A DNA stretch of 64,000 nucleotides from the NCBI GenBank assembly GCA_017347445.1, contig AP021856.1, positions 2,612,613 to 2,676,612 on the forward strand. Direction: 5' to 3'. Of the stretch, positions 1-64,000 are shown piece by piece. The notes under the pieces were generated by a model, which ran no database searches, was not told where the DNA came from, and worked only from the letters and a program-made list of their open reading frames with translations. Positions within the stretch are counted from its first letter, which is position 1; every line of letters starts with the position of its first letter. Made by a program: the position numbers and the translations under genes. This DNA comes from Candidatus Brocadia pituitae (lineage in GTDB: Bacteria; Planctomycetota; Brocadiia; Brocadiales; Brocadiaceae).

Positions 1-2195
1 GTTTGTTAACCGGGAAATATGTAACGGTATCAAACTATCCGGGGACAACCGTAGAGGTTACCCGCGGAGTCTGCCATGGCCTGGATGGCGGGGTTGAAGT
101 AGTAGATACACCAGGGGCAAATAGTCTCATTCCTCTTTCTGAAGATGAGTGCGTTGCAAGGGATATGCTGCTAGAAGAGAACAATAAGCACGTTGTTCAG
201 GTAGTGGATGCAAAGAATCTTCGGCGCGGTCTCTTGATTACCACTCAGCTTGCAGAGATGGGGCTGCCTGTTGTAATAACATTGAATATGTGGGATGAGC
301 TCTTAGACAAGGGAATGAATATTGATGTCAATGTATTGCAGGAAAAATTGAATATCCCTGTTATAAAAACGATTGCTACTCATCGGGTAGGAATAAGTGC
401 ATTATTCAGCTCTATCCCGAATGCAAAAGTGCCGAATCTTCATATTCATTACGGTACTCTGATCGAAGAAGGAATCTCAAAGATAGAGAAGCTATTGCAG
501 GGTAAAACGGTCGTGTATGGACGGGCATTGGCCATAATGCTCTTATCAGGAGATAATAGCCTTGAAGAAAAATTACGTCAGGAACTTTCTGATCATGTCA
601 TTGATGAAGTTCAGAGGATTCGGGTAAACATACAGGAGCACTTTAGTAGTCCGTTGAGTTATGCGATCAACATCAAACGGGCAAATTATGTAGATGCGTT
701 GATTGAGGGAGTAGTCTCCACCCTGAAAAAAGAAAAGGAAACTCATCCGGCACTAAGGAAGATATTTTTTTATTTTCTTGTGCCATTGGCATCTTTTTTC
801 ATGGGATATAAACTTATGGCATTAGTATTGTATCTCATTTCATCACGACTTGCCTTCAGTAGTATGACGATGTCTGTTATCCCTTGTATCGTTGGTTGTG
901 CATCATCTCTCTGGTTTTCATTGAACTTTTCTATAAAAGAATTTAAGACGAAGAGTACCGTCACAGAGGTATTGGGGCGTATTACCATGCATCCGGTTGC
1001 GGCCTTTCCACTTTTATTTATTATTTTATGGATTGTTTATAAGCTGGTGGGTGAGTTTGGGGCAGGAACTTGCGTGGATTTCTTTGAGGAAAAGATCTTC
1101 GGACGATCCTCAATGCCTTCAGGTGGCTTTGATGTAAGCATTTATATTCCGTTCGCACAGAAGACATATGTTCTTACTCATGTAAATTTTCAGGGGTTTA
1201 ATTATTATTTTGGCCTGCTTGCACAAAAAGTGGTAAATAAAGACAATATCATCTTTGAGTTGTTTTTTAATGAGCAATCCGGCTTAGTGCAAGTGGGGCT
1301 CACTTATGCAATTGCTATCGTTTTTCCTATTGTGGGCTTTTTCTTTCTGGCATTTGGTATTATGGAAGATAGCGGGTATCTCCCGCGGCTTGCTGTTATG
1401 GTGGATAAGGTATTCAAGCGCATCGGTTTGAATGGGAAGGCTGTTCTCCCAATGGTGCTGGGTTTAGGTTGTGATACCATGGCGACCCTCACCACCCGTA
1501 TCCTGAATACAAAAAAGGAGAGGATTATTGCAACCCTGCTGTTGGCATTGGCCGTCCCGTGCTCTGCGCAATTGGGAGTTATTTCGAGTGTGCTGGGCAG
1601 GGTTTCGGGGATATATTTTGCCATTTACGTTGTTGTCATTTGTTCCCAGCTTCTCCTGGTTGGCTATTTATCGTCCAAGGTATTACCAGGAGCACCCTCG
1701 GATTTTTTGATGGAGATACCTCCGTTCAGGATGCCTAAGCTATCGAATATTTTCATCAAGACCTTTTACAGAATTCATTGGTTTTTAAAGGAGGCGGTGC
1801 CCTTATTTATGCTTGGTACCCTTGCGTTGTTTGTGGCAACAAAGGCAGGGATACTCTCTTTTGTGGAAAGGATGGGGGCGCCAATTACTCAGAATTTTTT
1901 AGGATTGCCTGCAGAAACTACCCATGGGTTCATTTTGGGATTCCTGAGAAGAGATTATGGCGCTGTGAGCATCTTTAAGACATTAGAAGAAAAAGGAGGA
2001 AGCGGCGGTATCGATCCCAAGCAATTATTAGTCTCGCTTGTCGTGATTACTTTGTTTATCCCCTGTTTCGCCAATTTTCTCGTGATGATTAAAGAACAAG
2101 GAACGAAAAATGCATTCCTCATGTTTGCATTCATATTACCATATGCGGTGCTTATTGGCGGTATTTTAAGGGTCATTTTACACCAATTTTCATGA
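1..2195 (+). CDS. feoB: Ferrous iron transport protein B, N-terminally truncated by window edge
   Basis: Inner-membrane Fe(II) transporter with a cytosolic GTPase domain. The reading frame is open to the left edge, so the real start and the G1 P-loop lie outside the window. Visible are the G2 region (PGTTVEV), the G3 motif DTPG about 35 residues in, and the G4 motif NMWD. A helical linker follows, then a polytopic membrane part with the family's Cys-bearing pore motifs (VPCSAQLG, GLGCDTMA) and the conserved region ending LGFLRRDYGA. The 730 visible residues approach the usual FeoB length of about 750-800, so only a short N-terminus is missing. The stop TGA abuts the ATG of the next gene, indicating an operon with the RseC-like gene and the DtxR-FeoA gene. 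The FeoA function is supplied as a domain of that downstream regulator. Family assignment is secure. Confidence 0.95.
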   Translation, partial: LLTGKYVTVSNYPGTTVEVTRGVCHGLDGGVEVVDTPGANSLIPLSEDECVARDMLLEENNKHVVQVVDAKNLRRGLLITTQLAEMGLPVVITLNMWDELLDKGMNIDVNVLQEKLNIPVIKTIATHRVGISALFSSIPNAKVPNLHIHYGTLIEEGISKIEKLLQGKTVVYGRALAIMLLSGDNSLEEKLRQELSDHVIDEVQRIRVNIQEHFSSPLSYAINIKRANYVDALIEGVVSTLKKEKETHPALRKIFFYFLVPLASFFMGYKLMALVLYLISSRLAFSSMTMSVIPCIVGCASSLWFSLNFSIKEFKTKSTVTEVLGRITMHPVAAFPLLFIILWIVYKLVGEFGAGTCVDFFEEKIFGRSSMPSGGFDVSIYIPFAQKTYVLTHVNFQGFNYYFGLLAQKVVNKDNIIFELFFNEQSGLVQVGLTYAIAIVFPIVGFFFLAFGIMEDSGYLPRLAVMVDKVFKRIGLNGKAVLPMVLGLGCDTMATLTTRILNTKKERIIATLLLALAVPCSAQLGVISSVLGRVSGIYFAIYVVVICSQLLLVGYLSSKVLPGAPSDFLMEIPPFRMPKLSNIFIKTFYRIHWFLKEAVPLFMLGTLALFVATKAGILSFVERMGAPITQNFLGLPAETTHGFILGFLRRDYGAVSIFKTLEEKGGSGGIDPKQLLVSLVVITLFIPCFANFLVMIKEQGTKNAFLMFAFILPYAVLIGGILRVILHQFS

Positions 2196-2618
2196 ATGCA
2201 ACTGCGAGGGAAGATTATATCCATTTCGTGCGGTGTCGCGGAAGTATGTATTATCAGAGAAAAAAAGGCATGTGAAAATTGCTCTGCCTGTCCAAAAAAG
2301 ATAGGGATACATGATAGTATAACAGTGGCTGCGATCAATGGAATTCAGATTGGACAGGAGGTTGTATTGCGTGATGCCCGGAATTGGTTTACAAAAAATA
2401 AAATGGTGTCTGTACTGCTTGCCTTTGTGTTAGGAATTATTTTGACCGATGCGATATCGTCTATCGTATCATTTGGTCATTATCGTACCGAGATTGACTT
2501 GTTTAGCGGCGGTTTGATAACAATAATTATCGTATTGGTATTATGGATCAAGAGACCACGGTATCTCTTTAAGATAGCATTGGCAGAAAGGGGAAGAATT
2601 ACGTATGACGGAGCCTAG
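2196..2618 (+). CDS. RseC/MucC-like Cys-motif membrane protein in the feo operon
   Basis: A 140-residue protein with an N-terminal domain carrying C26-x2-C29-x2-C32, followed by two hydrophobic helices at roughly residues 73-95 and 103-122 and a basic tail. This layout fits the RseC/MucC family: a Cys-rich N-terminus, then two membrane helices. Members are known as sigma-E modulators and as partners of the Rsx/Rnf-type SoxR-reducing system. The start ATG directly follows the feoB stop, and the 3' end overlaps the next gene by 14 nt, so translation is probably coupled. Placement inside a feo operon suggests a role in iron uptake, perhaps redox or metal sensing or a FeoC-like helper. That role is inference, since RseC proteins are not standard Feo components. 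The cysteines could bind an Fe-S cluster or zinc. Confidence 0.7.
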   Translation: MQLRGKIISISCGVAEVCIIREKKACENCSACPKKIGIHDSITVAAINGIQIGQEVVLRDARNWFTKNKMVSVLLAFVLGIILTDAISSIVSFGHYRTEIDLFSGGLITIIIVLVLWIKRPRYLFKIALAERGRITYDGA

Positions 2619-3255
2619 TCAGGAGGAGATTCTGGAGTTAATATGGACAATAGACGAAGAAAACGGGGAGGTCGAAAGAAATTCATTAATAAAAAAAATA
2701 CCCCTCCCATCAGCTGAACAGATATTGAACTCCCTCATTCAAGAGGACTATGTAATCATATCAGATAGTAAAGTAGCGCTTACGAAAAAAGGCCTGGCAA
2801 ATGCACGATTAGTAATCAGAAGACACCGGCTTGCAGAAAGGCTGTTAAACGACGTTTTAGATGTAAAAGAAGACGCCATGGATTCCAGTGCATGCAAGTT
2901 TGAACATATTCTGGATGAGGAAGTCACAACGAGTATATGCACTTTATTAGGACATCCGGTAACCTGTCCCCATGGAAAGGCTATCCCTGCGGGAGAGTGT
3001 TGTGAAAAGGCAAACAAAGAGATACGTCCAGTCGTGATGCCACTATCAGATCTAAAATCCGGGGATGAGGCGAAGATAGCTTATATTGTGACAAAATATC
3101 ATGGACGACTCGACAGGCTTTCGTCTATGGGTTTATTGCCTGGCGTTAAAATACACCTTCACCAGCGTCAACCGACCTATGTTATTCAGATGGGCGAGAC
3201 ACAAATTGCCCTTGATACCGCTATTGCACGGGATATTTATGTACGTCTTATCTGA
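2605..3255 (+). CDS. DtxR/MntR-family metal-dependent repressor with C-terminal FeoA domain
   Basis: 216 residues. The first ~70 form a winged helix (Leu/Ile-rich helices ending in ALTKKGLANA). Residues ~75-135 match the metal-binding and dimerisation region of DtxR/IdeR proteins (RRHRLAERLL, CKFEHILDEEV, then a CPHGKAIPAGEC stretch). The C-terminal ~75 residues form a FeoA/SH3-like domain (SSMGLLPGVKIHL). Known family role: iron- or manganese-loaded dimers repress uptake genes. Location in the feo operon suggests autoregulation of iron uptake, with the FeoA domain either interacting with FeoB or only serving as the regulator's SH3 domain. Both readings are possible because DtxR proteins also carry an SH3-like C-terminus. 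The ATG lies 14 nt inside the preceding gene. Confidence 0.85.
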   Translation: MTEPSQEEILELIWTIDEENGEVERNSLIKKIPLPSAEQILNSLIQEDYVIISDSKVALTKKGLANARLVIRRHRLAERLLNDVLDVKEDAMDSSACKFEHILDEEVTTSICTLLGHPVTCPHGKAIPAGECCEKANKEIRPVVMPLSDLKSGDEAKIAYIVTKYHGRLDRLSSMGLLPGVKIHLHQRQPTYVIQMGETQIALDTAIARDIYVRLI

Positions 3256-3513
3256 TTTCTACAGGAAGGTCCTTTTCTTTTTATGTCCTTTTTGTGAAAC
3301 AGGATACACATTTCAACACCCCCCCTCATGTAATTCCTCCCATATCTGCTATTTCAGACTGTTTTTACGCAGTAAAGACCTGTTGAGTTTTCCTACAAAG
3401 GTACAAAAAATATACGAACCCTCTCTCTTTCCATCCGCATACAAAACTAAGGGATAAGGAATGATTATCTCCTCAATTACCTACAGAGCGACATAAGTAT
3501 ACAACTGTCTATC

Positions 3514-3534
3514 ATTCCGGACTTGACCCGGAAT
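3514..3534. repeat. REP-like palindrome
   Basis: Perfect inverted repeat ATTCCGG / CCGGAAT with a 7-nt loop (ACTTGAC). It is followed by a second CCGGATTTCCG-like stretch around 3546. This wording is common among bacterial REP elements. It lies in the ~500-bp gap between the feo operon and motA (3256-3751), where no gene was supported. The only other landmark there is the AAGGAG ribosome site at 3736-3741 before motA. Confidence 0.5.
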
Positions 3535-3751
3535 CCAGTGTTTTTCCGGATTTCCGCTTTCGTGGGAATAATCTGTTGGTATCTGATGAATGACACTGCA
3601 TATAGATACTTATCTCTTGAACAGGTCTTTGTGGATACCTTCTGCAACAACTTGATTTGTTAGGGTATATTATTTGCGCTTCTCATAATAAACAATAAAC
3701 AGGAATACATGAATATGAATTTTTAAGTAAGTCAGAAGGAGCTTTACAATT

Positions 3752-4549
3752 ATGGACCCTGGTGTACTTATTGGAATGATAATTGGTGGTGCATTAATCA
3801 TAGTATCTATCATATTTGAAGGTGGCGCTTCGGCGATACCGGGGTATATAAATATGCCGGCGATGATGATTACTATTGGCGGTACACTGGCAGCTACTCT
3901 TATCAGGTATCCAATTCCTATGGTAGTTGGTGCAATCGCTGTGGTAAAAAAGACGGTGTTTGTAAAGATTGGCGTGGCTGAGGAAACAATCAAACAACTG
4001 GTTGAGTATTGCAAGATTAGCCGTCGCGAAGGTCTTTTAGGGCTGGAGAAAGAAATCGAAAAGATTAAAGACGAGTTTCTGATCAAAGCAATACGGTTAT
4101 TAGTTGACGGCTCTGACTCGGATACTCTCAGGGGTATTTTAGGGACAGAACTTGATAACGTTCGGCAAAGACATACGGCGGGCAAGGGGATTGTTGAGTT
4201 TGCAGGCACTATATTTCCAGCCTTTGGCATGATTGGAACCGTGCTAGGACTTATTGCAATGATGAGAAAGCTTGATGACCCATCGCATATCGGGGAAGCT
4301 ATGGCGGTGGCCTTTATTGCCACCTTTTATGGTGTTACCTTTTCAAATCTCGTTTTACTGCCGCTTGGTGGCAGGTTGGACACCCTGAGCAAAAAGGAGC
4401 TTTTCTTGAAAGAAATCGTTATAGAAGGCGTAGTCTCCATTCAGAAAGGCGATTCTCCTATGATAACAGAGGATAAACTAAAATCTTTCCTGGAGCCAAA
4501 GGCCGTGAGCAAATTCTCCACTGGTTCTCATGAAAAGGAAAAATCCTAA
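3752..4549 (+). CDS. motA: Flagellar motor stator protein MotA
   Basis: A 265-residue inner-membrane stator subunit of the MotA/TolQ/ExbB proton-channel family. Four membrane helices are visible: residues ~1-20, ~33-52, and two after the cytosolic loop at about 150-170 and 180-205. The loop is highly charged and contains the typical RREGLLGLE segment. The third helix carries the conserved GMIGTVLGLI motif. The start is supported by AAGGAG 10 nt upstream. The stop overlaps the motB start (TAATG), so the pair is translationally coupled. Together they would form the peptidoglycan-anchored stator that converts ion flow into flagellar rotation. No other flagellar genes are present in the window, so a non-flagellar MotAB-type energiser cannot be excluded. 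Confidence 0.93.
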   Translation: MDPGVLIGMIIGGALIIVSIIFEGGASAIPGYINMPAMMITIGGTLAATLIRYPIPMVVGAIAVVKKTVFVKIGVAEETIKQLVEYCKISRREGLLGLEKEIEKIKDEFLIKAIRLLVDGSDSDTLRGILGTELDNVRQRHTAGKGIVEFAGTIFPAFGMIGTVLGLIAMMRKLDDPSHIGEAMAVAFIATFYGVTFSNLVLLPLGGRLDTLSKKELFLKEIVIEGVVSIQKGDSPMITEDKLKSFLEPKAVSKFSTGSHEKEKS

Positions 4550-5331
4550 TGAGCGATGAAGGCGGTTCTTCCGGCGGACACGGTGGCCCGGTATGGCTAC
4601 TTACCTATTGTGATCTCATTACGTTGCTCGTAGCCTTTTTTGTGATGATGATCAGTTTTTCTACAATTAATGTGGATAAGTACAAAAAGGATATTCCGAA
4701 GATTGAGGAATCTTTTGATTCAGAGCTTTGGATTGACCGTTTTACCGGATTGTTTGATGAAGGCCTGATGACAAAGAATGAAAAACCTTTCGCTGGAAAA
4801 GATGGAGAATTTTTGCTGGAAGGCGGTAGGGCACTGTTAGGAGCTCCATCCGAAAAGGATTTGGAGATACAGAGACATTCTGAAACAGAAGATCTACCCA
4901 TAGAAAATTCGGTTGATTTCGAAGAAACATATGATTACCTATCAAGCTTTGTAAAAGAGGGTGGGTTGGCAAAACATCTTGATGTGGAAGACATCAAGAT
5001 AGGGAGTAAGATAAAAATACCTGTGGACTTATGCTTTGAAAAAGGCGGGTCTGTATTTAAGAGTGAGGCGTATAAGATTCTTAATGAACTGGGTTTTGTA
5101 TTACGAACGATAAGAGGTAAAATTGTGGTTAACGGCAATGAGGGAAAGGCTGCCGGGCGAGACAGGGAATTCACAGCAGCGGCTGATGTTTCGTTAGATA
5201 GGGCGGCCAGGATTTGCGATTTCCTGGTAACCAAGGCAGACATAGAACCGGAAAAGATTGCGATATCAGGGTATCATAGTACAGATGCGGGAGAAGAAAA
5301 TATGATTACCATTGTGATATTAAAAAAATAA
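4549..5331 (+). CDS. motB: Flagellar motor stator protein MotB
   Basis: 260 residues. A short Gly/Ser-rich cytosolic tail is followed by one membrane helix with the stator motif TYCDLITLLVAFF. Asp22 is in the position of the conserved proton-carrying residue. After a linker the C-terminal ~110 residues form an OmpA-like peptidoglycan-binding domain (VVNGNEG, SLDRAARICDFL, ISGYH). Partner of the MotA encoded just upstream, with overlapping stop and start codons. The peptidoglycan domain is somewhat divergent from the canonical GHTD/GYGE wording. The gene is followed 32 nt later by a second MotB-like gene that lacks the Asp. Confidence 0.9.
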   Translation: MSDEGGSSGGHGGPVWLLTYCDLITLLVAFFVMMISFSTINVDKYKKDIPKIEESFDSELWIDRFTGLFDEGLMTKNEKPFAGKDGEFLLEGGRALLGAPSEKDLEIQRHSETEDLPIENSVDFEETYDYLSSFVKEGGLAKHLDVEDIKIGSKIKIPVDLCFEKGGSVFKSEAYKILNELGFVLRTIRGKIVVNGNEGKAAGRDREFTAAADVSLDRAARICDFLVTKADIEPEKIAISGYHSTDAGEENMITIVILKK

Positions 5332-5363
5332 ATTCTACCAGTCCTTGCAGATTTTCCAAAAAG

Positions 5364-6062
5364 ATGTCATCCACTTCACATCATTTGCATAAAAAAAAGA
5401 AAAAGTTACCTGATTCCGGCACTCCCGATCTCTTTTGGACTTCATATGGTTCGGTGATAACAATACTTTTGGCTTTTTTTATCATATTTCAAGTCAATTT
5501 TACTGAGGAAAAGAAAAAAGAATTTATTGAGGAGTTTAAAAAATCACTAAGGAGAAGCAAGATAACCTTTGGCATGGGTGGAATATTGCCTGGTTGGAAT
5601 GCAGGTTCAGTAGAAGACATCCATAAGATGAAGTATATCTTTCCTGACAGGAAAAACGAGTCTTCTGAGAGCGGTGATAAAGGAACCGACCTCTTTGACA
5701 AGGAAGAGGAACAGATACCAGCAGCGGTAGTTGTCGAATTTAATGAAAACGACTCCACGGTATCTATTGACGGAAAACACTCTTTGAATAATTTGATCAA
5801 TCTGATTGGCGAAAGGCCATGTTCTCTTATCATCGAGGGGCATACGAGAAAAAATTTTGTACCTTCAAAAGGATATAACACCTGCTGGAAACTTTCCCTG
5901 GACCGTGCAGAAGCAGTTGCCAGGTATCTTCGTGACAAGGGAAAGATTTCTTCAAAGAGATTGATTACCATGGGATATGGAAACAATAAGCCCCTGCTAA
6001 GAGACATGAGAAATGACCACCATAACGACCGGGTATCTATCATCATATGTATATTGAAATAG
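5364..6062 (+). CDS. MotB/OmpA-like protein lacking the stator aspartate
   Basis: 232 residues: a basic N-terminal tail (five consecutive lysines), one membrane helix at ~26-46, a charged linker, and a well-conserved OmpA/MotB peptidoglycan-binding domain (IIEGHTRKN, LSLDRAEAVARYL, TMGYGNNKPL, NDRVSIIIC). The helix aligns without gaps to that of the neighbouring MotB: YCDLITLLVAFF against YGSVITILLAFF. The essential Asp is therefore Ser30 here. Without that residue it should not conduct protons as a MotB would. It may be a structural partner of the stator, a third subunit, or an independent peptidoglycan anchor. It follows motB by 32 nt on the same strand, so co-expression is likely. The role is inference. 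Confidence 0.8.
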   Translation: MSSTSHHLHKKKKKLPDSGTPDLFWTSYGSVITILLAFFIIFQVNFTEEKKKEFIEEFKKSLRRSKITFGMGGILPGWNAGSVEDIHKMKYIFPDRKNESSESGDKGTDLFDKEEEQIPAAVVVEFNENDSTVSIDGKHSLNNLINLIGERPCSLIIEGHTRKNFVPSKGYNTCWKLSLDRAEAVARYLRDKGKISSKRLITMGYGNNKPLLRDMRNDHHNDRVSIIICILK

Positions 6063-6095
6063 ATACATTTTCATTTTAGCTGTTTTTCTTTTAGC

Positions 6096-6124
6096 TTGAC
6101 AACCCTAAACAGGTGTGATATTAA
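6096..6124 (+). promoter_or_regulatory. Sigma-70-type promoter before the L,D-transpeptidase gene
   Basis: TTGACA (6096-6101), 17-nt spacer, TATTAA (6119-6124). This is a near-consensus match placed 29 nt before the ATG at 6153. The -35 box supplies a TTG that could otherwise be mistaken for a start codon of the downstream gene. Confidence 0.7.
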
Positions 6125-6152
6125 TTCCTATACTCCATTATTACGTGAAAAA

Positions 6153-7136
6153 ATGAAAAATTTATTCGAAAAGATACTGAGGATAGGTATTTTCTCCGTT
6201 ATGGGCGTTGTGTGTACTTTCAACACAAACACCCATGCAGGCGATTACGATACCAGGATATTTACCGCACATAACCAGGAAATGTCGCCTTCGCTTATAA
6301 AAGAAGGGGATGATATTGTCATCTATAAAAAAGATATTATTGTTCGCGCACACGAGCTAAGGACAGAACCAAAAAATGAAGACAACGATTTTAAGCCTGT
6401 TGCAAAGCATGTATCACAAAAACAAGAGATATCAGCACTGGATACCGTAAACACATATTTAAAAGATGGGAAAAAATACGAAGCAAGGAATATATTATCG
6501 GATCTATTTGTCAATGGTACTTTACCAGAAAAACAAAAAGAGATACAGTGCCAGCTGGATAAGTTAAATGAAGAACTCATCTTCTCACCGTTACCTTCCC
6601 CCGATGCAATCATGTATACCGTTCAGCCCGGAGACGTCCTTGCGCGCATTGCAAAAAGATATAATACCACCTATGAATTGATCATGAAAGTGAACGGAAA
6701 GGCCCCCAACAGGTTAAACATTGGTGACCAATTAAAAATTTTAACAGGAAAAACAAAGATACTTGTCAGCAAGCGGAACTTTACCCTGTTGCTATTGTTA
6801 AATGATAGGTATGTAAAACAATACCGCGTTGCAACAGGGAAAAATAACAAAACGCCGGTTGGTACGTTTGAAGTAAAAAACAAAATGAAAGAACCTGTGT
6901 GGTATTCTCCGGATGGAGGGGTATTCCCTTATGGCCACAAGGAGAATGTCCTTGGTACCCGGTGGATAGGTTTCAAAGATAAACCAAATTTGTATGGATA
7001 CGGAATCCATGGTACCACACAACCAGAAACGATAGGTATGGCGGCATCAAACGGTTGTATTCGGATGTTGAATAGCGATGTAGAGGAACTCTATGACTTT
7101 GTAACACCGGACACGGAAATTATTATTCAGGAATAA
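6153..7136 (+). CDS. LysM-containing L,D-transpeptidase (YkuD family)
   Basis: 327 residues from ATG 6153. This start was chosen because it begins a clean signal peptide (basic MKNLFEKILR, then a hydrophobic run, ending near THA-G) and because the longer TTG start would lie in the promoter's -35 box. A LysM domain occupies ~154-197 (YTVQPGDVLARIAKRYN). The C-terminal YkuD domain has the GIHGTT and SNGCIRM motifs, with Cys302 as the predicted nucleophile. Family role: forms 3-3 crosslinks in peptidoglycan or attaches proteins to it, in the periplasm. Its position after the stator genes suggests a cell-wall context. It could also be a murein-remodelling enzyme unrelated to motility. Confidence 0.9.
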   Translation: MKNLFEKILRIGIFSVMGVVCTFNTNTHAGDYDTRIFTAHNQEMSPSLIKEGDDIVIYKKDIIVRAHELRTEPKNEDNDFKPVAKHVSQKQEISALDTVNTYLKDGKKYEARNILSDLFVNGTLPEKQKEIQCQLDKLNEELIFSPLPSPDAIMYTVQPGDVLARIAKRYNTTYELIMKVNGKAPNRLNIGDQLKILTGKTKILVSKRNFTLLLLLNDRYVKQYRVATGKNNKTPVGTFEVKNKMKEPVWYSPDGGVFPYGHKENVLGTRWIGFKDKPNLYGYGIHGTTQPETIGMAASNGCIRMLNSDVEELYDFVTPDTEIIIQE

Positions 7137-7142
7137 TGTCGT

Positions 7143-7424
7143 ATGTACCATGATAAACCTCTGGAAAAGGAGAAGAAAGATGTTGCCAGGGGAATATCGG
7201 CCCCAGGAGCCGGGAGTGTCACAGTTTTCGTTAGCTTTGCCGGTAACCTTGCCAACACTGTTTTTCAATGTGCTGCAAAGTTACAATGAGGAAATAAACC
7301 TTGCGGCTCTCAAAGCCAAGCGTTGGTTATAAAGGTATATGATGAAATACGATATGCAAGAAAATTAACAAGGGCGCTTTCAGAGGAAACGAGAGAAGAC
7401 GTTCAAAGGATAATGGGGAGATAA
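7143..7424 (+). pseudogene. Disrupted or overlapping small ORF(s), unrecognised
   Basis: Two frames look partly coding. Frame A opens at ATG 7143 (MYHDKPLEKEKKDVARG...), meets a TGA after 48 codons, and the same frame then continues as a protein-like charged segment (KVYDEIRYARKLTRALSEE) to a TAA near 7424. Frame B opens at ATG 7180 behind an excellent ribosome site (AAGGAG, 7167-7172, 7-nt spacing) and encodes 50 residues ending NLAALKAKRWL. Either a small gene in frame B is real, or a ~94-codon gene in frame A is broken by a stop or a frameshift. I do not recognise the product. The function is unknown and the gene model is uncertain. Confidence 0.3.
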
Positions 7425-7432
7425 TCTTTAGG

Positions 7433-7951
7433 ATGGAATGGGAAATAAAAAGAGGGGCGAACGGTTGCCTTCTTTGCAACAAAGAGTTTTCCGAAGGGGA
7501 AGAATATTATTCCGCACTTTTTGATGAAAACAAAGCGTTTGCCAGAAAAGATTTTTGCCCTGCATGCTGGCACAAAGGTAAAGAGGGAAGAGAATTTTCG
7601 TTTTGGAAGACAAAGGTGCCAAAAAAGGATAAACCGGCTCAAACTATGATAAATATCGAGGTCCTGTTGGATCTGTTTATTAAATTAGAGGGAAATAACG
7701 AAAACCACCAAAAAAACCTCCGATACGTACTTGCGCTCTATCTCATCAGAAAAAAAGTGTTTAAGTTAAAATCTCTGAAAAGACAAGACGGAGAAGAAGT
7801 TATTGTTCTCTCTCATCCCAGAGAAGACAGGGAGTTCAATGTTTTAAATCCACGTTTAAAGGAAGAAGAAATTCAATCGATCACAACAGAGATGAGCCAA
7901 CTCCTGAATTATTCACACCTTGATCATGAAGTTCAGAACATAGCAAATTAG
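7433..7951 (+). CDS. Zinc-ribbon protein of unknown function (planctomycete type)
   Basis: 172 residues. The N-terminus has two CxxC pairs, CLLC near residue 14 and CPAC near residue 43, with an aromatic segment between them. This is a probable zinc ribbon. The rest is mostly helical and highly charged, without a signal peptide or membrane helix, so the protein should be cytosolic. Its wording (WEIKRG...C..C, then DFCPACW) resembles a short protein I associate with Planctomycetes genomes, but no function is established to my knowledge. It follows the disrupted small ORF by 8 nt on the same strand. Roles in nucleic-acid or protein binding are guesses based only on the zinc ribbon. Confidence 0.7.
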   Translation: MEWEIKRGANGCLLCNKEFSEGEEYYSALFDENKAFARKDFCPACWHKGKEGREFSFWKTKVPKKDKPAQTMINIEVLLDLFIKLEGNNENHQKNLRYVLALYLIRKKVFKLKSLKRQDGEEVIVLSHPREDREFNVLNPRLKEEEIQSITTEMSQLLNYSHLDHEVQNIAN

Positions 7952-8097
7952 GCAAGTCATAGATGTACCCTGCCTGAGTCCTAAAAAATTCCACGGTACC
8001 CTATTCCTTTTCAGCACCCATCTGTTACCTACTTTAGGATATTTTGCAACAATTTAGTTTTGAAAAATTCAATTAATGGTGCTGTTTACCGCGCAGC

Positions 8098-8169
8098 GTA
8101 GGGGCGAAGCATTTGTTATCGTTGGTATACATGCGTTCATATACAAACCAGCAAATGCTTCGCCCCTAC
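8098..8169. repeat. Perfect 18-bp inverted repeat, MITE- or attenuator-like hairpin
   Basis: GTAGGGGCGAAGCATTTG at 8098-8115 is matched exactly by its reverse complement at 8152-8169, enclosing 36 nt. It lies between convergent genes (zinc-ribbon protein and the small basic protein, gap 7952-8226). The right arm is followed by a T-rich stretch (ACTTTTTC). It could be a bidirectional terminator, a dispersed palindromic repeat, or a miniature transposable element. Confidence 0.6.
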
Positions 8170-8226
8170 TTTTTCAAAAACTACATTGTTACGATATTTT
8201 AAATTTTCAAAGGGGTAATTCCCTTT

Positions 8227-8499
8227 TTACTCTTGAGAAGCCGTAGTTGCATGGCTCTCTGTTGTATTATAATTACACGTTTTACAATCTACTGCGATCC
8301 CCTTTTTTTTCTTTTCTTTTAATGCAAGACGAAGTTTTGATATCTGTCCGGCGTCACTGTTGCGTTCTCTTTGCAATGTTAATAATTTGACGCGAATATT
8401 CCTTGTCCTTTTAATGCTGGGACACTTCGTTTTGATCATTCCCACAGGACAAATGCTTACAACCTTCTTTTTGTTTATCTTTTTTTTCATATTTCCCAT
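8227..8499 (-). CDS. Small basic protein of unknown function downstream of rnc
   Basis: 90 residues from the ATG at 8499, chosen because AAAGGAAG lies about 9 nt upstream. A TTG at 8520 would add seven residues. It is very lysine-rich (KKKINKKK, ALKEKKKK) with four cysteines, two of them in a DCKTC motif near the C-terminus. No membrane segment is visible. It immediately follows rnc on the same strand (gap about 20 nt), so it is probably co-transcribed with the NYN and RNase III genes. Basic charge and neighbours suggest nucleic-acid binding. That is inference, and I do not recognise the family. Confidence 0.5.
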   Translation of the reverse strand: MGNMKKKINKKKVVSICPVGMIKTKCPSIKRTRNIRVKLLTLQRERNSDAGQISKLRLALKEKKKKGIAVDCKTCNYNTTESHATTASQE

Positions 8500-8520
8500 T
8501 CCAAAAACTTCCTTTCTCAA

Positions 8521-9273
8521 TTAATTGCAAGATTTATTGTTTATTTCGTGAATTTCATGAGTTGTATCATCAGGGATGAGCATCTTCAAGGTTTCTTTTG
8601 CTGCAAATTGTTCCGCTTCTTTTTTGCTTTTGCCCCATCCTCTGCCATATTCGTTGCCTTTTATTAACACACTTACTTCAAATGATTTCCCGTGATCTGG
8701 TCCAACTTGTTGTAATACCCGGTAGACTGGCGTAACGCCATGTTCTTTCTGGCTATGCTGTTGAAGAATAGATTTATAATTTTTTTCGTGTTGATTTTTG
8801 CAAACAATATCTATCTCTTTCTTTAAATATTTTACCGTAAAATTATATGCCGGCTCAAGACCGCCATCGAGGTAGATTGCGGCAATAATAGCTTCAAACA
8901 CATTCGCAAGTAAAGACTTGGGGAGGAAATTCCTATCATTTAAACCCCGTCCCACGGTAAGAAAATCTTTTAATTGCGCCTCGAGACTGACTTTCGCAAG
9001 TGTCGTTTGACTTACTACCACCGATTTTATCTTTGTTAATTCACCTTCACTGTTGTGAGGTAATGTTTTGTAAAGATAGTCGGAAATAATCATCCCTAAT
9101 ATGGCATCACCTAAAAATTCTAATCGTTCATTAGAAAAATTATTTTCCAGTTTACAGGATGTATGAGTAAGCGCCTTTTCAAGCACCTCGGTATTGTTGA
9201 AAAAATATCCTATGATAAATTGACACTCACTAAGTTTTTCAGGATTTATACGATTATTCGTTTGAAGTATCAT
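8521..9273 (-). CDS. rnc: Ribonuclease III
   Basis: 250-residue cytosolic endonuclease that cuts double-stranded RNA in rRNA and mRNA processing. The RNase III signature NERLEFLGDAILG is near residue 47, and the second metal-binding region (NVFEAIIAAIYLDGG) is present, so the acidic active site looks intact. A double-stranded-RNA-binding domain follows from about residue 160 (YKSILQQHSQ, FEVSVLIKG, SKKEAEQFAAKETL). Length is slightly above the usual 220-230 because of a short polar C-terminal tail. The start lies 20 nt inside the upstream NYN-domain gene, so the two nuclease genes are translationally coupled. Confidence 0.95.
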   Translation of the reverse strand: MILQTNNRINPEKLSECQFIIGYFFNNTEVLEKALTHTSCKLENNFSNERLEFLGDAILGMIISDYLYKTLPHNSEGELTKIKSVVVSQTTLAKVSLEAQLKDFLTVGRGLNDRNFLPKSLLANVFEAIIAAIYLDGGLEPAYNFTVKYLKKEIDIVCKNQHEKNYKSILQQHSQKEHGVTPVYRVLQQVGPDHGKSFEVSVLIKGNEYGRGWGKSKKEAEQFAAKETLKMLIPDDTTHEIHEINNKSCN

Positions 9274-9790
9274 TTTTTTGAAACTTCTTTTCCTTAAATA
9301 ACATCGACTCTTCTATCGCCGTGTATTGGGTGGCGGCATCAATAAGCTCAACGGCCGTGCTCCGTCTAAATGAAACAACCTCCACCCGACAACCATGCGC
9401 TTTTAGCATTTCTACAAGGGGCGCAAAATCACCGTCACCGCTTACTAATACAACGGTATCTAGCTTTGGAGCTATTGCAATTGAGTCAATCGCAATACCC
9501 ATGTCCCAGTCCCCTTTTGCCGTTCCATCGGGTCTTAGCCGAAGTTCCTTCGATTTGATTTCGTATCCTAATCGGCTTAATGCATCGGTAAAGCTTGATT
9601 GGTCCACATCAGGTTTTTGCACCACATACGCAATTGCACGAATAAGATTTCTATCACCTACAATTTCTAATAAAAGCTTACTGTAATCAATCTTTGATTG
9701 GTGCAACGCCTTTGCTGAATAAAACATATTTTGGACATCAACAAATATTCCAATCCTTTGCTGAGATCCTTTGATTCGTCCACCTACCAT
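9254..9790 (-). CDS. NYN-domain (LabA/DUF88-type) putative ribonuclease
   Basis: 178 residues. PIN-like NYN fold: an N-terminal strand IGIFVDVQNMFYSA with the first acidic and Asn residues, DWDMGIAIDSIAI in the middle, and VLVSGDGDFAPLVEML near residue 115. These are the metal-binding acidic positions of the LabA/DUF88 group. The start is backed by AGGAAG 6 nt upstream. Family members are predicted or demonstrated RNases in various systems. The 20-nt overlap with rnc strongly suggests joint RNA processing or decay. The C-terminal tail (LFKEKKFQKN) is basic and may contact RNA. The exact substrate is unknown. Confidence 0.85.
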   Translation of the reverse strand: MVGGRIKGSQQRIGIFVDVQNMFYSAKALHQSKIDYSKLLLEIVGDRNLIRAIAYVVQKPDVDQSSFTDALSRLGYEIKSKELRLRPDGTAKGDWDMGIAIDSIAIAPKLDTVVLVSGDGDFAPLVEMLKAHGCRVEVVSFRRSTAVELIDAATQYTAIEESMLFKEKKFQKNDTSNE

Positions 9791-9888
9791 GTATATCTTC
9801 CTTTCTCATAAATACTTAATACCTGAAGAATACATAATAAATAATATCAGTACCTAACTCATAAATAATGTTGAATATAGCAGACAAC

Positions 9889-10010
9889 AACACAAACTAG
9901 GTAGGTTAAGTAAAAATACCCTGTCACTTCAAAGAACGAAAGATAGGTATAACAAATATCGTCATAACCTACCTTTTTACAAAATATTATGGCAACTATA
10001 ACACAAACTA
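9889..10010. repeat. Short direct and inverted repeats in the NYN-pheA gap
   Basis: The 11-mer AACACAAACTA occurs at 9889-9899 and again at 10000-10010. Between the copies GGTAGGTT (9900-9907) and AACCTACC (9966-9973) form an 8-bp inverted repeat. The region is AT-rich and separates the divergent NYN and pheA genes. The repeats may be regulatory or a small decayed mobile element. No gene was supported in 9791-10186. Confidence 0.35.
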
Positions 10011-10071
10011 CCCATTATTTTAACAACCTTTTATTCACAGTCAATCAAAAAACTGAAATAAGTTAATTTCA

Positions 10072-10100
10072 TTGACTCTTGCGGGAAATTTTGATAAATT
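10072..10100 (+). promoter_or_regulatory. Putative sigma-70 promoter for pheA
   Basis: TTGACT (10072-10077), exactly 17 nt, TAAATT (10095-10100). The pheA ATG lies 86 nt beyond. The same hexamers with the same spacing occur upstream of the radical SAM gene at 35249. Confidence 0.5.
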
Positions 10101-10186
10101 TAAGGATCAGGGAATAAATATAAATGCTTTGTTGGCAATAACTAAAAATAAAAAGAAGAAAGCACAGGAATTGGCTGAGATTTGCT

Positions 10187-11269
10187 ATGGATATAGCCCA
10201 ATTACGGAAGGAAATTGATGGTTTGGATTCAAAAATCGTAGAACTCCTCAATGAAAGAGCTAAAATCGTTTTAAAGATCGGTGAAATAAAAAAACAAAAC
10301 CGTGCTCAGGTATATGTTCCAAACCGTGAACGAGAAGTTTACTTGCGGATTACATCGCAAAACAAAGGCCCCCTAACGAACGACTGCTTAATGGCAGTTT
10401 ATCGTGAGTTAATGGCTGGCTCCCTCGTACTGGAAAAGGCCATAAAAGTATCGTATCTTGGACCTGAGGGTACGTTTAGTTATTATGCTGCCAGACAAAA
10501 GTTCGGCTCGTCCGTGGAGTACGTTCCACTCAGGGGTATCGATGATGTTTTCCGTGATATAGCAAACGGGAGAAGTGATTATGGGATTGTGCCGGTTGAG
10601 AATTCTACCGAGGGTGGCATCCGGGAGACATTAAACCTGTTTGTAGAGTTTGATGTGAAGGTATGCGCAGAGATCATCTTTCCCATTCATCATAATTTAA
10701 TGGCAAATTGCAAAAAAGAAGAGATTAAAAAAGTTTATTCCAAATTACAGATTTTATCTCAATGCAGAAATTGGTTGGCATGCAATCTTCCCCACGCAGA
10801 ATTGATAGAAGTCAGTAGCAGCGCTGAGGCCGCCCGTATTTTTGAAAAAACATCACAGCTTGCGGCAGAAGGGCAATATTGCGCAATAATCGCTAATGCT
10901 GAAATAGCACAACAGTATGGACTCAACATCCTGTTCCGCAACATTGAAGACAATTCAAATAATGTAACAAGGTTTTTTGTCCTAAGCAAAGAATACGGTG
11001 CGCCGGGCGAAAAGGACAGGACGGCGGTGATGTGCTATACCAAAAATCGTCCCGGGGCATTACTGGAAATACTAGAACCTTTTAGAACCTATAATATCAA
11101 TCTTACCAATATTGAATCATTACCCACGAGAAAAAAGGCGTGGGAATATTGTTTTTACCTTGATTTTGAAGGCCATGTAGCAAACGCATCCGTCCAAAAT
11201 GCGCTTGAAGAAGTTTTCAAAAAGTGTTCAGATATGAAGATATTGGGATCATTCCCAAAGTGTGATTGA
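10187..11269 (+). CDS. pheA: Bifunctional chorismate mutase / prephenate dehydratase (P-protein)
   Basis: 360-residue cytosolic enzyme converting chorismate to prephenate and then to phenylpyruvate for phenylalanine synthesis. Residues ~1-85 are an AroQ-type chorismate mutase (LRKEIDGLDSKIVELLNER). Residues ~88-265 are the dehydratase domain (YLGPEGTFS, VPVENSTEGG, and the catalytic NVTRFFV motif). Residues ~275-350 are an ACT domain (NRPGALLEIL, NIESLPT) that binds phenylalanine for feedback control. In the effector motif the common ESRP reads ESLP. Domain order and length are typical. tpiA follows 20 nt later. Confidence 0.95.
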   Translation: MDIAQLRKEIDGLDSKIVELLNERAKIVLKIGEIKKQNRAQVYVPNREREVYLRITSQNKGPLTNDCLMAVYRELMAGSLVLEKAIKVSYLGPEGTFSYYAARQKFGSSVEYVPLRGIDDVFRDIANGRSDYGIVPVENSTEGGIRETLNLFVEFDVKVCAEIIFPIHHNLMANCKKEEIKKVYSKLQILSQCRNWLACNLPHAELIEVSSSAEAARIFEKTSQLAAEGQYCAIIANAEIAQQYGLNILFRNIEDNSNNVTRFFVLSKEYGAPGEKDRTAVMCYTKNRPGALLEILEPFRTYNINLTNIESLPTRKKAWEYCFYLDFEGHVANASVQNALEEVFKKCSDMKILGSFPKCD

Positions 11270-11289
11270 GGATATGACCGCCTGAGACC

Positions 11290-12054
11290 ATGATAAAGAA
11301 ACCTTTCGTGATGGGAAATTGGAAGATGAATCTTACCCTTAATCAAGGAAGGGAATATGCCGGGGTATTGAAAAACAGATTGCAGGGGCGGAGTGAGATA
11401 CGCTGTGGAATATGTCCTCCTTTTGTCTTTCTGCAAGAGATTTGCGAGATACTGAAAGGTTCCTCTGTCTGCGTAGCTGCACAGAATATTCACTGTGAAA
11501 AAAACGGGGCGTATACGGGCGAGGTTTCAGCTCTGATGGTAAAAGAAGTCGGTTGTACGCATGTGTTAATAGGTCATTCTGAGCGGAGACATATTTTCCA
11601 TGAAACCGATGCCTTTATTAATGCCAAAATAAAGACTGCTTTATCGGTAAATTTACTACCAATTTTTTGTATCGGAGAAACATTAGAGGAGAGGGAGGCG
11701 GGAAGAACAGAAGAGGTAATTCAAAATCAGTTAAAGGGAGGATTGCGTGACATCCGTGCCGATCAACTCAAAGAACTTGTGATTGCCTATGAACCGGTAT
11801 GGGCCATCGGTACGGGGAAGACCGCTTTCCCTGGGCAGGCAAATGAAGTTCACGGGTTTATCAGAAATATCGTTACCGGGGAATACACTGAAAATCTTGC
11901 CCGGAACTTATACCTCTTGTACGGCGGGAGCGTTAAGGCAGAAAATGCAAAAGAGCTCATGACCCAGCCAGAGATTAACGGGCTTCTGGTGGGTGGCGCA
12001 AGTATTCAGTTTGAATCGTTTTTTAAAATTATTGAGGCAGTCTCACAGGATTAA
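11290..12054 (+). CDS. tpiA: Triose-phosphate isomerase
   Basis: 254-residue glycolytic and gluconeogenic enzyme interconverting dihydroxyacetone phosphate and glyceraldehyde 3-phosphate. Full set of hallmarks: GNWKMN with the active-site Asn and Lys, the catalytic His in IGHSERR, the catalytic Glu in AYEPVWAIGTG (flexible loop after it), and phosphate-binding YGGSV and LVGGAS. Length is standard. It starts 20 nt after pheA and is followed within 40 nt by secG, a common tpiA-secG order. The start ATG encodes MIKKPFVMGNWKMN, as usual for the family. Confidence 0.97.
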   Translation: MIKKPFVMGNWKMNLTLNQGREYAGVLKNRLQGRSEIRCGICPPFVFLQEICEILKGSSVCVAAQNIHCEKNGAYTGEVSALMVKEVGCTHVLIGHSERRHIFHETDAFINAKIKTALSVNLLPIFCIGETLEEREAGRTEEVIQNQLKGGLRDIRADQLKELVIAYEPVWAIGTGKTAFPGQANEVHGFIRNIVTGEYTENLARNLYLLYGGSVKAENAKELMTQPEINGLLVGGASIQFESFFKIIEAVSQD

Positions 12055-12091
12055 TTTTTTGTTTATCGTTTTTTCATAATTGGAGAATTAC

Positions 12092-12688
12092 ATGGTAAAG
12101 GCGGAAAAGGCATTTAAATGGGGAATTGCAATTATTGTTATCTTTGGAATATTAAATGCATTCTATTTTTTTAATTTAATCATTGCTTTCAAGATTGTAT
12201 TGCCGATTTTATGCGTGTTTATGATCGGGTCTATTTTATTACAATCCGGAAAAGGGGGAGGACTGGCGGCGATTGGTGGTTTGGGAGATCAATCTGCCTT
12301 TGGTACAAGAACAAGCACCTTTTTGACGAAAGTTACCTATCTGATAGGCGCCGCATTTATTGTTGCCACCGTCTTTTTGTTTAAGTTGTCCATTGCTACC
12401 CACATGATGCATACGATGGTTACTCAGGAAATTCCTGGAGCGCAGCATACGCATAATCATCCCGTGCCTGAAGCGCAGCATGTACACGATGAAAACTGTG
12501 CTCATTCAGAGGAAAAAGCGGGTAGCCCAGCCAATATTGGAATGCAGGCAATTGAAGAAAAACCTTTACACAGCGCGGTACAGGAAAATCCCCATAAAAC
12601 AGACGCCAAGGAAGAAGTTCCTCAGGAGAAGACAATGGGTATGAACCCTGTTCGGGAAGAAAAAAAGGCAGCAGAGGGTACGAAATAG
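12092..12688 (+). CDS. secG: SecG protein-export subunit with His-rich C-terminal extension
   Basis: 198 residues from ATG 12092, chosen for GGAG 6 nt upstream (a TTG at 12080 is in frame). The core is recognisable as SecG of the SecYEG translocon: a membrane helix, then the conserved LLQSGKGGGLAAIGG, GDQSAFGTRTSTFLTKVTYL, and a second conserved helix. An extra hydrophobic stretch precedes the core. From ~residue 108 a hydrophilic ~90-residue tail follows, with His clusters (HTHNHP, QHVHDENCAHSE) and then a Glu/Lys-rich end. The tail is unusual for SecG and could bind metal ions. It is probably periplasmic or cytosolic depending on topology, which I cannot settle. It sits directly after tpiA. 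Confidence 0.88.
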   Translation: MVKAEKAFKWGIAIIVIFGILNAFYFFNLIIAFKIVLPILCVFMIGSILLQSGKGGGLAAIGGLGDQSAFGTRTSTFLTKVTYLIGAAFIVATVFLFKLSIATHMMHTMVTQEIPGAQHTHNHPVPEAQHVHDENCAHSEEKAGSPANIGMQAIEEKPLHSAVQENPHKTDAKEEVPQEKTMGMNPVREEKKAAEGTK

Positions 12689-12765
12689 TCCTTCAGCGAA
12701 GTGAATAAAGAAGCGGGTAGAAATTGAGATAAATATTTGGACAACGCAAGGATTTGGTGACTTTG

Positions 12766-13650
12766 ATGCTCAAGAGCATGACGGGATTTGGAATTGCAGA
12801 ATATAAGGATACGGAACGTTCGCTTCGTGTGGAATTGCGTTCGGTAAATAACCGGTTCCTGAAGATAGACTCACGACTACCGGACATATTGCAGGCATTT
12901 GAGAGCAAGATTGAGCGCTCCGTTCGGGAAAAGATCAATCGGGGTACCGTCCTGCTAAATGTAAATTATCAATCGCTTCTGCAGGAGTCTGAGTATGCTT
13001 TGAATTCGGGCAGGTTAAAAGAATATTATCGCCTGTTAAGCGATGTGAAAAAAGAGATAGGCTCACGGGAGAAAATATCGGTCAATACCTTAACCATGCT
13101 TCCCGGAGTACTGCAAAAAAACAAAAATAATCATGAGAATACCGACGTCCTGCTATCCCTATGTATTTCTCTGGTAGACGAGGCCCTTATGAAGATGCTG
13201 CAAATGAGAGAGATAGAAGGCAAACATCTTGCAGAGGATATTGAACAGAGAAAAACAGGCATCCTTGCAATGCTTGATAAAATTGAAATGCGGGCGCCTG
13301 TGGTAGTCCAGGAATATAGCAAGCGGTTGCAAAGCAGGATTGCCACACTCTTGGCTGGAACGAATATAGAACTGGCCGACAGCAACCTCTGTCGTGAAAT
13401 TGCCCTCTTTGCAGAACGGTGCGATATTAGTGAAGAGATAAGTCGCCTGAAGAGCCACTTGTATCAACTGCAGGAAACGATCAATCTGAACGAGCCTGTA
13501 GGGAGAAAACTCGATTTTATTGTTCAAGAGATGTTCCGTGAAACGAATACCATGTGCTCAAAGGCAAATGATAGTGTCATGTTGAAGGATTTGGTAGAGG
13601 CAAAAACGGAGATAGAAAAAATTCGGGAGCAGATATTTAATATTGAATAG
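12766..13650 (+). CDS. yicC: YicC-family endoribonuclease
   Basis: 294 residues from ATG 12766, giving MLKSMTGFGIAE, the usual YicC N-terminus. In-frame TTG/GTG codons lie upstream and AAGGA is at 12748-12752, so a start a few codons earlier is possible. YicC N-terminal features are present (ELRSVNNRFLKID, NRGTVLLNV). The C-terminal DUF1732 region is also present (LAERCDISEEISRLKSHL, GRKLDFIVQEMFRETNTMCSKA). Known members are stationary-phase factors with RNase activity. Followed by gmk, a very common yicC-gmk arrangement. Confidence 0.93.
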   Translation: MLKSMTGFGIAEYKDTERSLRVELRSVNNRFLKIDSRLPDILQAFESKIERSVREKINRGTVLLNVNYQSLLQESEYALNSGRLKEYYRLLSDVKKEIGSREKISVNTLTMLPGVLQKNKNNHENTDVLLSLCISLVDEALMKMLQMREIEGKHLAEDIEQRKTGILAMLDKIEMRAPVVVQEYSKRLQSRIATLLAGTNIELADSNLCREIALFAERCDISEEISRLKSHLYQLQETINLNEPVGRKLDFIVQEMFRETNTMCSKANDSVMLKDLVEAKTEIEKIREQIFNIE

Positions 13651-13689
13651 ATGGTATGAAATATTTCGTTTTTTAGAGTGCCTGGCGCT

Positions 13690-14235
13690 ATGGGAAAGTT
13701 GGTGATTATTTCAGGACCGTCTGGATCGGGTAAGACAACGGTGTGCCATCTGCTCGCAAAAGAGCCGTGTGTCAGGAAGTCAATATCGGTTACGACTCGC
13801 TTACCCAGATACAATGAGAAAAATGGAGAAGCATACCATTTTGTATCAAAAGATGCATTCGAGGAAATGATACGGAATGGTGAATTGGCAGAACATGCGG
13901 AATATTGTGGGCATTCTTATGGGACACCGGTAAAGGCCCTGAAAGAGGCGCTTGGGAAAGAAGGTTTCTATTTACTCGAAATTGAGGTGCAGGGGGCATT
14001 GCACATTATGGAAAAGTTCCCGGAGACCATATCGATATTTTTACTGCCGCCTGACAAAAAAACACTGGGCCAGCGCCTGACGCAGAGAAATACCAACAGA
14101 GAACAGGATATGGAACTTCGCTTAAAAATTGCTGATAAAGAATTGGAATATAAAGACCGGTACAACTACTGTGTCGTGAATGATGATTTAGCGGTAACGG
14201 TAAATACGATCCGTAAAATACTCAATCTGGCGTGA
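13690..14235 (+). CDS. gmk: Guanylate kinase
   Basis: 181 residues phosphorylating GMP to GDP. ATG 13690 gives the typical MGKLVIISGPSGSGKTT with the P-loop. A GTG at 13678 would add four residues. GMP-binding and lid segments are visible: TTRLPRYNEKNGEAYHFVS, YGTPVKAL, LLEIEVQGALHIM, and QRLTQRNTN in the lid. Length is slightly below the common 200-207, with a short C-terminus (VNTIRKILNLA). The stop overlaps the region of the next start, indicating tight coupling with coaC. Confidence 0.95.
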   Translation: MGKLVIISGPSGSGKTTVCHLLAKEPCVRKSISVTTRLPRYNEKNGEAYHFVSKDAFEEMIRNGELAEHAEYCGHSYGTPVKALKEALGKEGFYLLEIEVQGALHIMEKFPETISIFLLPPDKKTLGQRLTQRNTNREQDMELRLKIADKELEYKDRYNYCVVNDDLAVTVNTIRKILNLA

Positions 14236-14237
14236 TC

Positions 14238-14789
14238 ATGTCCTACCATATTGTCCTGGGAGTTACGGGAAGCATTGCTGCGTATAAGGCTGTTGAGCTT
14301 GTCTCGTATCTGACGAAACAAGGAAACCGGGTTATGGTGATCATGACATCCTCAGCCCAGCGTTTTGTTAATCCCGTAACGTTCCGTTCCATTTCCCATA
14401 ATCGAGTCGTGACAGATATCTTTGTTGATAATGAGAATTACGACCCGAATCATGTGTCTCTGGCTGAACGAGCCGATTTGCTGGTAATTGCACCCGCCAC
14501 CGCTAATTTTATCGGCAAGGTTGCATCAGGCATTGCAGATGACGCATTGACCTGCACGGTTATGGCGGCACGATCGCCGGTTATTATCGCCCCAGCGATG
14601 AATGATAGTATGTATGTGAACCCCATCGTACAGGAGAATATACAGAAGCTGACACATCATGGGTACCGGATTATTGAGCCTGAAGAGGGCCGGTTGTGTA
14701 CGGGGCGTACTGGAAAAGGGAGATTGGCAGCCGTTGAGAAGATTGTAGAAGTAATTGAGGAAGAGCTGAACAAGGTGAGGAACCGGTGA
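14238..14789 (+). CDS. coaC: Phosphopantothenoylcysteine decarboxylase (CoaC-only flavoprotein)
   Basis: 183 residues from ATG 14238 ([18 protein letters not shown]); a GTG at 14232 would add two. FMN-binding flavoprotein of the HFCD family that decarboxylates 4'-phospho-N-pantothenoylcysteine in CoA synthesis. Motifs: VTGSIAAYK, the active-site His in [20 protein letters not shown], the substrate-binding PAMNDSMY, and the C-terminal flap Cys region ([13 protein letters not shown]). The CoaB synthetase half normally fused in bacterial CoaBC proteins is absent: the frame ends after the decarboxylase, and dut follows with a 4-nt overlap. CoaB must be encoded elsewhere. Confidence 0.88.
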
Positions 14790-15235
14790 ATACGTTGAAA
14801 ATAAAGGTAATGAGAAAGCAGGGATGTGAGGATTTGCCACTGCCCCAGTACATGAGTGAAGCTGCAAGTGGTATGGATTTATATGCGGCTGTGGATGCGT
14901 CGGTTTTAATAGAGCGAGGTGAAATTAAGCTGGTGCCTACCGGTATCCATATTGAGGTGCCGCGGGGATATGAGGCGCAGGTGAGGCCGAGAAGCGGCCT
15001 GGCACTGAAACACGGGCTGACGCTCGTAAACACTCCGGGCACCATTGATAGCGACTATCGTGGAGAAATCGGGATTATCCTCTGCAATCTCGGGAAAGAG
15101 AAGTTTACCGTTGAACGGGGGATGCGGATCGCGCAACTGGTGATCCAGCCGGTAACCAGGGCAGAATTAGTCGAGGTTGAGAGGCTGGAAGAATCTCCTC
15201 GCGGGACAGGTGGTTTTGGTCATACCGGACATTAA
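14786..15235 (+). CDS. dut: Deoxyuridine 5'-triphosphate nucleotidohydrolase
   Basis: 149 residues; a trimeric dUTPase hydrolysing dUTP to dUMP and PPi. GTG start at 14786 overlaps the coaC stop by 4 nt and is preceded by GAGG. All five family motifs are present: [48 protein letters not shown], and the Gly-rich C-terminal [10 protein letters not shown] that closes the active site. Length is normal. Confidence 0.95.
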
Positions 15236-15276
15236 ATTGGCATTGAATTATTTTTCCCGTTCTCAGAAGGAATCAT

Positions 15277-17607
15277 ATGGATAATAAACGTTTTTTCCGT
15301 AGTATTGGCTCGGTTATCCTTATAGCCTTCGCCTTATTCTTCTTGTTAAGTTTCCTCAGCTATTCCTCCAACGATCCGCCTTTTGCAGATTATCCGGTCA
15401 ATAATCCGGTGCATAACATGTGCGGACCCGCAGGCGCTCAGGTTGCCGGATATGCCTTGGCCGGCATGGGGAGAACGTCCTATCTGATCGTTATCCTGCT
15501 CGGTTGGATGGGGACACAATTTCTTTACAAGGAGAGGATCGAATATCTGTGGGTAAGGGTAATAGGAGCGGTTCTCCTGTTGTTTTCCCTTGCATCTCTG
15601 TTAACCATGGGGTGTTATCTATTAAAAAAGGATTTTTTGTCTGTTAACGTCGGAGGGATTTTTGGGATTGTGACGGTCTCGAGGTTATACGAGTATTTCA
15701 GTTTATCAGGTACCCTCATTGTTTTGGGATTAGGGCTTGTTCTTTCAGTTATGCTCTTGTTCAATGCTACGCCCATTTCACCATGGATAAAAGGGGTGGA
15801 GAGGAAAACACAAGAAGAACGATTGCCTCCTGCGCGTAATTCTGAAGCGCAAAATCATGGTCCTCTTCGCCGTCTGAAAGAGAAGGTATCTGCTTATGCA
15901 GGCATTACCACTGACGATACTCAGGAAAACGATGCCAGTCCTGCAGCTAATGCCGTGGAAATAAAAAATGACCGATATGCACTCAGGGACAGGTTCGGAA
16001 AAAACCGGGAAACGCCTGATGATAAACCATCTTTGGATGGGGAGAAAAGAGCGATTGAGAAAGAGGATGAAGAAGGTGAAGACAGGTACGATACGGTGCC
16101 TGTCGAAAAAAAAGAAAACGCTTATAAACTGCCTCCACCGGATCTCCTGGAGAAACCGGACACCAGAGAACATGGGGATGATTGGGATAAGATTACGCAA
16201 CGTGCCCAGGTTTTAAAAAATACCCTTGAACAGTTTAATGTAAAATCAGAGGTCGTAGAAATTGAAAGAGGCCCTGTGATCACCATGTATGAAGTAGAAT
16301 TGGCGCCGGGGACAAAGGTTGGCAAGGTTGTGAGCCTTTCCGATGATCTGGCCATTGCCTTAAAGGCACCCAGTGTGAGAGTGGTTGCGCCATTAATGGG
16401 GAAATCTTCAATTGGTATTGAAGTCCCCAATATCCAGAGAGAAATGGTGATGTTACGGGAGTTGCTCGACGCATCTGAAGAAGTCAGAAAAAAGATGTCT
16501 ATTCCTCTTTTGATCGGCAAGGATGTTGCCGGGAATCCTGTCATATCAGATTTGGCGTCGATGCCCCACCTGCTGATTGCAGGAACAACGGGTTCCGGAA
16601 AATCGGTTTGTTTGAATTCGGTGATATTGAGCATCCTCTTTCTGCGTCACCCTCACCAAGTGCAGCTCCTGCTGGTCGACCCGAAAATGGTTGAATTTTC
16701 ATTATTTCGGGAAATTCCGCATTTAATCAGCCCAGTTGTGACAGATATGAAAAAAGCATCAGCCGTACTGGAATGGGCAGTAAATAAAATGGAGGAACGG
16801 TATGCCCTGCTTGCCAGTGTTGGGGTAAAACATATTAACGGTTATAACAGACTCGGTATGTCTGAAATCAGGAAACGGTTAAATCCGGAAGGGGATGTTA
16901 ATCTTGAAGGGGTGCCGTTTCATCTTCCTCACGTTGTTATTGTCGTGGATGAATTGGCCGATCTGATGATGGTGGCATCAAAAGAGGTTGAGGGATCGGT
17001 AATTCGCCTGTCACAAAAATCGCGCGCCGTGGGTATCCACCTCATCCTGGCAACACAACGGCCGTCGGTAGACGTGATTACCGGACTCATTAAATCAAAC
17101 TTACCCTCCCGGATATCGTTTTACGTTGCTTCAAAGGTGGACTCAAGGACAATTCTTGACCAAAACGGGGCAGAAAAACTCCTGGGAAGCGGAGATATGC
17201 TATTCTTGCCTCCGGGAACTTCAAAACTGGTGCGCGTCCAGGGGGCTTATGTAAGCGACGAAGAGGTAAAGAATGTCGTTGAATATCTCAGGACATGCGC
17301 AACACCACAGTTTAGCCCGGAATTAAAGTGCTGGAAAGGCGCATCGGATAAAGACAACAGCGCCAGGGACGACCTGTATCCTGAAGCGGTAAGGATTATC
17401 CTCGAGTCGCAAAGGGGATCTGTTTCACTCTTGCAGAGACGACTGGAGATTGGATATTCACGGGCTGCAAAACTCATTGACTTGATGGCAGAAGACGGGA
17501 TTGTGGGCGAATACAAGGGTAGTCAGGCCAGAGAGGTATTTCTGACACTGGAAGAATGGGATGCCCAAACGGCAAGAATGAATCAGGAAGAGATGGATAA
17601 TGTGTAA
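15277..17607 (+). CDS. ftsK: DNA translocase FtsK
   Basis: 776 residues. Four to five N-terminal membrane helices (to ~170) anchor it at the septum. A charged low-complexity linker (~175-300) follows, then the translocase motor: alpha/beta region (NTLEQFNVKSEVVEIERGP), Walker A GTTGSGKS (~436-443), Walker B VVIVVDELADL, and the arginine-containing GIHLILATQRPS region. The C-terminal ~65 residues are the gamma winged helix (VSLLQRRLEIGYSRAAKLIDLM) that reads polar KOPS-like sequences. ATP-driven pumping clears chromosome ends and activates XerCD at dif. AGGA precedes the ATG. Length and order are standard. Confidence 0.96.
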   Translation: MDNKRFFRSIGSVILIAFALFFLLSFLSYSSNDPPFADYPVNNPVHNMCGPAGAQVAGYALAGMGRTSYLIVILLGWMGTQFLYKERIEYLWVRVIGAVLLLFSLASLLTMGCYLLKKDFLSVNVGGIFGIVTVSRLYEYFSLSGTLIVLGLGLVLSVMLLFNATPISPWIKGVERKTQEERLPPARNSEAQNHGPLRRLKEKVSAYAGITTDDTQENDASPAANAVEIKNDRYALRDRFGKNRETPDDKPSLDGEKRAIEKEDEEGEDRYDTVPVEKKENAYKLPPPDLLEKPDTREHGDDWDKITQRAQVLKNTLEQFNVKSEVVEIERGPVITMYEVELAPGTKVGKVVSLSDDLAIALKAPSVRVVAPLMGKSSIGIEVPNIQREMVMLRELLDASEEVRKKMSIPLLIGKDVAGNPVISDLASMPHLLIAGTTGSGKSVCLNSVILSILFLRHPHQVQLLLVDPKMVEFSLFREIPHLISPVVTDMKKASAVLEWAVNKMEERYALLASVGVKHINGYNRLGMSEIRKRLNPEGDVNLEGVPFHLPHVVIVVDELADLMMVASKEVEGSVIRLSQKSRAVGIHLILATQRPSVDVITGLIKSNLPSRISFYVASKVDSRTILDQNGAEKLLGSGDMLFLPPGTSKLVRVQGAYVSDEEVKNVVEYLRTCATPQFSPELKCWKGASDKDNSARDDLYPEAVRIILESQRGSVSLLQRRLEIGYSRAAKLIDLMAEDGIVGEYKGSQAREVFLTLEEWDAQTARMNQEEMDNV

Positions 17608-17694
17608 AATATTTCATTACCAGAGGATCGCCTGGACAAACGAGTTTGTATGTACTGGTGATTTTTGGGTGAAACGGTCGGGAGTATTTTTGCC

Positions 17695-19014
17695 GTGAAA
17701 TCAAAAAAGGTTGCCTTGATCAATTTGGGATGTTCAAAAAACCTGGTGGATGCTGAGGAGATCCTTGGCAGGGTAGCGGAGACGGGGAGTACGATTTGTC
17801 AGTATCCTGAGGATGCTGAGGTATTGATCATAAACACCTGCGGTTTTGTCGATGATTCGAAGAAGGAGTCTATTGATGCGATCTTCAGGATGGCGCAACT
17901 GAAAGAGGATGCCCGGTGCAAAAAACTCATTGTAACGGGCTGTCTTGCCCAGCGGTATCCGAATGAATTGCAGAAAGAAATTCCCGAGATCGACCATGTA
18001 GTCGGTTTAAAGGATTTTGATACCCTGACCAGCTTGTCCGGCTCTGGTTCTATAAAGAAAAATGAATCATCGATATCGTGCAGCGATGATTGGCGTAACC
18101 GCATCCGGTTGACTCCAAAACATTATGCCTATCTCAGGATTTCTGATGGGTGCGATAACCGTTGTACGTATTGTGCCATCCCCGGCATACGCGGAAGGTT
18201 TCACAGCAGGACGATAGAGAATATCATGGAAGAGGCGCAACAGATGGCATGCGAAGGGGTAAAGGAAATTAATGTTATCTCACAGGATACTACCTCATAC
18301 GGCACTGACTTGTATGGCAAACAGCGGCTGCATCTACTATTAGAGAAACTTTCCCGGGTAAAAGGTATCGAATGGATACGAGTCCTCTATACCCATCCGA
18401 GACATTTTTATCCGGAGCTTATTTCTGTTATAGGCCGGTGTGATACGATCTGCAAATATATCGATCTTCCGATTCAGCATATTCATGACACAATTCTCAG
18501 AGACATGGGAAGGGGCGTGACGCACGCACAGATCGAGGGCCTGATTGATGAACTCCGAAGTCATATACCGAAACTATTTTTAAGAACCTCCGTGATTGTG
18601 GGATTTCCGGGTGAAACCGAGGAACATTTTGCCGTGCTTTTAGATTTTGTCAAACGTATCCAATTTGAACGGCTGGGGGTATTTACGTATTCCAGAGAGG
18701 AAGGTACACCGGCTGCATCGCTGAAAAAGCAGATACCACAAGAAGTGAAGGAACAGCGGTTAAAAGAAATCATGCTTGCACAACAAAAAATTGTCTTGAA
18801 AAAGCATAAAAATCTGGTGAAAAATACCATCTCTGTTATTGTGGATGAGAAAGATAAGACGGGCAAAGCATGGTTAGGCAGGACTTACGGGGATGCGCCT
18901 GATGTGGATAGTAAGGCGATTATCCGGGAAAATCATTTGAAACCGGGTGACATTAAAAACATGATAATTACCGGTACCGCAGGATACGATCTGCTAGGAA
19001 AGATAGAAATCTGA
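17695..19014 (+). CDS. rimO: Ribosomal protein uS12 methylthiotransferase RimO
   Basis: 439 residues from GTG 17695, chosen because GGGAG lies ~10 nt upstream and it gives the family's N-terminus; an in-frame TTG at 17665 is less likely. Radical SAM enzyme that methylthiolates an Asp of ribosomal protein S12. The UPF0004 domain carries the cysteines of the second Fe-S cluster (LGCSKNLVDAE, INTCGFVDDSKKESID, VTGCLAQRY). The radical SAM core has CDNRCTYC (CxxxCxxC). A C-terminal TRAM domain follows (~370 on). IDLPIQHIHDTILRDMGRG separates RimO/MiaB enzymes from others, and the CSKNLVDAE wording favours RimO over MiaB. Confidence 0.93.
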   Translation: MKSKKVALINLGCSKNLVDAEEILGRVAETGSTICQYPEDAEVLIINTCGFVDDSKKESIDAIFRMAQLKEDARCKKLIVTGCLAQRYPNELQKEIPEIDHVVGLKDFDTLTSLSGSGSIKKNESSISCSDDWRNRIRLTPKHYAYLRISDGCDNRCTYCAIPGIRGRFHSRTIENIMEEAQQMACEGVKEINVISQDTTSYGTDLYGKQRLHLLLEKLSRVKGIEWIRVLYTHPRHFYPELISVIGRCDTICKYIDLPIQHIHDTILRDMGRGVTHAQIEGLIDELRSHIPKLFLRTSVIVGFPGETEEHFAVLLDFVKRIQFERLGVFTYSREEGTPAASLKKQIPQEVKEQRLKEIMLAQQKIVLKKHKNLVKNTISVIVDEKDKTGKAWLGRTYGDAPDVDSKAIIRENHLKPGDIKNMIITGTAGYDLLGKIEI

Positions 19015-19183
19015 CTTGTTAAACCTGCCATAACGAGCAGGAGAAGTCAAAGGGAACCAGTAGGCAATAGTCGGTAATGGTGTTTACTGCCTCCGCATAC
19101 TGGACTCCATATTATTTGGTTATTCTTCGTGTTTTTACGTCCTGGTAACGAACAAGCCAGGATACATTGTAAAAGAGGACTAC

Positions 19184-19759
19184 ATGGGGTCGTTCGATTA
19201 TTCAAAATGCACGGCATTTAATCTTCCCAATCGGCTAACCATACTAAGGTTGTTGCTTGCCATTGTGTTTTTCATATTCCTGTCATACCGTTATTACAAT
19301 GTAGCCCTTGGTGCGTTTTTATTTGCCTGGCTGACCGACTGGATGGATGGTTATTTGGCCCGGAAAAAAGGACTCCTTACGGATTTTGGACGTATTGCAG
19401 ACCCCTTTGTCGATAAGATCATTGTCTGTGGCGGATTTATCTTACTCATACAGCATGCCCATGATATCATACTGCCATGGATGGTAGTGGTAATTGTAGC
19501 AAGAGAATTTTTGGTTAATAGTCTCAGAAGTTATTCAGAATCGAGGGGGATTGAATTCGGAGCGACCATCTGGGGGAAGGCAAAGATGTTTGTTCAGTCG
19601 CTTACTATTAGCTTCATCCTGCTCTTCTTCGCACATCTCAAAGATTTTACCGTCGTCAAACAGGGGATCATTTTTATGCTATGGCTTACCGTAGGCATTA
19701 CGTTAGTTTCGGGGATTAAATACCTGTTAAAAGCAGGCCCTGCAATCTTAGCGAAGTAG
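19184..19759 (+). CDS. pgsA: CDP-diacylglycerol-glycerol-3-phosphate 3-phosphatidyltransferase
   Basis: 191-residue membrane enzyme making phosphatidylglycerol phosphate. The CDP-alcohol phosphotransferase signature is complete (DG, then AR, G, and two spaced Asp: DWMDGYLARKKG, then FGRIADPFVDK). Four to five membrane helices are visible. The N-terminus NLPNRLTILRLLLA is typical of PgsA. AGAGG precedes the ATG. It follows rimO after a 169-nt gap with no obvious gene. Other CDP-alcohol transferases (e.g. phosphatidylserine synthase) are less likely given the NLPNxLTxxR start. Confidence 0.88.
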   Translation: MGSFDYSKCTAFNLPNRLTILRLLLAIVFFIFLSYRYYNVALGAFLFAWLTDWMDGYLARKKGLLTDFGRIADPFVDKIIVCGGFILLIQHAHDIILPWMVVVIVAREFLVNSLRSYSESRGIEFGATIWGKAKMFVQSLTISFILLFFAHLKDFTVVKQGIIFMLWLTVGITLVSGIKYLLKAGPAILAK

Positions 19760-19906
19760 CAGATTGGACACTGTGTATCGAATCATGGTGTAAGAAGCTT
19801 AATAATCGTAACGGATGTATGAGCCTAATTAAGCATCAGGCTACCCCCCTGTTTCCCCCAGTTTACGGGGGAGGGAATTGAAATTTTTATACTTTTAAAA
19901 TACGTC

Positions 19907-20287
19907 ATGGAATTAAATCATATTGGTATCACGAATAAAAGCGAAGAACAGGCAATGCAGTTTTATCGTGATTTTTTAGGTCTTGAAAAAACACGAGAAA
20001 TTATCCTTGCCGAGGAACTTTCGGCGCAATTGTTTTCCCTTTCTCAAGAGATCAAGGTGTTAGTTTTTGAAAAGCCCGGAATAAAGGTTGAGGTGTTCAT
20101 CTCTGATTTTCAACATGCCAACCCCAATTTCACCCATTTCAGTATCCTGCTGGACAATTTTGCAGACGTGATGGAAAAAGCCCGGCGGTCAAACGTGGAT
20201 ATCATCGTGGGCAGCTATAAAGATAAGACAGTGTACTTCCTCAAAGATTTTTGCGGTAACCTGATTGAAATAAAGCAAAAAACGTAA
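19907..20287 (+). CDS. VOC (glyoxalase-fold) family protein
   Basis: 126 residues forming one vicinal-oxygen-chelate module: two beta-alpha-beta-beta-beta repeats starting with LNHIGI (metal His) and FTHFSILL (second His), with acidic ligand candidates in VEVFIS and the final LIEIKQ. Members are dioxygenases, isomerases, epimerases or resistance proteins. The sequence does not allow a specific choice. A methylmalonyl-CoA epimerase/glyoxalase-like lyase is the nearest style. The upstream gap contains a C-run/G-run hairpin near 19850-19875 that may end pgsA transcription. Confidence 0.75.
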   Translation: MELNHIGITNKSEEQAMQFYRDFLGLEKTREIILAEELSAQLFSLSQEIKVLVFEKPGIKVEVFISDFQHANPNFTHFSILLDNFADVMEKARRSNVDIIVGSYKDKTVYFLKDFCGNLIEIKQKT

Positions 20288-20357
20288 GGGCGTTTCAGGA
20301 TTTGATTATTTGGCAAAAGCAGATCATTTTGTATTGCCTGTTTACCAGTTCAATGCG

Positions 20358-20675
20358 TCATTTTCCAAAATGTTCTGATGCGTCGAGTTGCTTCAATCTG
20401 TTTAAAACGATTTCTGCCGGAGTTAAATATTTTTTTTTATTATTACACGCCTTACAACACGGGACGATATTCGCCTTGATACTTCTGCCTCCCCTCGATA
20501 GAGGTACCACATGGTCCATGGTAAGTTCACCGGGGAGACATTTTGCCTGACAATAATAGCATATCCCTTGGGAAATTTTATTCTTCCACCACTGAGATTT
20601 TTTCACCTCCCGTGCCCTCAGTTTTTCCCTGGCAATATGTTTTTGGTCCTTTTCTATATGAATCCATTCAGACAC
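20358..20675 (-). CDS. HNH endonuclease
   Basis: 105 residues. Classic HNH zinc-finger nuclease: CYYC, then LTMDHVVPLSRGGRS with the catalytic DH, NIVPCCKACNNKKK supplying the Asn and second Cys pair, and a basic N-terminal helix region. Small stand-alone HNH proteins of this type are widespread, and their natural targets are mostly unknown. There are no phage or restriction partners beside it. It is convergent with the VOC gene. Confidence 0.85.
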   Translation of the reverse strand: MSEWIHIEKDQKHIAREKLRAREVKKSQWWKNKISQGICYYCQAKCLPGELTMDHVVPLSRGGRSIKANIVPCCKACNNKKKYLTPAEIVLNRLKQLDASEHFGK

Positions 20676-20924
20676 AGCTATTTCCCTCTTTTTAAAACAG
20701 CTTCACTCACGAACTATGGCTAATAATTATTAAAGTATTGTAGATTATTTTACCGAAAAAGGAAAGGGTTAACAAAAACACTATCTATCCGGTGATCAAA
20801 GAAAAATAATTATGGATAGACCCTCTGACAAACAAAACATCAGTTTGTATTGTCTGTTTGCCGAAAACAGTTTGTTGTCGGATATGAATCAAGGGACTTT
20901 CTACGTGCCGGAAAAAAGAATGAT

Positions 20925-21137
20925 ATGTTTCCTAATAAAGAGTATCTTTTAAAACTCGTACAAATGCGCATGCCGTTTGGCAAATACCAGGGACGATTAC
21001 TGATTGATTTGCCTGAGTCGTATATTGTGTGGTTTGCACAACAGGGGTTCCCGAAAGGTGAATTAGGTAATATGCTTGAGTGTGTCTATGAAATTAGGCT
21101 GAACGGACTGGAATACCTCTTGAATCCACTGCGCTAA
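20925..21137 (+). CDS. DUF3820-family small protein
   Basis: 70 residues from ATG 20925. A longer TTG start at 20850 is possible but gives an unusual extension. Conserved core MPFGKYQGRLLIDLPESYIVWFAQQGFPKGELG matches the short DUF3820 group (quoted in pieces: MPFGKYQGR, LIDLPESYIVWF). The group is sometimes found near or fused to exonuclease domains, and its biochemical role is not established. No partner is adjacent here. The upstream 250 bp hold no other supported feature. Confidence 0.8.
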   Translation: MFPNKEYLLKLVQMRMPFGKYQGRLLIDLPESYIVWFAQQGFPKGELGNMLECVYEIRLNGLEYLLNPLR

Positions 21138-21175
21138 TTCAATCGTATAGGATATTTTATTTATACAAAATATGA

Positions 21176-21676
21176 CTAAGCATTGCCTTCCAAATGACAC
21201 CCAGCCTGTGCATCAAATGAGTGTAAATACAGATAATCGTCCGACTCGTTGTAGAGGCTAGATCTTACGGCATGTTTTTCTGGCAGTGAAAATATCTTGC
21301 ACTGAAAAATAAGATTGTTGATAAATTTCCAAAATAACCTATAATGAAAATATACATTAAATATCATCTGATGGTAAAGAAGAAATGGAACATAGAAATC
21401 AATGTGAGCAAATTCCTGATTGATATTCCGCTTCCCTATACAAATCAAATCTACAATACAATCCGGTTCTGCCTCCTGCTTTACAGGAATAAGCTTTAAT
21501 AATCCAGGGCTATACCATTTTATGGTCGTGAATAACGCCCCGGTAAAGGACAACCGTTCAGTTTCAATTGATACCCATGAGGAATAGATGATCTGAGAAA
21601 GGTAATTGTATAAACCGTCTATTGCCGATTTAAATTTTTTTGTGATTTTAGTCACGGGAAAGAAAGATAAGAACAT
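21176..21676 (-). CDS. Hypothetical protein, possibly PilZ-like
   Basis: A 166-residue open frame on the strand opposite the helicase. The two start codons share the palindrome CATATG (21674-21679), so there is no spacer between them and no ribosome site is visible for this gene. The true start may be further in. Composition is protein-like (alternating hydrophobic and polar, many aromatics), and ERLSFTGALFTT faintly resembles the D/NxSxxG half of a PilZ cyclic-di-GMP-binding domain. The Arg-rich half is not seen, so this is a weak suggestion. It could also be a spurious frame. Confidence 0.4.
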   Translation of the reverse strand: MFLSFFPVTKITKKFKSAIDGLYNYLSQIIYSSWVSIETERLSFTGALFTTIKWYSPGLLKLIPVKQEAEPDCIVDLICIGKRNINQEFAHIDFYVPFLLYHQMIFNVYFHYRLFWKFINNLIFQCKIFSLPEKHAVRSSLYNESDDYLYLHSFDAQAGCHLEGNA

Positions 21677-22789
21677 ATGAAATTTAGTGAACTTGACATG
21701 CCCTCAAATATCCTCAAAGCACTTGAGAAGATGGGATATGATGACATGACTCCTATTCAGGAGGCGACGTATCCGGTAATTTTCTCAGGGCAGGATCTTT
21801 GTGCTCTCGCTGAGACCGGGTCGGGGAAAACTGCCGCCTGTGCAGTCCCGCTTATTCAGAAGGTCAACCCAGCCCTTAATGCCATTCAGGGACTTGTGCT
21901 CGTCCCGACGCGTGAATTGTGTATGCAGTACGTGACAGAGATAGAGAAGATCGCGGTGCAGACTGCCGTGATTCCTTATGCGGTGTATGGTGGTTTTGAC
22001 AAACAGACACAGATTGCCCGGATTAAACAGGGGGTGCATATTTTGGTCGCGACGCCAGGGCGGCTTATTGACCTTTTGTACGATGGGATACTTTCGTTTG
22101 TGCAGGTAAAATGTGTAATCCTTGATGAGGCGGATGAACTGTTAAAGGTGGGATTTCTCGAAGATATTGAATTTATTATGTCATGTATCCTGCATGAACA
22201 TCAGACGCTCCTTTTCTCCGCAACGATGCCTGATGATATCAAAAAGCTCGCGCATGACTGTTTGCGTAATCCCAGACACATCTCTCTTATTACAAAGAGG
22301 GCTGCGCCGGAAAGCATTGAGCATTATTTCGCCTATTCCCACCCAAAACAAAAGCATTCAGCACTCATCAAATATCTGGGAGGAGAAGATGTAAATCAGG
22401 CGCTCATCTTTTGCAATGCCCGGCACATAGTTGATGCGTTATTCCATTCCATCAGGAAAGATTTTCAAGATATTGATTTTATGCACGCGGGACTTGGCCA
22501 GGATACGCGTTCTTCGATTATCAGGAAATTCAGGAGTCAAAAGCTCCGCTATCTTATTGCAAGCGATGTTGCCGGGAGAGGACTTGATTTCTCGCATGTC
22601 TCGCACGTGATTAATTGGGATTTTCCTAGAGACGGAGAGCAGTATACCCATCGTACCGGACGTACTGGTCGTATGGGGCGAAAGGGGAAGGCTTTTACCT
22701 TTGTATCCAAACATGATCTTTCGCCTCTTCGCAAACTGATTCGCAGTAAAAAAATCACGCCCTGTTGGGTCGGGAAAGATCCTCTTTAA
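21677..22789 (+). CDS. DEAD-box RNA helicase
   Basis: 370 residues, the compact two-domain RecA core without extensions. Motifs in order: Q motif (MTPIQEATYP), I AETGSGKT, Ia PTREL, Ib TPGR, II DEAD, III SAT, IV (LIFCNA), V ASDVAGRGLD, VI HRTGRTGR. ATP-dependent remodelling of RNA or RNP in the cytosol. The short C-terminus lacks the DbpA/DeaD RNA-binding domain, so it resembles minimal RhlE/cold-shock types. Start ATG follows a purine-rich stretch (AAAGATAAGAA). Confidence 0.92.
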   Translation: MKFSELDMPSNILKALEKMGYDDMTPIQEATYPVIFSGQDLCALAETGSGKTAACAVPLIQKVNPALNAIQGLVLVPTRELCMQYVTEIEKIAVQTAVIPYAVYGGFDKQTQIARIKQGVHILVATPGRLIDLLYDGILSFVQVKCVILDEADELLKVGFLEDIEFIMSCILHEHQTLLFSATMPDDIKKLAHDCLRNPRHISLITKRAAPESIEHYFAYSHPKQKHSALIKYLGGEDVNQALIFCNARHIVDALFHSIRKDFQDIDFMHAGLGQDTRSSIIRKFRSQKLRYLIASDVAGRGLDFSHVSHVINWDFPRDGEQYTHRTGRTGRMGRKGKAFTFVSKHDLSPLRKLIRSKKITPCWVGKDPL

Positions 22790-22989
22790 GAAATAAGGAG
22801 TAACACTATTAGAAGAAAGGCAGGTATGCCCTACTATATATCTACGCATAATTAAAACGACACATCAATTCCCAAGCCCATATATGACTCTTTTGATTAA
22901 ATCCTCTCAAACCAAATTGGTATATCATATACAATCTCATATTGCCAATATTATACTATATATGGTATAGCATATTGTCGAAATGGGAG

Positions 22990-23124
22990 TTAATCAACAG
23001 AATCATATATTTGCATCGGGTATACCCCGTATTGACCCGCTATCTCGTTCGCCGTCTTCTCCCCCTTTATTGCTTCTATTGCCACTCTCGCCTTAAATTC
23101 CTCAGTATACTGCTTCTTCTCCAT
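22990..23124 (-). pseudogene. IS3-family transposase OrfA, N-terminal fragment
   Basis: 44 residues beginning [21 protein letters not shown], then [15 protein letters not shown]: the helix-turn-helix N-terminus of IS3-family OrfA proteins (Pfam transposase_8 type). The frame ends at TAA immediately after, where a full OrfA would run to ~90-100 residues and be followed by the DDE-containing OrfB. It is therefore a decayed copy. Confidence 0.75.
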
Positions 23125-23224
23125 CTCTTATTTTGCACCCCTTTTCATAGTCTTTTTTTCTCCATGCCTGCCTGAAGGCAGGCTCGGTTTTCTATCTTAC
23201 ATACTGTCCAGTTGTTGGAGTACA
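22990..23224 (-). mobile_element. Remnant of an IS3-family element (left end plus orfA stub)
   Basis: On the minus strand, a TG-starting end (TGTACTCCAACAACTGGACA, from 23224) precedes an orfA start after ~100 nt. Between them lies a GCCTGCC/GGCAGGC hairpin (23166-23183). The element stops after the first ~44 codons of orfA. No orfB or right end was found in 22790-22990. It lies just upstream of the riboswitch promoter, so this corner has been hit by transposons more than once. Confidence 0.55.
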
Positions 23225-23283
23225 TTATATATTCTTCCAACAAGGCTTCACCTTAATTGCGGGATTTATGTATTATTTTTTAT

Positions 23284-23313
23284 TTGACATTAAACCTTAC
23301 ACAGTTTTACAAT
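23284..23313 (+). promoter_or_regulatory. Sigma-70 promoter driving the riboswitch leader
   Basis: TTGACA (23284-23289), 18-nt spacer, TACAAT (23308-23313). It is a strong match placed about 15-20 nt before the first paired bases of the aptamer, so transcription would start with the riboswitch. Confidence 0.7.
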
Positions 23314-23325
23314 ATGGAAGTTAGA

Positions 23326-23428
23326 TGCATCTCGATAAAGGCAAACCCTGAACGATCAGGGGGCGCAAAGTAAAGGGTCCTAATTTTACAAGGAAGTAAG
23401 GACAAGAAAAGACAGCCTTACTGCCGAA
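23326..23428 (+). ncRNA. Cyclic-di-GMP-I (GEMM-I) riboswitch aptamer
   Basis: Conserved GEMM-I blocks in order: AAAGGCAAACC (23337-23347), a hairpin CCCTGA-ACGA-TCAGGG (P1b with tetraloop), GGCGCAAAG, then GGGTCCTAA (tetraloop-receptor side), a second hairpin, and the 3' strand GACAGCC..ACTGCC. GGCA (23340-23343) pairs with TGCC (23422-23425), and CATCT (near 23328) pairs with AGATG to lengthen P1. By alignment to the well-studied Vc2 RNA, the guanine equivalent to G20 is kept, which favours c-di-GMP over the cGAMP-sensing variant. The 3' strand overlaps the 5' arm of a terminator, so ligand binding should prevent termination (ON switch). That mechanism is inference from the overlap. Confidence 0.82.
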
Positions 23429-23471
23429 GATGTTTATAATATTAAATATCTTTGCAGTAAGGCTTTTTTAT
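23414..23471 (+). terminator. Rho-independent terminator of the riboswitch expression platform
   Basis: Perfect 11-bp stem AGCCTTACTGC (23414-23424) / GCAGTAAGGCT (23454-23464), with an inner AAGAT/ATCTT extension, followed by TTTTTTA. The 5' arm is the same sequence that closes the aptamer's P1, so the two structures are mutually exclusive. The ATG of the next gene lies 14 nt beyond. Confidence 0.85.
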
Positions 23472-23484
23472 TTACGATCTTCCT

Positions 23485-23790
23485 ATGAAAGAAAACCCGT
23501 TAGTTTCAGTTATTATCCCTTCATATAATTCCAGTCAATACCTCTTTCAATGTTTGGACGCCATCAAATCATCGGAATATACTAATTACAAAATAATTGT
23601 TGTTGACGATGCATCTATTGATAAAAGCCCGGAAATTGCAAGGCAAACGAGAACGCGTCTTATTCAAATGGATAAACAATCAGGACCAGAGGCAGCACGG
23701 AATACTGGAGTTCAGCGTGCATACAGATATTATTTACCGTGCTATTCCCCGGGTGAATCTCATTATTGCATCAGTCATCATGTTGCGCTA
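23485..23790 (+). pseudogene. Family-2 glycosyltransferase, N-terminal fragment
   Basis: The first ~77 residues are a clear GT-A start: PLVSVIIPSYNSSQYL, KIIVVDDASIDKS, then GPEAARNTGVQ, just before the expected DxD motif. After this the sequence (RAYRYYLPCYSPG...) no longer resembles a glycosyltransferase, and the frame runs into an IS630 element. The rest of the gene is not found after the IS, so a deletion accompanied or preceded the insertion. This was the first gene under the riboswitch. It should be inactive. Confidence 0.75.
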
Positions 23791-24935
23791 GTGTATACTT
23801 GCAAAAATAAGTTAAATATAGTAGACTCCTTTTATTTCTATATGAAGGAGGTCTGCCATGCCAAGAAAAGCACCAATACCTTGTTGTTCGGAGCAAGATC
23901 GGCAGATTCTTGCCGAATGGGCTAATAGTCGGAGTGCAGAGTGGAGGCTTGTTGGACGAGCTAAAATCATGAACATGCTGCTTGCCGGAGAGCAGGTGAA
24001 TAAGGTGGCCACAGCCCTTGGGACATCCCAGAAAACTGTTATTGAGTGGCGTGGTCGCTTTAGTACAAACGGGATCAAAGGCTTGTACGATCTGCCTCGT
24101 TCCGGCAAACCTGCGAAATATGATAAGGAGTTTCGCAATCAGGTTTTGAAGACATTGGAGCTTGAGCCGCCAAAAGGACAGGCAAGTTGGGATGGTCCCT
24201 CCCTTGCAAAGCATTTGGGGGCATCAGACGATGCCATCTGGCGTATTCTTCGAAAGGAAGGCATTTGCCTTGCGCGGCAAAGAAGCTGGTGTGTGAGTAC
24301 TGACCCGGAATTTACGACCAAGGCGGCTGATATCGTAGGTTTATACCTGTCCCCGCCAGAGAATGCCATAGTGATTTCTGTTGACGAAAAGCCAAGTATA
24401 CAAGCTTTAGAGCGAACCAAAGGCTATGTATGTACAAGCAACAGAAAAATCGTACATGGTCTTAAAAGTACCTATAAGCGTCATGGGACGCTGAACCTGT
24501 TTGCAGCTCTCAACGTGGCAACAGGAACTATTCATACGCAAACAACAGAATTAAAAAGACGAGTGGAATTTCTGGCATTCATGGATCAACTGCTTTTGGA
24601 TTTACCGGATAGCGACAAGAAGGAAATCCATGTTATTCTCGACAACTACTGTATTCACAAGCGAAACGGGGAATGGTTGGCAGCACACCCGAATGTTAAA
24701 TTCCATTTTACACCTACTTCTGCAAGTTGGCTCAATCAGGTGGAAATATGGTTTGGTATTCTTTCGAGAAAAGCTTTGAAGAACGCCAGCTTTAAAAGTG
24801 TTGAGCAATTGAGGTGTGCAATCGAGGCATTCATCGAAGCTTATCAACCGAATGCAAAACCTTTCGTGTGGCGTAAGAGAGAGGTTAAGGGTTCGCAATT
24901 AAGAAATACTATAATGAATTTATGCAATTAAGCAC
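23791..24935 (+). mobile_element. IS630-family insertion sequence, apparently complete
   Basis: 1145 bp flanked on both sides by TA (23789-23790 and 24936-24937; both inside CTAG), as expected for IS630 target duplication. Imperfect terminal inverted repeats: left GTGTATACTTGCAAAAAT against right GTGCTTAATTGCATAAAT (14 of 18 identical). It carries one intact transposase gene on the same strand as the glycan genes, so read-through from its promoter could reach them. Confidence 0.85.
23858..24931 (+). CDS. IS630-family transposase
   Basis: 357 residues, full length. The N-terminal helix-turn-helix region (NKVATALGTSQKTVIEWRGRF) is followed by a winged-helix segment. The DDE/RNase-H catalytic core has the three acids in VISVDEKPSIQ, HVILDNYCIHK and LNQVEIWFGIL. 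Start ATG follows GGAGG-rich sequence (AAGGAGGTCTGCC). No frameshift is present, so it is probably active. The reading frame covers nearly the whole element. Confidence 0.95.
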   Translation: MPRKAPIPCCSEQDRQILAEWANSRSAEWRLVGRAKIMNMLLAGEQVNKVATALGTSQKTVIEWRGRFSTNGIKGLYDLPRSGKPAKYDKEFRNQVLKTLELEPPKGQASWDGPSLAKHLGASDDAIWRILRKEGICLARQRSWCVSTDPEFTTKAADIVGLYLSPPENAIVISVDEKPSIQALERTKGYVCTSNRKIVHGLKSTYKRHGTLNLFAALNVATGTIHTQTTELKRRVEFLAFMDQLLLDLPDSDKKEIHVILDNYCIHKRNGEWLAAHPNVKFHFTPTSASWLNQVEIWFGILSRKALKNASFKSVEQLRCAIEAFIEAYQPNAKPFVWRKREVKGSQLRNTIMNLCN

Positions 24936-24982
24936 TAGCAACACCCTGAAACGATGAAAATGGGCTTTCTAGCTATATAGTA

Positions 24983-25011
24983 TTGACTTATTTACACTTA
25001 CTCTTTTTTAT
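24983..25011 (+). promoter_or_regulatory. Possible promoter downstream of IS630
   Basis: TTGACT (24983-24988), 17-nt spacer, TTTTAT (25006-25011), about 110 nt before the ATG of the glycosyltransferase at 25128. The -10 match is moderate. If real, it would let the glycan genes be transcribed independently of the riboswitch. Confidence 0.35.
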
Positions 25012-25127
25012 CACACCTTATTTTCGAACCAGAAATTATGATTGCGGTACTCAGTAACCTTGATACAATTTAAGGCAAAACAGTATTTAAATCTATTGCC
25101 GCAATTTGTCATTTACATAGGTATCCT

Positions 25128-26117
25128 ATGGAACGTACTAACCAGAATGATGTTACTACTCAAATAGCTTATTATCCTATGGTGCTTTTGGTCATTGTTA
25201 ACTGGAACGGTAAGCAGGATTTATTGGAATGCCTTACTTCGATATATAAATTACAATACCCCAGAGATAACTATAAGGTGCTTGTCGTAGATAATGCATC
25301 GAGAGACGGATCACAGGAAGCTGTTTCCAGGTATTATCCGGAGGTTTGTATCCTCAAGAACAAAGAAAATCTTGGTTATGTAAAAGCGGTAAACCAGGGT
25401 ATTACGTATGGCCTGCATAAAGACATGGATTACATTTGGATTTTTAATAATGACGTCGTAGTAGAAGAGAATTCACTAAAAAGACTCGTAGAAGTTGGTC
25501 AATATGATAAAAACAATGGTATCATTGCTCCGGTCATATATTCTTATAGTAATCCTGAACGCATCGATAATATTGGTTATAAGATAAATTATTGGACCGG
25601 TAGACTGAAAAAAATGAAATATGGTCGAGATGTTTTTTGTAATACCAAAGAAGAAATAGCCAGTGTTGATTCCATACTGGGATGTTCAAATCTGGTAAAG
25701 GCGTCTGTTTTCAAAAAAATTGGTATGTATCAAACAATTTATGAACTCTATTTTGAAGAAACAGATTTTAATGTACGGGCCAAAAAAACTAATTTTAGGG
25801 TTGTTGTTGTAAAAGGAGCAAGGGTGTGGCACAAAAACGCCTCTACTATGAATAAATTCATCTTCCGCAGGGCTTATCTCCTTTTAAGGAATCTTTTTTT
25901 ATTCGAACTATTCAATGCCCGATTCATACATTTACTGGTCTTTATTCCATATTTTTTTATTGTCCATATTCCTTATTTCTTTCTACGTGGAAGTATCTAT
26001 GGTCTTACCGTCACATTAATGGAAAGGAGAAAAAGGCGTTCTTCTTCTGTGGTCCCGGTGTTACAAGGAAAAACTTCAGAGATGGATACTTCAAAATACA
26101 AGGAAAATAATGTTTAA
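25128..26117 (+). CDS. Family-2 glycosyltransferase (rhamnosyltransferase-like)
   Basis: 329 residues. GT-A fold: VLLVIVNWNGKQDLLECL, VLVVDNASRDGS, NLGYVKAVNQG, FNNDVVV in the DxD position, and FEETDFNVR as the acceptor-side acidic motif. The wording is that of the WcaA/RfbF-like group that often transfers rhamnose or related sugars. A hydrophobic pair of helices near residues 265-300 may hold it to the inner membrane. First intact gene after the IS. Donor and acceptor are unknown. Confidence 0.85.
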   Translation: MERTNQNDVTTQIAYYPMVLLVIVNWNGKQDLLECLTSIYKLQYPRDNYKVLVVDNASRDGSQEAVSRYYPEVCILKNKENLGYVKAVNQGITYGLHKDMDYIWIFNNDVVVEENSLKRLVEVGQYDKNNGIIAPVIYSYSNPERIDNIGYKINYWTGRLKKMKYGRDVFCNTKEEIASVDSILGCSNLVKASVFKKIGMYQTIYELYFEETDFNVRAKKTNFRVVVVKGARVWHKNASTMNKFIFRRAYLLLRNLFLFELFNARFIHLLVFIPYFFIVHIPYFFLRGSIYGLTVTLMERRKRRSSSVVPVLQGKTSEMDTSKYKENNV

Positions 26118-26207
26118 TTTTGTATTATTAAGTAAGGTTTTTTCAAGGAAACCTTGTCGAATGTTTTTTTCTAACTCTATTTTTATAAACCACTGAAAGC
26201 AAGAAGC

Positions 26208-27305
26208 ATGGCAACTTTTTATCAAAAGATAAATCTTTTCCGAGGATTAATGAGCGGTGATACTGCGTATACAGGGCCATTTCATGTAAACATCGATTTA
26301 ACCAGCAATTGTAATCTTCGGTGTCCAGGCTGCCAGTATCATTCACCTTATATAAGCATTCCATCTCAGGGTAATCATACAACAAAAGAGATCCCTCTTG
26401 ATTTTTTTAAGAGGCTCTGTAGAGAGCTGAAACAAAAGGGTACAAATAGTATCCTCCTTATGGGCGAAGGTGAACCGTTCCTTCACCCTCGCCTTTATGA
26501 CATCGTTTATGCTGCCAAAGAGACGGGAAGCAAGGTTACCTTGCTGACCAATGGTACCCTATTGAACGAAAACACACCCCACTCTCTCATACATTCAGGA
26601 TTAGATATACTGCGGGTGAGCCTTTGGTCCACCTCCCGCGAAGAATATGAACAAACGTACCCTCAATCGAACCCCAATAATTTTAATAAGATCATTGATG
26701 GAATGAAATTTCTGTCACAATTCAAAGTAAAACAAAAGATAAAATCCCCGTCGCTCATAGTGCACTACCCTATTAACCGGTATAATTTTAAAAGAATCGA
26801 GGCGTTAACAGAGCTGGCTATTATAACTGGTTGTGATGGTGTATCCTTTTCTGCATTTGCTACCAGATGGGGTAAATTATCTTCATTTACCCTTTCAGCA
26901 GAGGAAGAAATATTTGTATCTCTTACGCTTAAAAAGGTAAAAGAGCGATTAAATTCAGTTTCCTTATTCCACAATATTGATGAGATCCTTTTACGATATA
27001 AAATTGGTGAAGCTGTATGGAACAAATTACCCTGTTATATTGGATGGTTTAGCGCCCACATTAAAGCGGACGGCACTGTTATGCCTTGTTGCCGGTGCGA
27101 TCTCCCTATGGGTAATCTGAAAAAAGAGAGTCTCCATGAAATCTGGAATAATAATGCTTATGCAACATTTCGCAGAAAGGCAATCACGCGCGCAGGGTTA
27201 CTTGCTTTAGGGGAAGATTGTGACTGCGGTTTCTGCAGTGCTGTATATGATAATGTACGTATTCATCGATTACTTAAGTGGGTTAAACCTTTTGCTGATA
27301 ATTAG
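26208..27305 (+). CDS. Radical SAM/SPASM-like protein, family A copy 1
   Basis: 365 residues. CNLRCPGC supplies the SAM-cluster cysteines C35, C39 and C42. GEGEPFLHP follows as the SAM-binding glycine motif. The C-terminus holds a Cys-rich auxiliary-cluster region: LPCYIGW, TVMPCCRCDLPMGNL, and CDCGFC. This architecture fits SPASM/twitch enzymes. Its closest relative in the window is the product at 28282, which shares the LLRYKIGEAVW and CDLPMGNL blocks. It is adjacent to GT2 genes, suggesting modification of a sugar, lipid carrier or peptide in glycan assembly. The reaction is unknown. It could alternatively modify a peptide, as many SPASM enzymes do, but no small precursor gene is visible. 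Confidence 0.8.
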   Translation: MATFYQKINLFRGLMSGDTAYTGPFHVNIDLTSNCNLRCPGCQYHSPYISIPSQGNHTTKEIPLDFFKRLCRELKQKGTNSILLMGEGEPFLHPRLYDIVYAAKETGSKVTLLTNGTLLNENTPHSLIHSGLDILRVSLWSTSREEYEQTYPQSNPNNFNKIIDGMKFLSQFKVKQKIKSPSLIVHYPINRYNFKRIEALTELAIITGCDGVSFSAFATRWGKLSSFTLSAEEEIFVSLTLKKVKERLNSVSLFHNIDEILLRYKIGEAVWNKLPCYIGWFSAHIKADGTVMPCCRCDLPMGNLKKESLHEIWNNNAYATFRRKAITRAGLLALGEDCDCGFCSAVYDNVRIHRLLKWVKPFADN

Positions 27306-27374
27306 AGTAATTAAAAATAATGTCTTGCGCACAATACATGCAAAAGAATACTTGTTCTAACTCACGAAATACAA

Positions 27375-28289
27375 ATGGAACCAACCAACAGGCATAAAAC
27401 AGAAGTATCGATCATCGTAGGGGTTACTCCAAGAAAAGGATTTAATAGCATTTTCAATTTACTGGAAACTATTTTTTCACAAAAAGGAGATATTACTTTT
27501 GAGTGTATTGTCGTAGACGTCTTCGACAAGCAGAGGGAAAAAATTTACCGGGAACAGTTTCCTCGTGTTAAAGTAATACAAACAGAAACATTATTATACG
27601 AACCATGTTTACGCAATATCGGAGTGAAACAGGCTCAAAGTGAAATTATTACCTTTCTGGAGGATCATATTCTTTTATCTCCTTCTTATCTCAAAAACCT
27701 TGTTAAATTGTTCTCTAACGGATATAAAATTGTTGGTGGAACAGTTGCGAATGCAAATCCGAAAAGTTTCTTTGGTTGGATACAATATTTTTGTGAATAT
27801 AATAAATGGCTTCCTGGTTTACCGGATGGAAAAGTGAAAGACCTTCCTGGTTGCAATTTCTCATATCATGCTGAAGTTTTAAAAAAACTCGGGCCTTTTC
27901 CAGAGGGAGAATTCGGAGTTGAAACTTACTTCCACAAAAAGGCAAGAGATGCTGGCTATAATCTTTACCTTTGTTCAGGGCTTGAAGTAGCGCATGTCAA
28001 TGATGCGATGTTACGGCTCACCTCGATAGCACGTTTTAAATATGGACAACTCTTTGCGGCAAGACGCGGTTTTTCCCGAATGAAGCAAGTTCTTTATATC
28101 GTTCTCTCGCCAGTCATAGCTATTTTGGAATATGTACGGATTTTTAAGCATACGAGGCATAATTCTTTCTATTTGGAAAAACTTATCCAATGTACTCCCT
28201 TCCTTTTGCCCATACTGTTTATTTGGATGATGGGAGAGTGTTCTGGTTATATTTCCGGATACGGGAGGCCAAAAACAAAAAATGGTTAG
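27375..28289 (+). CDS. Family-2 glycosyltransferase, type A copy 1
   Basis: 304 residues. GT-A core (VSIIVGVTPRKG, CIVVDVFDKQ, LRNIGVKQAQSEIITFLEDH in the DxD position) followed by GWIQYFCEYNKWLPGLPDG and LPGCNFSYHAEVL, then C-terminal hydrophobic helices. It is clearly paralogous to the product at 31495 (shared KQREKIY, YFCEYNKW, LPGLPDG, LPGCNF). The DxD position is LEDHI, so metal binding may be altered. It overlaps the following radical SAM gene by 8 nt, indicating coupled translation. Confidence 0.82.
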   Translation: MEPTNRHKTEVSIIVGVTPRKGFNSIFNLLETIFSQKGDITFECIVVDVFDKQREKIYREQFPRVKVIQTETLLYEPCLRNIGVKQAQSEIITFLEDHILLSPSYLKNLVKLFSNGYKIVGGTVANANPKSFFGWIQYFCEYNKWLPGLPDGKVKDLPGCNFSYHAEVLKKLGPFPEGEFGVETYFHKKARDAGYNLYLCSGLEVAHVNDAMLRLTSIARFKYGQLFAARRGFSRMKQVLYIVLSPVIAILEYVRIFKHTRHNSFYLEKLIQCTPFLLPILFIWMMGECSGYISGYGRPKTKNG

Positions 28290-29394
28290 TTTCTCGCAGA
28301 AGATAAATTTTGTGAAAGGTTTCCTTACAGGTGAGACAGCCTTTGGCGGTCCTTCTTACGTTTCCATAGATGTGACCAGGAGGTGTAATCTCCAATGTCT
28401 TTGTTGCCTCTATCATTCCCCGCTGGTGGAGGTATCAGCGAAAGAAGATCTATCCATGGATATATCACCGGATTTATTTCATGAAGTATGCAGTGAATTA
28501 AAAACGATGGGAACAAATTTAATAATCATAGAAGGAGAAGGTGAACCTCTGCTTCATGCCCGTATCTTTGATTTAATCTCAATAGCAAAAAGCATGGGGT
28601 TTCAGGTGATGTTATTTACGAATGGTATTTTGCTTGATGAGACGAGGGTGCTTCACATTATAGATTTGAAGGTAAATATTCTTAAAGTCAGCCTTTGGGC
28701 AAGCTCTCCTGAAGATTATGCTCAGAACTATCCAAAATCAGATATACGTAATTTTGAAAGAGTAATTGACGGACTAAAATTATTGACTCATCTAAAATCT
28801 AAAAAAAAGACCTCTTTTCCTTTCGTTGAATTGTGCAATCCAATCAATCTTTATAACTTCCAAAAAACCGAGAAAATGCTCGACCTTCTCTTCGCTACAG
28901 GTTGTAATAGTCTCTTCTTTTCCCCTGTCAATAGTCATCAAGGAAGATTTGCATCATTCTCCCTCTCTCCTGACGAAGAAAAGTTATTCATACTCTCGTT
29001 AAAGGAAATAAAAAAAAGATTGGATTCAGCGTCTACACACCATAACATTGATCAGGTTCTCCTGCGTTATAAGATTGGTGAAGCTGTGTGGGAAAAGCTT
29101 CCCTGCTACATTGCGTGGTATTACAGTCGCATCAAGGTCGATGGTACAATTTTACCTTGTAACCGATGTGACCTTCCCATGGGAAATCTTAATCAATATA
29201 GTTTCTATCATATCTGGAACGCACCAGATTATCGTGCCTTCCGCAGAAAGACCATTACACGAAACGGGCTGTCCCTGTTCAGTAAGCATTGTAATTGCGG
29301 ATTCTGCTGTCATGTTGTGAATAATAAACGCGTTCATGAGATAGCAAGGTGGCTTTCCCCTTTTCCATCAGTATTTAGGAGAAATAGAGGATAA
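28282..29394 (+). CDS. Radical SAM/SPASM-like protein, family A copy 2
   Basis: 370 residues, paralogous to the 26208 gene. CNLQCLCC gives C35, C39 and C42 for the SAM cluster. GEGEPLLHA follows, and C-terminal LPCYIAW, ILPCNRCDLPMGNL and CNCGFCC form the auxiliary-cluster region. It starts inside the preceding glycosyltransferase gene (8-nt overlap) and its stop is one base from the next radical SAM start, so three genes are tightly coupled. Two near-copies in one operon suggest either two similar modification sites or a recent duplication. Confidence 0.8.
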   Translation: MVSFSQKINFVKGFLTGETAFGGPSYVSIDVTRRCNLQCLCCLYHSPLVEVSAKEDLSMDISPDLFHEVCSELKTMGTNLIIIEGEGEPLLHARIFDLISIAKSMGFQVMLFTNGILLDETRVLHIIDLKVNILKVSLWASSPEDYAQNYPKSDIRNFERVIDGLKLLTHLKSKKKTSFPFVELCNPINLYNFQKTEKMLDLLFATGCNSLFFSPVNSHQGRFASFSLSPDEEKLFILSLKEIKKRLDSASTHHNIDQVLLRYKIGEAVWEKLPCYIAWYYSRIKVDGTILPCNRCDLPMGNLNQYSFYHIWNAPDYRAFRRKTITRNGLSLFSKHCNCGFCCHVVNNKRVHEIARWLSPFPSVFRRNRG

Positions 29395-29395
29395 A

Positions 29396-30550
29396 ATGTT
29401 TCAGCACTTCATTTCAAAATCTTATGCTGTTGCGAAGGCTTTAATAACGCGGCGGATGCGTATCGATTTTGATGGCATCCCCCATTACTTCCGTAATGTA
29501 CCCCTCAAAAAGATACTCAATTGGATTTGTGTTGAAACATCTCTTTTTACAAAACCAGAAATTCCCTGGGGCTGGCCCACTCATGTCATGATAGAACCGT
29601 CTTCGTATTGCAACCTGAGGTGTCCGCCTTGCCCTGTTACAAAAGGATTGCAAAGACCAAAAGGGTATATGGATATTCATCTCTTTAAAAGGGTCATTGA
29701 TGAAATAGGTGGATATCTGTTTTTTGTCCTCCTCTGGGATTGGGGCGAGCCTTTCCTTAATCCTTTCATTTTTGATATGATCGCATACGCAAATCAGAAA
29801 GGGATAAAGACTATATCCTGTAGCAATGGTCATTCTTTCGCACAGGAGGAAAATGTGGATAAGCTGATTCGCTCCGGTCTTGACACCCTCATTATTGCCA
29901 TGGACGGAGCACATCAAGAGACATACGAACGCTACCGGCAGGGAGGAGATCTTAGCGCAGTTCTTCACGGTATTCATACAATCGTCGCAAGAAAGCGCAA
30001 AACTAGCTCTAAAAAACCTTTCATAAATCTTCGATTCATTGTGATGAAGCATAATGAACACGAAATCCCTGAAATAAAGGACCTGGCAAAATCTCTGGGA
30101 GTAGATGCACTGACATTTTTCACATTGAATCCTTATATAGACAAGATTTATGGAGAAAGCCCCTCTATAAAAGATACATCTGAAGACAAACTTCTTCCTG
30201 AAAACAATCAGTATAAGAGGTTTAGAATGACGCAGGATGGGCAGACACGGATACGCCTGAAGCATAACCCCTGTAAACATCTCTGGAACAATCCTGTCAT
30301 CCACTGGAATGGAACAGTCTGCCCGTGTACCTATGACTATCATGAAAAGTACATCCTTGGTGACCTGAATACGGAGACCTTTCAGAACATCTGGCACGGA
30401 GCCTCATATCGCCATATTCGCAGTAAATTCCGTAGCAACTGGGATAAACTTAGTCTCTGTTGTGAATGCAGTTACGGATATGAAGGGGGAGATCTGGGAC
30501 GCGAGGCCATCGCAGATGCGTTCTTGTTTAATAACCAGCAGCCATTATGA
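29396..30550 (+). CDS. Radical SAM/SPASM protein, family B copy 1
   Basis: 384 residues. A longer N-terminal segment (to ~60) precedes the radical SAM core with CNLRCPPC (C72, C76, C79) and WGEPFLNP. The C-terminus has CKHLWNNPVIHWNGTVCPC and then CCEC in a SPASM arrangement. Family B differs from family A in its N-terminal extension and in the NNPVI..NGTVCPC wording; relatives in the window are at 33805 and 35249. It is followed 26 nt later by a type-B glycosyltransferase, the same pairing found at 35249/36461. Substrate unknown. Confidence 0.82.
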   Translation: MFQHFISKSYAVAKALITRRMRIDFDGIPHYFRNVPLKKILNWICVETSLFTKPEIPWGWPTHVMIEPSSYCNLRCPPCPVTKGLQRPKGYMDIHLFKRVIDEIGGYLFFVLLWDWGEPFLNPFIFDMIAYANQKGIKTISCSNGHSFAQEENVDKLIRSGLDTLIIAMDGAHQETYERYRQGGDLSAVLHGIHTIVARKRKTSSKKPFINLRFIVMKHNEHEIPEIKDLAKSLGVDALTFFTLNPYIDKIYGESPSIKDTSEDKLLPENNQYKRFRMTQDGQTRIRLKHNPCKHLWNNPVIHWNGTVCPCTYDYHEKYILGDLNTETFQNIWHGASYRHIRSKFRSNWDKLSLCCECSYGYEGGDLGREAIADAFLFNNQQPL

Positions 30551-30576
30551 TACTCTTATGATAAAGGCATTCCTTT

Positions 30577-31476
30577 ATGCATAATACACCTCAAGTATCT
30601 GTGGTCATAGCATCTTACAATGCCGAAAAAACAGTAGAACGCTGTCTGCTATCTTTAAGGAATCAGATAACCGATAAGACATTTGAAATAATTGCGGTTG
30701 ACAGTTCCATGGACAATACCCAAAAACTTATTATGAAAAAATTTCCTGAAGTCCGGCTGTACACGTTTCCGGAAAGAAAATTTCCGGGAGATGCGCGCAA
30801 TTTTGGTGTCTCCGTATCCAGCAGTGAAGTCATCGCTTTTATCGACACCGACTGTATTGCTGATAAGAACTGGATAGATCAAATCCTCAGGGCACATCAG
30901 TCATCATATCCCGTAATTGGCGGGGCAATTGCAAATGGAAATCCAGACAATTATATTAGTTGGGCAGCCTATTTCTGTGAATTCAGCCAGTGGATGCCAC
31001 AGCTTTCAACATGCTATATGGATGATATTCCTACCTGCTGCCTTTCAGTAAAACGGTGGGTATTTGAAAAGTACGGACCATTTTTAGAAGGGACGTATTC
31101 TGAAGACACCGCATTCAACTGGAGGTTAACAAGGGATAAACTACCACCTCTCTTTGTCCCTTCTATAAAAATATCGCACATAAATATAAAAAACTTCGGA
31201 GTTTTCCTGCGGAAAGAATTCGTTCATGGAAGATATTTTGCCAGGGTCAGGATACAGGAACAAAAATTCTCCGGATGTAAGAGAATGGTATTTGCTTTTC
31301 TCTTTCCGGTATTACCTTTCGTCTTGTTTTCACGCACATGCAAACGTATGATAAATAATAAGATTTATTTAAAATATTTTATCCTTGCATCACCGCTCGT
31401 ATTTATCGGTTTATTTATATGGGCAATTGGCGAACTTCTTGGATATGTGTCAAGAAGGAAAAGACCGCATCCTTAA
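30577..31476 (+). CDS. Family-2 glycosyltransferase, type B copy 1
   Basis: 299 residues. GT-A motifs: VSVVIASYNAEKTVERCL, IIAVDSSMDNT, ARNFGVSV, and FIDTDCIA with a proper DxD. Then FCEFSQWMP and CCLSVKRWVFEKYGPF, the acidic SEDTAFNWRL, and a C-terminal pair of hydrophobic helices for membrane association. It is paralogous to 36461 (shared EFSQWMP, LSVKRW, TYSEDT). It follows a family-B radical SAM gene by 26 nt and precedes a type-A glycosyltransferase by 18 nt. Confidence 0.85.
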   Translation: MHNTPQVSVVIASYNAEKTVERCLLSLRNQITDKTFEIIAVDSSMDNTQKLIMKKFPEVRLYTFPERKFPGDARNFGVSVSSSEVIAFIDTDCIADKNWIDQILRAHQSSYPVIGGAIANGNPDNYISWAAYFCEFSQWMPQLSTCYMDDIPTCCLSVKRWVFEKYGPFLEGTYSEDTAFNWRLTRDKLPPLFVPSIKISHINIKNFGVFLRKEFVHGRYFARVRIQEQKFSGCKRMVFAFLFPVLPFVLFSRTCKRMINNKIYLKYFILASPLVFIGLFIWAIGELLGYVSRRKRPHP

Positions 31477-31494
31477 CCATGGCAGACAAATAAA

Positions 31495-32430
31495 ATGGAA
31501 CCTGTTAAACAGATACAAGAACCCCTCAAAAACTTTATTATGGTATCAATCATAGTTGCCGTCATGGAGGAAAAAGGGTTAGATACGATATTCACACTGC
31601 TGGATTCATTCTTTCCGCAGGAAGGTGATATCGATTATGAATTTATTGTCGTGGATGAATATAACAAACAAAGAGAAAAAATTTACCATGATCAGTTTCC
31701 ATGGGTTACCCTGATACAAACGGAAAGACTGATGCCAGAATCCTATGCGCGGAACATTGCACTCCGGCATGCACGGGGAAAATTTATTGCTTTTACCACG
31801 GATCACTGTATTTTCCCCCGCCATTATATCAAAAACCTTGTTGCTGAATTTTCAAAGGGATACCGTATCGTTGGCGGCCCTGTCACAAACGCAAACCCGG
31901 AGATATTCACAGGCTGGGTACAATATTTCTGTGAATATAACAAATGGATCCCGGGTCTGCCTGACGGAGAGATAGACGATCTTCCTGGCTGTAATTTTGC
32001 GTACCATGCAGAGCTTCTCAGAAAACTCGGACCTTTACCGGAAGGAGGCTACAGTACCGAAACCCTTTTTCACAGAAAGGCTAAAGAGGCAGACAATAAA
32101 CTTTATTTTTTCGGTGGACTCGAAATCAAGCATACGAATGAGGTTCATTTACCTGTTATATGGAAAGAGCGCTTTTACTATGGAAGGCTGTTTGCCGCAA
32201 GGAGGGGTTTTGCGTTGTGGAGGAGAATTGTGTACATCATCCTCTCTCCTATGATAGCACTCGCTGAATATTTGAGAATTCTTAATCATGCAAGGCGTAA
32301 TTTGCAATATCTGAAGAAATTCATCCACTGTACCCCCCTACTCTTACCAACCTTATTTATATGGATGGCAGGAGAATGCATCGGGTATGCAAGGAATAAG
32401 CAAGACAAAAATGACTATACGCCCTGCTGA
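31495..32430 (+). CDS. Family-2 glycosyltransferase, type A copy 2
   Basis: 311 residues, paralogue of the 27375 gene. VSIIVAVMEEKG, FIVVDEYNKQREKIY, ARNIALRHARGKFIAFTTDHC (DxD position degenerate), GWVQYFCEYNKWIPGLPDG and LPGCNFAYHAELL are conserved. The last ~75 residues contain hydrophobic helices. It is the last plus-strand gene before the minus-strand flippase; their 3' ends overlap by 16 nt, so the two are convergent. Confidence 0.83.
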   Translation: MEPVKQIQEPLKNFIMVSIIVAVMEEKGLDTIFTLLDSFFPQEGDIDYEFIVVDEYNKQREKIYHDQFPWVTLIQTERLMPESYARNIALRHARGKFIAFTTDHCIFPRHYIKNLVAEFSKGYRIVGGPVTNANPEIFTGWVQYFCEYNKWIPGLPDGEIDDLPGCNFAYHAELLRKLGPLPEGGYSTETLFHRKAKEADNKLYFFGGLEIKHTNEVHLPVIWKERFYYGRLFAARRGFALWRRIVYIILSPMIALAEYLRILNHARRNLQYLKKFIHCTPLLLPTLFIWMAGECIGYARNKQDKNDYTPC

Positions 32431-33737
32431 GGTTTAATAATCTCTCCTGTTTGTAAAGTGAGCAATCCGTTCCGCATATACCTGAATACATACAGGATAT
32501 AAAAACCAAGGTCAACTGCATTTATCACCAACAACATAAATGCCGGAGCAATTACACCGAAGAGCGGGATGAGGAAATAGCAACCAATAACCATTGTTAC
32601 TAACTTTACCGCATCGACAAATGCAACTACGTGTGGTTTATTGAGGGAATATAATGCTACATGGATAGCGCTACTAATCGTAAACATAAGATAGCTTATC
32701 ACCAGCACGTTAAAAATAGAAACGCAGTCAATGTACTTTAACCCAAAACAGAAAACAATAATGTTACGGGAAAAGAATATAAAAGGGATAAATATCAATG
32801 CCAGAAGAGTTGAAATCCTCAAGGCATCTTTTATATAATTTTCATATTGCGTTCCTTTTCTGAACTTTGACACCTTTGGCAGGAGTACAGATTGCAAAGA
32901 AGAAATCATTATAGGAAAAATATAACTAAGATTGAGTGCTAGACCAAAGAAACCCGCTGCCTTACTGTCTATAATTTTTGTAATCATAAAAAGACCAACG
33001 TAAGGGAGTAGTAATCTGCAGGTACCCCCTACGAATATCCATTTACTGTATGAAAGAAACCTGCCGATAATCCCCTTCATCACTCTCTTTTCACATCTCA
33101 ATATCACGAAAAACCATTTGAACCCGAACATAAGGCTGAGGAACGGAACGAATGTAAATATTGCGACAGCAACAAGAACATTCATCTGTAAAAAGAATAT
33201 CGAGCCTATTACTGCAAACAGTTTAGCACCATCAACGAAAAGCTGTACAGCAACAGACCACTTGAACAGTTGAAATACATGCAATGTGGATTTCAGATAA
33301 TTTAATAGAGAAACCGATAGGCCACCGAACGCTGCTAATTTGAGGAGTGGCGTTAGTGATGGTATCTGAAACACCTTTTCAGAGAGAAAATCTGCGGTAA
33401 GGAATATAATTCCAGCGAAGAAAGAACCCAGTACCGTAATGACAAAAAAAGAGGCCTTAAGGACATGGAATGCCTCTGCCTTCTTGTTCTCGCAAAGATA
33501 AGATGAGGCAATTGTTACCATAGCAGTATTCATACCAAGGCACGACAAATAAAAAGTTATGGGTATGATCGAGATTGCCACATTGAACAATCCAAAATCG
33601 CTTACGGTAAGTTTTCTGGAAATTATCAATACCGTCAGGAAACCCAGACCGGCAGCAAAAATATTTCCTGAGAAAACAAGGGTAAAATGTCTCATAAATT
33701 GAGACATTGCAAAATTGGTTATGCGTATGAAGTTCAT
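32415..33737 (-). CDS. Polysaccharide flippase (Wzx/MOP superfamily)
   Basis: 440-residue integral membrane protein with about 12 hydrophobic helices. It opens with the family-typical GNIFAAGLGFLTVLIISRKLTVSDFGLFN. MOP-superfamily proteins flip lipid-linked oligosaccharides or teichoic-type intermediates across the inner membrane. In this locus it would export repeat units built by the family-2 glycosyltransferases. It is second in a minus-strand pair after the radical SAM gene at 33805. No Wzy polymerase is obvious in the window. Confidence 0.87.
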   Translation of the reverse strand: MNFIRITNFAMSQFMRHFTLVFSGNIFAAGLGFLTVLIISRKLTVSDFGLFNVAISIIPITFYLSCLGMNTAMVTIASSYLCENKKAEAFHVLKASFFVITVLGSFFAGIIFLTADFLSEKVFQIPSLTPLLKLAAFGGLSVSLLNYLKSTLHVFQLFKWSVAVQLFVDGAKLFAVIGSIFFLQMNVLVAVAIFTFVPFLSLMFGFKWFFVILRCEKRVMKGIIGRFLSYSKWIFVGGTCRLLLPYVGLFMITKIIDSKAAGFFGLALNLSYIFPIMISSLQSVLLPKVSKFRKGTQYENYIKDALRISTLLALIFIPFIFFSRNIIVFCFGLKYIDCVSIFNVLVISYLMFTISSAIHVALYSLNKPHVVAFVDAVKLVTMVIGCYFLIPLFGVIAPAFMLLVINAVDLGFYILYVFRYMRNGLLTLQTGEIIKPQQGV

Positions 33738-33804
33738 TTAATGAATATGAATGCAAGCCTTCTGAATACTGAAACCTTTTTGTTAATCGAAGCACGTTTC
33801 ATTA

Positions 33805-34908
33805 TCAGAAGGACCCCGGGCAGGGGTGATACCAGAAGGCATGAGAGGCGAAATGGTCTACTTCGGCAAAATTAAGCACACAACTGGAACATGGCGAATC
33901 CACTAGTTGTTTTTTTATGAATTGTAACCTCAGTTTGTTGTACAACCGCCCAAACCATACACGACGAACCCCGTGATTATCTTCTGAGAATACATTGCCT
34001 AAAGAATAGTCGGCACTATGGAAATAACAGGGAACAACTGTTCCATCCCGGTAAACAACAGGATTGTTCCAAAATCTGCGACAGGAATTAGGGATTCGAA
34101 TTGCTTCTCCGCCTTGTTTGTATCGGGCGCGACGATATTCAGGATTCTCAGGAAGCAATGTTTCTATATCTGCACTCATATCAATATTCCACAGTGTCTT
34201 AAAAGTCAGCACATCGGCCCCGACTTCTTCTCCTAACTTTTTCATCTGATCAGCTTGATATTCGTTGTCCCGGGTCACTACCATCCGCAGGTTGATTATA
34301 GGAAATAAAGCATTTCGTTGTTGCTTTCGTTGTGTTAACCTCTTAAGCGCCGTCATAACACGGTTGAAATCACCATGACGGCGGTACTTTTCGTAGGTAC
34401 CAGCATCCAATCCGTCCAGGGAAAACATAAGAACGTCAAGTCCTGAATCAATAAGTTCATCCACGTCATGCTCATTTTCAAAGAAATGGCCGTTGGTGCT
34501 GGTAATGATCTTCATCCCCGTGTCTTTGGCGTAACGAATCATCTTGCAGAAATCCTTATTCATGAATGGCTCGCCCCATCCCCACAACTGAAGGAGAAGC
34601 GTGTAATCGCCAATTTCATCAATTAATCGCTTGAATTCATCAAATGACATGGAATCTCGCGGTCTGTTATCGGAAATAGTATAACAAATTGGACATCGCA
34701 AATTACATAAATTGGTAGGTTCAATTTGGAATAATGTCGGATATGCCAGGACAAACGGTAATTTCAACTTGCATGACGTTTCTGCGATAAACCAGTTGAT
34801 CAATCGTTTCCAACTAAGATCCTTGAAATAGAAGGGAATCTTGTCGAATTCAAGAACCAAGCGTCTGGTTCTGAAAACCCTGATTGTTTTTTTAAGTTCG
34901 GCCAACAT
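33805..34908 (-). CDS. Radical SAM/SPASM protein, family B copy 2
   Basis: 367 residues. CNLRCPIC gives C68, C72 and C75, with the downstream WGWGEPFMNK and TSTNGHFF. The C-terminus has CRRFWNNPVVYRDGTVVPCYF and CSSCVLNF, a SPASM-type auxiliary region. It is similar to the 29396 and 35249 products (N-terminal ~60-residue lead, FDKIP/FDGIP and WGEP blocks). It is divergently transcribed from the gene at 35249 across a 340-nt region, and is followed on its own strand by the flippase 67 nt later. Confidence 0.82.
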   Translation of the reverse strand: MLAELKKTIRVFRTRRLVLEFDKIPFYFKDLSWKRLINWFIAETSCKLKLPFVLAYPTLFQIEPTNLCNLRCPICYTISDNRPRDSMSFDEFKRLIDEIGDYTLLLQLWGWGEPFMNKDFCKMIRYAKDTGMKIITSTNGHFFENEHDVDELIDSGLDVLMFSLDGLDAGTYEKYRRHGDFNRVMTALKRLTQRKQQRNALFPIINLRMVVTRDNEYQADQMKKLGEEVGADVLTFKTLWNIDMSADIETLLPENPEYRRARYKQGGEAIRIPNSCRRFWNNPVVYRDGTVVPCYFHSADYSLGNVFSEDNHGVRRVWFGRLYNKLRLQFIKKQLVDSPCSSCVLNFAEVDHFASHAFWYHPCPGSF

Positions 34909-34944
34909 TGCTCATCTTTCAGGCGTAACAGTATGCTTAAGTTT

Positions 34945-34961
34945 AACCATAATCTATGGTT
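34945..34961. promoter_or_regulatory. Dyad symmetry, possible operator
   Basis: Perfect inverted repeat AACCATA-ATC-TATGGTT lying 36 nt before the start of the minus-strand radical SAM gene. A TTGACA-like hexamer on the same strand is at 34977-34982 (reads TGTCAA on the plus strand), but no well-spaced -10 box was found. The position fits an operator or a leader hairpin. Confidence 0.35.
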
Positions 34962-35160
34962 TTTGATGACTCTATCTGTCAATTAAGATGTGGTACATCC
35001 CCTCCTGAAATCAAATGATAAAAAAGCCGCTGCAGAGAAATCATTAAAGCCAAAAATGAGTATAATTGCAATATTTTAATTCTATGCACATTGACTTGTA
35101 TGCCGGGATGTGTAAATGCAGCAATTTTTTTGGTCCGGGAGAATTTATCTAATTTTCAAT

Positions 35161-35189
35161 TTGACTACGTAGTTGTATTGTTTTAAATT
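35161..35189 (+). promoter_or_regulatory. Putative sigma-70 promoter for the radical SAM gene at 35249
   Basis: TTGACT (35161-35166), 17-nt spacer, TAAATT (35184-35189). Spacing and hexamers are identical to the pheA promoter candidate. A 10-bp palindrome ACTACGTAGT (35164-35173) overlaps the -35 box and the spacer and could be an operator. Confidence 0.5.
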
Positions 35190-35248
35190 GTGCTGAATGA
35201 AAATCCGTATTTTATGATTATTCAAAGATTTAACACAAAAGTAATTTC

Positions 35249-36388
35249 ATGAGAAATAAAGAACGCTGGAAGTCCTTGGTAAAATCACCAGAAACAATAT
35301 GGAATCTGCTTTTTTTAGGAAAGTACAATTTTTATTTTGATTTTATGCCTGCTGAATTAAAAAGGATGTCTTTGAAAAAACAAATTAATTTGATAATGTT
35401 TGGATTAAATCTCATTCACAGGCGTATTCATCCCTGGAGCTGGCCCATCCATATGCAAGTAGAAATTACGAATTACTGTAATTTAAAATGCCCGATATGC
35501 CCGACAGGAAATAAAACCCTTAACCGTCCTCCTATGAACATTGACATTTGTCTTTTCGAGAGTCTGATGGATGAAGTAGGACCATACCTTTTAACATTGG
35601 CTCTCTATGCATGGGGAGAACCGCTTTTGCATCCGCAATTATCCGAAATACTTAAGATAACAAGCAAGCATAACATTGTTACCCTTCTTTCAACAAATGG
35701 ACAGAATCTCGAAGACAATCGAGTTTTAGAGGCGCTTATACATTATCCCACCACATATTTGATCGTGGCTATGGACGGGTTGACAGATAAAACCAATTCT
35801 CTTTTTCGAAGGGGAGCAAAACTCGAACATATCCTCGGTGGTGTTAAAAAGTTAGCTGAAATGAAGAGAAAAAAAGGATCTGCATTACCTATTATACATA
35901 TGAGATATATCATTATGAAACACAACCAGCACGAATACCCTTTTATAAAAGAGTTTGCAGAAGATAATATGTTTGATTTTCTTTCAATTCGTACCTTATC
36001 ACCGATAGACTCTCCAGAAATACCCTATATGGAGTTTGTACCAAATACAAAAGAATTTAGTGCCTATACTTATAAAAATGACAAAAGATTAAAGCTAAAC
36101 AATTTTATCTGCATGCATGCCTTTAACTATCCTACCGTTTTTTCTAATGGATGCGTTGTTTCATGCGAGCAGGATTTTAATGCGCAACAACCATATGGCA
36201 TGATTTCAAGAAATGTTTCGTTTAAGGATATCTGGTTTAGCAAAAGAGCTGCCACGATACGAAAAACGATCCGCGACACCCCTTCGAACTACACCTTCTG
36301 CCTCAATTGTCCTTTCGCAGACAGACCGATCAGTTCATGTAGTATCGAGGCATATGATTTGCGCAATATTCACAACCATACGTTATAG
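35249..36388 (+). CDS. Radical SAM/SPASM protein, family B copy 3
   Basis: 379 residues. CNLKCPIC (C77, C81, C84), WGEPLLHP, LSTNGQNL, and a C-terminal auxiliary region with CMHAFNYPTVFSNGCVVSC and CLNCPF. It is closest to the 29396 product, including the HPWSWPIHMQVEITNYC lead-in and the IIMKHNQHEYP segment. It is followed by a type-B glycosyltransferase, so the pair repeats the arrangement at 29396/30577. This suggests duplication of a two-gene cassette. Expression probably starts at the promoter candidate 60-90 nt upstream. Confidence 0.82.
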   Translation: MRNKERWKSLVKSPETIWNLLFLGKYNFYFDFMPAELKRMSLKKQINLIMFGLNLIHRRIHPWSWPIHMQVEITNYCNLKCPICPTGNKTLNRPPMNIDICLFESLMDEVGPYLLTLALYAWGEPLLHPQLSEILKITSKHNIVTLLSTNGQNLEDNRVLEALIHYPTTYLIVAMDGLTDKTNSLFRRGAKLEHILGGVKKLAEMKRKKGSALPIIHMRYIIMKHNQHEYPFIKEFAEDNMFDFLSIRTLSPIDSPEIPYMEFVPNTKEFSAYTYKNDKRLKLNNFICMHAFNYPTVFSNGCVVSCEQDFNAQQPYGMISRNVSFKDIWFSKRAATIRKTIRDTPSNYTFCLNCPFADRPISSCSIEAYDLRNIHNHTL

Positions 36389-36460
36389 CAGACAAAATAC
36401 CCTTGAGAGAAACTAACTTTTGATCACCAATCACACCTCTATTATACTTTTTGTCTTAAA

Positions 36461-37351
36461 ATGAGAGAAATCATGGTTTCGGTAATCATACCGTCCTTTA
36501 ATTCACAACACACGATAGAAAAATGCCTCTATGCCCTGGTAAATCAGAAATGCCAACACAATTATGAAATTATCGTGGTAGATAGTTCTCAGGATAATAC
36601 ATCAAAGATCATACTCCAAAAATTTCCTGATATAGCTTATTATTCTTTCTTTGAACGAAAATATCCGGGAGAGGCAAGAAATTTCGGGACAACAAAGGCT
36701 AACGGTCAAATATTTGCCTTTACCGATTCTGACTGTATCGTAGAGCAGGATTGGATTGAGAAAATTATCGAAGCACATAAAAATCCATCACCTTTGATAG
36801 GAGGAATAATAGATAATGGGAATCCCGAAAGCTATGTTGGATGGGGACACTATTTTAGTGAGTTTAGTCAATGGATGCCAAAAACTACCCCTGATCACAT
36901 TGAAGAGATCCCGGCAGGTTGTTTATCCGTCAAAAGATGGGCATTTGAAAAATACGGACCATTTCCAGCGGGAACCTATTCGGAAGACACCTTATTTAAC
37001 TGGAGATTGAGGGAAAGCCAAGAGCAACTACTCTTTATTCCTGGTATAAAAGTTCGCCATATTAATCAGACAAATTTTTTTAAATTACTTAAGAAACAAG
37101 CAATACATGGGAAATTTTTTGCTATCGTCAGAACATCTACAAAAAAACTTTCTCTATTCCGGAGAAGCATTTTTATACTATTTGCACCGCTATTACCTTT
37201 TGTTTTATTCTACAGGATTTGCATGCGAATGATTCAAAACAAAACTTATGTCAGGCAGTTCATTATGGCTTCTCCAATGGTATTTTTCTTATTAATAAGT
37301 TGGTCTTGGGGAGAATTTTGCGGATATTTATCAAAGACCAGACGATTTTGA
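36461..37351 (+). CDS. Family-2 glycosyltransferase, type B copy 2
   Basis: 296 residues, paralogue of the 30577 gene. VSVIIPSFNSQHTIEKCL, IIVVDSSQDNTS, EARNFGTT and FTDSDCIV with an intact DxD, then FSEFSQWMP, AGCLSVKRWAFEKYGPF, TYSEDTLFNWRL, and C-terminal hydrophobic helices. Start ATG 36461; a second in-frame ATG four codons later is possible. The 72-nt gap from the radical SAM gene suggests one transcript. Confidence 0.85.
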   Translation: MREIMVSVIIPSFNSQHTIEKCLYALVNQKCQHNYEIIVVDSSQDNTSKIILQKFPDIAYYSFFERKYPGEARNFGTTKANGQIFAFTDSDCIVEQDWIEKIIEAHKNPSPLIGGIIDNGNPESYVGWGHYFSEFSQWMPKTTPDHIEEIPAGCLSVKRWAFEKYGPFPAGTYSEDTLFNWRLRESQEQLLFIPGIKVRHINQTNFFKLLKKQAIHGKFFAIVRTSTKKLSLFRRSIFILFAPLLPFVLFYRICMRMIQNKTYVRQFIMASPMVFFLLISWSWGEFCGYLSKTRRF

Positions 37352-37433
37352 AAAATAGCGCCTTTAGCCTTAAATTTCTTTACCTATTTGAATAGAATAA
37401 ATCTTGTATAACAGAAAAGAAGTTACATATCAC

Positions 37434-38993
37434 ATGTTGAAGGCTTTTATTCCTTTTGGAAATCAATTAACCCAGATACTCCGTCTAAAAAGCTTACCCT
37501 TTATCATCATCGGAGTTGGAATCGCAGTACGTTTTTGTCAATATGTATTTGCTAAGTCTCTCTGGCTGGATGAATCTTTACTTGCATTGAATATTGTAAA
37601 CAAATCATTCCCAGAATTCCTAAAACCCTTAGATTACCATCAAGTTGCACCTGTTGGATTTCTTTTCATTGAAAAACTCTTTGTTCAATTATTGGGCAAT
37701 AATGAATATGCATTAAGGCTTTTTCCTTTTATTTGTGGCACAATTTCCCTGTTTCTTTTCTTTAAGATTGCAAAACATCTTCTGGAAAATGAAGCATTTC
37801 TCATTGCATTAACCCTATTTTCATGCTCAGGGTACTTAATTAATTATTCTGCTGAGGCCAAACAGTATTCTACCGATGTCACAATCATTTTATTTTTATA
37901 TGCAACTACCGTACATTTTCAATCGAAAAGATTAAAAATCAACCATATTGCTTCATTTGGCATCATTGGGGCAATAACAATTTGGTTTTCACATCCATCT
38001 GCATTTGTATTAGCAGGTATCGGAATTTGTTTATCACTGTTTTCTATAAAAAGAAAGGATTGGAGAAGGATAAGTCAACTTTCAATTGTCTATATAATTT
38101 GGTTATTCAGTTTTGCAGCTTTTTATATGATCACCTTTCATGATTTTCAAAATACTACATCAACTGGAAATATAGAGACTATGCAAAACGCTTGGACCGG
38201 ATGCTTTACTCCTTTTCCACCAACGTCTTTGTCCGATATCAGATGGTTTGTCAGGACATTCTTTTCTATTTTTAAAAATCCCATCGGCCTTCATTATGTG
38301 GGAATTGCAGTTTTAACGTTTATCATAGGCTGCACATCTCTGTTTTCAAAGAACAGACGGTGGTTTTTCCTTTTGCTATCTCCGGTATTAATTACTTTGA
38401 TTGTGTCAGGATTTCACCTGTACCCCTTCGGATACAGACTGTTATTATTTATTGTCCCTTTGGTACTCCTTTTTATTGCGGAAGGCGCAGAAAGTATTGT
38501 AAACAAAACCAAAGATAGCTTCCCCATGATAGGAATTATACTTCTCTGTTTATTGCTTGCTCAACCAATACTTAAAGCAGCTTATAATCTAATGACCAAA
38601 AATATATATAGGGTAAGACCGATTGAAGACATAAAACCTGTTATGAACTATCTTAAAAAAGAGAAACACGAAGAGGATATTATGTACCTCTATCATGGAT
38701 CAGACATTGCATTTCAATATTATGCAAAGCAATGTGGATTTGATGATGATGACTATATAATAGGGATAAGATCAAGAGAAACCCTGCAAAATTACACAAA
38801 AGATCTAGATAAACTGCGTGGAAACAAGAGGGTTTGGTTGTTATTCACGCATGTTACTAAGTCCGCAGGGGTTGATGAAGAAAAGTTTTTCATCTATTAC
38901 CTCGATAGTATTGGGAAGAGAATTAATCATTTCAAAAGTGAAGGAGCAGCAATTTATCTTTACGATCTGAGCGGAATTGAATTTGAACGATAA
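37434..38993 (+). CDS. GT39/ArnT-like membrane glycosyltransferase
   Basis: 519 residues from ATG 37434; an in-frame TTG at 37404 lacks support. Around ten membrane helices, with the GT-C signature near the N-terminus: SLWLDESLLALNIVNKSF, then DYHQVAPVGFLFIEKL. The acidic LDE loop is where protein-mannosyl and ArnT-type transferases use a polyprenyl-phosphate sugar donor. A periplasmic C-terminal domain (~400-519) follows. It would add a sugar on the periplasmic side of the membrane, from a lipid-linked donor to glycan, lipid or protein. It is last in the plus-strand run, so it may decorate the exported product. Confidence 0.75.
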   Translation: MLKAFIPFGNQLTQILRLKSLPFIIIGVGIAVRFCQYVFAKSLWLDESLLALNIVNKSFPEFLKPLDYHQVAPVGFLFIEKLFVQLLGNNEYALRLFPFICGTISLFLFFKIAKHLLENEAFLIALTLFSCSGYLINYSAEAKQYSTDVTIILFLYATTVHFQSKRLKINHIASFGIIGAITIWFSHPSAFVLAGIGICLSLFSIKRKDWRRISQLSIVYIIWLFSFAAFYMITFHDFQNTTSTGNIETMQNAWTGCFTPFPPTSLSDIRWFVRTFFSIFKNPIGLHYVGIAVLTFIIGCTSLFSKNRRWFFLLLSPVLITLIVSGFHLYPFGYRLLLFIVPLVLLFIAEGAESIVNKTKDSFPMIGIILLCLLLAQPILKAAYNLMTKNIYRVRPIEDIKPVMNYLKKEKHEEDIMYLYHGSDIAFQYYAKQCGFDDDDYIIGIRSRETLQNYTKDLDKLRGNKRVWLLFTHVTKSAGVDEEKFFIYYLDSIGKRINHFKSEGAAIYLYDLSGIEFER

Positions 38994-39047
38994 CAATCCA
39001 GAATCAAGCAAAGCAAGGCCTAATTCATGCCGTTGTCCTTGCATCAG

Positions 39048-40163
39048 TTACGGTCTTTTCAAAATGCCCCTTTCAAATGCAAGGGGGAAAAAGGCCAGGC
39101 TTTGCCCATAGTAATTTTGCGACAGAGATTTCTCGCCCAGTTTATTCTTCAGCGTTGCCTTTACGCCGTCCGCCTTGATGTTTAATGCCTGTGCGGCAAA
39201 ACAGGCCATTGCGTCTGCCGGCAAACTGCTATATTCCACGGCAGGACTTCCGTCATAAGAATACACGGCCTTTATTTCTTTAAAATCTGCACTTGTACTT
39301 TGTAAGGCCTGATATATTTTCTCCAGCGCTTTATGCGCATCCGTAGTCTTATTCCACAGGATATCCATCCCTATCCGCAACGGCAACCGCACCGCCTCCC
39401 ATCCGTAATCAGTTGATCTGCCTTCAGCCTTTAAAATATTTCCCTGCGCATCTATGACACACCAGTCTGGCAGTAAACCACATCCGGTTACCATATCTAT
39501 ACGAATACCCGCCTGGCTAAAAAGCCAATAGCCAGCCTCAATTACCTGCAACCACTGATTATCCCGTGTGGTTTCATAAAAGAAGCGGAATGCCGCGGGG
39601 CTGTAATACGAAGGATTTTGCATGAGGCATCCATCCTTTTCCCTGCCCCATAGTCCCGGCAGGAGAAAAAGACGATTTTCAAATCCCCGTGCTGTCTCAA
39701 GCCTCATGATATCGTTGATTACCTGGACGGCTTTTTCACGATATGCAGACCCCTTCCATTGATGTGATGCCAGTAACAAGGCAAAGGCATAATCACCATC
39801 GGCATCTGATGCTGTCATCCAGTCGTTTACCCCGCCGCCCTTCCAATGCCACGCCAGGAGATGATCCCCGTGTTTGCTGCCTCTGCTCAGATGTTCTTCG
39901 GTCCACCGGAAGATAAGATCAAATGTCTCTTTGTCCCTCATAAAGGCAGCGAATATCATCGCGTAGGCTTGCCCTTCACTTACCGTATCGTATTCGTGTT
40001 CGGGCCGTTGAACGCGTCCGTCAGGAAGAATAAAGTTGTTTTTGTAGGATTTCCACCATGTTTCCAATAGTTTTTCAGGGGATATTTTCATATCGGAGCA
40101 CCCACTGGCGAATAAACAGATGAGGCCTATTGCAAAGGAAATTTTTTTAACCTGCGATACCAT
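39048..40163 (-). CDS. Glycoside hydrolase family 8 enzyme (BcsZ-like), probable lipoprotein
   Basis: 371 residues. N-terminal signal with a lipobox-like FASGC, so it is probably anchored in the membrane. The GH8 fold is seen in TVSEGQAYAMI (the Glu is the expected catalytic acid), WHWKGGGVNDWMTASDADGDYAFALLLAS (near match to the family signature, with Tyr instead of Ile/Met), and the (alpha/alpha)6 toroid pattern. Family activities are endo-beta-1,4-glucanase, chitosanase and xylanase. BcsZ in cellulose operons trims exported glucan. It lies 28 nt after the TPR/barrel exporter gene in the same transcript. No cellulose synthase (bcsA) is adjacent. Confidence 0.85.
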   Translation of the reverse strand: MVSQVKKISFAIGLICLFASGCSDMKISPEKLLETWWKSYKNNFILPDGRVQRPEHEYDTVSEGQAYAMIFAAFMRDKETFDLIFRWTEEHLSRGSKHGDHLLAWHWKGGGVNDWMTASDADGDYAFALLLASHQWKGSAYREKAVQVINDIMRLETARGFENRLFLLPGLWGREKDGCLMQNPSYYSPAAFRFFYETTRDNQWLQVIEAGYWLFSQAGIRIDMVTGCGLLPDWCVIDAQGNILKAEGRSTDYGWEAVRLPLRIGMDILWNKTTDAHKALEKIYQALQSTSADFKEIKAVYSYDGSPAVEYSSLPADAMACFAAQALNIKADGVKATLKNKLGEKSLSQNYYGQSLAFFPLAFERGILKRP

Positions 40164-40191
40164 GGAAATTCACGTTTCGGCAAAGTTCCCG

Positions 40192-43100
40192 TTAGAAACG
40201 AATATTACAGAAAATTCCGGCCTGTTCTTCCTCGAAGACCTTTGACTGTACGGGTCTTATTTCAAATCCGAGATTCCACCGTCTCTGGTCATCCCATCCA
40301 AATTCAAATCTTGGCTCAATATAATCGACGCTATCTGAATCGATGCTTTCTCGTAAGGCAAGCTCATAAAAAAGTTTTGGGGCGCCGCTGAAATGCTCCT
40401 TTCCCAGATAATGCCTCCAGACAACCCCCCCGGTATATTTCCGGTAATCATGAGGAGACCAATATTCATCTCGCCGTGCATGGACATCATAGCCATAGGT
40501 TTCCACGACAAACTTCAGGATTTTCGGATACAACGAGAGTTTATAGCCAATGGCTGTATGGTCCTCGGTGCCGTTATTATTGTCATCGTACCAATGCTTT
40601 TTTACTTGACTCGAAATATCGATGCGCTGAGATATATCCCAGGTAAAACGTCCGCCGGTATAGTAACGTCCCCTGCTGTTCTCCAGGGTATTAAAATTTT
40701 GCAGCACGTCTTCCCTGCCGCCAAATACCGTAACATCAAACCTGTCATAAAACCGATAGGCGCCACCAGCTTCAAACTGTCCCGTTTCGTGTCGGTTTTC
40801 GGAGTAGGTGGATAACTCTCCGTCCACGTAGGTTGTTATTCCCTGCTCAAAATATTTATTTAACTGTAAGGTAAGATGTTCCGCGACCGAACCGCTGTGT
40901 TCCGTAAAATTAAACACCGTATTTCCCAGACCCACAGACAGGTCCATTGCCTCAGAAAGTCTCACAGGGGCATATGCAGCATCTGTTCTGAACATCATGA
41001 TCTCATAATTTCCAAAATCATCACCACTACCTTTCTGGTGGATATATGATTGCTTCAGTCTTACTGATTGTTTGCGTCTCCACTGCTCTGATTCTTTGGC
41101 AAATTGCGCACGGTTGTGTTCCGGCGCATAGATCAGTAATTTCTGATATGTATCTTCTGCCAGAGTACTGAGATTAAGCAGAGAGTACATCTGCCCAAAA
41201 TCAAAGAGTATTTCACTGTCTTCAGGGTGCCGTTCTGCCAATTCGCGGTAAAACGATATGGCGGTCCTTTTTCTGCCCAGCCAGTTATTCCTTTTTGCCT
41301 TCCACTCCCAGAGAATTTCGTAATCTTCAGGGTAGTCTTCACAAAGCTTTTGGTATGCTTGATTTGCCTCGCGCGAACGCAATGCCCACCCATATACCCG
41401 GGCGACTTCACGGCGCCGGGCAAAATCCGACGGCCTTTCTTTGAGGTACGCATCGTACCACCTCATAGATTCCTCGTATTTGTGCCTCCAGGCATTGACC
41501 TGAGCCAGCCATCGTATGTATCTCACATCCGTGGGGTCGTTTTCCTGAAGCATCAGAAATTGCTCACAAGCCAGGTCATAATCGTTGTGTATAGCCAGTA
41601 ATTTTGCATACTGATACCGGAGTCCTGAATCACCCGGGAATTGGTCTACCGCCTGTCGCAACCACTCCTTCGCAAATTCATAATTTTGACTTTGTCTGCC
41701 CCGGCCGAAATATCCAATCCTTTCTAAAATTGTCTGAAATAGGGCAAGGTTTCCCGGTTGATTTGAAAGGTATTGCTTTACGATCCCATCCGCAATTGCA
41801 CGATCGCCGGACTGAACGTTTGCAATTGCCACGATTGCTTTGGTAGAGGTCTTTTGTGAAATGTCCTCTGGAAATAGTGATAGTCCAACCAAAAGTTCTT
41901 CTTTACTCTTTTTCAACGTAACCAGCGCTTCAAAGTAACGGGTGGTTTCTTTTTCCGGCAAACCGGGTAATGGGATCTGATGAAATATGTTGTTTGCTTC
42001 CTCCGGATTATTCATGCCCAGAAAACATTCTACCATACCCAGTTTATAAAGCGGGTCTTTCTTCTCTTTTTCCAGTTCCGTGTAGAGCACCAGTGATTGC
42101 TGATAATTACCGGCCTTATACTCAGCCTTTGCCCGTTGGGCACTCACTTCCGGATTATTGTGCATAGCCACATCATCAGCAATTTTCCAGGCGGAAAGCG
42201 GCACGGTATCGAGGAGTTGAGGTCTCACCATCCCAGTTTCTGCGGTAAATCCTGCCAATACCTTGCCTAATACCTGAATTGCCTTCTCATATGCTTCTAA
42301 TTGTCTCCCGGCAGCCCGTAACAAAACGGTAAGAATTGACGGGACAGGATCCTTGCTATCGATTCTTGCTAATAATTCAATTTCTGTACCGGCTTCTTTA
42401 TACCGACCTATGCGTATTTGGGAAAGGATACGCAGCGTTAAGACCTTGGCCTTATCGGTCATCTCCTCATGAGAAAGCTTCTGTAAAAGTGACGAGGATT
42501 TTTCAAGAAGTGTCCCGTCTTTCTCCAGTGCAAAGCAGCATTCCAATTCAAGCATTTGCAAACGTAGTCCGGTTTCTTTGTCCCCTTCCAGCGTGTGAAT
42601 TATTACCAAGGCATCATCATATCGCCCTGCCAAAGTTAAGATTTCTGCTTTTGCGGCTTCAAGAATTGGTTTTGATTGAGGAGAAACAGGATATTTATCC
42701 AGGATTTCAAATCCCTTCGCGGGCATTTCCTGGTAGGTATAGAGAATAGCCAATTTCGCCAGCAGGTGCACGTCAGGAATGAATTTGCCGTCAGACACAA
42801 TTTTTTCGAGGGTATCCAATGCAGCAGCCAGTTTTCTCTGTGAAAGGAGTTTATCTACGATCATCAATGCAGAGGCACACCAGGTATCGGATCCTCTGCC
42901 GATAGTTTTCCAGACCTCAATTGCCTTCTCCTGTTCCCCCACCGATAAGTGCGCATTGACTAACAGAGCACGGGTATCATCGTTCATTTCAATTTTATCT
43001 TTTCCCGTTTGTACGGTCTCTAACAGTAGAGGCCACTGCTTTGCCCAGGATAACACCTTAATCAGTTGAGACCATAGTTCACGATTATCCGGAGACTGAT

Positions 43101-43809
43101 GAATCAGTTTTTGGTATTTTTCAATTGCTGTGTCGTAATTCCCCGACCAGGCATCAATATCAGCAGAGAGTTTCCGTAATTTAAGACTTCTTTCGTCGTA
43201 AGGAACTTGAGCAATTGTTTCTTGTGCCTCTGCAAATTTCTTTAAGCGCATGAGAAGATTAATTTTGAGAAGCGCTACTCCCCTGTCTTGTGGATCATGG
43301 AGTAAAATCGTGTCACAGAGCTCAAGGGCTTCCCCGTATTTCTCCTGTCCGGCGAAAACACCGGCGACCTCCTCAGCAAGTGTAAAGTCATTCTCATCAA
43401 ATGACAACGCCTGCATATAATATGCTATAGCAGGGTCGTTCTTTTTGTTTTTGATTGCATTTCTGGCTGCATTGAGGATGAGTTTTTTTGCATAACCCTC
43501 CTTCCCTTTAGAAACGGTTCCCATCCTCTGTATTAATAGATCATAATGGACTTCAGCTTTACGATGGCTACCGTTATCCTGCAAAAAATCGGCATATTCC
43601 AGCCCAACAATATCATCGTCAGGTTTTATTTTCAGGTAGTTTTCATATCGCCGGATGGCTTTTTTCGTCCACCCTGCCTTTGCTGCGTTACGGGCAGCCA
43701 TCAGGAAGAGTAATGATTCATCCTCTTTCTTTTCCCGTGAATAAAGGGGTACCATGAGAACCAAAAAGCCTGAAATTCCCAGAATAACTACGATCAACGT
43801 TCTTTTCAT
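40192..43809 (-). CDS. TPR-repeat outer-membrane protein with C-terminal beta barrel (BcsC/PgaA-like exporter)
   Basis: 1205 residues. N-terminal signal peptide (MKRTLIVVILGISGF...). From ~40 to ~930 there are many ~34-residue helical TPR-like repeats (e.g. AIRRYENYLKIKPDD, AEDTYQKLLIYAPEH). The last ~280 residues alternate as amphipathic strands and end in Phe, the outer-membrane barrel signature. BcsC, PgaA and AlgK/AlgE share this layout: a periplasmic TPR scaffold leading polysaccharide to an outer-membrane pore. With the GH8 gene it makes an exporter/hydrolase pair. Barrel strand number is not countable by eye. Confidence 0.8.
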   Translation of the reverse strand: MKRTLIVVILGISGFLVLMVPLYSREKKEDESLLFLMAARNAAKAGWTKKAIRRYENYLKIKPDDDIVGLEYADFLQDNGSHRKAEVHYDLLIQRMGTVSKGKEGYAKKLILNAARNAIKNKKNDPAIAYYMQALSFDENDFTLAEEVAGVFAGQEKYGEALELCDTILLHDPQDRGVALLKINLLMRLKKFAEAQETIAQVPYDERSLKLRKLSADIDAWSGNYDTAIEKYQKLIHQSPDNRELWSQLIKVLSWAKQWPLLLETVQTGKDKIEMNDDTRALLVNAHLSVGEQEKAIEVWKTIGRGSDTWCASALMIVDKLLSQRKLAAALDTLEKIVSDGKFIPDVHLLAKLAILYTYQEMPAKGFEILDKYPVSPQSKPILEAAKAEILTLAGRYDDALVIIHTLEGDKETGLRLQMLELECCFALEKDGTLLEKSSSLLQKLSHEEMTDKAKVLTLRILSQIRIGRYKEAGTEIELLARIDSKDPVPSILTVLLRAAGRQLEAYEKAIQVLGKVLAGFTAETGMVRPQLLDTVPLSAWKIADDVAMHNNPEVSAQRAKAEYKAGNYQQSLVLYTELEKEKKDPLYKLGMVECFLGMNNPEEANNIFHQIPLPGLPEKETTRYFEALVTLKKSKEELLVGLSLFPEDISQKTSTKAIVAIANVQSGDRAIADGIVKQYLSNQPGNLALFQTILERIGYFGRGRQSQNYEFAKEWLRQAVDQFPGDSGLRYQYAKLLAIHNDYDLACEQFLMLQENDPTDVRYIRWLAQVNAWRHKYEESMRWYDAYLKERPSDFARRREVARVYGWALRSREANQAYQKLCEDYPEDYEILWEWKAKRNNWLGRKRTAISFYRELAERHPEDSEILFDFGQMYSLLNLSTLAEDTYQKLLIYAPEHNRAQFAKESEQWRRKQSVRLKQSYIHQKGSGDDFGNYEIMMFRTDAAYAPVRLSEAMDLSVGLGNTVFNFTEHSGSVAEHLTLQLNKYFEQGITTYVDGELSTYSENRHETGQFEAGGAYRFYDRFDVTVFGGREDVLQNFNTLENSRGRYYTGGRFTWDISQRIDISSQVKKHWYDDNNNGTEDHTAIGYKLSLYPKILKFVVETYGYDVHARRDEYWSPHDYRKYTGGVVWRHYLGKEHFSGAPKLFYELALRESIDSDSVDYIEPRFEFGWDDQRRWNLGFEIRPVQSKVFEEEQAGIFCNIRF

Positions 43810-43925
43810 TTTTCTACATTTTGGTTCTTTAGAGCATGGAACGCAAGAAGGTACTCTATTAAGAAGAATGTTATACCCTGAAATTCACGCCCTGAAAAGG
43901 AGAGAATCCAGGCGAATATGCAGGT

Positions 43926-43954
43926 AGATTATCCAAAAGATTTTAAGATTGCAA
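43926..43954 (-). promoter_or_regulatory. Putative promoter for the TPR exporter/GH8 operon
   Basis: Minus strand: TTGCAA (43949-43954), 17-nt spacer, TAATCT (43926-43931), giving a leader of about 110 nt to the start at 43809. No riboswitch-like conserved blocks were recognised in that leader. It lies in the 43810-44387 gap shared with the divergent nuo operon. Confidence 0.4.
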
Positions 43955-44199
43955 GGATTTTATGTGAATACGTATGAAAGGAAGGACAAAGGCGCCGCTG
44001 AAAAGATACCGTAAAAATCTGAAGAGCCAAACGGGCCTACAGAAGGCATCAATAATCTGATAGTATGCGTTTGTCCCCCTCTCTTTCCGTACTGTTTCTT
44101 GTATTATTCGTCAACTTCTCCATGAATGTAAGTGCCGGTAATAGCCTTGCAGGTACGGTACCATCAATTCTTCCCCTTCATCTCCGTCTTAATATAGGT

Positions 44200-44228
44200 T
44201 TGTTTTCTTACCTCTTTTGTGCTATATT
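44200..44228 (+). promoter_or_regulatory. Putative promoter for the nuo operon
   Basis: TTGTTT (44200-44205), 17-nt spacer, TATATT (44223-44228). Transcription would start near 44235, leaving a ~150-nt leader that contains the hairpin at 44303-44339. The -35 match is weak and the -10 is good. Confidence 0.4.
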
Positions 44229-44302
44229 TTTTATAAAAAGATGCACCTCCTTTTAGGTGTTTAGAATCCTTACATCTTTTGGTAATCTACCATTTCTGAC
44301 TT

Positions 44303-44339
44303 AATCCTGCACACAAGGCTTTGCCTTGTGTGCAGGATT
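44303..44339. repeat. Perfect 17-bp hairpin in the nuo leader
   Basis: AATCCTGCACACAAGGC, loop TTT, then its exact reverse complement, ending 48 nt before the nuoA start. It is not followed by a T-run, so it is not a classic terminator. It could be a dispersed palindromic repeat or an mRNA-stabilising or processing hairpin for the nuo transcript. Confidence 0.65.
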
Positions 44340-44387
44340 CATCGCCTAAGTTTTGTGGAAGAGAGGCCTTATTTGATTCGGGAAAAT

Positions 44388-44786
44388 ATGGTCGTTCTAT
44401 GGCCGTTACTTTTATATGCCGCGGTAGTAGTAATACTCGCAGCCGGTACGTTATCTCTGTCCTTTGTTTTAGGTGAACGGCATAAAGAACCTTCTACCGG
44501 CGAACCCTATGAATCCGGAATAGCGTCTACAGGCAGCGCTCACATTCGATTCTCTGCACACTTTTACGTCGCTGCTATGTTTTTTGTTATCCTCGATCTT
44601 GAAGCTGTCTTTATTTTTACCTGGGCAATCGCACTAAAAGAGGCAGGTTGGACAGGTTATATCGGGGCTTTAATCTTTATCGGTATCTTCGCAGCCGTTC
44701 TTATTTATACATGGAGGATTGGTGCGCTTGATTTCGGACCGAAGGGAAAAAATATCTTATCTGCATATAAGAAATTAAAAAGGTAA
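44388..44786 (+). CDS. nuoA: NADH-quinone oxidoreductase subunit A
   Basis: 132 residues from ATG 44388. The longer GTG start at 44328 would lie inside the leader hairpin and lacks a ribosome site. Three membrane helices; conserved YESGIASTGSAHIRFSAHFY loop and ILDLEAVFIFTWA in the second helix. This small membrane subunit of complex I helps close the quinone site. It is first of a 13-gene nuo operon; nuoB follows 6 nt after the stop. Confidence 0.93.
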   Translation: MVVLWPLLLYAAVVVILAAGTLSLSFVLGERHKEPSTGEPYESGIASTGSAHIRFSAHFYVAAMFFVILDLEAVFIFTWAIALKEAGWTGYIGALIFIGIFAAVLIYTWRIGALDFGPKGKNILSAYKKLKR

Positions 44787-44792
44787 ATCATT

Positions 44793-45434
44793 ATGAAGTG
44801 GTGGTTAACTAAACCCATTGATCAAACGACAGCTATCGAAGGTACGAGCTCTTTTGAAGAGGCTGTCCAGAAAACCGTTATACTCAGCAATCTACAAGAT
44901 TTAATAGCCTGGGGAAGAAAAAATTCAATGTGGCCATTTAACTTTGGACTCTCATGTTGCTTTGTAGAGATGGCAACAAGCTTAACAAGCAAATATGATA
45001 TTGCACGCTTCGGTGCGGAAGTTATCCGTGGTTCTCCAAGAGAGGCGGATGTCATGATAACTGCAGGAACGATTTTTATTAAAATGGCGCCAATAATAAA
45101 ACGGCTTTATGAACAGATGATGGAGCCGCGATGGATAATTTCTATGGGCTCATGTTCTAACTCCGGTGGAATGTATGATATCTACAGTGTGGTTCAGGGT
45201 GTTGACAAATTTATGCCTGTCGATGTTTACGTTCCCGGCTGTCCGCCTCGTCCCGATGCTTTTATGGAAGGGCTTTTGATGCTTCGTGATGCAGTAGGTA
45301 AAGAGAAACGCCCTTTGAGCTGGGCTGTTGGTTCTCAGAAAATTTATAAACAGCCGCCTGTTTCCATGAAAGAGATAAAGCGTGATGAGCGGTTAAAAAT
45401 GACAACGATGAAACCGCCATCCGAAATTTATTAA
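44793..45434 (+). CDS. nuoB: NADH-quinone oxidoreductase subunit B
   Basis: 213 residues holding the terminal Fe-S cluster N2 that passes electrons to quinone. Ligands: tandem Cys in GLSCCFVEM, Cys in [13 protein letters not shown], and Cys in [10 protein letters not shown]. Conserved [17 protein letters not shown] also present. A C-terminal ~40-residue charged tail is a little longer than in short homologues. It partners with NuoCD at the membrane interface of the peripheral arm. Confidence 0.96.
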
Positions 45435-45475
45435 TACAAAATAATGATGCAGATAATTTTCGAAGATACGTTACT

Positions 45476-47221
45476 ATGGCAGATTCAGGTATTATAGATG
45501 AATTAAAAACTAAGTTTGGCGGGAGGGAGTTTATTGAGCAGAAGACGCACGATGAATTCCCAACTCTCTGGGTTTCTAAAGAAAAAATAGTTGATGTTTT
45601 ACGTTTTTTAAAAATCGAGATCTCAAAACCATACCGGATGCTGTATGACTTAACTGCTATTGATGAAAGAACCCGCGCTGGACGCAGAGAGATGCCTGAC
45701 AGCGATTTCACCGTCGTCTATCATCTGCTTTCATTCGATAGAAACGATGATATCAGGGTTAAAGTTGCACTTAAGGGTAAGTATCCATCTCTCCCAACAA
45801 TCACAAAACTCTGGTCTAATGCAAATTGGTACGAAAGAGAAATTTATGATATGTTCGGCATAAAGATTGAGGGTCATCCGCATTTAAAAAGAATTTTAAT
45901 GCCTTTAACCTGGGAAGGTCATCCGCTGAGGAAAGAACATCCTGCCCGCGCTACTGAAATGGGACAATTTCAGTTACCTGAAGAGAAAGAAAAAAGAGAA
46001 CAACAAGCACTTCTTTTTAATCCCGAAGAGTGGGGACTGAAAAAAGAAAGCGAAGATTCAGACTTCATGTTTTTAAATGTAGGACCACAGCATCCCGGTA
46101 CACACGGTGTGTTAAGATTGGTTCTTCAACTTCTCGGCGAAGAAATAGTTGATATTGTTCCGGACATAGGTTTCCATCATCGCGGCGCAGAAAAGATGGC
46201 AGAGAGACAGACCTGGCACACCTACATTCCTTACACGGATCGTATAGACTATCTCGGCGGCGTAATGAATAACCTTGCCTACCTTTTAACGGTTGAAAAA
46301 CTTGCCGGTATAAAAGTGCCGGAACGCGCTCAGGTAATCAGAATACTGTTGTGCGAGCTGTTCAGACTCTCAAGTCATCTTGTGTGGTATGGCACGTTTG
46401 CACAGGATATCGGTCAGCTCTCTCCGGTATTTTATATGTTTACCGATCGTGAAAAAGTGTTTGAAATAATCGAAGCGATCTGCGGCGACAGAATGCATCC
46501 TAACTGGTTCCGTATTGGTGGCGTTACTGATGACCTGCCAAACGGCTGGGATACCATGGTTAAAAATTTCGTAAGCTATTTTCCTAAAAGATTACGAGAA
46601 TACGACAAGATGGTTATGAAAAACAGGATATTTAAAGCGAGAACCATCGGCATCGGAATTTACAATACCGAAGAAGCAATTGAATGGGGGATTACGGGAC
46701 CAGGTTTAAGAGCGACCGGATTGGAATGGGACTTCAGAAAAAAACGTCCTTACTCCGGCTATGATCAGTTTGATTTTGAAATTCCAACCGCACAAAACGG
46801 AGATTGCTATGACCGCGCTGTTGTTAGGGTTGAAGAGATGCGACAGAGTACAAGAATTATCGAACAGTGTTTAAAGAATATGCCTTCCGGGCCTTATAAA
46901 TCGCATCATCCCCTTGCTACTCCGCCGTTAAAGGAAAGAACAATGCACGATATTGAAACTTTGATCACTCATTTTCTCGGAGTATCGTGGGGGCCTGTAA
47001 TACCGGAAGGAGAAGCATTCTCCGGAATTGAAGCAACAAAAGGAAACAATGGTTATTATTTGATCAGCGACGGGAATACCTCTTCCTATAGAACAAGAGT
47101 TCGTACACCGTCTTTTCCGCATATGCAGATGGTACCGTTTATTAGCCGGGGTTATACTATCCCGGATTTGCTTTCAATACTTGGAAGCGTTGATTTTGTT
47201 TTGGCGGATATTGACAGATAA
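45476..47221 (+). CDS. nuoCD: NADH-quinone oxidoreductase subunit C/D fusion
   Basis: 581 residues. Residues ~1-175 are the NuoC (30 kDa) domain with [22 protein letters not shown] and HPHLKRILM. Residues ~195-581 are the NuoD (49 kDa) domain with [33 protein letters not shown], the quinone-site His and Tyr region, and a C-terminal end VLADIDR. Fused NuoCD occurs in several lineages (e.g. gammaproteobacteria, some others). It bears the Q-binding cavity with NuoB. Junction residues ~176-195 are a charged linker (EEKEKREQQ). Confidence 0.95.
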
Positions 47222-47236
47222 TAAAACAATTGCATT

Positions 47237-47701
47237 ATGCTGACAAAAGAAGAACAAAAAGATATTGAAGAAGAACTAAAGGTTGTTCCTTATAAAAAAG
47301 CTGCTACAACCGAAGCTTTGAAAATTATTCAAAAGCATCGAGGCTGGGTCTCTGATGAAGCAGTGAAAGATATAGCAGAGTTCCTTGCGATTACTCCGGA
47401 TGAAGTTGACGGCGTAGCAACTTTTCACAGTCTTATCTTTCGGAGAGAAGTCGGGAAACACGTAATCCTGTTGTGCGACAGCGTCTGCTGCTACATTTTA
47501 GGATACCGGCAGATACTTGTGCAACTTCATAAAAAATTGAATATCCAATTTGGCGAAACAACCACCGACGGTAAATTTACTTTACTGCCGATTTCTTGTT
47601 TGGGAACATGCGACCATGCGCCTGCAATGATGATTGATAATGATCTTCATCAAGACTTAACCCCTGAAAAAATCGATTCGATATTAGAAAAATATCCTTA
47701 A
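47237..47701 (+). CDS. nuoE: NADH-quinone oxidoreductase subunit E
   Basis: 154-residue thioredoxin-like [2Fe-2S] protein of the NADH module. Ligand cysteines in LLCDSVCCYILGY and in SCLGTCDHAP; helical N-terminus (VSDEAVKDIAEFLAITPDEVDGVATFHS) typical. It binds cluster N1a beside NuoF. nuoF begins 3 nt after its stop. Confidence 0.95.
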   Translation: MLTKEEQKDIEEELKVVPYKKAATTEALKIIQKHRGWVSDEAVKDIAEFLAITPDEVDGVATFHSLIFRREVGKHVILLCDSVCCYILGYRQILVQLHKKLNIQFGETTTDGKFTLLPISCLGTCDHAPAMMIDNDLHQDLTPEKIDSILEKYP

Positions 47702-47704
47702 AAA

Positions 47705-48979
47705 ATGGAAAGACCTTTAACTCAATATATACAAGCAAACAAACCACCGATGAATCTCAGTGAGTATGAAAAGGTTGGTGGCTACAAAGCTCTGCACAAA
47801 GCGTTAAAGGAGATGAAGCCACAGGAAGTTCAGAAGCTGGTTTTAGATTCAAACCTAAAAGGCCGTGGCGGCGCAGGGTTCTCCACCGGGACAAAGTGGA
47901 GCCTCATTCCGATGGGTGAAAATGCACCGGCAGAAAAATATTTTATTTGTAATGCTGATGAGATGGAACCGGGAACTTTTAAAGACCGGTTACTTCTGGA
48001 AGGCAATCCTCACCAGCTTATCGAAGGAATAATAATTAGCGCTTATGCAATCCAGGCAAACAAGGGATTTATTTTTTTACGATGGGCTTACAAAAAAGCG
48101 GCTGACGTTATCCTTAAATCAATTTCGGAAGCCTATAGTGCAGGCTATATCGGAAATAATATTTTAGGTACTGGCTTCAATTTTAATCTATATCTTCATA
48201 GAAGCGTTGGAAGATATATATGCGGTGAAGAGACCGCTTTGTTAAATGCACTTGAAGGTAAACGGGCAATACCACGAGCTAAGCCGCCGTATCCGAATAT
48301 AAGCGGATTGTTCGGTAAGCCGACAACCATGAATAGTGTCGAAACACTTTCATTCATTCCGCACATAGTAAATAATGGCGCAACATGGTTCAAAGATCTT
48401 AGTATTACCGGCGAAGGCGGAACAAAAATTTATGGCGTCAGCGGAAAGGTGAAAAATCCTGGCGCATGGGAACTTCCTCTGGGCACAACGATACGAGAAA
48501 TTATTTTTGAACATGCGGGAGGAATGAAAAACGGTTTTACATTAAAAGGCTTTCTTCCCGGAGGAGCTTCGACTGATTTTCTTACGGAGGAACATCTTGA
48601 CGTGAACATGGATTATGCTTCTCTGGGTAAAGTCGGAAGCAGGCTGGGAACAGGGACTATGATTATTCTTGATGATAAAACCTGTCCGGTTGGAATGGTG
48701 CATAACCTCGAACATTTCTTTGCACAGGAATCATGCGGTTGGTGCACCCCCTGCCGCGAAGGCTTGCCGTGGGTTGAAAAAATTTTATTCTCTCTTGAAG
48801 AAGGCACCGGAAGGATGGAAGACATTGATCTCCTTTTATTTCACGCAAAGCATCTTGCTCCGGGAAGAACATTCTGCGCTTTAGCGCCAGGAGCGGTCGA
48901 GCCGCTGCAAAGTTCTCTTAAATATTTCCGTGATGATTATATAAAGCACATTCATGACAAGCGTTGTCCGTGGAGGTAA
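47705..48979 (+). CDS. nuoF: NADH-quinone oxidoreductase subunit F
   Basis: 424 residues; site of NADH oxidation, carrying FMN and cluster N3. GRGGAGFSTGTKW (NADH/FMN binding), ADEMEPGTFKDR, GRYICGEETALLNALEG (FMN), and the [4Fe-4S] motif ESCGWCTPCREGLPW with a fourth Cys in GRTFCALAPGA. Length is standard. It is followed 3 nt later by nuoG with a strong ribosome site in its last codons. Confidence 0.97.
   Translation: MERPLTQYIQANKPPMNLSEYEKVGGYKALHKALKEMKPQEVQKLVLDSNLKGRGGAGFSTGTKWSLIPMGENAPAEKYFICNADEMEPGTFKDRLLLEGNPHQLIEGIIISAYAIQANKGFIFLRWAYKKAADVILKSISEAYSAGYIGNNILGTGFNFNLYLHRSVGRYICGEETALLNALEGKRAIPRAKPPYPNISGLFGKPTTMNSVETLSFIPHIVNNGATWFKDLSITGEGGTKIYGVSGKVKNPGAWELPLGTTIREIIFEHAGGMKNGFTLKGFLPGGASTDFLTEEHLDVNMDYASLGKVGSRLGTGTMIILDDKTCPVGMVHNLEHFFAQESCGWCTPCREGLPWVEKILFSLEEGTGRMEDIDLLLFHAKHLAPGRTFCALAPGAVEPLQSSLKYFRDDYIKHIHDKRCPWR
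48972..48976 (+). promoter_or_regulatory. Shine-Dalgarno GGAGG fixing a TTG start for nuoG
   Basis: GGAGG at 48972-48976, 6 nt before TTG 48983. No in-frame ATG or GTG follows close enough to begin the conserved [2Fe-2S] domain, so the rare TTG start is the best supported. Confidence 0.75.
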
Positions 48980-48982
48980 CGA

Positions 48983-51700
48983 TTGATAAACATTATTATT
49001 GATGATAAAGAATATACGGTTACCCCCCAAAAAAGTTTGCTTGAGGTCTGTCTCTCGCTGGGTCTTAATCTCCCCTATTTTTGCTGGCATCCGGCTATGG
49101 GCTCTGTAGGCGCCTGCCGTCAGTGTGGCGTCAAATCTTACAAAGATGAAAAAGATACCAAAGGAAGAATTGTTATGGCTTGTATGGAGCCTGTTCGCGA
49201 AGGAATGAGGATCGGCGTTTTCGAAGACGAAGCCAGGGAATTTCGTGCCGGAGTAAGTGAATGGCTGATGGCAAATCATCCACATGATTGTCCCGTTTGC
49301 GATGAAGGCGGAGAATGCCATCTCCAGGATATGACGGTAATGAACGGACATGCCTATAGAAGATTTCATTTCAAAAAACGAACCTATAGAAATCAATACC
49401 TGGGCCCCTTTGTAAATCACGAGATGAACCGCTGTATTCATTGCTACCGGTGCGTTCGGTTCTACCGGGGTTATGCAGGCGGCAGAGATTTCAACAATTT
49501 CGCTTCTCGCAACCATGTTTATTTCGGCAGACACGAAGATGGAGTTTTACAGAATGAGTTCAGCGGTAACCTCGTTGAGGTTTGTCCAACGGGGGTATTC
49601 ACTGACAAGACTTTGAAAAAACATTACACAAGGAAATGGGATTTCACTTCAGCTCCTTCAATCTGCACTCATTGCGGATTGGGCTGCAATGTAATCGCCG
49701 GAGAAAGATACGGCAGTTTACGGAGGATTCGTTCGCGTTACAATGGTGAGGTAAACGGATACTTTATTTGCAACCGCGGCCGGTATGGTTATGAATTTGT
49801 TAATCATGAGAAAAGAATAAAGAAGATATTGATAAGAAATACGCTTGGAGATTTAGAAGAGACAGATAAGGAAACTGTAATGATGCATGCTGCACAATTA
49901 TTTTCGGCACGAGCTGCGGTTATCGGTATAGGATCACCGCGTGCATCGCTGGAATCGAATTTCACTTTACAAAAGCTTGTCGGCAAAAGTAATTATTTCC
50001 AGGGAGTTTCCGGAAGAGAAGCTGAACTTATGAACACCATTCTTGGTATTCTGCGGAAAGGACCTGCGCGCTCGCCTTCTCTTAAAGACATTGAGAAAGC
50101 AGATGCTGTTCTGGTAATAGGAGAAGACGTTACAAATACTGCACCGATGCTTGCTTTAGCATTACGTCAATCAGTCAGACAAAAGCCTTTGGAAAAGATC
50201 AAAGCAATGAATGTACCAGAATGGCAGGATGCGGCAGTAAGAGAGGCGATGCAACAGGAAAAAGGTCCTTTTTATATTGCGTCATGTAACGAAACGAATC
50301 TCGACGACATAGCCACGAAGACATTTCATGGCTCGCCTGATGATATTGCAAGACTTGGATTCGAAGTAGCCGCGCACTTAAGCGCAACGGCGCCAAGAGT
50401 AAGTAACCAAGTATCTGAGATGCCTGCGCTGGCAGAAGAAATTGCAACAGCGTTAAAAGAGGCGAAAAGACCCCTGGTTGTTTCCGGAATTAGCAGCCTT
50501 AGCACAGAAATGATCCACGCTGCCGCAAATGTGGCCTGGGCACTATGCGGTTCTGGCAAGCGTGCGGAGCTTTCCTTTATTATGCCGGAGGCAAACAGCC
50601 TTGGAACGTCTATGCTCGGGGGAAAAAGCCTTGATGACGCATTTGAAGCAGCCGTGAGAGGTCGTGCGGAAACTGTGGTGGTTTTGGAAAATGATCTTTA
50701 CCGCAGAACCGCTAAAGATACCGTAGATAAATTTTTAGATACCTGTAAAAATGTAATTGTGCTTGATTATTTGAAAAACGAAACGACTGCAAAAGCAGAC
50801 GTAATTATTCCGGTTGGGACTTTCATAGAATCTGACGGGACTTTTGTAAATAATGAAGGAAGAGCACAACGGTATTATCAGGTATATCTTCCTTCTGATC
50901 CCAACTTGATGGAAAGCTGGCGCTGGCTGGGAGAGATGATCGGGCAAGTAAAAGAAAACAGTAAACCGTCAATGAACAACTTTGCCGATTTTACCAATGC
51001 ATTAGTCGATTCTTATCCGGAGTTTGAAGACATAAAAGAAATTACTCCTCCGCCGGACTTTAGAATTGCTGGGGAAAAAATCCCGCGGCAGCCGCACCGT
51101 TACAGCGGCAGAACAGCCATGTTGGCAAACATACACGTAAGCGAGCCAAAACCGCCGGAAGATCCTGATTCTCCTTTGTCGTTCACAATGGAAGGCTACC
51201 GGAACGAACCGCCTTCATCAATAATACCCTTCTACTGGTCGCCTGGATGGAATTCGGTGCAATCGATAAACAAATATCAAATTGAGGTCGGCGGATCCTT
51301 ACATGGAGGCGACCCCGGAAAAAGATTAATTGAACCTGATCCAAAAAGCAATTATAAATATTTCACGGACATACCGGAAGCTTTTAAAATTAGAGACAAT
51401 GAATTCCTTACTGTGCCGGTGTATCATATCTACGGCTCTGAAGAAATGAGCAACCTGGCGCCGGGCATTGCGTCTCTAATTCCAAAACCTTATGCAGCAA
51501 TGAATCCGGATGACGCCGGAAAATTGAAGGTAAAGAAAGGCGACGAAATTAACTTGATCATGATCGATCAGAGTTATAGGCTACCGGTAGAAATAAAACG
51601 GGAAATACCGAAAGGAATACTTGGCATTCCGGTTGGCTTGCCTGGAACGCCGCACTATGTTCTACCTGCCTGGTGCAAAATATCCGGAAATAAAACATGA
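48983..51700 (+). CDS. nuoG: NADH-quinone oxidoreductase subunit G
   Basis: 905 residues, TTG start. N-terminal ferredoxin-like domain: [16 protein letters not shown] ([2Fe-2S]), [16 protein letters not shown], and [10 protein letters not shown] with CPTGVF for the 4Fe-4S clusters. The further [10 protein letters not shown] and FICNRGR cysteines correspond to the extra N7-type cluster seen in some bacteria. The remainder is the molybdopterin-oxidoreductase-like domain, without recognisable Moco cysteine. The C-terminal domain ([19 protein letters not shown]) is of the formate-dehydrogenase type. Electron wire of complex I. nuoH overlaps the stop by 4 nt. Confidence 0.95.
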
Positions 51701-52650
51701 GCGAGACACTCTATTACATTATCGTTGTATTCGGTGTGGTAACACTTATGATGACTATTGCTCCAGGACTAATCTGGTTTGAAAGACGGTTGCTCGCACT
51801 CTGGCAGGATCGTTACGGACCGAACCGTGTTGGACCATTTGGACTGATGCAGGTTCTTGCCGATATGATAAAAATATTTTTTAAGGAAGATTGGATTCCT
51901 CCGTTCGCAGATAAAAAAGTATTTGTTCTTGCGCCTGCCATAGTGGTTGTAACTGCTCTTATGAGTTTTGCAATTGTTCCTTTCGCTCCGGGAATTTCCG
52001 TCTCCAATTTGAATATAGGATTATTGTTTTTTTTAGGAATGTCTTCGCTGGGCGCTTATAGTGTTGTGCTGGGAGGCTGGGCGTCGAACAACAAATATTC
52101 ATTGCTCGGTTCTCTCAGGGCTGCGGCACAGATGCTTTCTTATGAAGTGTTTATGGGGCTTTCTTTGATGGGTGTTGTTATGCTCACCGGTTCATTTAAT
52201 ATGAACGATATCGTGCTTGCGCAAAAGAATCGTTGGTTTATTATACCGCAGTTTATAGGATTTGTAATCTTTATGATTGCTGGTTTAGCGGAAACCCACC
52301 GGCTTCCATTCGATATTCCGGAAGCCGAGAGCGAATTAATTGCCGGCTACCATTCGGAATATTCTGGTATGAAATTTGGGATGTTCTTCGTCGGCGAATA
52401 TCTCGGCATAACTCTGATCTCGTCATTAATCGTCACGTTGTTTTTCGGCGGCTGGTTCGGTCCATCCTTCCTTCCGCCGGTGGTTTGGTTCTTTCTGAAG
52501 ACTTTTATTTTTGTTTCTCTCTTTATTTTGCTGAGAGCATCGCTTCCCAGGCCGCGCTATGATCAATTATTATCCTATGGATGGAAGTTACTTTTACCGC
52601 TTTCACTTTTAAATTTGCTCATTACCGGTGCAATAATCCTTTCAGGGTAA
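51697..52650 (+). CDS. nuoH: NADH-quinone oxidoreductase subunit H
   Basis: 317 residues with eight membrane helices; it links the quinone chamber to the proton-pumping arm. [65 protein letters not shown] and [10 protein letters not shown] are the family's hallmark loops with the acidic residues of the E-channel. ATGA overlap with nuoG. A 122-nt gap follows before nuoI, unusual within this otherwise compact operon. Confidence 0.96.
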
Positions 52651-52655
52651 GAGAA

Positions 52656-52680
52656 CATGGACAAACAAGGTTTGTCCGTG
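52656..52680. repeat. Hairpin in the nuoH-nuoI gap
   Basis: GGACAAAC (52659-52666), AAG loop, GTTTGTCC (52670-52677); with the outer CA/TG the dyad spans 52656-52680. No T-run follows, so full termination is unlikely. It may be a REP-like repeat, an RNase processing site, or a partial attenuator. The rest of the 122-nt gap is AT-rich and without a gene. Confidence 0.5.
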
Positions 52681-52772
52681 CCACCCTGAAACCCGCTTAA
52701 ATAAATGAAAATTTTTATACCATCAGAATAAAAGAAAAAGATGATGAAAAGGCGTTCATGAGGTTTTAAAAA

Positions 52773-53288
52773 ATGTTTACTATCTTAAATTCAATTTGGC
52801 AGGTGTTTCTCCACACCTTCAGAAAACGTGCAACTTACCAATATCCTGAAAAGAAGGCGCCTCTTTCCGCCAGATGGAGAGGACGCATAATTCTTTCACG
52901 TGATCCTGACGGAGGAGAAAGGTGCGTCGGCTGCTATCTGTGTGCGGCAGTTTGTCCGGTTGATTGTATCTCGCTCCAGGCAACTGAAGATGAAAACGGC
53001 AGGCGTTACCCGGAATTCTTCAGAATAAATTTTTCGCGATGCATTTTTTGCGGCTTCTGCGAAGATGCTTGTCCTACTTATGCAATTCAGCTCATTCCCG
53101 ATTTTGAAATGTCCGAATACAACCGGCAAAATCTTGTTTACGAAAAAGAAGATTTACTAATCAGCGGCGAAGGTAAATACCACGGCTATAATTTTTACCG
53201 TGTCGCAGGTCTGGCAATAAAGGGCAAAGATAAAGGTGAATCAGAACGTGAATCCCCGCCAATTGATGTTAAGAGTTTGCTGCCATAA
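52773..53288 (+). CDS. nuoI: NADH-quinone oxidoreductase subunit I
   Basis: 171 residues, two [4Fe-4S] clusters (N6a, N6b) from [16 protein letters not shown] and [16 protein letters not shown]. The N-terminal amphipathic helix lies along the membrane. The C-terminal ~50 residues ([16 protein letters not shown]...) are a little longer and more charged than average. It carries electrons from NuoG to NuoB. Confidence 0.96.
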
Positions 53289-53319
53289 AGAAGAACAATA
53301 AATATGATCTAATGAATTT

Positions 53320-53874
53320 ATGCTGACTATCTTTTACCTATCGGCAGTAGTTGCAGTTGTTTCTACTATGATGGTTATTACCAGGAAGGAAGCGGTGCAT
53401 GCGCTTCTTTATCTAATAGTATCTCTGCTTGCAATTTCAATAATTTTTTTCGCACTTGGTGCACCGTTTATTGCTGCACTCGAAGTTATTATTTATGCGG
53501 GCGCAATAATGGTTCTTTTTATCTTCGTTGTTATGATGCTCAATCTCGGAAGAGAATCAATTCAACAAGAACGCCAGCTACTGAAACCCCGGATGTGGTT
53601 CGGGCCGGTAATATTAACCCTAATTTTGATTGTCGAATTTATAATACTCTTCAGCAAGATTCGCGGGCAAAACTACCATGCATTGTCAATCAGTCCGAAA
53701 GTGGTCGGTGTTTCCCTGTTCAGCACTTACTTGCTTGGAGTAGAGCTTTCAGCAATGTTATTAATGGCTGGAATCGTCGGCGCTTATTATCTGGGTAAAG
53801 GCAAGAAAAGAATTATGCACAGGTATCTTGCAAATACCGGATCAGATTCCAAAGCGAAAGGGGAAACCAAATGA
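53320..53874 (+). CDS. nuoJ: NADH-quinone oxidoreductase subunit J
   Basis: 184 residues, five membrane helices. The key motif in helix 3 is LEVIIYAGAIMVLFIFVVMML, containing the pi-bulge that rotates during turnover. A hydrophilic tail rich in Lys and Ser ends the protein. Its stop overlaps the nuoK start by 4 nt (ATGA). Confidence 0.95.
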   Translation: MLTIFYLSAVVAVVSTMMVITRKEAVHALLYLIVSLLAISIIFFALGAPFIAALEVIIYAGAIMVLFIFVVMMLNLGRESIQQERQLLKPRMWFGPVILTLILIVEFIILFSKIRGQNYHALSISPKVVGVSLFSTYLLGVELSAMLLMAGIVGAYYLGKGKKRIMHRYLANTGSDSKAKGETK

Positions 53875-54179
53875 CATTTGTACCGTTTGAATCCGGTTTA
53901 ATCCTTGCGGCGGTTCTGTTTTTACTCGGACTGATAGGCGTGCTCGTGAGGAGAAATATTATTTTCATGCTCTTGTCTACTGAGATAATGCTTAATGCAT
54001 CCGGACTTGCTTTTGTAACTGCCAGCGCGCGCTGGATGCAGCCTGAAGGTCAAGTAATGTTTATCTTTATTCTTGCCATGGCTGCAGCGGAAGTATCTGT
54101 CGGGCTTGCTTTGATAATGCAAATTTATCATCAATTTAAAACGCTCGACACCGATACCTTGAATAACATGAAAGGATGA
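53871..54179 (+). CDS. nuoK: NADH-quinone oxidoreductase subunit K
   Basis: 102 residues, three membrane helices, with the two buried glutamates of the proton path: LLSTEIMLNASGLAF and MAAAEVSVGLALIMQIYH. Mrp/MnhC-like ancestry; part of the E-channel between NuoH/J and the antiporter subunits. nuoL starts 1 nt after its stop. Confidence 0.96.
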   Translation: MTFVPFESGLILAAVLFLLGLIGVLVRRNIIFMLLSTEIMLNASGLAFVTASARWMQPEGQVMFIFILAMAAAEVSVGLALIMQIYHQFKTLDTDTLNNMKG

Positions 54180-54180
54180 T

Positions 54181-56061
54181 ATGCTGAATCTCCTTTGGCT
54201 AATACCTGCTTTACCTTTCCTGGGATTTCTTCTGCTGGCAGTGTTCGGCGGAAGAATGAATAAAACGGGTGTTGCTTTTCTTGGGGTCGGTTCGGTCGGT
54301 ATATCTGCACTTCTTACGATACTCATCGGCATCGATTTTATTTCATCTCCGCCTGACGGTTATTCTTTCAATCAAACGCTTTGGGTATGGATGAATATCG
54401 CCGGCTTCAAACCAGGTATTGCTTTTCATCTCGATTCTCTTTCGCTTATCTTCACCTTTGCTATAAGTTTCGTCGGCTTTCTCATCCACATCTATTCCGC
54501 TGAGTTCATGATAGATGACGAAGGTTACTCCAGGTTTTTTGCCTACATGAATTTATTTGTGGCTTTAATGATAACCTTGGTGCTGGCAGACAACTTTCTC
54601 CTGCTTTATTTAGGATGGGAGGGCGTTGGACTGTGCAGCTATCTGCTTATCGGCTTCTGGTATAAAGAACCGGCAAATGTTTACGCCGCCAATAAAGCAT
54701 TCATTGTTACGCGCATCGGCGACACCTCGATGGCAATCGGGCTCTTCCTTCTCGTTTTGCATTTTAATACTTTGGACATCCAAAACATTCTTCAATCGGT
54801 CTCCACGCAATGGGTACGTGGTTCATCGCTCGCAGTATTAACAGCCTTTTTACTTCTCGGTGGCGCACTGGGGAAATCAGCTCAGCTCCCGCTGCAAACA
54901 TGGCTGCCGGATGCAATGGCAGGACCTTCGCCTGTTTCCGCACTTATACATGCTGCTACGATGGTAACCGCAGGGGTTTATTTGATTGCAAGAACTCACA
55001 CACTCTTCGATTTTGCACCGATTGCGCAAAACGCTGTTGCAACAATCGGGGCGTTAACGCTTTTAATTGCCGGATTCAGCGCATTAACTCAAACCGATAT
55101 AAAAAAAGTTCTCGCCTATTCTACCATCAGCCAAATTGGCTACATGTTTCTCGCCCTGGGAGTAGGTGCATGGGCATTAGGTATTTTTCATTTTATGATT
55201 CATGCATTTTTTAAAGCGCTTTTATTCCTTGCTGCCGGCGCAGTTATCAATGCGCTGCATCATGAACACAACATGTTTAAGATGGGTGGGCTTCGAAAGG
55301 AACTCCCTGTAGTCTATTGGACGTTTCTCATTGCATCGGCTTCTCTGGCGGCATTTCCTCTGATTACTGCAGGCTTCTACAGCAAGGATGAAATCATCTG
55401 GTACTCGTGGGCAAGCAATATTGGAAGCCCATGGTTGTGGCTTATTTCCCTGATCGGTGCTTTTATTACTTCTGTTTATACTTTTCGGATGGTGTTTGCA
55501 ATTTTCTTCGGTGAACAAAAAACACCGGTCAGTCAAAAACCAGGCAAGAGAATAAAAATCACTTTAATCGTTCTTGCCGCGCTCTCGGTCTTAGGAGGCT
55601 TTGTTGAACTGCCGGAAACGATGGGAGGCTTTGCGCCGTTTACTCACTTCCTGCACCACACGCTGCCTGCAGTAGCGCTTCGTTCTGAAGAAAGCGGAAT
55701 AGAATTACTGTTTCAGATCATTACCGCGGTGCTGACCCTCGCCGGTATTTATTTGGCGTATCAATTCTATTTCAAGAATGTAAAATTCACAGAAAGGTTT
55801 AAGCAAACCGGGTTATCAAAATTTTTATTTTCTGGCTGCGGATTTGATTGGCTTTATGATCGTGCTTTTATGTATCCTGCGATATTCTTTGCCAGGATTA
55901 ACAGGAACGATTTCATTGACAACATTTATACATTCATTACCTGGTTAAGCACGGCTTTAAATGGAATGTTGATTAAAACTCAGACCGGGCGCATACGCTG
56001 GTATGCAACGGTGATTACTATGGGCGCTGTGATTACTTTAACAATAGTGTTGGTATCATGA
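54181..56061 (+). CDS. nuoL: NADH-quinone oxidoreductase subunit L
   Basis: 626 residues with ~16 membrane helices and the long C-terminal lateral helix region. Antiporter-type motifs: GWEGVGLCSYLLIGFWY (proton Glu), GKSAQLPLQTWLPDAMAGPSPVSALIHAATMVTAGVYL (quoted around the HAATMV motif), and AYSTISQIGYMF. The most distal proton pump of complex I. ATGA overlap with nuoM. Confidence 0.96.
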   Translation: MLNLLWLIPALPFLGFLLLAVFGGRMNKTGVAFLGVGSVGISALLTILIGIDFISSPPDGYSFNQTLWVWMNIAGFKPGIAFHLDSLSLIFTFAISFVGFLIHIYSAEFMIDDEGYSRFFAYMNLFVALMITLVLADNFLLLYLGWEGVGLCSYLLIGFWYKEPANVYAANKAFIVTRIGDTSMAIGLFLLVLHFNTLDIQNILQSVSTQWVRGSSLAVLTAFLLLGGALGKSAQLPLQTWLPDAMAGPSPVSALIHAATMVTAGVYLIARTHTLFDFAPIAQNAVATIGALTLLIAGFSALTQTDIKKVLAYSTISQIGYMFLALGVGAWALGIFHFMIHAFFKALLFLAAGAVINALHHEHNMFKMGGLRKELPVVYWTFLIASASLAAFPLITAGFYSKDEIIWYSWASNIGSPWLWLISLIGAFITSVYTFRMVFAIFFGEQKTPVSQKPGKRIKITLIVLAALSVLGGFVELPETMGGFAPFTHFLHHTLPAVALRSEESGIELLFQIITAVLTLAGIYLAYQFYFKNVKFTERFKQTGLSKFLFSGCGFDWLYDRAFMYPAIFFARINRNDFIDNIYTFITWLSTALNGMLIKTQTGRIRWYATVITMGAVITLTIVLVS

Positions 56062-57680
56062 TATTAGCCTGGTTAATAATCATTATGATGATCGGCGGAT
56101 TGCTTGCATGGCTTGCAGGCAAGTGGAATGTACTTATGTGCAGGTGGATTGCATTAATCACCTTGATTATAGATTTCATCATCATCATTGCAATTTGGGT
56201 TTCGAATCCAGGTAATATTGAAATCTCCCAAAAGCCGGAATGGTTAATTGAATTTACCACAAGCTGGATACCGCAGTTCGGAATTGATTTTCATCTTGCG
56301 CTTGATGGTCTTAACTTAATTTTAGTTTCACTTACCATTTTTCTCGGGATCATTTCAGTAATTACATCGTGGACGGAAATCACTGAACATGCCGGCTTCT
56401 TCCATTTTAATATCTTGTGGATTTTAGCAGGAATAACCGGAGTATTTTTATCTCTAGATTTATTCCTTTTTTATTTCTTCTGGGAAGTGATGCTCATCCC
56501 TATGTACTTTCTCATCGGAATTTGGGGACATGAGAATAGAGTCTATGCCGCATTTAAGTTTCTTATTTTTACGCAGGCAAGCGGCTTGCTTATGTTTCTT
56601 TCCATACTTGCGCTTTATTTCATTCATGGTAAAGCAACCGGTGTTTATACTTTCGATTACCTCCAATTGCTGGGAACTTCTCTGAGCACTTCAGAATCTT
56701 TTATTCTGATGTGCGGATTTTTAATTGCATTTTTAGTGAAGCTGCCTGCGGTTCCGTTCCATCCATGGCTGCCGGATGCTCACACAGAGGCTCCAACAGC
56801 CGGCAGTGTTATTCTCGCTGGTCTGCTGTTGAAGACGGGGGCTTATGGGATACTAAGATATGCTCTTCCGTTATTTCCACAATCTGCAATTGCGGTTTCA
56901 CCGTACGCAATGGTTTTTGGGGCGATAGGGATTTTATACGGCGCAAAGCTTGCATTTGCTCAAACTGATTTTAAAAGATTAGTCGCTTATACAAGCGTGA
57001 GTCACATGGGTTTTATACTCCTTGGCACATTTGCAGGTAATGCGCTCGCGCTTCAGGGCGTTGTCGTGCAGATGCTTGCTCACGGAATAAGTACTGGTGC
57101 GTTGTTTGTTATTGCCGGTTCGATACAGGAAAGAATTCACACAAGAGATATGACTCAGATGGGCGGCTTGTGGCAGGAGGTTCCTGGTATGGCAGGAGCT
57201 GGACTTCTGTTCTCGCTTGCCTCTTTAGGGTTGCCGGGTCTGGGAAATTTCGTTGCTGAGTTTCTCATCCTTGCCGGGTCATATCAAGTGAGTATTGGAC
57301 TGACAATATTTGCGGCGTCTGGATTAATCGCATCCACACTATATTCATTAATGATTATGCAGAAAGTATTTTACGGTAAGAAAAAAAAAGTATGGAATAT
57401 AAAAGATCTTGGCGTAAGAGAAATGATAATGATGGGCGCAATGATTGTGGTGATTGTTTGGCTTGGAGTTTTTCCTCAAACTTTTTTGAATACAGCACGA
57501 TCTTCAGTGAACAACATCCTTCAACATTTTACCTCGCGGAACACCAAAGTCGAAACGGGTTCTGTTGATAAAAATAATTTATTCCAGAAAATAAATTTTA
57601 TCAATATGATCGATGAAAAAAGAAGTAATTCAATGATTTTGACAGGACACGAAAAAATTATTTTGCGCAGAGAACATTAA
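56058..57680 (+). CDS. nuoM: NADH-quinone oxidoreductase subunit M
   Basis: 540 residues, about 14 membrane helices. LFFWEVMLIPMYFLIGIWG-type region with the proton Glu, VPFHPWLPDAHTEAPTAGS, and LVAYTSVSHMGF are the antiporter motifs. The last ~55 residues are a polar extension absent from compact NuoM proteins. It overlaps nuoL by 4 nt; nuoN begins 3 nt after its stop. Confidence 0.96.
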   Translation: MILAWLIIIMMIGGLLAWLAGKWNVLMCRWIALITLIIDFIIIIAIWVSNPGNIEISQKPEWLIEFTTSWIPQFGIDFHLALDGLNLILVSLTIFLGIISVITSWTEITEHAGFFHFNILWILAGITGVFLSLDLFLFYFFWEVMLIPMYFLIGIWGHENRVYAAFKFLIFTQASGLLMFLSILALYFIHGKATGVYTFDYLQLLGTSLSTSESFILMCGFLIAFLVKLPAVPFHPWLPDAHTEAPTAGSVILAGLLLKTGAYGILRYALPLFPQSAIAVSPYAMVFGAIGILYGAKLAFAQTDFKRLVAYTSVSHMGFILLGTFAGNALALQGVVVQMLAHGISTGALFVIAGSIQERIHTRDMTQMGGLWQEVPGMAGAGLLFSLASLGLPGLGNFVAEFLILAGSYQVSIGLTIFAASGLIASTLYSLMIMQKVFYGKKKKVWNIKDLGVREMIMMGAMIVVIVWLGVFPQTFLNTARSSVNNILQHFTSRNTKVETGSVDKNNLFQKINFINMIDEKRSNSMILTGHEKIILRREH

Positions 57681-57682
57681 GT

Positions 57683-59116
57683 ATGACTTCGATTGAATTC
57701 CAGTCTCTAATACCTTTAGTAACGATTGCTGCGGCTTCCATTATCATAATGCTTTCGATAGCGGTGAAACGGAGCCATTTGTTCGTTAATCTTTTCAGCC
57801 TTGTCTCACTCGGTTTAGCTTTTCTATCATTATTCTTTGTGCCCGATACAACACCGGTAATGATTGCCCCCTTAATCATTCTGGATAAATTTTCTTTCTT
57901 CTTTATTGGATTAATTTTTGCTGCAAGTTTTTTCATCATTCTATTTTCATTCAATTATTTTAAGCAGCAGGAGGGCGACAAGGAGGAGTATTATATTTTA
58001 CTTTTGATTGCAACATTCGGTTCTTCTCTGCTTGCTGCCAGCATAAATTTTATGTCCTTCTTCATAAGCCTGGAAATCGTAAGCGTGTCTCTTTATACCT
58101 TAATTTCCTATTTGCGCACGAAGAAAAATGCTCTGGAAGCCAGTGTAAAATATCTGATCCTTGCTACAACCTCTGCTGCATTTTTATTATTCGGAATGGC
58201 GCTCGTCTACGCGGGTTTGGGAACAATGAGGTTTAATGACTTCGCAGTAAGGATTGCAGCTCCGGATACTCATGTTGAGTTAGCCATTGCAGGCTTTTCG
58301 ATGATGATTATCGGGGTAGGCTTTAAGCTGGGAGTAGTGCCTTTTCATTTGTGGACACCGGACGTATATCAGGGTGCGTCTGCACCGGTTACAGGTTTTA
58401 TAGCCTCTGTTTCCAAGGGAGGGATGTTCGCCCTTTTGCTGCGGCTTTTTATATCTATAGATGTTTATCAATATCAAGCTCTCGTTCATACTTTCACTAT
58501 AATTTCCGCTGCATCAATGTTGATTGGAAATCTTCTTGCCATAAGGCAAAATAATGTAAAACGAATTTTGGCTTACTCATCAATCTCTCATCTCGGTTAT
58601 GTGCTCGTCGCATTTTTAGCCGCAGGAAGTATGGCGGTACAAGCCTCTGTTTTTTATTTTGTTGCCTATTTTATTTCTACACTGGGAGCTTTTGGAGTTA
58701 TTACTCTTCTTTCAGTTAAGGAACATGATGCCGAAGATATTGAAGATTATCGCGGTTTGTTCTGGAGCCACCCCGTTGTTGCCGCTGTATTTACTGCAAT
58801 GCTTTTTTCGCTCGCCGGAATTCCTTTGACGGTTGGTTTCATCGGGAATTATTATTTGCTTGCGGCAGGCGTTAATTCATCACTTTGGTTTCTTGTGGTA
58901 ACGATGGTTGTAAGCAGCGTCATCGGTTTATACTATTATTTAAGAATTGTTACCGTGATGTACTCCCTTGCAAAGGAAACAAACGAAAAATTAAGGAGGC
59001 GCACTTTCACTTTCGGCGGCGGCATTGCTTTAACTGTTTTAACATCGTTATTGATTTGGTACGGTTTGTTTCCCAAGGGAATCCTCTTAGTTATCAAGTC
59101 AATTGCCGGTATATAG
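57683..59116 (+). CDS. nuoN: NADH-quinone oxidoreductase subunit N
   Basis: 477 residues, ~14 membrane helices. Helix motifs: FFISLEIVSVSLYTLISYLR (proton Glu), KLGVVPFHLWTPDVYQGASAPVTGF, and RILAYSSISHLGYVLVAF. Third antiporter-like pump, completing the operon in the canonical A-B-CD-E-F-G-H-I-J-K-L-M-N order. A 127-nt gap then precedes the cytochrome-Moco fusion gene on the same strand. Confidence 0.96.
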   Translation: MTSIEFQSLIPLVTIAAASIIIMLSIAVKRSHLFVNLFSLVSLGLAFLSLFFVPDTTPVMIAPLIILDKFSFFFIGLIFAASFFIILFSFNYFKQQEGDKEEYYILLLIATFGSSLLAASINFMSFFISLEIVSVSLYTLISYLRTKKNALEASVKYLILATTSAAFLLFGMALVYAGLGTMRFNDFAVRIAAPDTHVELAIAGFSMMIIGVGFKLGVVPFHLWTPDVYQGASAPVTGFIASVSKGGMFALLLRLFISIDVYQYQALVHTFTIISAASMLIGNLLAIRQNNVKRILAYSSISHLGYVLVAFLAAGSMAVQASVFYFVAYFISTLGAFGVITLLSVKEHDAEDIEDYRGLFWSHPVVAAVFTAMLFSLAGIPLTVGFIGNYYLLAAGVNSSLWFLVVTMVVSSVIGLYYYLRIVTVMYSLAKETNEKLRRRTFTFGGGIALTVLTSLLIWYGLFPKGILLVIKSIAGI

Positions 59117-59243
59117 ACTGAAGAACTGCAAGTGACGAAAGCCAGTAAGATTTTTTTGTTATTATTTGGCATTGACGTAAATGGCAGGACGAAAAAGCAA
59201 TTTCAAAGTATCTCATCATCAATCATAAAATAGGAGGCATACT

Positions 59244-60914
59244 ATGTTCACCCATTTTGACGAAATCGAAAGGTCAGTTCATGCTCCACAGGATAGAAGA
59301 TTGTTTATTGGACTGAAACCTTATGTCTTTGTGGTCATTGGCATTATTTTTTTAACTACTATTGGAGCGGCCTGGGCACAATATTTAGTGTATGGATTAC
59401 CTGAAGATCCGTCATTGACGCTTCTCACCGCCACTGAAGTCAGCGTAAAAGGTTTCCCTTTATGGCTGATCCTTTGTCATTGGATAAACTTTTTCTTTTT
59501 GGTAATCTTGATAAGAAGTGGGCTTTCAATATTATTTGATCATCCCAGACTATATTTTAACAATGGATGCACACCGGGCTCTGAGTGGTTGAAGTTTACG
59601 CCTATACCTGTGCCAAAAGACAAATTATGGACTGCAAAAGATGACGCCCGATATATAAGTCCTCTTATCAGCTTACCCGGATATCGCCATTCGGTGGGCA
59701 TTGCACGTGGCTGGCATTTTATTCATCTGCTATTTTTTATATTGAACGGTATTGTATTTATTGCGCTATTGTTTGCCAGTGGTCAATGGGCAAGAATAAT
59801 ACCTGCTTCATGGCATATTCTACCTGATGCATGGAGTGTGTTTGTGCATTATGCGACTTTCAATATGCCTGTAGAACCCGATGGATTTTATCATTACAAT
59901 GCCCTGCAACAGTTTTCATATTTTGGTGCGATATTCATTTTAGCCCCTCTTGCCATTATTAGTGGTGTGTGCATGTCGCCTGCCATTGAAAACAGGTTTC
60001 ACTGGTTGCCCAAATTATTCATCAACAGACAAGGGGCGAGATCGGTGCATTTTTTAGTGATGCTGGCGTATGTGGCCTATATTGTCATACATGTTACTAT
60101 GGTGGTCAAAACGGGTTTCGTCGGGAACATGAACCACATCACGCTTGGGACCGATAATCCGTCGGGTACAACAGGACTTTATATAGGGGTAGCCATCATT
60201 CTTTTTACGGCTGTTTTTTTTGTGTATGCCCACTGGGCGTCGTGGAACACACCCCGCTGGGTGCAAGGAACAGACGCCTTCATCAATGGCAATCTGTGGC
60301 GATCCACAATAAATAAACTGAAACCACGGTCTTATTTTAAAAAGAAAGATATTTCCCCATTTTTGTGGCCCAATGGCAAACTTCCAACTTCTGAAGTATG
60401 GAAAAAGTTAGCGAAGAACAAATTCAAAGATTACAAACTCAAAATAGGCGGATTAGTCGAAAACCCTGTTGAATTATCGCTTAATGACCTTAAGAACCTG
60501 GGTAAAGAACAGAACATTACTATGCATCACTGCATACAGGGATGGTCGGGCGTGGCAGAATGGGGAGGGGTTCCCTTAAAGACCATAGCAGGCCTGGTCA
60601 AACCATATTCTTCTGCATCTACAGTTGTGTTTTACTCATTTGGAGAAGGATTGTATGGAGGTGTATATTATGACACACATACTCTGGATAATTGCCTAAA
60701 ACCTGAATCAATACTGGCGTGGGAAATGAATTATGAGACACTCTCGGAAGTATATGGCGCTCCTTTAAGACTGCGTGTAGAAAATCAGTTGGGCTACAAG
60801 ATGGTAAAATGGATTGAACGCATTGAATTTGTGGAAACACACAAAACGATAGGCAAGGGCTACGGAGGTAAAAATGAAGATGATGAATACTACGATTTAT
60901 TAGCTGATGTATAA
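59244..60914 (+). CDS. Cytochrome b membrane domain fused to a sulfite-oxidase-type molybdopterin domain
   Basis: 556 residues. Residues ~25-345 hold five to six membrane helices with spaced histidines fitting b-type haem ligation (LCHWINFFF, GWHFIHLLFF, VHFLVMLAYVAYIVIH), like formate dehydrogenase gamma or cytochrome b561 proteins. From ~385 a sulfite oxidase/YedY-type domain follows (LKIGGLVENPVELSLNDL, HHCIQGWSGVAEWGGVPL, RVENQLGYKMVKWIERIEF). Cys430 is in the position of the Mo-binding cysteine. There is no Tat signal, so topology is unclear: a cytoplasmic Moco domain, or export by another route. It resembles YedZ-YedY (MsrQ-MsrP) joined in one chain. The substrate is unknown. GGAGG precedes the ATG. 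Confidence 0.78.
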   Translation: MFTHFDEIERSVHAPQDRRLFIGLKPYVFVVIGIIFLTTIGAAWAQYLVYGLPEDPSLTLLTATEVSVKGFPLWLILCHWINFFFLVILIRSGLSILFDHPRLYFNNGCTPGSEWLKFTPIPVPKDKLWTAKDDARYISPLISLPGYRHSVGIARGWHFIHLLFFILNGIVFIALLFASGQWARIIPASWHILPDAWSVFVHYATFNMPVEPDGFYHYNALQQFSYFGAIFILAPLAIISGVCMSPAIENRFHWLPKLFINRQGARSVHFLVMLAYVAYIVIHVTMVVKTGFVGNMNHITLGTDNPSGTTGLYIGVAIILFTAVFFVYAHWASWNTPRWVQGTDAFINGNLWRSTINKLKPRSYFKKKDISPFLWPNGKLPTSEVWKKLAKNKFKDYKLKIGGLVENPVELSLNDLKNLGKEQNITMHHCIQGWSGVAEWGGVPLKTIAGLVKPYSSASTVVFYSFGEGLYGGVYYDTHTLDNCLKPESILAWEMNYETLSEVYGAPLRLRVENQLGYKMVKWIERIEFVETHKTIGKGYGGKNEDDEYYDLLADV

Positions 60915-60944
60915 CCTGAATCGTGCACAAGTGCAAGATTCAGG
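60915..60944. terminator. Hairpin after the cytochrome-Moco gene, possible bidirectional terminator
   Basis: CCTGAATC (60915-60922) and GATTCAGG (60937-60944) enclose an inner GCAC-AA-GTGC stem, giving a strong two-part hairpin right after the stop codon. There is no T-run on either strand, so intrinsic termination is uncertain. The gap 60945-61132 to the convergent HDOD gene shows nothing else. Confidence 0.4.
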
Positions 60945-61132
60945 CATTAAAATGCGGCCAATGGTGTTGGCTGAACAGTTTAACGCAGAGAAAAATCTCC
61001 ACGGGTGAATTACAATGGAACCCGAAGGGAAAAAAGGTCCTGCGCCCGCAATGACGATAACGCATGTAGGCACTTTCATGAAACGCTATACTACTTCCCA
61101 AATCACCTGTAAATAGAATCTCGGCTACGGCA

Positions 61133-62026
61133 TTAATTCCCAAAGAAGAGGTTAAATGCCGCCGCCTCTTTTTCAATACTTTCTGCAAATGCCTGCTGAA
61201 GTCTGCTCAGGTCAGACTCATCCCATACAATTCCATACAATTGGGCACGTTTGATAATATCAGGATACAGGGTTTCTGTCATAACAGGGTCATCCACGCC
61301 ACCCGCAGTTTGCATCTCGTAGAGATGGGCAAATATATCAGCTATGTGTACCACTACCGGTAAAAGAGATCTTTTATCTGTTTCCTGAAGTCGATGATGA
61401 AACCCAATAGCTGTCAGTAAGCTTTCCGGAAACAGCCACTTTTTCAGAAGCCTCATTCCAACTTCATCATGAGTCATTCCAACGATCCCTTTCTCTGCTT
61501 CAAAGGCCTTAAATTTCAATTTCAAATGCTTTGTCGTTTCAACCAGCTTAAAAAAATCATGAGGTGACGTAATGTATATAACCAATTTCCCTATGTCGTG
61601 AATGAGACCAGCCACAAAAAATTCATTACTCGCTTTTTTTAGATCGGCAGCGATAACCTTTGCTGCAAGACCGCAAACAAACGAATGTTTCCAAAATTTT
61701 CCAATATCATAATTTCCCATTTTTTCAGCTTTCATAAAACTCTCAAATATAACCGCGGATATAATCAGGTTTCTCACCTCTTTAAAACCCAAAACCGTTA
61801 TAGCGTGCTGCAACGAAGTAACCCTCCTTATTGCACCAAAAAATGGGGAATTGGCCATTTTAAGCAGCTTTGTGGTAAGGGATATATCAGGGGTAACAAC
61901 CTTTGCAAGGTCATCTGCAGAACTGTTTGGATCAGCAGTAATTTCTATAACCTGACACGCCACGTTTGGTAACGTGGGGATAGAATTTATCTTAGAAATG
62001 AGTACAGAAATTTTATCAAAGCTCAT
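61133..62026 (-). CDS. HDOD-domain signalling protein
   Basis: 297 residues. An HDOD domain spans most of the chain: IPTLPNVACQVIEI, DISLTTKLLKMANSPFFGA, SLQHAITVLGFKEVRNLI, and FVAGLIHDIGKLV, where a HD-like motif is present. HDOD proteins act in signal relay, often with cyclic-di-GMP or DNA-damage pathways, and usually lack phosphodiesterase activity. It is downstream of the REC-GGDEF-HD-GYP gene on the same strand (168-nt gap with a small TCCGAA/TTCGGA hairpin near 62098-62114), so the two may share a pathway. AAGGA precedes the start. Confidence 0.88.
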   Translation of the reverse strand: MSFDKISVLISKINSIPTLPNVACQVIEITADPNSSADDLAKVVTPDISLTTKLLKMANSPFFGAIRRVTSLQHAITVLGFKEVRNLIISAVIFESFMKAEKMGNYDIGKFWKHSFVCGLAAKVIAADLKKASNEFFVAGLIHDIGKLVIYITSPHDFFKLVETTKHLKLKFKAFEAEKGIVGMTHDEVGMRLLKKWLFPESLLTAIGFHHRLQETDKRSLLPVVVHIADIFAHLYEMQTAGGVDDPVMTETLYPDIIKRAQLYGIVWDESDLSRLQQAFAESIEKEAAAFNLFFGN

Positions 62027-62194
62027 ATCAATAATTATCCTTTTTTTCCGTGGAGGTCCAAAGCGAATAAACTCCCAGGTTGGGCGAGAATTACCACTCC
62101 GAATTTGTTTCGGAATCTCTTACACCTTACTACTTTTCATATCAGGAGATTCAGAATGACAAAAGGATATGCCCATTCTTCCCTGACAGTCTGT

Positions 62195-63829
62195 TCAGGT
62201 CTGACATTTCGCCATGGCCTCCTGCACTTTTTTCTTTGCCTTCACCATAACTGCTTCTGGAACTGAGAGCAGTCCTTGCTTCTCCACAATATCAAAAAGA
62301 AGAAGAACCAGCTTGGGATCAAACTGACTTCCGACATTATTGGCAAATTCTTCAATAACCTTTTCAGCCGAAAGGTTTTTCCTATAAGGCCGTTCTGATA
62401 CCATGGCAACCATTGCATCAACAGTGGCAAATATCCTGGCGCCCAACGGTATTTCATTACCTTTGAGCCCCATGGGATAACCAGAGCCATCATAATTTTC
62501 ATGATGATGCTGAAGAATCGATCTTTCATGTGCAAAAAAATCGAACAATCCGGTCAGTTCCGCCATCATATCGGGCTGACTTTCAATCTCTCTCTTTTCG
62601 CTGATACTCAGCCCTGTGCTTTCACTCTTCAACGCTTTTTCCAGCATGAATTTGAAGCAGTCATGAAGCTGTGCAGCGTTTTTAAAGGACTCTACAATAG
62701 AAGGGGGCAGATTAAACCTTTCCCCCATAAGTTCAATATATCGTATAGCCTGATGATTATGCTTCAGGTATTTAGCCGCCCCCAAATTTCGAACCATGAA
62801 GAACAAAGATTGAATAGATGCCTTTTTTGTTTTTTCCAAAATAGCTGAAATGTTTTGTTTTAAGTAACTGAAATCCTCAGCTTCGCGTATCTTTTCTTCT
62901 CCCGATTTCACTGAAGAATCTTTCAGATAAACACTGACTCTATTTCTCCCTTCCGACTTGGAACGGTAAAGAGCCTTGTCGGCAAATGCTATAAGTTTGT
63001 TACTTTCAGATGGCTGATGTCTTTTCACGGATGCCGCACCGATGCTCACGGTTGCAACTGTTGAATTGTTTCCATCCTTATACACTTTTGATTCGCAGAT
63101 AGAGCGAATGTTTTCCGCTACATTCAGTGCACCGTCAACATCTGTATTGGGAAGAAGTACCATGAACTCTTCCCCTCCATATCGGAAAACAAAGTCATAC
63201 CTTCTTACTTCTCGTTTTAAACAGTCAGAAAATTCACGTAATACGAAATCACCGAAACTATGTCCAAAAGTATCATTAATAACTTTGAAATAATCTATAT
63301 CAAGCAACAGGCAGGACAAATCGGTTTGATGTCTCCATGCGCGGGCATACTCCTTCTCAAGGATTTCCTTCATATAATGACGATTATACAAATCGGTCAG
63401 CTCATCATAGATGGCCTTATTACGCAAGACGTTGCGTGCTTCCAGAAGTTCTTTATTCATTTCGACAATCCGCCTTCCGGCATTCAGACGCACCTTGAGT
63501 TCATTTTGATTGAATGGTTTGATGATATAGTCGTCCGCGCCCGCTTCTATTCCGGAGACGACATCATCTTTTTCGGTTTTCGAGGTAAGCAACAAGATAT
63601 ACGTATAAGGCTCACGGGCTTGTTTCCGAATCCTACGGCATATCTCCGTACCATCCAAACCTGGCATTATCCAATCGAGGATCATGAGGTTGGGGGCATC
63701 TTCAGACTGAATAACCTCCCACGCATCAAGACCATCCTTGCACGATATAACCTCATACTCCATTTCTTCCAAAAACTTCTCTAATCTGTGCCGTGTGATG
63801 TTTTCATCTTCTGCTATCAATATCTTCAT
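62195..63829 (-). CDS. Response regulator with GGDEF and HD-GYP-type domains
   Basis: 544 residues. REC domain (1-120): acidic pocket E7/D8, phospho-acceptor D52, T82 and K104. GGDEF domain (~135-305): active GGEEF (218-222) with an intact inhibitory RxxD (209-212). HD-GYP-like domain (~355-540): H357, HD389-390 with K393, HH441-442, DGSGYP (447-452), and RPYR. The expected His before Pro of the RRHP-like motif is Q418, so one metal ligand may be missing. It probably makes, and may degrade, cyclic di-GMP in response to an unknown sensor kinase. The last 171 nt of the window (63830-64000) show no supported feature. Confidence 0.9.
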   Translation of the reverse strand: MKILIAEDENITRHRLEKFLEEMEYEVISCKDGLDAWEVIQSEDAPNLMILDWIMPGLDGTEICRRIRKQAREPYTYILLLTSKTEKDDVVSGIEAGADDYIIKPFNQNELKVRLNAGRRIVEMNKELLEARNVLRNKAIYDELTDLYNRHYMKEILEKEYARAWRHQTDLSCLLLDIDYFKVINDTFGHSFGDFVLREFSDCLKREVRRYDFVFRYGGEEFMVLLPNTDVDGALNVAENIRSICESKVYKDGNNSTVATVSIGAASVKRHQPSESNKLIAFADKALYRSKSEGRNRVSVYLKDSSVKSGEEKIREAEDFSYLKQNISAILEKTKKASIQSLFFMVRNLGAAKYLKHNHQAIRYIELMGERFNLPPSIVESFKNAAQLHDCFKFMLEKALKSESTGLSISEKREIESQPDMMAELTGLFDFFAHERSILQHHHENYDGSGYPMGLKGNEIPLGARIFATVDAMVAMVSERPYRKNLSAEKVIEEFANNVGSQFDPKLVLLLFDIVEKQGLLSVPEAVMVKAKKKVQEAMAKCQT

Positions 63830-64000
63830 ATACCACCAAAACCGTCGATTTTACTGCCCATTATCTTCTGTCAACCACCGAGTTGCACTATGCTCTGTAA
63901 CACAACCATCATTAAAATACAAGTGTTATCTAGATTTAATAAAATTCCGTAACGCATTTACCAGCCGCACTGTTTCCTTCGTCAAAGCTCCATAAGCTTC

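Follow-up and report, generated by a model that had tools for sequence, protein, structure and literature searches.

Among characterised GEMM-I riboswitches, the pilM switch of Geobacter metallireducens is a cGAMP-responsive ON-switch (GEMM-Ib) whose aptamer and terminator exclude each other and whose terminator takes up the ligand-pairing C, and Cd1 of Clostridioides difficile is a c-di-GMP-I OFF-switch that can form its aptamer and terminator at the same time (PMC9262584). In Geobacter sulfurreducens, 17 GEMM-I copies have been reported (PMC6456294), and in anammox granular sludge c-di-GMP levels correlate with matrix production (review PMC11224092). Here we examined a 64,000-nucleotide stretch of a Candidatus Brocadia genome (hereafter the window, to whose positions all coordinates without a contig refer). 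The feature described below is very probably a class I c-di-GMP antitermination riboswitch, one of the roughly 48 similar modules that this genome contains.

An initial annotation of the window had recognised a near-consensus promoter followed by the conserved blocks of a GEMM-I aptamer, and had proposed a covariance-model search. Indeed, the sole Rfam match of the 64-kb window was RF03167 (c-di-GMP-I-GGC, model positions 1-80) at 23331-23429 on the plus strand, with 65.7 bits against a cut-off of 59 and an E-value of 2.7e-13 computed over the entire window and all 4227 Rfam families. RF01051 (c-di-GMP-I) scored 64.3 bits at the same site (cut-off 35). The pairing of P1, P2 and P3 is intact, with 21/21 consensus pairs standard, and the covariance score of this aptamer lies within the best seven of 47 in the genome. 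In an alignment with Vc2, positions G23340, A23367 and C23424 (+) fall at what we take to be the equivalents of G20, A47 and C92 in Vc2 numbering; the first and last of these would be the ligand-pairing bases, as C92 is in known structures, and the adenine would stack between the ligand guanines. The promoter is present as well, a sigma-70-like TTGACA-18-TACAAT at 23284-23313 (+) with 11/12 matches. Its block TTGACATTAAACCTTA is also found upstream of a sister copy of the riboswitch (G000:C1:3713962), and promoter scores of at least 10/12 were obtained for 9/48 copies in the genome versus 2.3% of shuffles. In the predicted fold of a transcript lacking the terminator 3' arm, P1 is extended to outer limits of 23328-23432 (+), formed by 5' CAU at 23328-23330 and 3' AUG at 23430-23432. 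The covariation test for this contiguous extension gave 146 in the genus set against a shuffle maximum of 133, and 88 in the own genome against a shuffle mean of 69 and maximum of 94, values that would lend the extension weak backing.

The aptamer overlaps an intrinsic terminator at 23414-23469 (+). As had been annotated, AGCCUUACUGC (23414-23424) is perfectly complementary to GCAGUAAGGCU (23454-23464) over 11 bp; the hairpin turned out larger than that, with a bulged C, a further 11 bp and a 6-nt loop. In total, 22 bp form at 23414-23464 with -31 kcal/mol (z = -9.0 versus dinucleotide shuffles), and TTTTT follows as the U tract at 23465-23469. MicroRNA family matches at 23404-23473 were below the family cut-offs and were rejected as reflecting the terminator hairpin only. 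The closing strand of the aptamer had also been annotated as the terminator's 5' arm, and 23411-23432 (+) is common to both folds: the 3' strands of P3 and P1 form the terminator 5' arm, and the aptamer and terminator folds are therefore mutually exclusive. C23424 itself has G23454 as its partner in the terminator. Folds of the growing transcript contained an aptamer-type P1 until the terminator 3' arm was made and the terminator afterwards. By equilibrium energies of the full-length RNA, the terminator is ahead of the aptamer fold by more than 20 kcal/mol; therefore, control must be kinetic and decided during transcription.

This overlap recurs. A terminator with at least 10/11 pairs overlapping the aptamer end was found in at least 36/48 copies of the own genome and in 41/52 sampled copies of the genus, versus 1.9% with shuffled downstream sequence, which excludes a chance overlap. 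When 85 copies from several species were compared in register, the shared strand was able to pair with both of its partners in nearly all columns, and in one copy (g44) all three strands are altered together at one position, from U/A/U to G/C/G. The shared strand mostly reads GCCUUACUGC; covariation within it is sparse because it is so highly conserved, and some altered copies retain just one of the two pairings.

Computation thus established the identity of the aptamer, both folds, their mutual exclusion and the recurrence of the design, which is best read as ligand-induced antitermination (ON); ligand, control direction and effect on the genes are predictions. The c-di-GMP-I identity and this logic, already suggested in the initial annotation, are well supported by the covariance model, the core residues, the exclusive folds, the recurrent architecture and the pilM analogue. 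As in a transcriptional ON-switch, the terminator 5' arm overlaps the aptamer strands required for ligand binding. Without c-di-GMP, 23411-23432 would be sequestered in the 22-bp terminator hairpin, and transcription would stop at about 23469, upstream of 23485, where the first start codon lies (OFF). Bound c-di-GMP would pair with G23340 and C23424 and stack on A23367, P1 and P3 would be held, the shared strand would be kept out of the terminator, and RNA polymerase would continue past it (ON).

Taken by itself, the window copy would be an ordinary GEMM-I ON-switch with a broken gene adjacent, and its genome-wide setting is more unusual. The own genome holds about 48 GEMM-I copies, of which 47 were matched by RF03167 and one more by RF01051. 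RF03167 matches per genome number 22-58 across Candidatus Brocadia and 1 to 28 in the family's other genera. In Planctomycetota sampled from outside the order, 0-5 aptamers per genome were counted; this phylum-wide count was filtered more strictly, scored no more than 20 candidates in each genome and serves as an upper-level contrast only. Exact matches to the terminator pattern number more than 100 in GTDB genomes, and among the 80 matches listed all are from Planctomycetota, mostly Brocadia with a few Jettenia, Kuenenia and Scalindua. The terminator cassettes precede secreted, adhesin-like, pseudopilin, autotransporter, polysaccharide and regulatory genes. Among the first downstream genes are those for a GspH-type pseudopilin, an autotransporter, Ig-like, SBBP and kelch-repeat proteins, an amidase, a caspase-like protein, sigma-54 activators, a Polysacc_synt_2 enzyme, and a Cache protein followed by a GGDEF gene. 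A second type of copy, marked by AGCCAUGGGUC/GCCAGGUU, is without the terminator and includes the tandem pair g01 and g03. A tandem pair without a terminator at G000:C1:2195099-2195292 (L031) stands before a very large secreted-type protein, of which a close paralogue is encoded behind a third copy (2295158).

About one third of the copies have 40-150 nt of upstream sequence in common with another copy, mostly with different downstream genes, which suggests duplication of promoter-riboswitch-terminator units, apparently to sites ahead of unrelated genes. Some copies also share P3-loop repeats. The palindromic CAGTTTAAACCGCTTAAACCGTTCAAACGGC is common to the P3 loops of g12, g14, g17, g18, g20, g21, g29 and g48, and its eight occurrences in the genome are all inside riboswitch copies. 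Long P3-loop insertions of the repeat ACCGCAAAGACGCTAAGGTCGCAAAGAAA are found in g41, g45, g46 and g47; in some of these, the 3' half of the aptamer is gone or paralogous SBBP/DUF7948 genes follow downstream.

The window copy had been described as heading a glycan locus, which holds only in part. Intact glycan genes, a possible distal target, do lie downstream, at 25128-38990 (+), encoding glycosyltransferases, radical SAM/SPASM enzymes and a PMT-like protein, with minus-strand flippase-like and radical SAM genes inside the locus at 32415-34908. In this island, several radical SAM/SPASM enzymes are interspersed with family 2 glycosyltransferases. The gene adjacent to the riboswitch, however, a family 2 glycosyltransferase gene, is preserved only as a 5' fragment at 23485-23787 (+), which covers positions 1-80 of 168 of Pfam PF00535 only, and the intact genes start only at 25128. 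Between them lies an 1151-bp IS630-type insertion sequence at 23788-24938 (+; transposase 23858-24931), into which the open reading frame listed from 23485 continues to 23925. The element is one of 16 near-identical copies genome-wide, and its insertion is therefore recent and the element recently active. The sister cassette (G000:C1:3713962-3714060, L050) is 89% identical to the window copy over 313 nt, a stretch that begins at the -35 box and reaches roughly codon 75, and is followed by an intact 488-aa glycosyltransferase gene, to which the fragment is homologous up to about 23720 in an alignment with the sister locus, and then by a FAD-dependent-oxidoreductase-like gene. As judged by this alignment, the window copy appears to be a partial duplicate of the sister cassette, with part of the gene copied along. 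A search of the genus for orthologues of the glycan glycosyltransferase and of the sister glycosyltransferase, meant to tell which riboswitch copy is ancestral, found none that was close enough.

The odds that the window switch has any effect on the glycan genes are about even. Because the truncated gene and the IS630 element intervene, any effect on the genes from 25128 needs read-through. The switch could still be functional and no longer control glycan synthesis, being a partial duplicate of promoter, riboswitch and about 75 codons beside glycan genes that have their own promoter, and we consider this explanation just as probable as not. It is favoured by the 89% identity over 313 nt with a locus where the gene is intact, by the truncation of the gene and the IS630 insertion in the window, and by promoter-like 9/12 sites at 24954-24981 and beyond. 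In addition, a remnant of what is presumably an IS3-type OrfA lies just upstream of the riboswitch, at 22990-23124 (-). The glycan island, moreover, is species-specific within the genus as judged by one glycosyltransferase, whose best relatives there are about 30% identical. A scan of genome contigs found no relatives of the first radical SAM protein. Against this explanation, a simple scan of 23470-25128 found no plus-strand terminator, the transposase is co-oriented with the riboswitch, and the open reading frames 23485-23925 and 23858-24931 overlap, so that read-through from the riboswitch across the IS630 element into the glycan genes may be possible with little polarity.

The window copy is also an outlier in its P2 loop. 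Its P2 hairpin, CCCUGA-ACGA-UCAGGG at 23346-23361 (+), has the non-GNRA loop ACGA, and the sister has AAGA, versus a GNRA tetraloop in at least 42/48 own copies and 97/100 copies from relatives; several other exceptions are alignment shifts around a GNRA, and ANRA-type loops occur among the own copies only in these two. In known structures the GNRA loop of P2 docks on P3, and the tetraloop is common in the c-di-GMP-I class and not strictly required, so that a non-GNRA loop is not disqualifying. It may lower the affinity of the window copy, and both this copy and its sister may need more ligand to respond. If the tetraloop-receptor contact were lost altogether, the window copy could be a decayed one, a constitutive terminator behind an aptamer that no longer binds. 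The rarity of such loops and the broken target gene are in line with decay; however, every aptamer pair and core base is intact, the covariance score is among the best of the genome, and the sister with a similar loop precedes an intact gene, which makes decay an unlikely account of the window copy.

As for the ligand of a functional switch, the G20/A47/C92 core is found in the window copy, in 44/48 own copies and in 100/100 copies of a sample from relatives that is weighted toward high-scoring copies. Because of this core, the window aptamer is predicted to be of the c-di-GMP type. The RF03167 consensus carries G at the A47 position and, judging by this model consensus, the "GGC" label appears to denote a G replacing A47. 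We rejected such an A47G-core variant for the window copy, where A is present at that position, as in all 148 aligned copies. Since the two models differ by only 1.4 bits and A47 is found everywhere, the label implies no altered specificity. A20 was reportedly described by Kellenberger and Nelson in 2015 as the mark of cGAMP types. Among the own copies, this base occurs only in g30, g40 and g46 (G000:C1:2823847, 128045 and 3564239), of which g30 has kept its terminator and has a sigma-54 response regulator downstream. For the window copy, 3',3'-cGAMP as in the Geobacter GEMM-Ib aptamers, with which it has RNA superfamily and ON architecture in common (PMC9262584), is a very improbable ligand, given that position 20 is G beside an intact A47 and C92 and that 16/16 GGDEF proteins of the genome retain the Asp equivalent to PleD D344, with none carrying the Ser signature of a cGAMP synthase such as GacA (Ser347; PMC6456294).

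The window also encodes, at 62195-63829 (-), a response regulator with GGDEF (GGEEF, RxxD I-site) and HD-GYP-like domains, which had been put forward as an enzyme that could set the ligand level. The gene exists as described; a specific link to the riboswitch does not follow, since it lies 39 kb away and is one of 16 GGDEF genes in the genome. The protein is better regarded as a probable unlinked source of c-di-GMP turnover whose proximity would be incidental. Elsewhere in the genome, the g19 cassette (G000:C1:3883850, L046) is followed by a Cache-domain gene and then by a gene for an 863-aa GGDEF protein, an arrangement in which c-di-GMP might feed back on its own synthesis.

The single window copy adds little, and the genome-wide setting matters more. 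We favour, with some reserve, the view that in Candidatus Brocadia a near-uniform cassette, of which each genome has about 22-58 copies, is the main c-di-GMP output, jointly activating surface, adhesion, pilus, polysaccharide and regulator genes and spread by whole-cassette copying. If true, the regulon would rank with the largest known for a single riboswitch class and would offer a direct handle on anammox granule and biofilm formation. Four PilZ proteins were found in the genome, versus about 48 predicted ON-switches that directly name candidate c-di-GMP targets in Brocadia, for which we know of no pure culture. Moreover, the copies provide a natural series of near-identical riboswitches differing by one loop, core base or P3 insert. 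A literature search mostly outside subscription journals found no papers linking Brocadia or anammox to GEMM-I riboswitches, and the unusually large Brocadia network seems undescribed.

Compared with the Rfam families, the window aptamer has the same three-helix architecture, conserved blocks and G20/A47/C92 core and scores above both cut-offs; it differs from RF03167 by A at the A47 position and from both models by the ACGA loop of P2. With pilM it shares exclusive folds and a ligand-pairing C that is part of the terminator, and it differs in phylum and in its predicted ligand, c-di-GMP rather than cGAMP. Correspondingly, it resembles Cd1 in predicted ligand and in transcriptional control; in contrast to the OFF-switch Cd1 with its coexisting folds, it is predicted to be an ON-switch with exclusive folds. 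At the level of the genome, the closest parallel is G. sulfurreducens, which likewise has multiple GEMM-I copies, some in tandem, before envelope, pilus and polysaccharide genes, whereas Brocadia has about 48 copies (22-58 in the genus), a much more uniform cassette and a core of the c-di-GMP type.

Follow-up and report, generated by a model that had tools for sequence, protein, structure and literature searches.

The island described here lies in a window of 64,000 nucleotides, drawn from a 4.08-Mb genome assembled in one contig, and the two HZS_alpha (hydrazine synthase) matches found by domain search in this genome identify the host as an anammox bacterium. The 11 kb between 26208 and 37351 contain 5 of the genome's 67 Radical_SAM matches. 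These five radical SAM proteins belong to two families, A and B, and lie among family-2 glycosyltransferases, as the first-pass annotation had described; all of the open reading frames that it named were recovered at the same positions, and Pfam matches and identities agree with its grouping. The five radical SAM proteins score above the Pfam cut-offs of both the Radical_SAM and the SPASM models, the glycosyltransferases at 27375, 30577, 31495, and 36461 score above that of Glycos_transf_2, and the reading frames of the five radical SAM genes and of all glycosyltransferase genes other than GTa are intact. The locus had been taken to start at 26208, but it begins earlier, as GT0 at 25128, a truncated glycosyltransferase gene at 23485, and a riboswitch at 23331 belong to it. 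The features are as follows.

23284..23313, + strand: promoter-like site TTGACA-18-TACAAT, preceding the riboswitch (consensus match only)
23331..23429, + strand: c-di-GMP-I-GGC riboswitch aptamer (RF03167; covariance model, 65.7 bits)
23414..23470, + strand: predicted intrinsic terminator, stem 23414-23436 / 23443-23464 followed by a U run (MFE -56.5 kcal/mol, z -5.8)
23485..23724, + strand: GTa, 5' remnant of a family-2 glycosyltransferase gene (GT2 domain), cut short upstream of the IS630 element
23788..24938, + strand: IS630-type insertion sequence (DDE_3; transposase ORF 23858-24931)
25128..26117, + strand: GT0, family-2 glycosyltransferase (Pfam; 73-74% identity to GT0 of L031 and L032)
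26208..27305, + strand: radical SAM protein A1, twitch-type (Pfam; Cys motifs)
27375..28289, + strand: GT1, GTgamma family, EDH replacing DxD (Pfam)
28282..29394, + strand: radical SAM protein A2, twitch-type (Pfam; placed by the tree with A of L031)
29396..30550, + strand: radical SAM protein B1, twitch-type, with conserved N-terminal extension (Pfam; 65% identity to B of L031)
30577..31476, + strand: GT2, GTbeta family, DxD present (Pfam; 62% identity to GTbeta of L031)
31495..32430, + strand: GT3, GTgamma family, TDH replacing DxD (Pfam; 60% identity to GTgamma of L031)
32415..33737, - strand: Wzx-like polysaccharide flippase (Polysacc_synt_3, E 1e-15)
33805..34908, - strand: radical SAM protein B2, twitch-type (Pfam; 56% identity to B2' of L032)
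35249..36388, + strand: radical SAM protein B3, divergent B-family member, twitch-type (Pfam; within the island B clade)
36461..37351, + strand: GT4, GTbeta family (Pfam)
37404..38993, + strand: GT-C-like membrane protein (PMT_2, E 5.9e-9)

The genes from 25128 to 32430 are co-directional and follow each other with gaps of 90, 69, -8, 1, 26, and 18 nt, which is the layout of an operon. GT1 and GT3 share 58% identity, GT2 and GT4 share 52%, and the EDH or TDH of the GTgamma proteins stands at the position of the GTbeta DxD. Wzx/Wzy-type parts in the window are the flippase, the glycosyltransferases, and the PMT_2-like protein; neither an initiating glycosyl-phosphate transferase nor a polymerase (Wzy) was identified within the window. 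ORF and Pfam annotation assigned no nucleotide-sugar genes to the island, and Pfam annotation no lipid-biosynthesis genes. At the left edge, a short minus-strand ORF (22990-23124) resembles by eye the start of an IS3-type transposase and thus a further mobile-element remnant.

Riboswitch and insertion sequence at the island head

The complete c-di-GMP-I riboswitch that heads the locus, together with its promoter-like site and overlapping terminator (23284-23470), is newly recognized here; c-di-GMP is a biofilm signal. At 65.7 bits and, across the whole window, an E value of 2.7e-13, the RF03167 match lies above the gathering score of 59, and the presence of an expression platform, the overlapping terminator, also places the element in this riboswitch class. 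The aptamer ends 55 nt before the start codon of GTa, the leader glycosyltransferase gene. The promoter-like site agrees with the consensus at 11 of 12 positions, and matches of this quality occur across the region in the number expected by chance. As the 5' arm of the terminator overlaps the 3' arm of the aptamer in the predicted pairing, the ligand-stabilized aptamer and the terminator would be mutually exclusive. By this layout, the predicted c-di-GMP-binding element would be a transcriptional ON switch. The genome contains 48 matches to the RF03167 family, 17 of them over the cut-off; another match to the family lies upstream of pseudopilin-like genes (L124).

The IS630 copy interrupts the leader gene and is located just 3' of the truncated GTa, which has 47% identity over 79 aa to the leader glycosyltransferases of the related loci L031 and L032. 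The genome has 15 further copies that are near-identical and full-length or nearly so, which points to recent activity of the element. As it is inserted between the switch and the main operon, present-day control of the operon by the riboswitch is uncertain. No riboswitch was found at L031 or L032.

Radical SAM families A and B

All five radical SAM proteins contain the CX3CX2C core motif and reach 45-72.7 bits with the Radical_SAM model (cut-off 29.5), which places them in the radical SAM superfamily. A1 and A2 are 48% identical. Within family B, identities are 39% (B1/B2), 32% (B1/B3), and 28% (B2/B3), B3 being the distant member, and between the families they are 24-28%. The pair of a B protein and a glycosyltransferase does occur twice (29396/30577 and 35249/36461), as had been noted, but a clean duplication of one block does not account for it, since the closest paralogue of B1 is B2 (33805, beside the flippase) and not B3.

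The earlier SPASM label had to be replaced. Despite a match of the Pfam SPASM model PF13186 to all five proteins, the CX2CX5CX3C motif of the seven-Cys SPASM pattern is absent in all of them and in the island homologues. Instead, all five share a C-terminal pattern that ranges from C-X12-G-X4-C to C-X13-G-X4-C and is followed by CX2C, giving four ligands, and their C-terminal Fe-S domain is, as judged from these motifs, of the twitch type with one auxiliary cluster. In family B, every fully conserved Cys is a cluster ligand, and C309 is present in three of six sequences; in family A, Cys71 is invariant and Cys209 nearly so, in addition to the ligands. According to a title cited in PMC10991966, a single Cys separates epimerase from dehydrogenase in the twitch enzyme HygY. 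By analogy, family B, which has no spare conserved Cys, would more probably be of the oxidase/dehydrogenase type or redox-neutral, whereas family A could be either.

In PDB sequence-profile searches, BtrN, the 2-deoxy-scyllo-inosamine dehydrogenase of butirosin biosynthesis, ranks first for family A (E 1.2e-11) and family B (E 2.2e-17), and the next match for family B is cytosylglucuronate decarboxylase, BlsE (E 1e-12). BtrN has the same combination of a CX3CX2C core and a four-Cys twitch cluster, and it aligns structurally to both predicted models (Z 16.8 and 16.9). The four Cys ligands of its auxiliary cluster and the two-electron oxidation of its substrate have been described (PMC9012708). 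It differs from the island proteins in being an antibiotic-cluster enzyme that acts on an aminocyclitol, and identity over the structural alignments is 18-20%. The predicted folds of A1 (pLDDT 68.8, five-sequence alignment) and B1 (pLDDT 75.5, six-sequence alignment) match BlsE, SuiB, DesII, and SkfB, and A1 also PqqE, with Z-scores within about one unit. The top rank goes to BlsE for B1 (Z 20.3) and, by Foldseek, to DesII for A1, but with scores this close the fold alone cannot separate sugar from peptide enzymes.

BlsE and the TDP-sugar enzyme DesII resemble the island proteins as sugar-directed, high-ranking fold matches, and differ in that their gene context is unlike that of the island and their fold scores are tied with those of peptide enzymes. 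The aminoglycoside radical SAM epimerases HygY and NeoN act on the sugar rings of glycosides, and HygY is a twitch enzyme by the title cited in PMC10991966. Family B has no Cys that is fully conserved beyond the cluster ligands, which makes Cys-quenched epimerization less likely for this family. In mycofactocin clusters, the radical SAM protein MftC likewise adjoins a family-2 glycosyltransferase of similar type, MftF; the island differs by its twitch instead of SPASM Cys motif and by having no MftA-like peptide. The island is not a mycofactocin cluster: the best MftC score is 78.6 against a cut-off of 265 and the best MftF score 75.5 against 280 (NCBIfam), and no conserved short ORF could serve as an MftA precursor. 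The radical SAM maturase of tungsten cofactor oxidoreductases (TIGR04317) was also rejected, with 141.2 bits at best against a 380-bit cut-off.

Related islands and their gene order

Close copies of B1 were found only in G024 and G030 (65% and 55% identity) among 59 genomes, comprising the window's own and relatives; both are of the same family and one genus. Their loci, L031 and L032, are islands of the same kind in these two anammox relatives, with proteins approximately 50-75% identical to those of the window. In both, a leader glycosyltransferase and an amine oxidase precede GT0 and the radical SAM and glycosyltransferase genes; the amine oxidase is missing from the window locus. After GT0, the order in L031 is A-B-GTbeta-GTgamma, as in the run 28282-32430 of the window, and in L032 it is A-GTbeta-B2'-B1'-GT-A'-GT. 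The N-terminal part of A' in L032 is missing in frame, but similar residues can still be read upstream in another frame, so that this gene is frameshifted or mis-assembled. An amine-oxidase-like flavoprotein gene lies near family A in three genomes (L031 4423-5901, L032 6144-7658, and L056 32-1429).

In phylogenetic trees, A2 and B1 join L031 (support 82/91 and 89/90), yet GT1 and not GT3 joins the GTgamma of L031, so that the trees show no clean block. Relative to other Brocadiales B-like proteins, the island B proteins, with B3 on a long branch, form their own clade (support 100/99). The first-pass annotation had proposed a dedicated radical SAM partner for each glycosyltransferase and had made conservation of these pairs in relatives a test. 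The gene order, which is shuffled among the three known islands, argues against fixed pairs. With the discordant trees, it follows that gene content and one run, A-B-GTbeta-GTgamma, are conserved, and private pairs are not kept in L031 or L032. The observation that no small peptide precursor is visible has stood: the window shares no short ORF between island genes with L031, L032, or L056, and from GT0 to GTgamma in L031 neighboring genes either overlap by 8-16 nt or have 0-2 nt between them, leaving no room for a precursor gene.

The island is rare and probably mobile. In a profile search of 392 genomes of the phylum, a sample without G030, family A was confined to G024 and the genome of the window. 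A contig collection of 84,980 species yielded four family A loci: L054 (G030), L055 (G024), and L056 are clear, and L057 is a weak 22% match. In total, family A is present in four genomes including that of the window, as far as a non-exhaustive pattern scan reaches, and viral contigs gave only weak relatives. The GC content is 38.1% in the island and 42-43% in the flanks. Among nine other congeners, seven have the flanking GH8 gene and six the DEAD-box helicase gene, without adjoining island genes. This fits a recent gain, although the flank synteny itself is not kept.

In the proposed neighborhood survey, the part concerning family B held, as its relatives lie in Brocadiales glycan loci, but family A of L056 (Syntrophobacteria, short contig) follows an amine oxidase gene, with no glycosyltransferase next door and outside any visible glycosyltransferase cluster. 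The neighbors of B-like relatives include family-2 glycosyltransferases (13 of 73), methyltransferases (8 of 73), GT4 glycosyltransferases (7 of 73), B12-radical SAM proteins (5 of 73), and Wzx flippases (3 of 73), in a descriptive count without a control set of other radical SAM families and confined to low-GC, mostly Brocadiales, loci, as ORF calling is unreliable in GC-rich relatives. Loci with at least two radical SAM genes recur in relatives (L044 and L045), and a second radical SAM-rich glycan cluster of the same genome (L110, G000:C1:3836000-3855999) has a family-2 glycosyltransferase beside a radical SAM protein, a B12-radical SAM protein, UDP-galactopyranose mutase, an FkbM methyltransferase, and an epimerase. 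The earlier statement that polysaccharide loci rarely carry several such enzymes was therefore too strong for this order. A B-like radical SAM gene lies directly beside a family-2 glycosyltransferase gene in several Brocadiaceae (L036, L038, L042, L043, L047, and L049), a candidate core pair; that of L036 adjoins gyrA, and others adjoin a gene for a protein of similar length.

Proposed sugar editing during glycan assembly and its alternatives

The glycan context of the island, which had been recognized from the start, is well supported by the family-2 glycosyltransferases, the Wzx-like flippase, the GT-C-like protein, and the c-di-GMP switch. The twitch Cys pattern and the best profile matches (BtrN, and BlsE for family B) fit a sugar-editing role, which is the most likely reading for both radical SAM families. 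From the earlier idea that each enzyme modifies a sugar before its partner transferase acts, we thus retain the sugar and not the dedicated partner. The explanation that we favor, at even chances of being right, is a surface-glycan island in which twitch radical SAM enzymes oxidize or epimerize sugars during assembly, with a predicted c-di-GMP ON switch at its head. It would be a laterally spread anammox assembly unit for an exopolysaccharide or a glycoprotein glycan, turned on by the riboswitch with c-di-GMP in the window lineage. The family-2 glycosyltransferases would lengthen a sugar chain that is presumably built on a lipid carrier, and the flippase would carry the lipid-linked chain across the membrane. 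The A and B enzymes may yield sugar residues that are not available from ordinary nucleotide-sugar enzymes. A 5'-deoxyadenosyl radical would abstract a ring-carbon hydrogen, after which the residue would be either oxidized, with the auxiliary cluster accepting electrons in the way proposed for BtrN, or epimerized. Most likely, A, B, GTbeta, and GTgamma would work together as one set, and A and B would not each have a private partner.

Counted against this explanation are the position of family A in L056, the separation of riboswitch and operon by IS630 with no riboswitch in L031 or L032, the lack of an identified initiating transferase or polymerase in the window, and the predicted folds, which tie BlsE and DesII with SkfB, SuiB, and PqqE. 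The same tie bears on an improbable alternative, in which the radical SAM proteins would work like RiPP or protein maturases on a peptide or an envelope protein and the glycosyltransferases would glycosylate the product, comparable to the mycofactocin and glycocin systems. The fold scores of SkfB and SuiB equal those of the sugar enzymes, single twitch clusters also occur in the peptide enzyme SkfB, and MftF is the best NCBIfam match of the glycosyltransferases 30577 and 36461 (75.5 bits for the latter, far under the cut-off of 280). However, the seven-Cys SPASM pattern is absent, all NCBIfam maturase models are far under their cut-offs, and there is neither a conserved precursor ORF nor, in L031, space for one; the precursor evidence bears on adjacent small ORFs and leaves room for a distant or large protein substrate. 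It is very improbable that the enzymes act on lipids, either the carrier or a membrane lipid in the anammox envelope. In favor of this, the PDB profile searches also matched tetraether lipid synthase (7tol; E 1.2e-7 for A and 7.7e-11 for B), and family B has an N-terminal extension that lies outside the radical SAM core and is conserved; against it, the sequence match to BtrN is better for both families and, for B, so is that to cytosylglucuronate decarboxylase, and the island is devoid of lipid-biosynthesis genes.

It is unlikely that the enzymes take free nucleotide sugars, in the manner of DesII, or other small precursors as substrates and that the glycosyltransferases then use the product without any lipid-linked substrate. 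DesII and BlsE are among the top structural matches, and the family B profile finds cytosylglucuronate decarboxylase with an E value of 1e-12; nevertheless, the tight coupling of radical SAM and glycosyltransferase genes suits a complex or channeling at least as well, and nucleotide-sugar genes are missing from the island. We also consider it quite unlikely that the island is decaying here, with the operon cut from its switch and nothing made. The truncation of GTa at IS630, the missing amine oxidase, and the 15 further IS630 copies would fit decay, but the other glycosyltransferase frames and all five radical SAM frames are intact, and decay would concern present activity and not the function of the system, so that it is compatible with the other readings.

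Twitch radical SAM sugar enzymes as such are known, and it is the glycan-island setting that is uncommon; the radical SAM sugar enzymes described so far come mainly from antibiotic pathways, and a limited literature search found no described case of radical SAM genes in surface-polysaccharide loci. Our broader proposal, tentative and somewhat short of an even chance, is that in a c-di-GMP-controlled island two twitch families edit the sugars of a growing surface glycan, so that radical carbohydrate chemistry would have passed from antibiotic pathways to polysaccharides of the envelope or biofilm. If true, radical SAM action on surface glycans would add a new way of diversifying sugars, and granule formation in anammox bacteria would gain a concrete c-di-GMP-controlled gene target. 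An anammox surface glycan with unusual modified sugars, partly unidentified, is the S-layer O-glycan of Kuenenia stuttgartiensis (PMC5088730), which belongs to another organism and has no known gene link to the island. Adjoining the island on the minus strand (window 39048-43809) are a GH8 endoglucanase-like gene and a gene for a large TPR protein, whose products are possible secretion or polymer-trimming partners.
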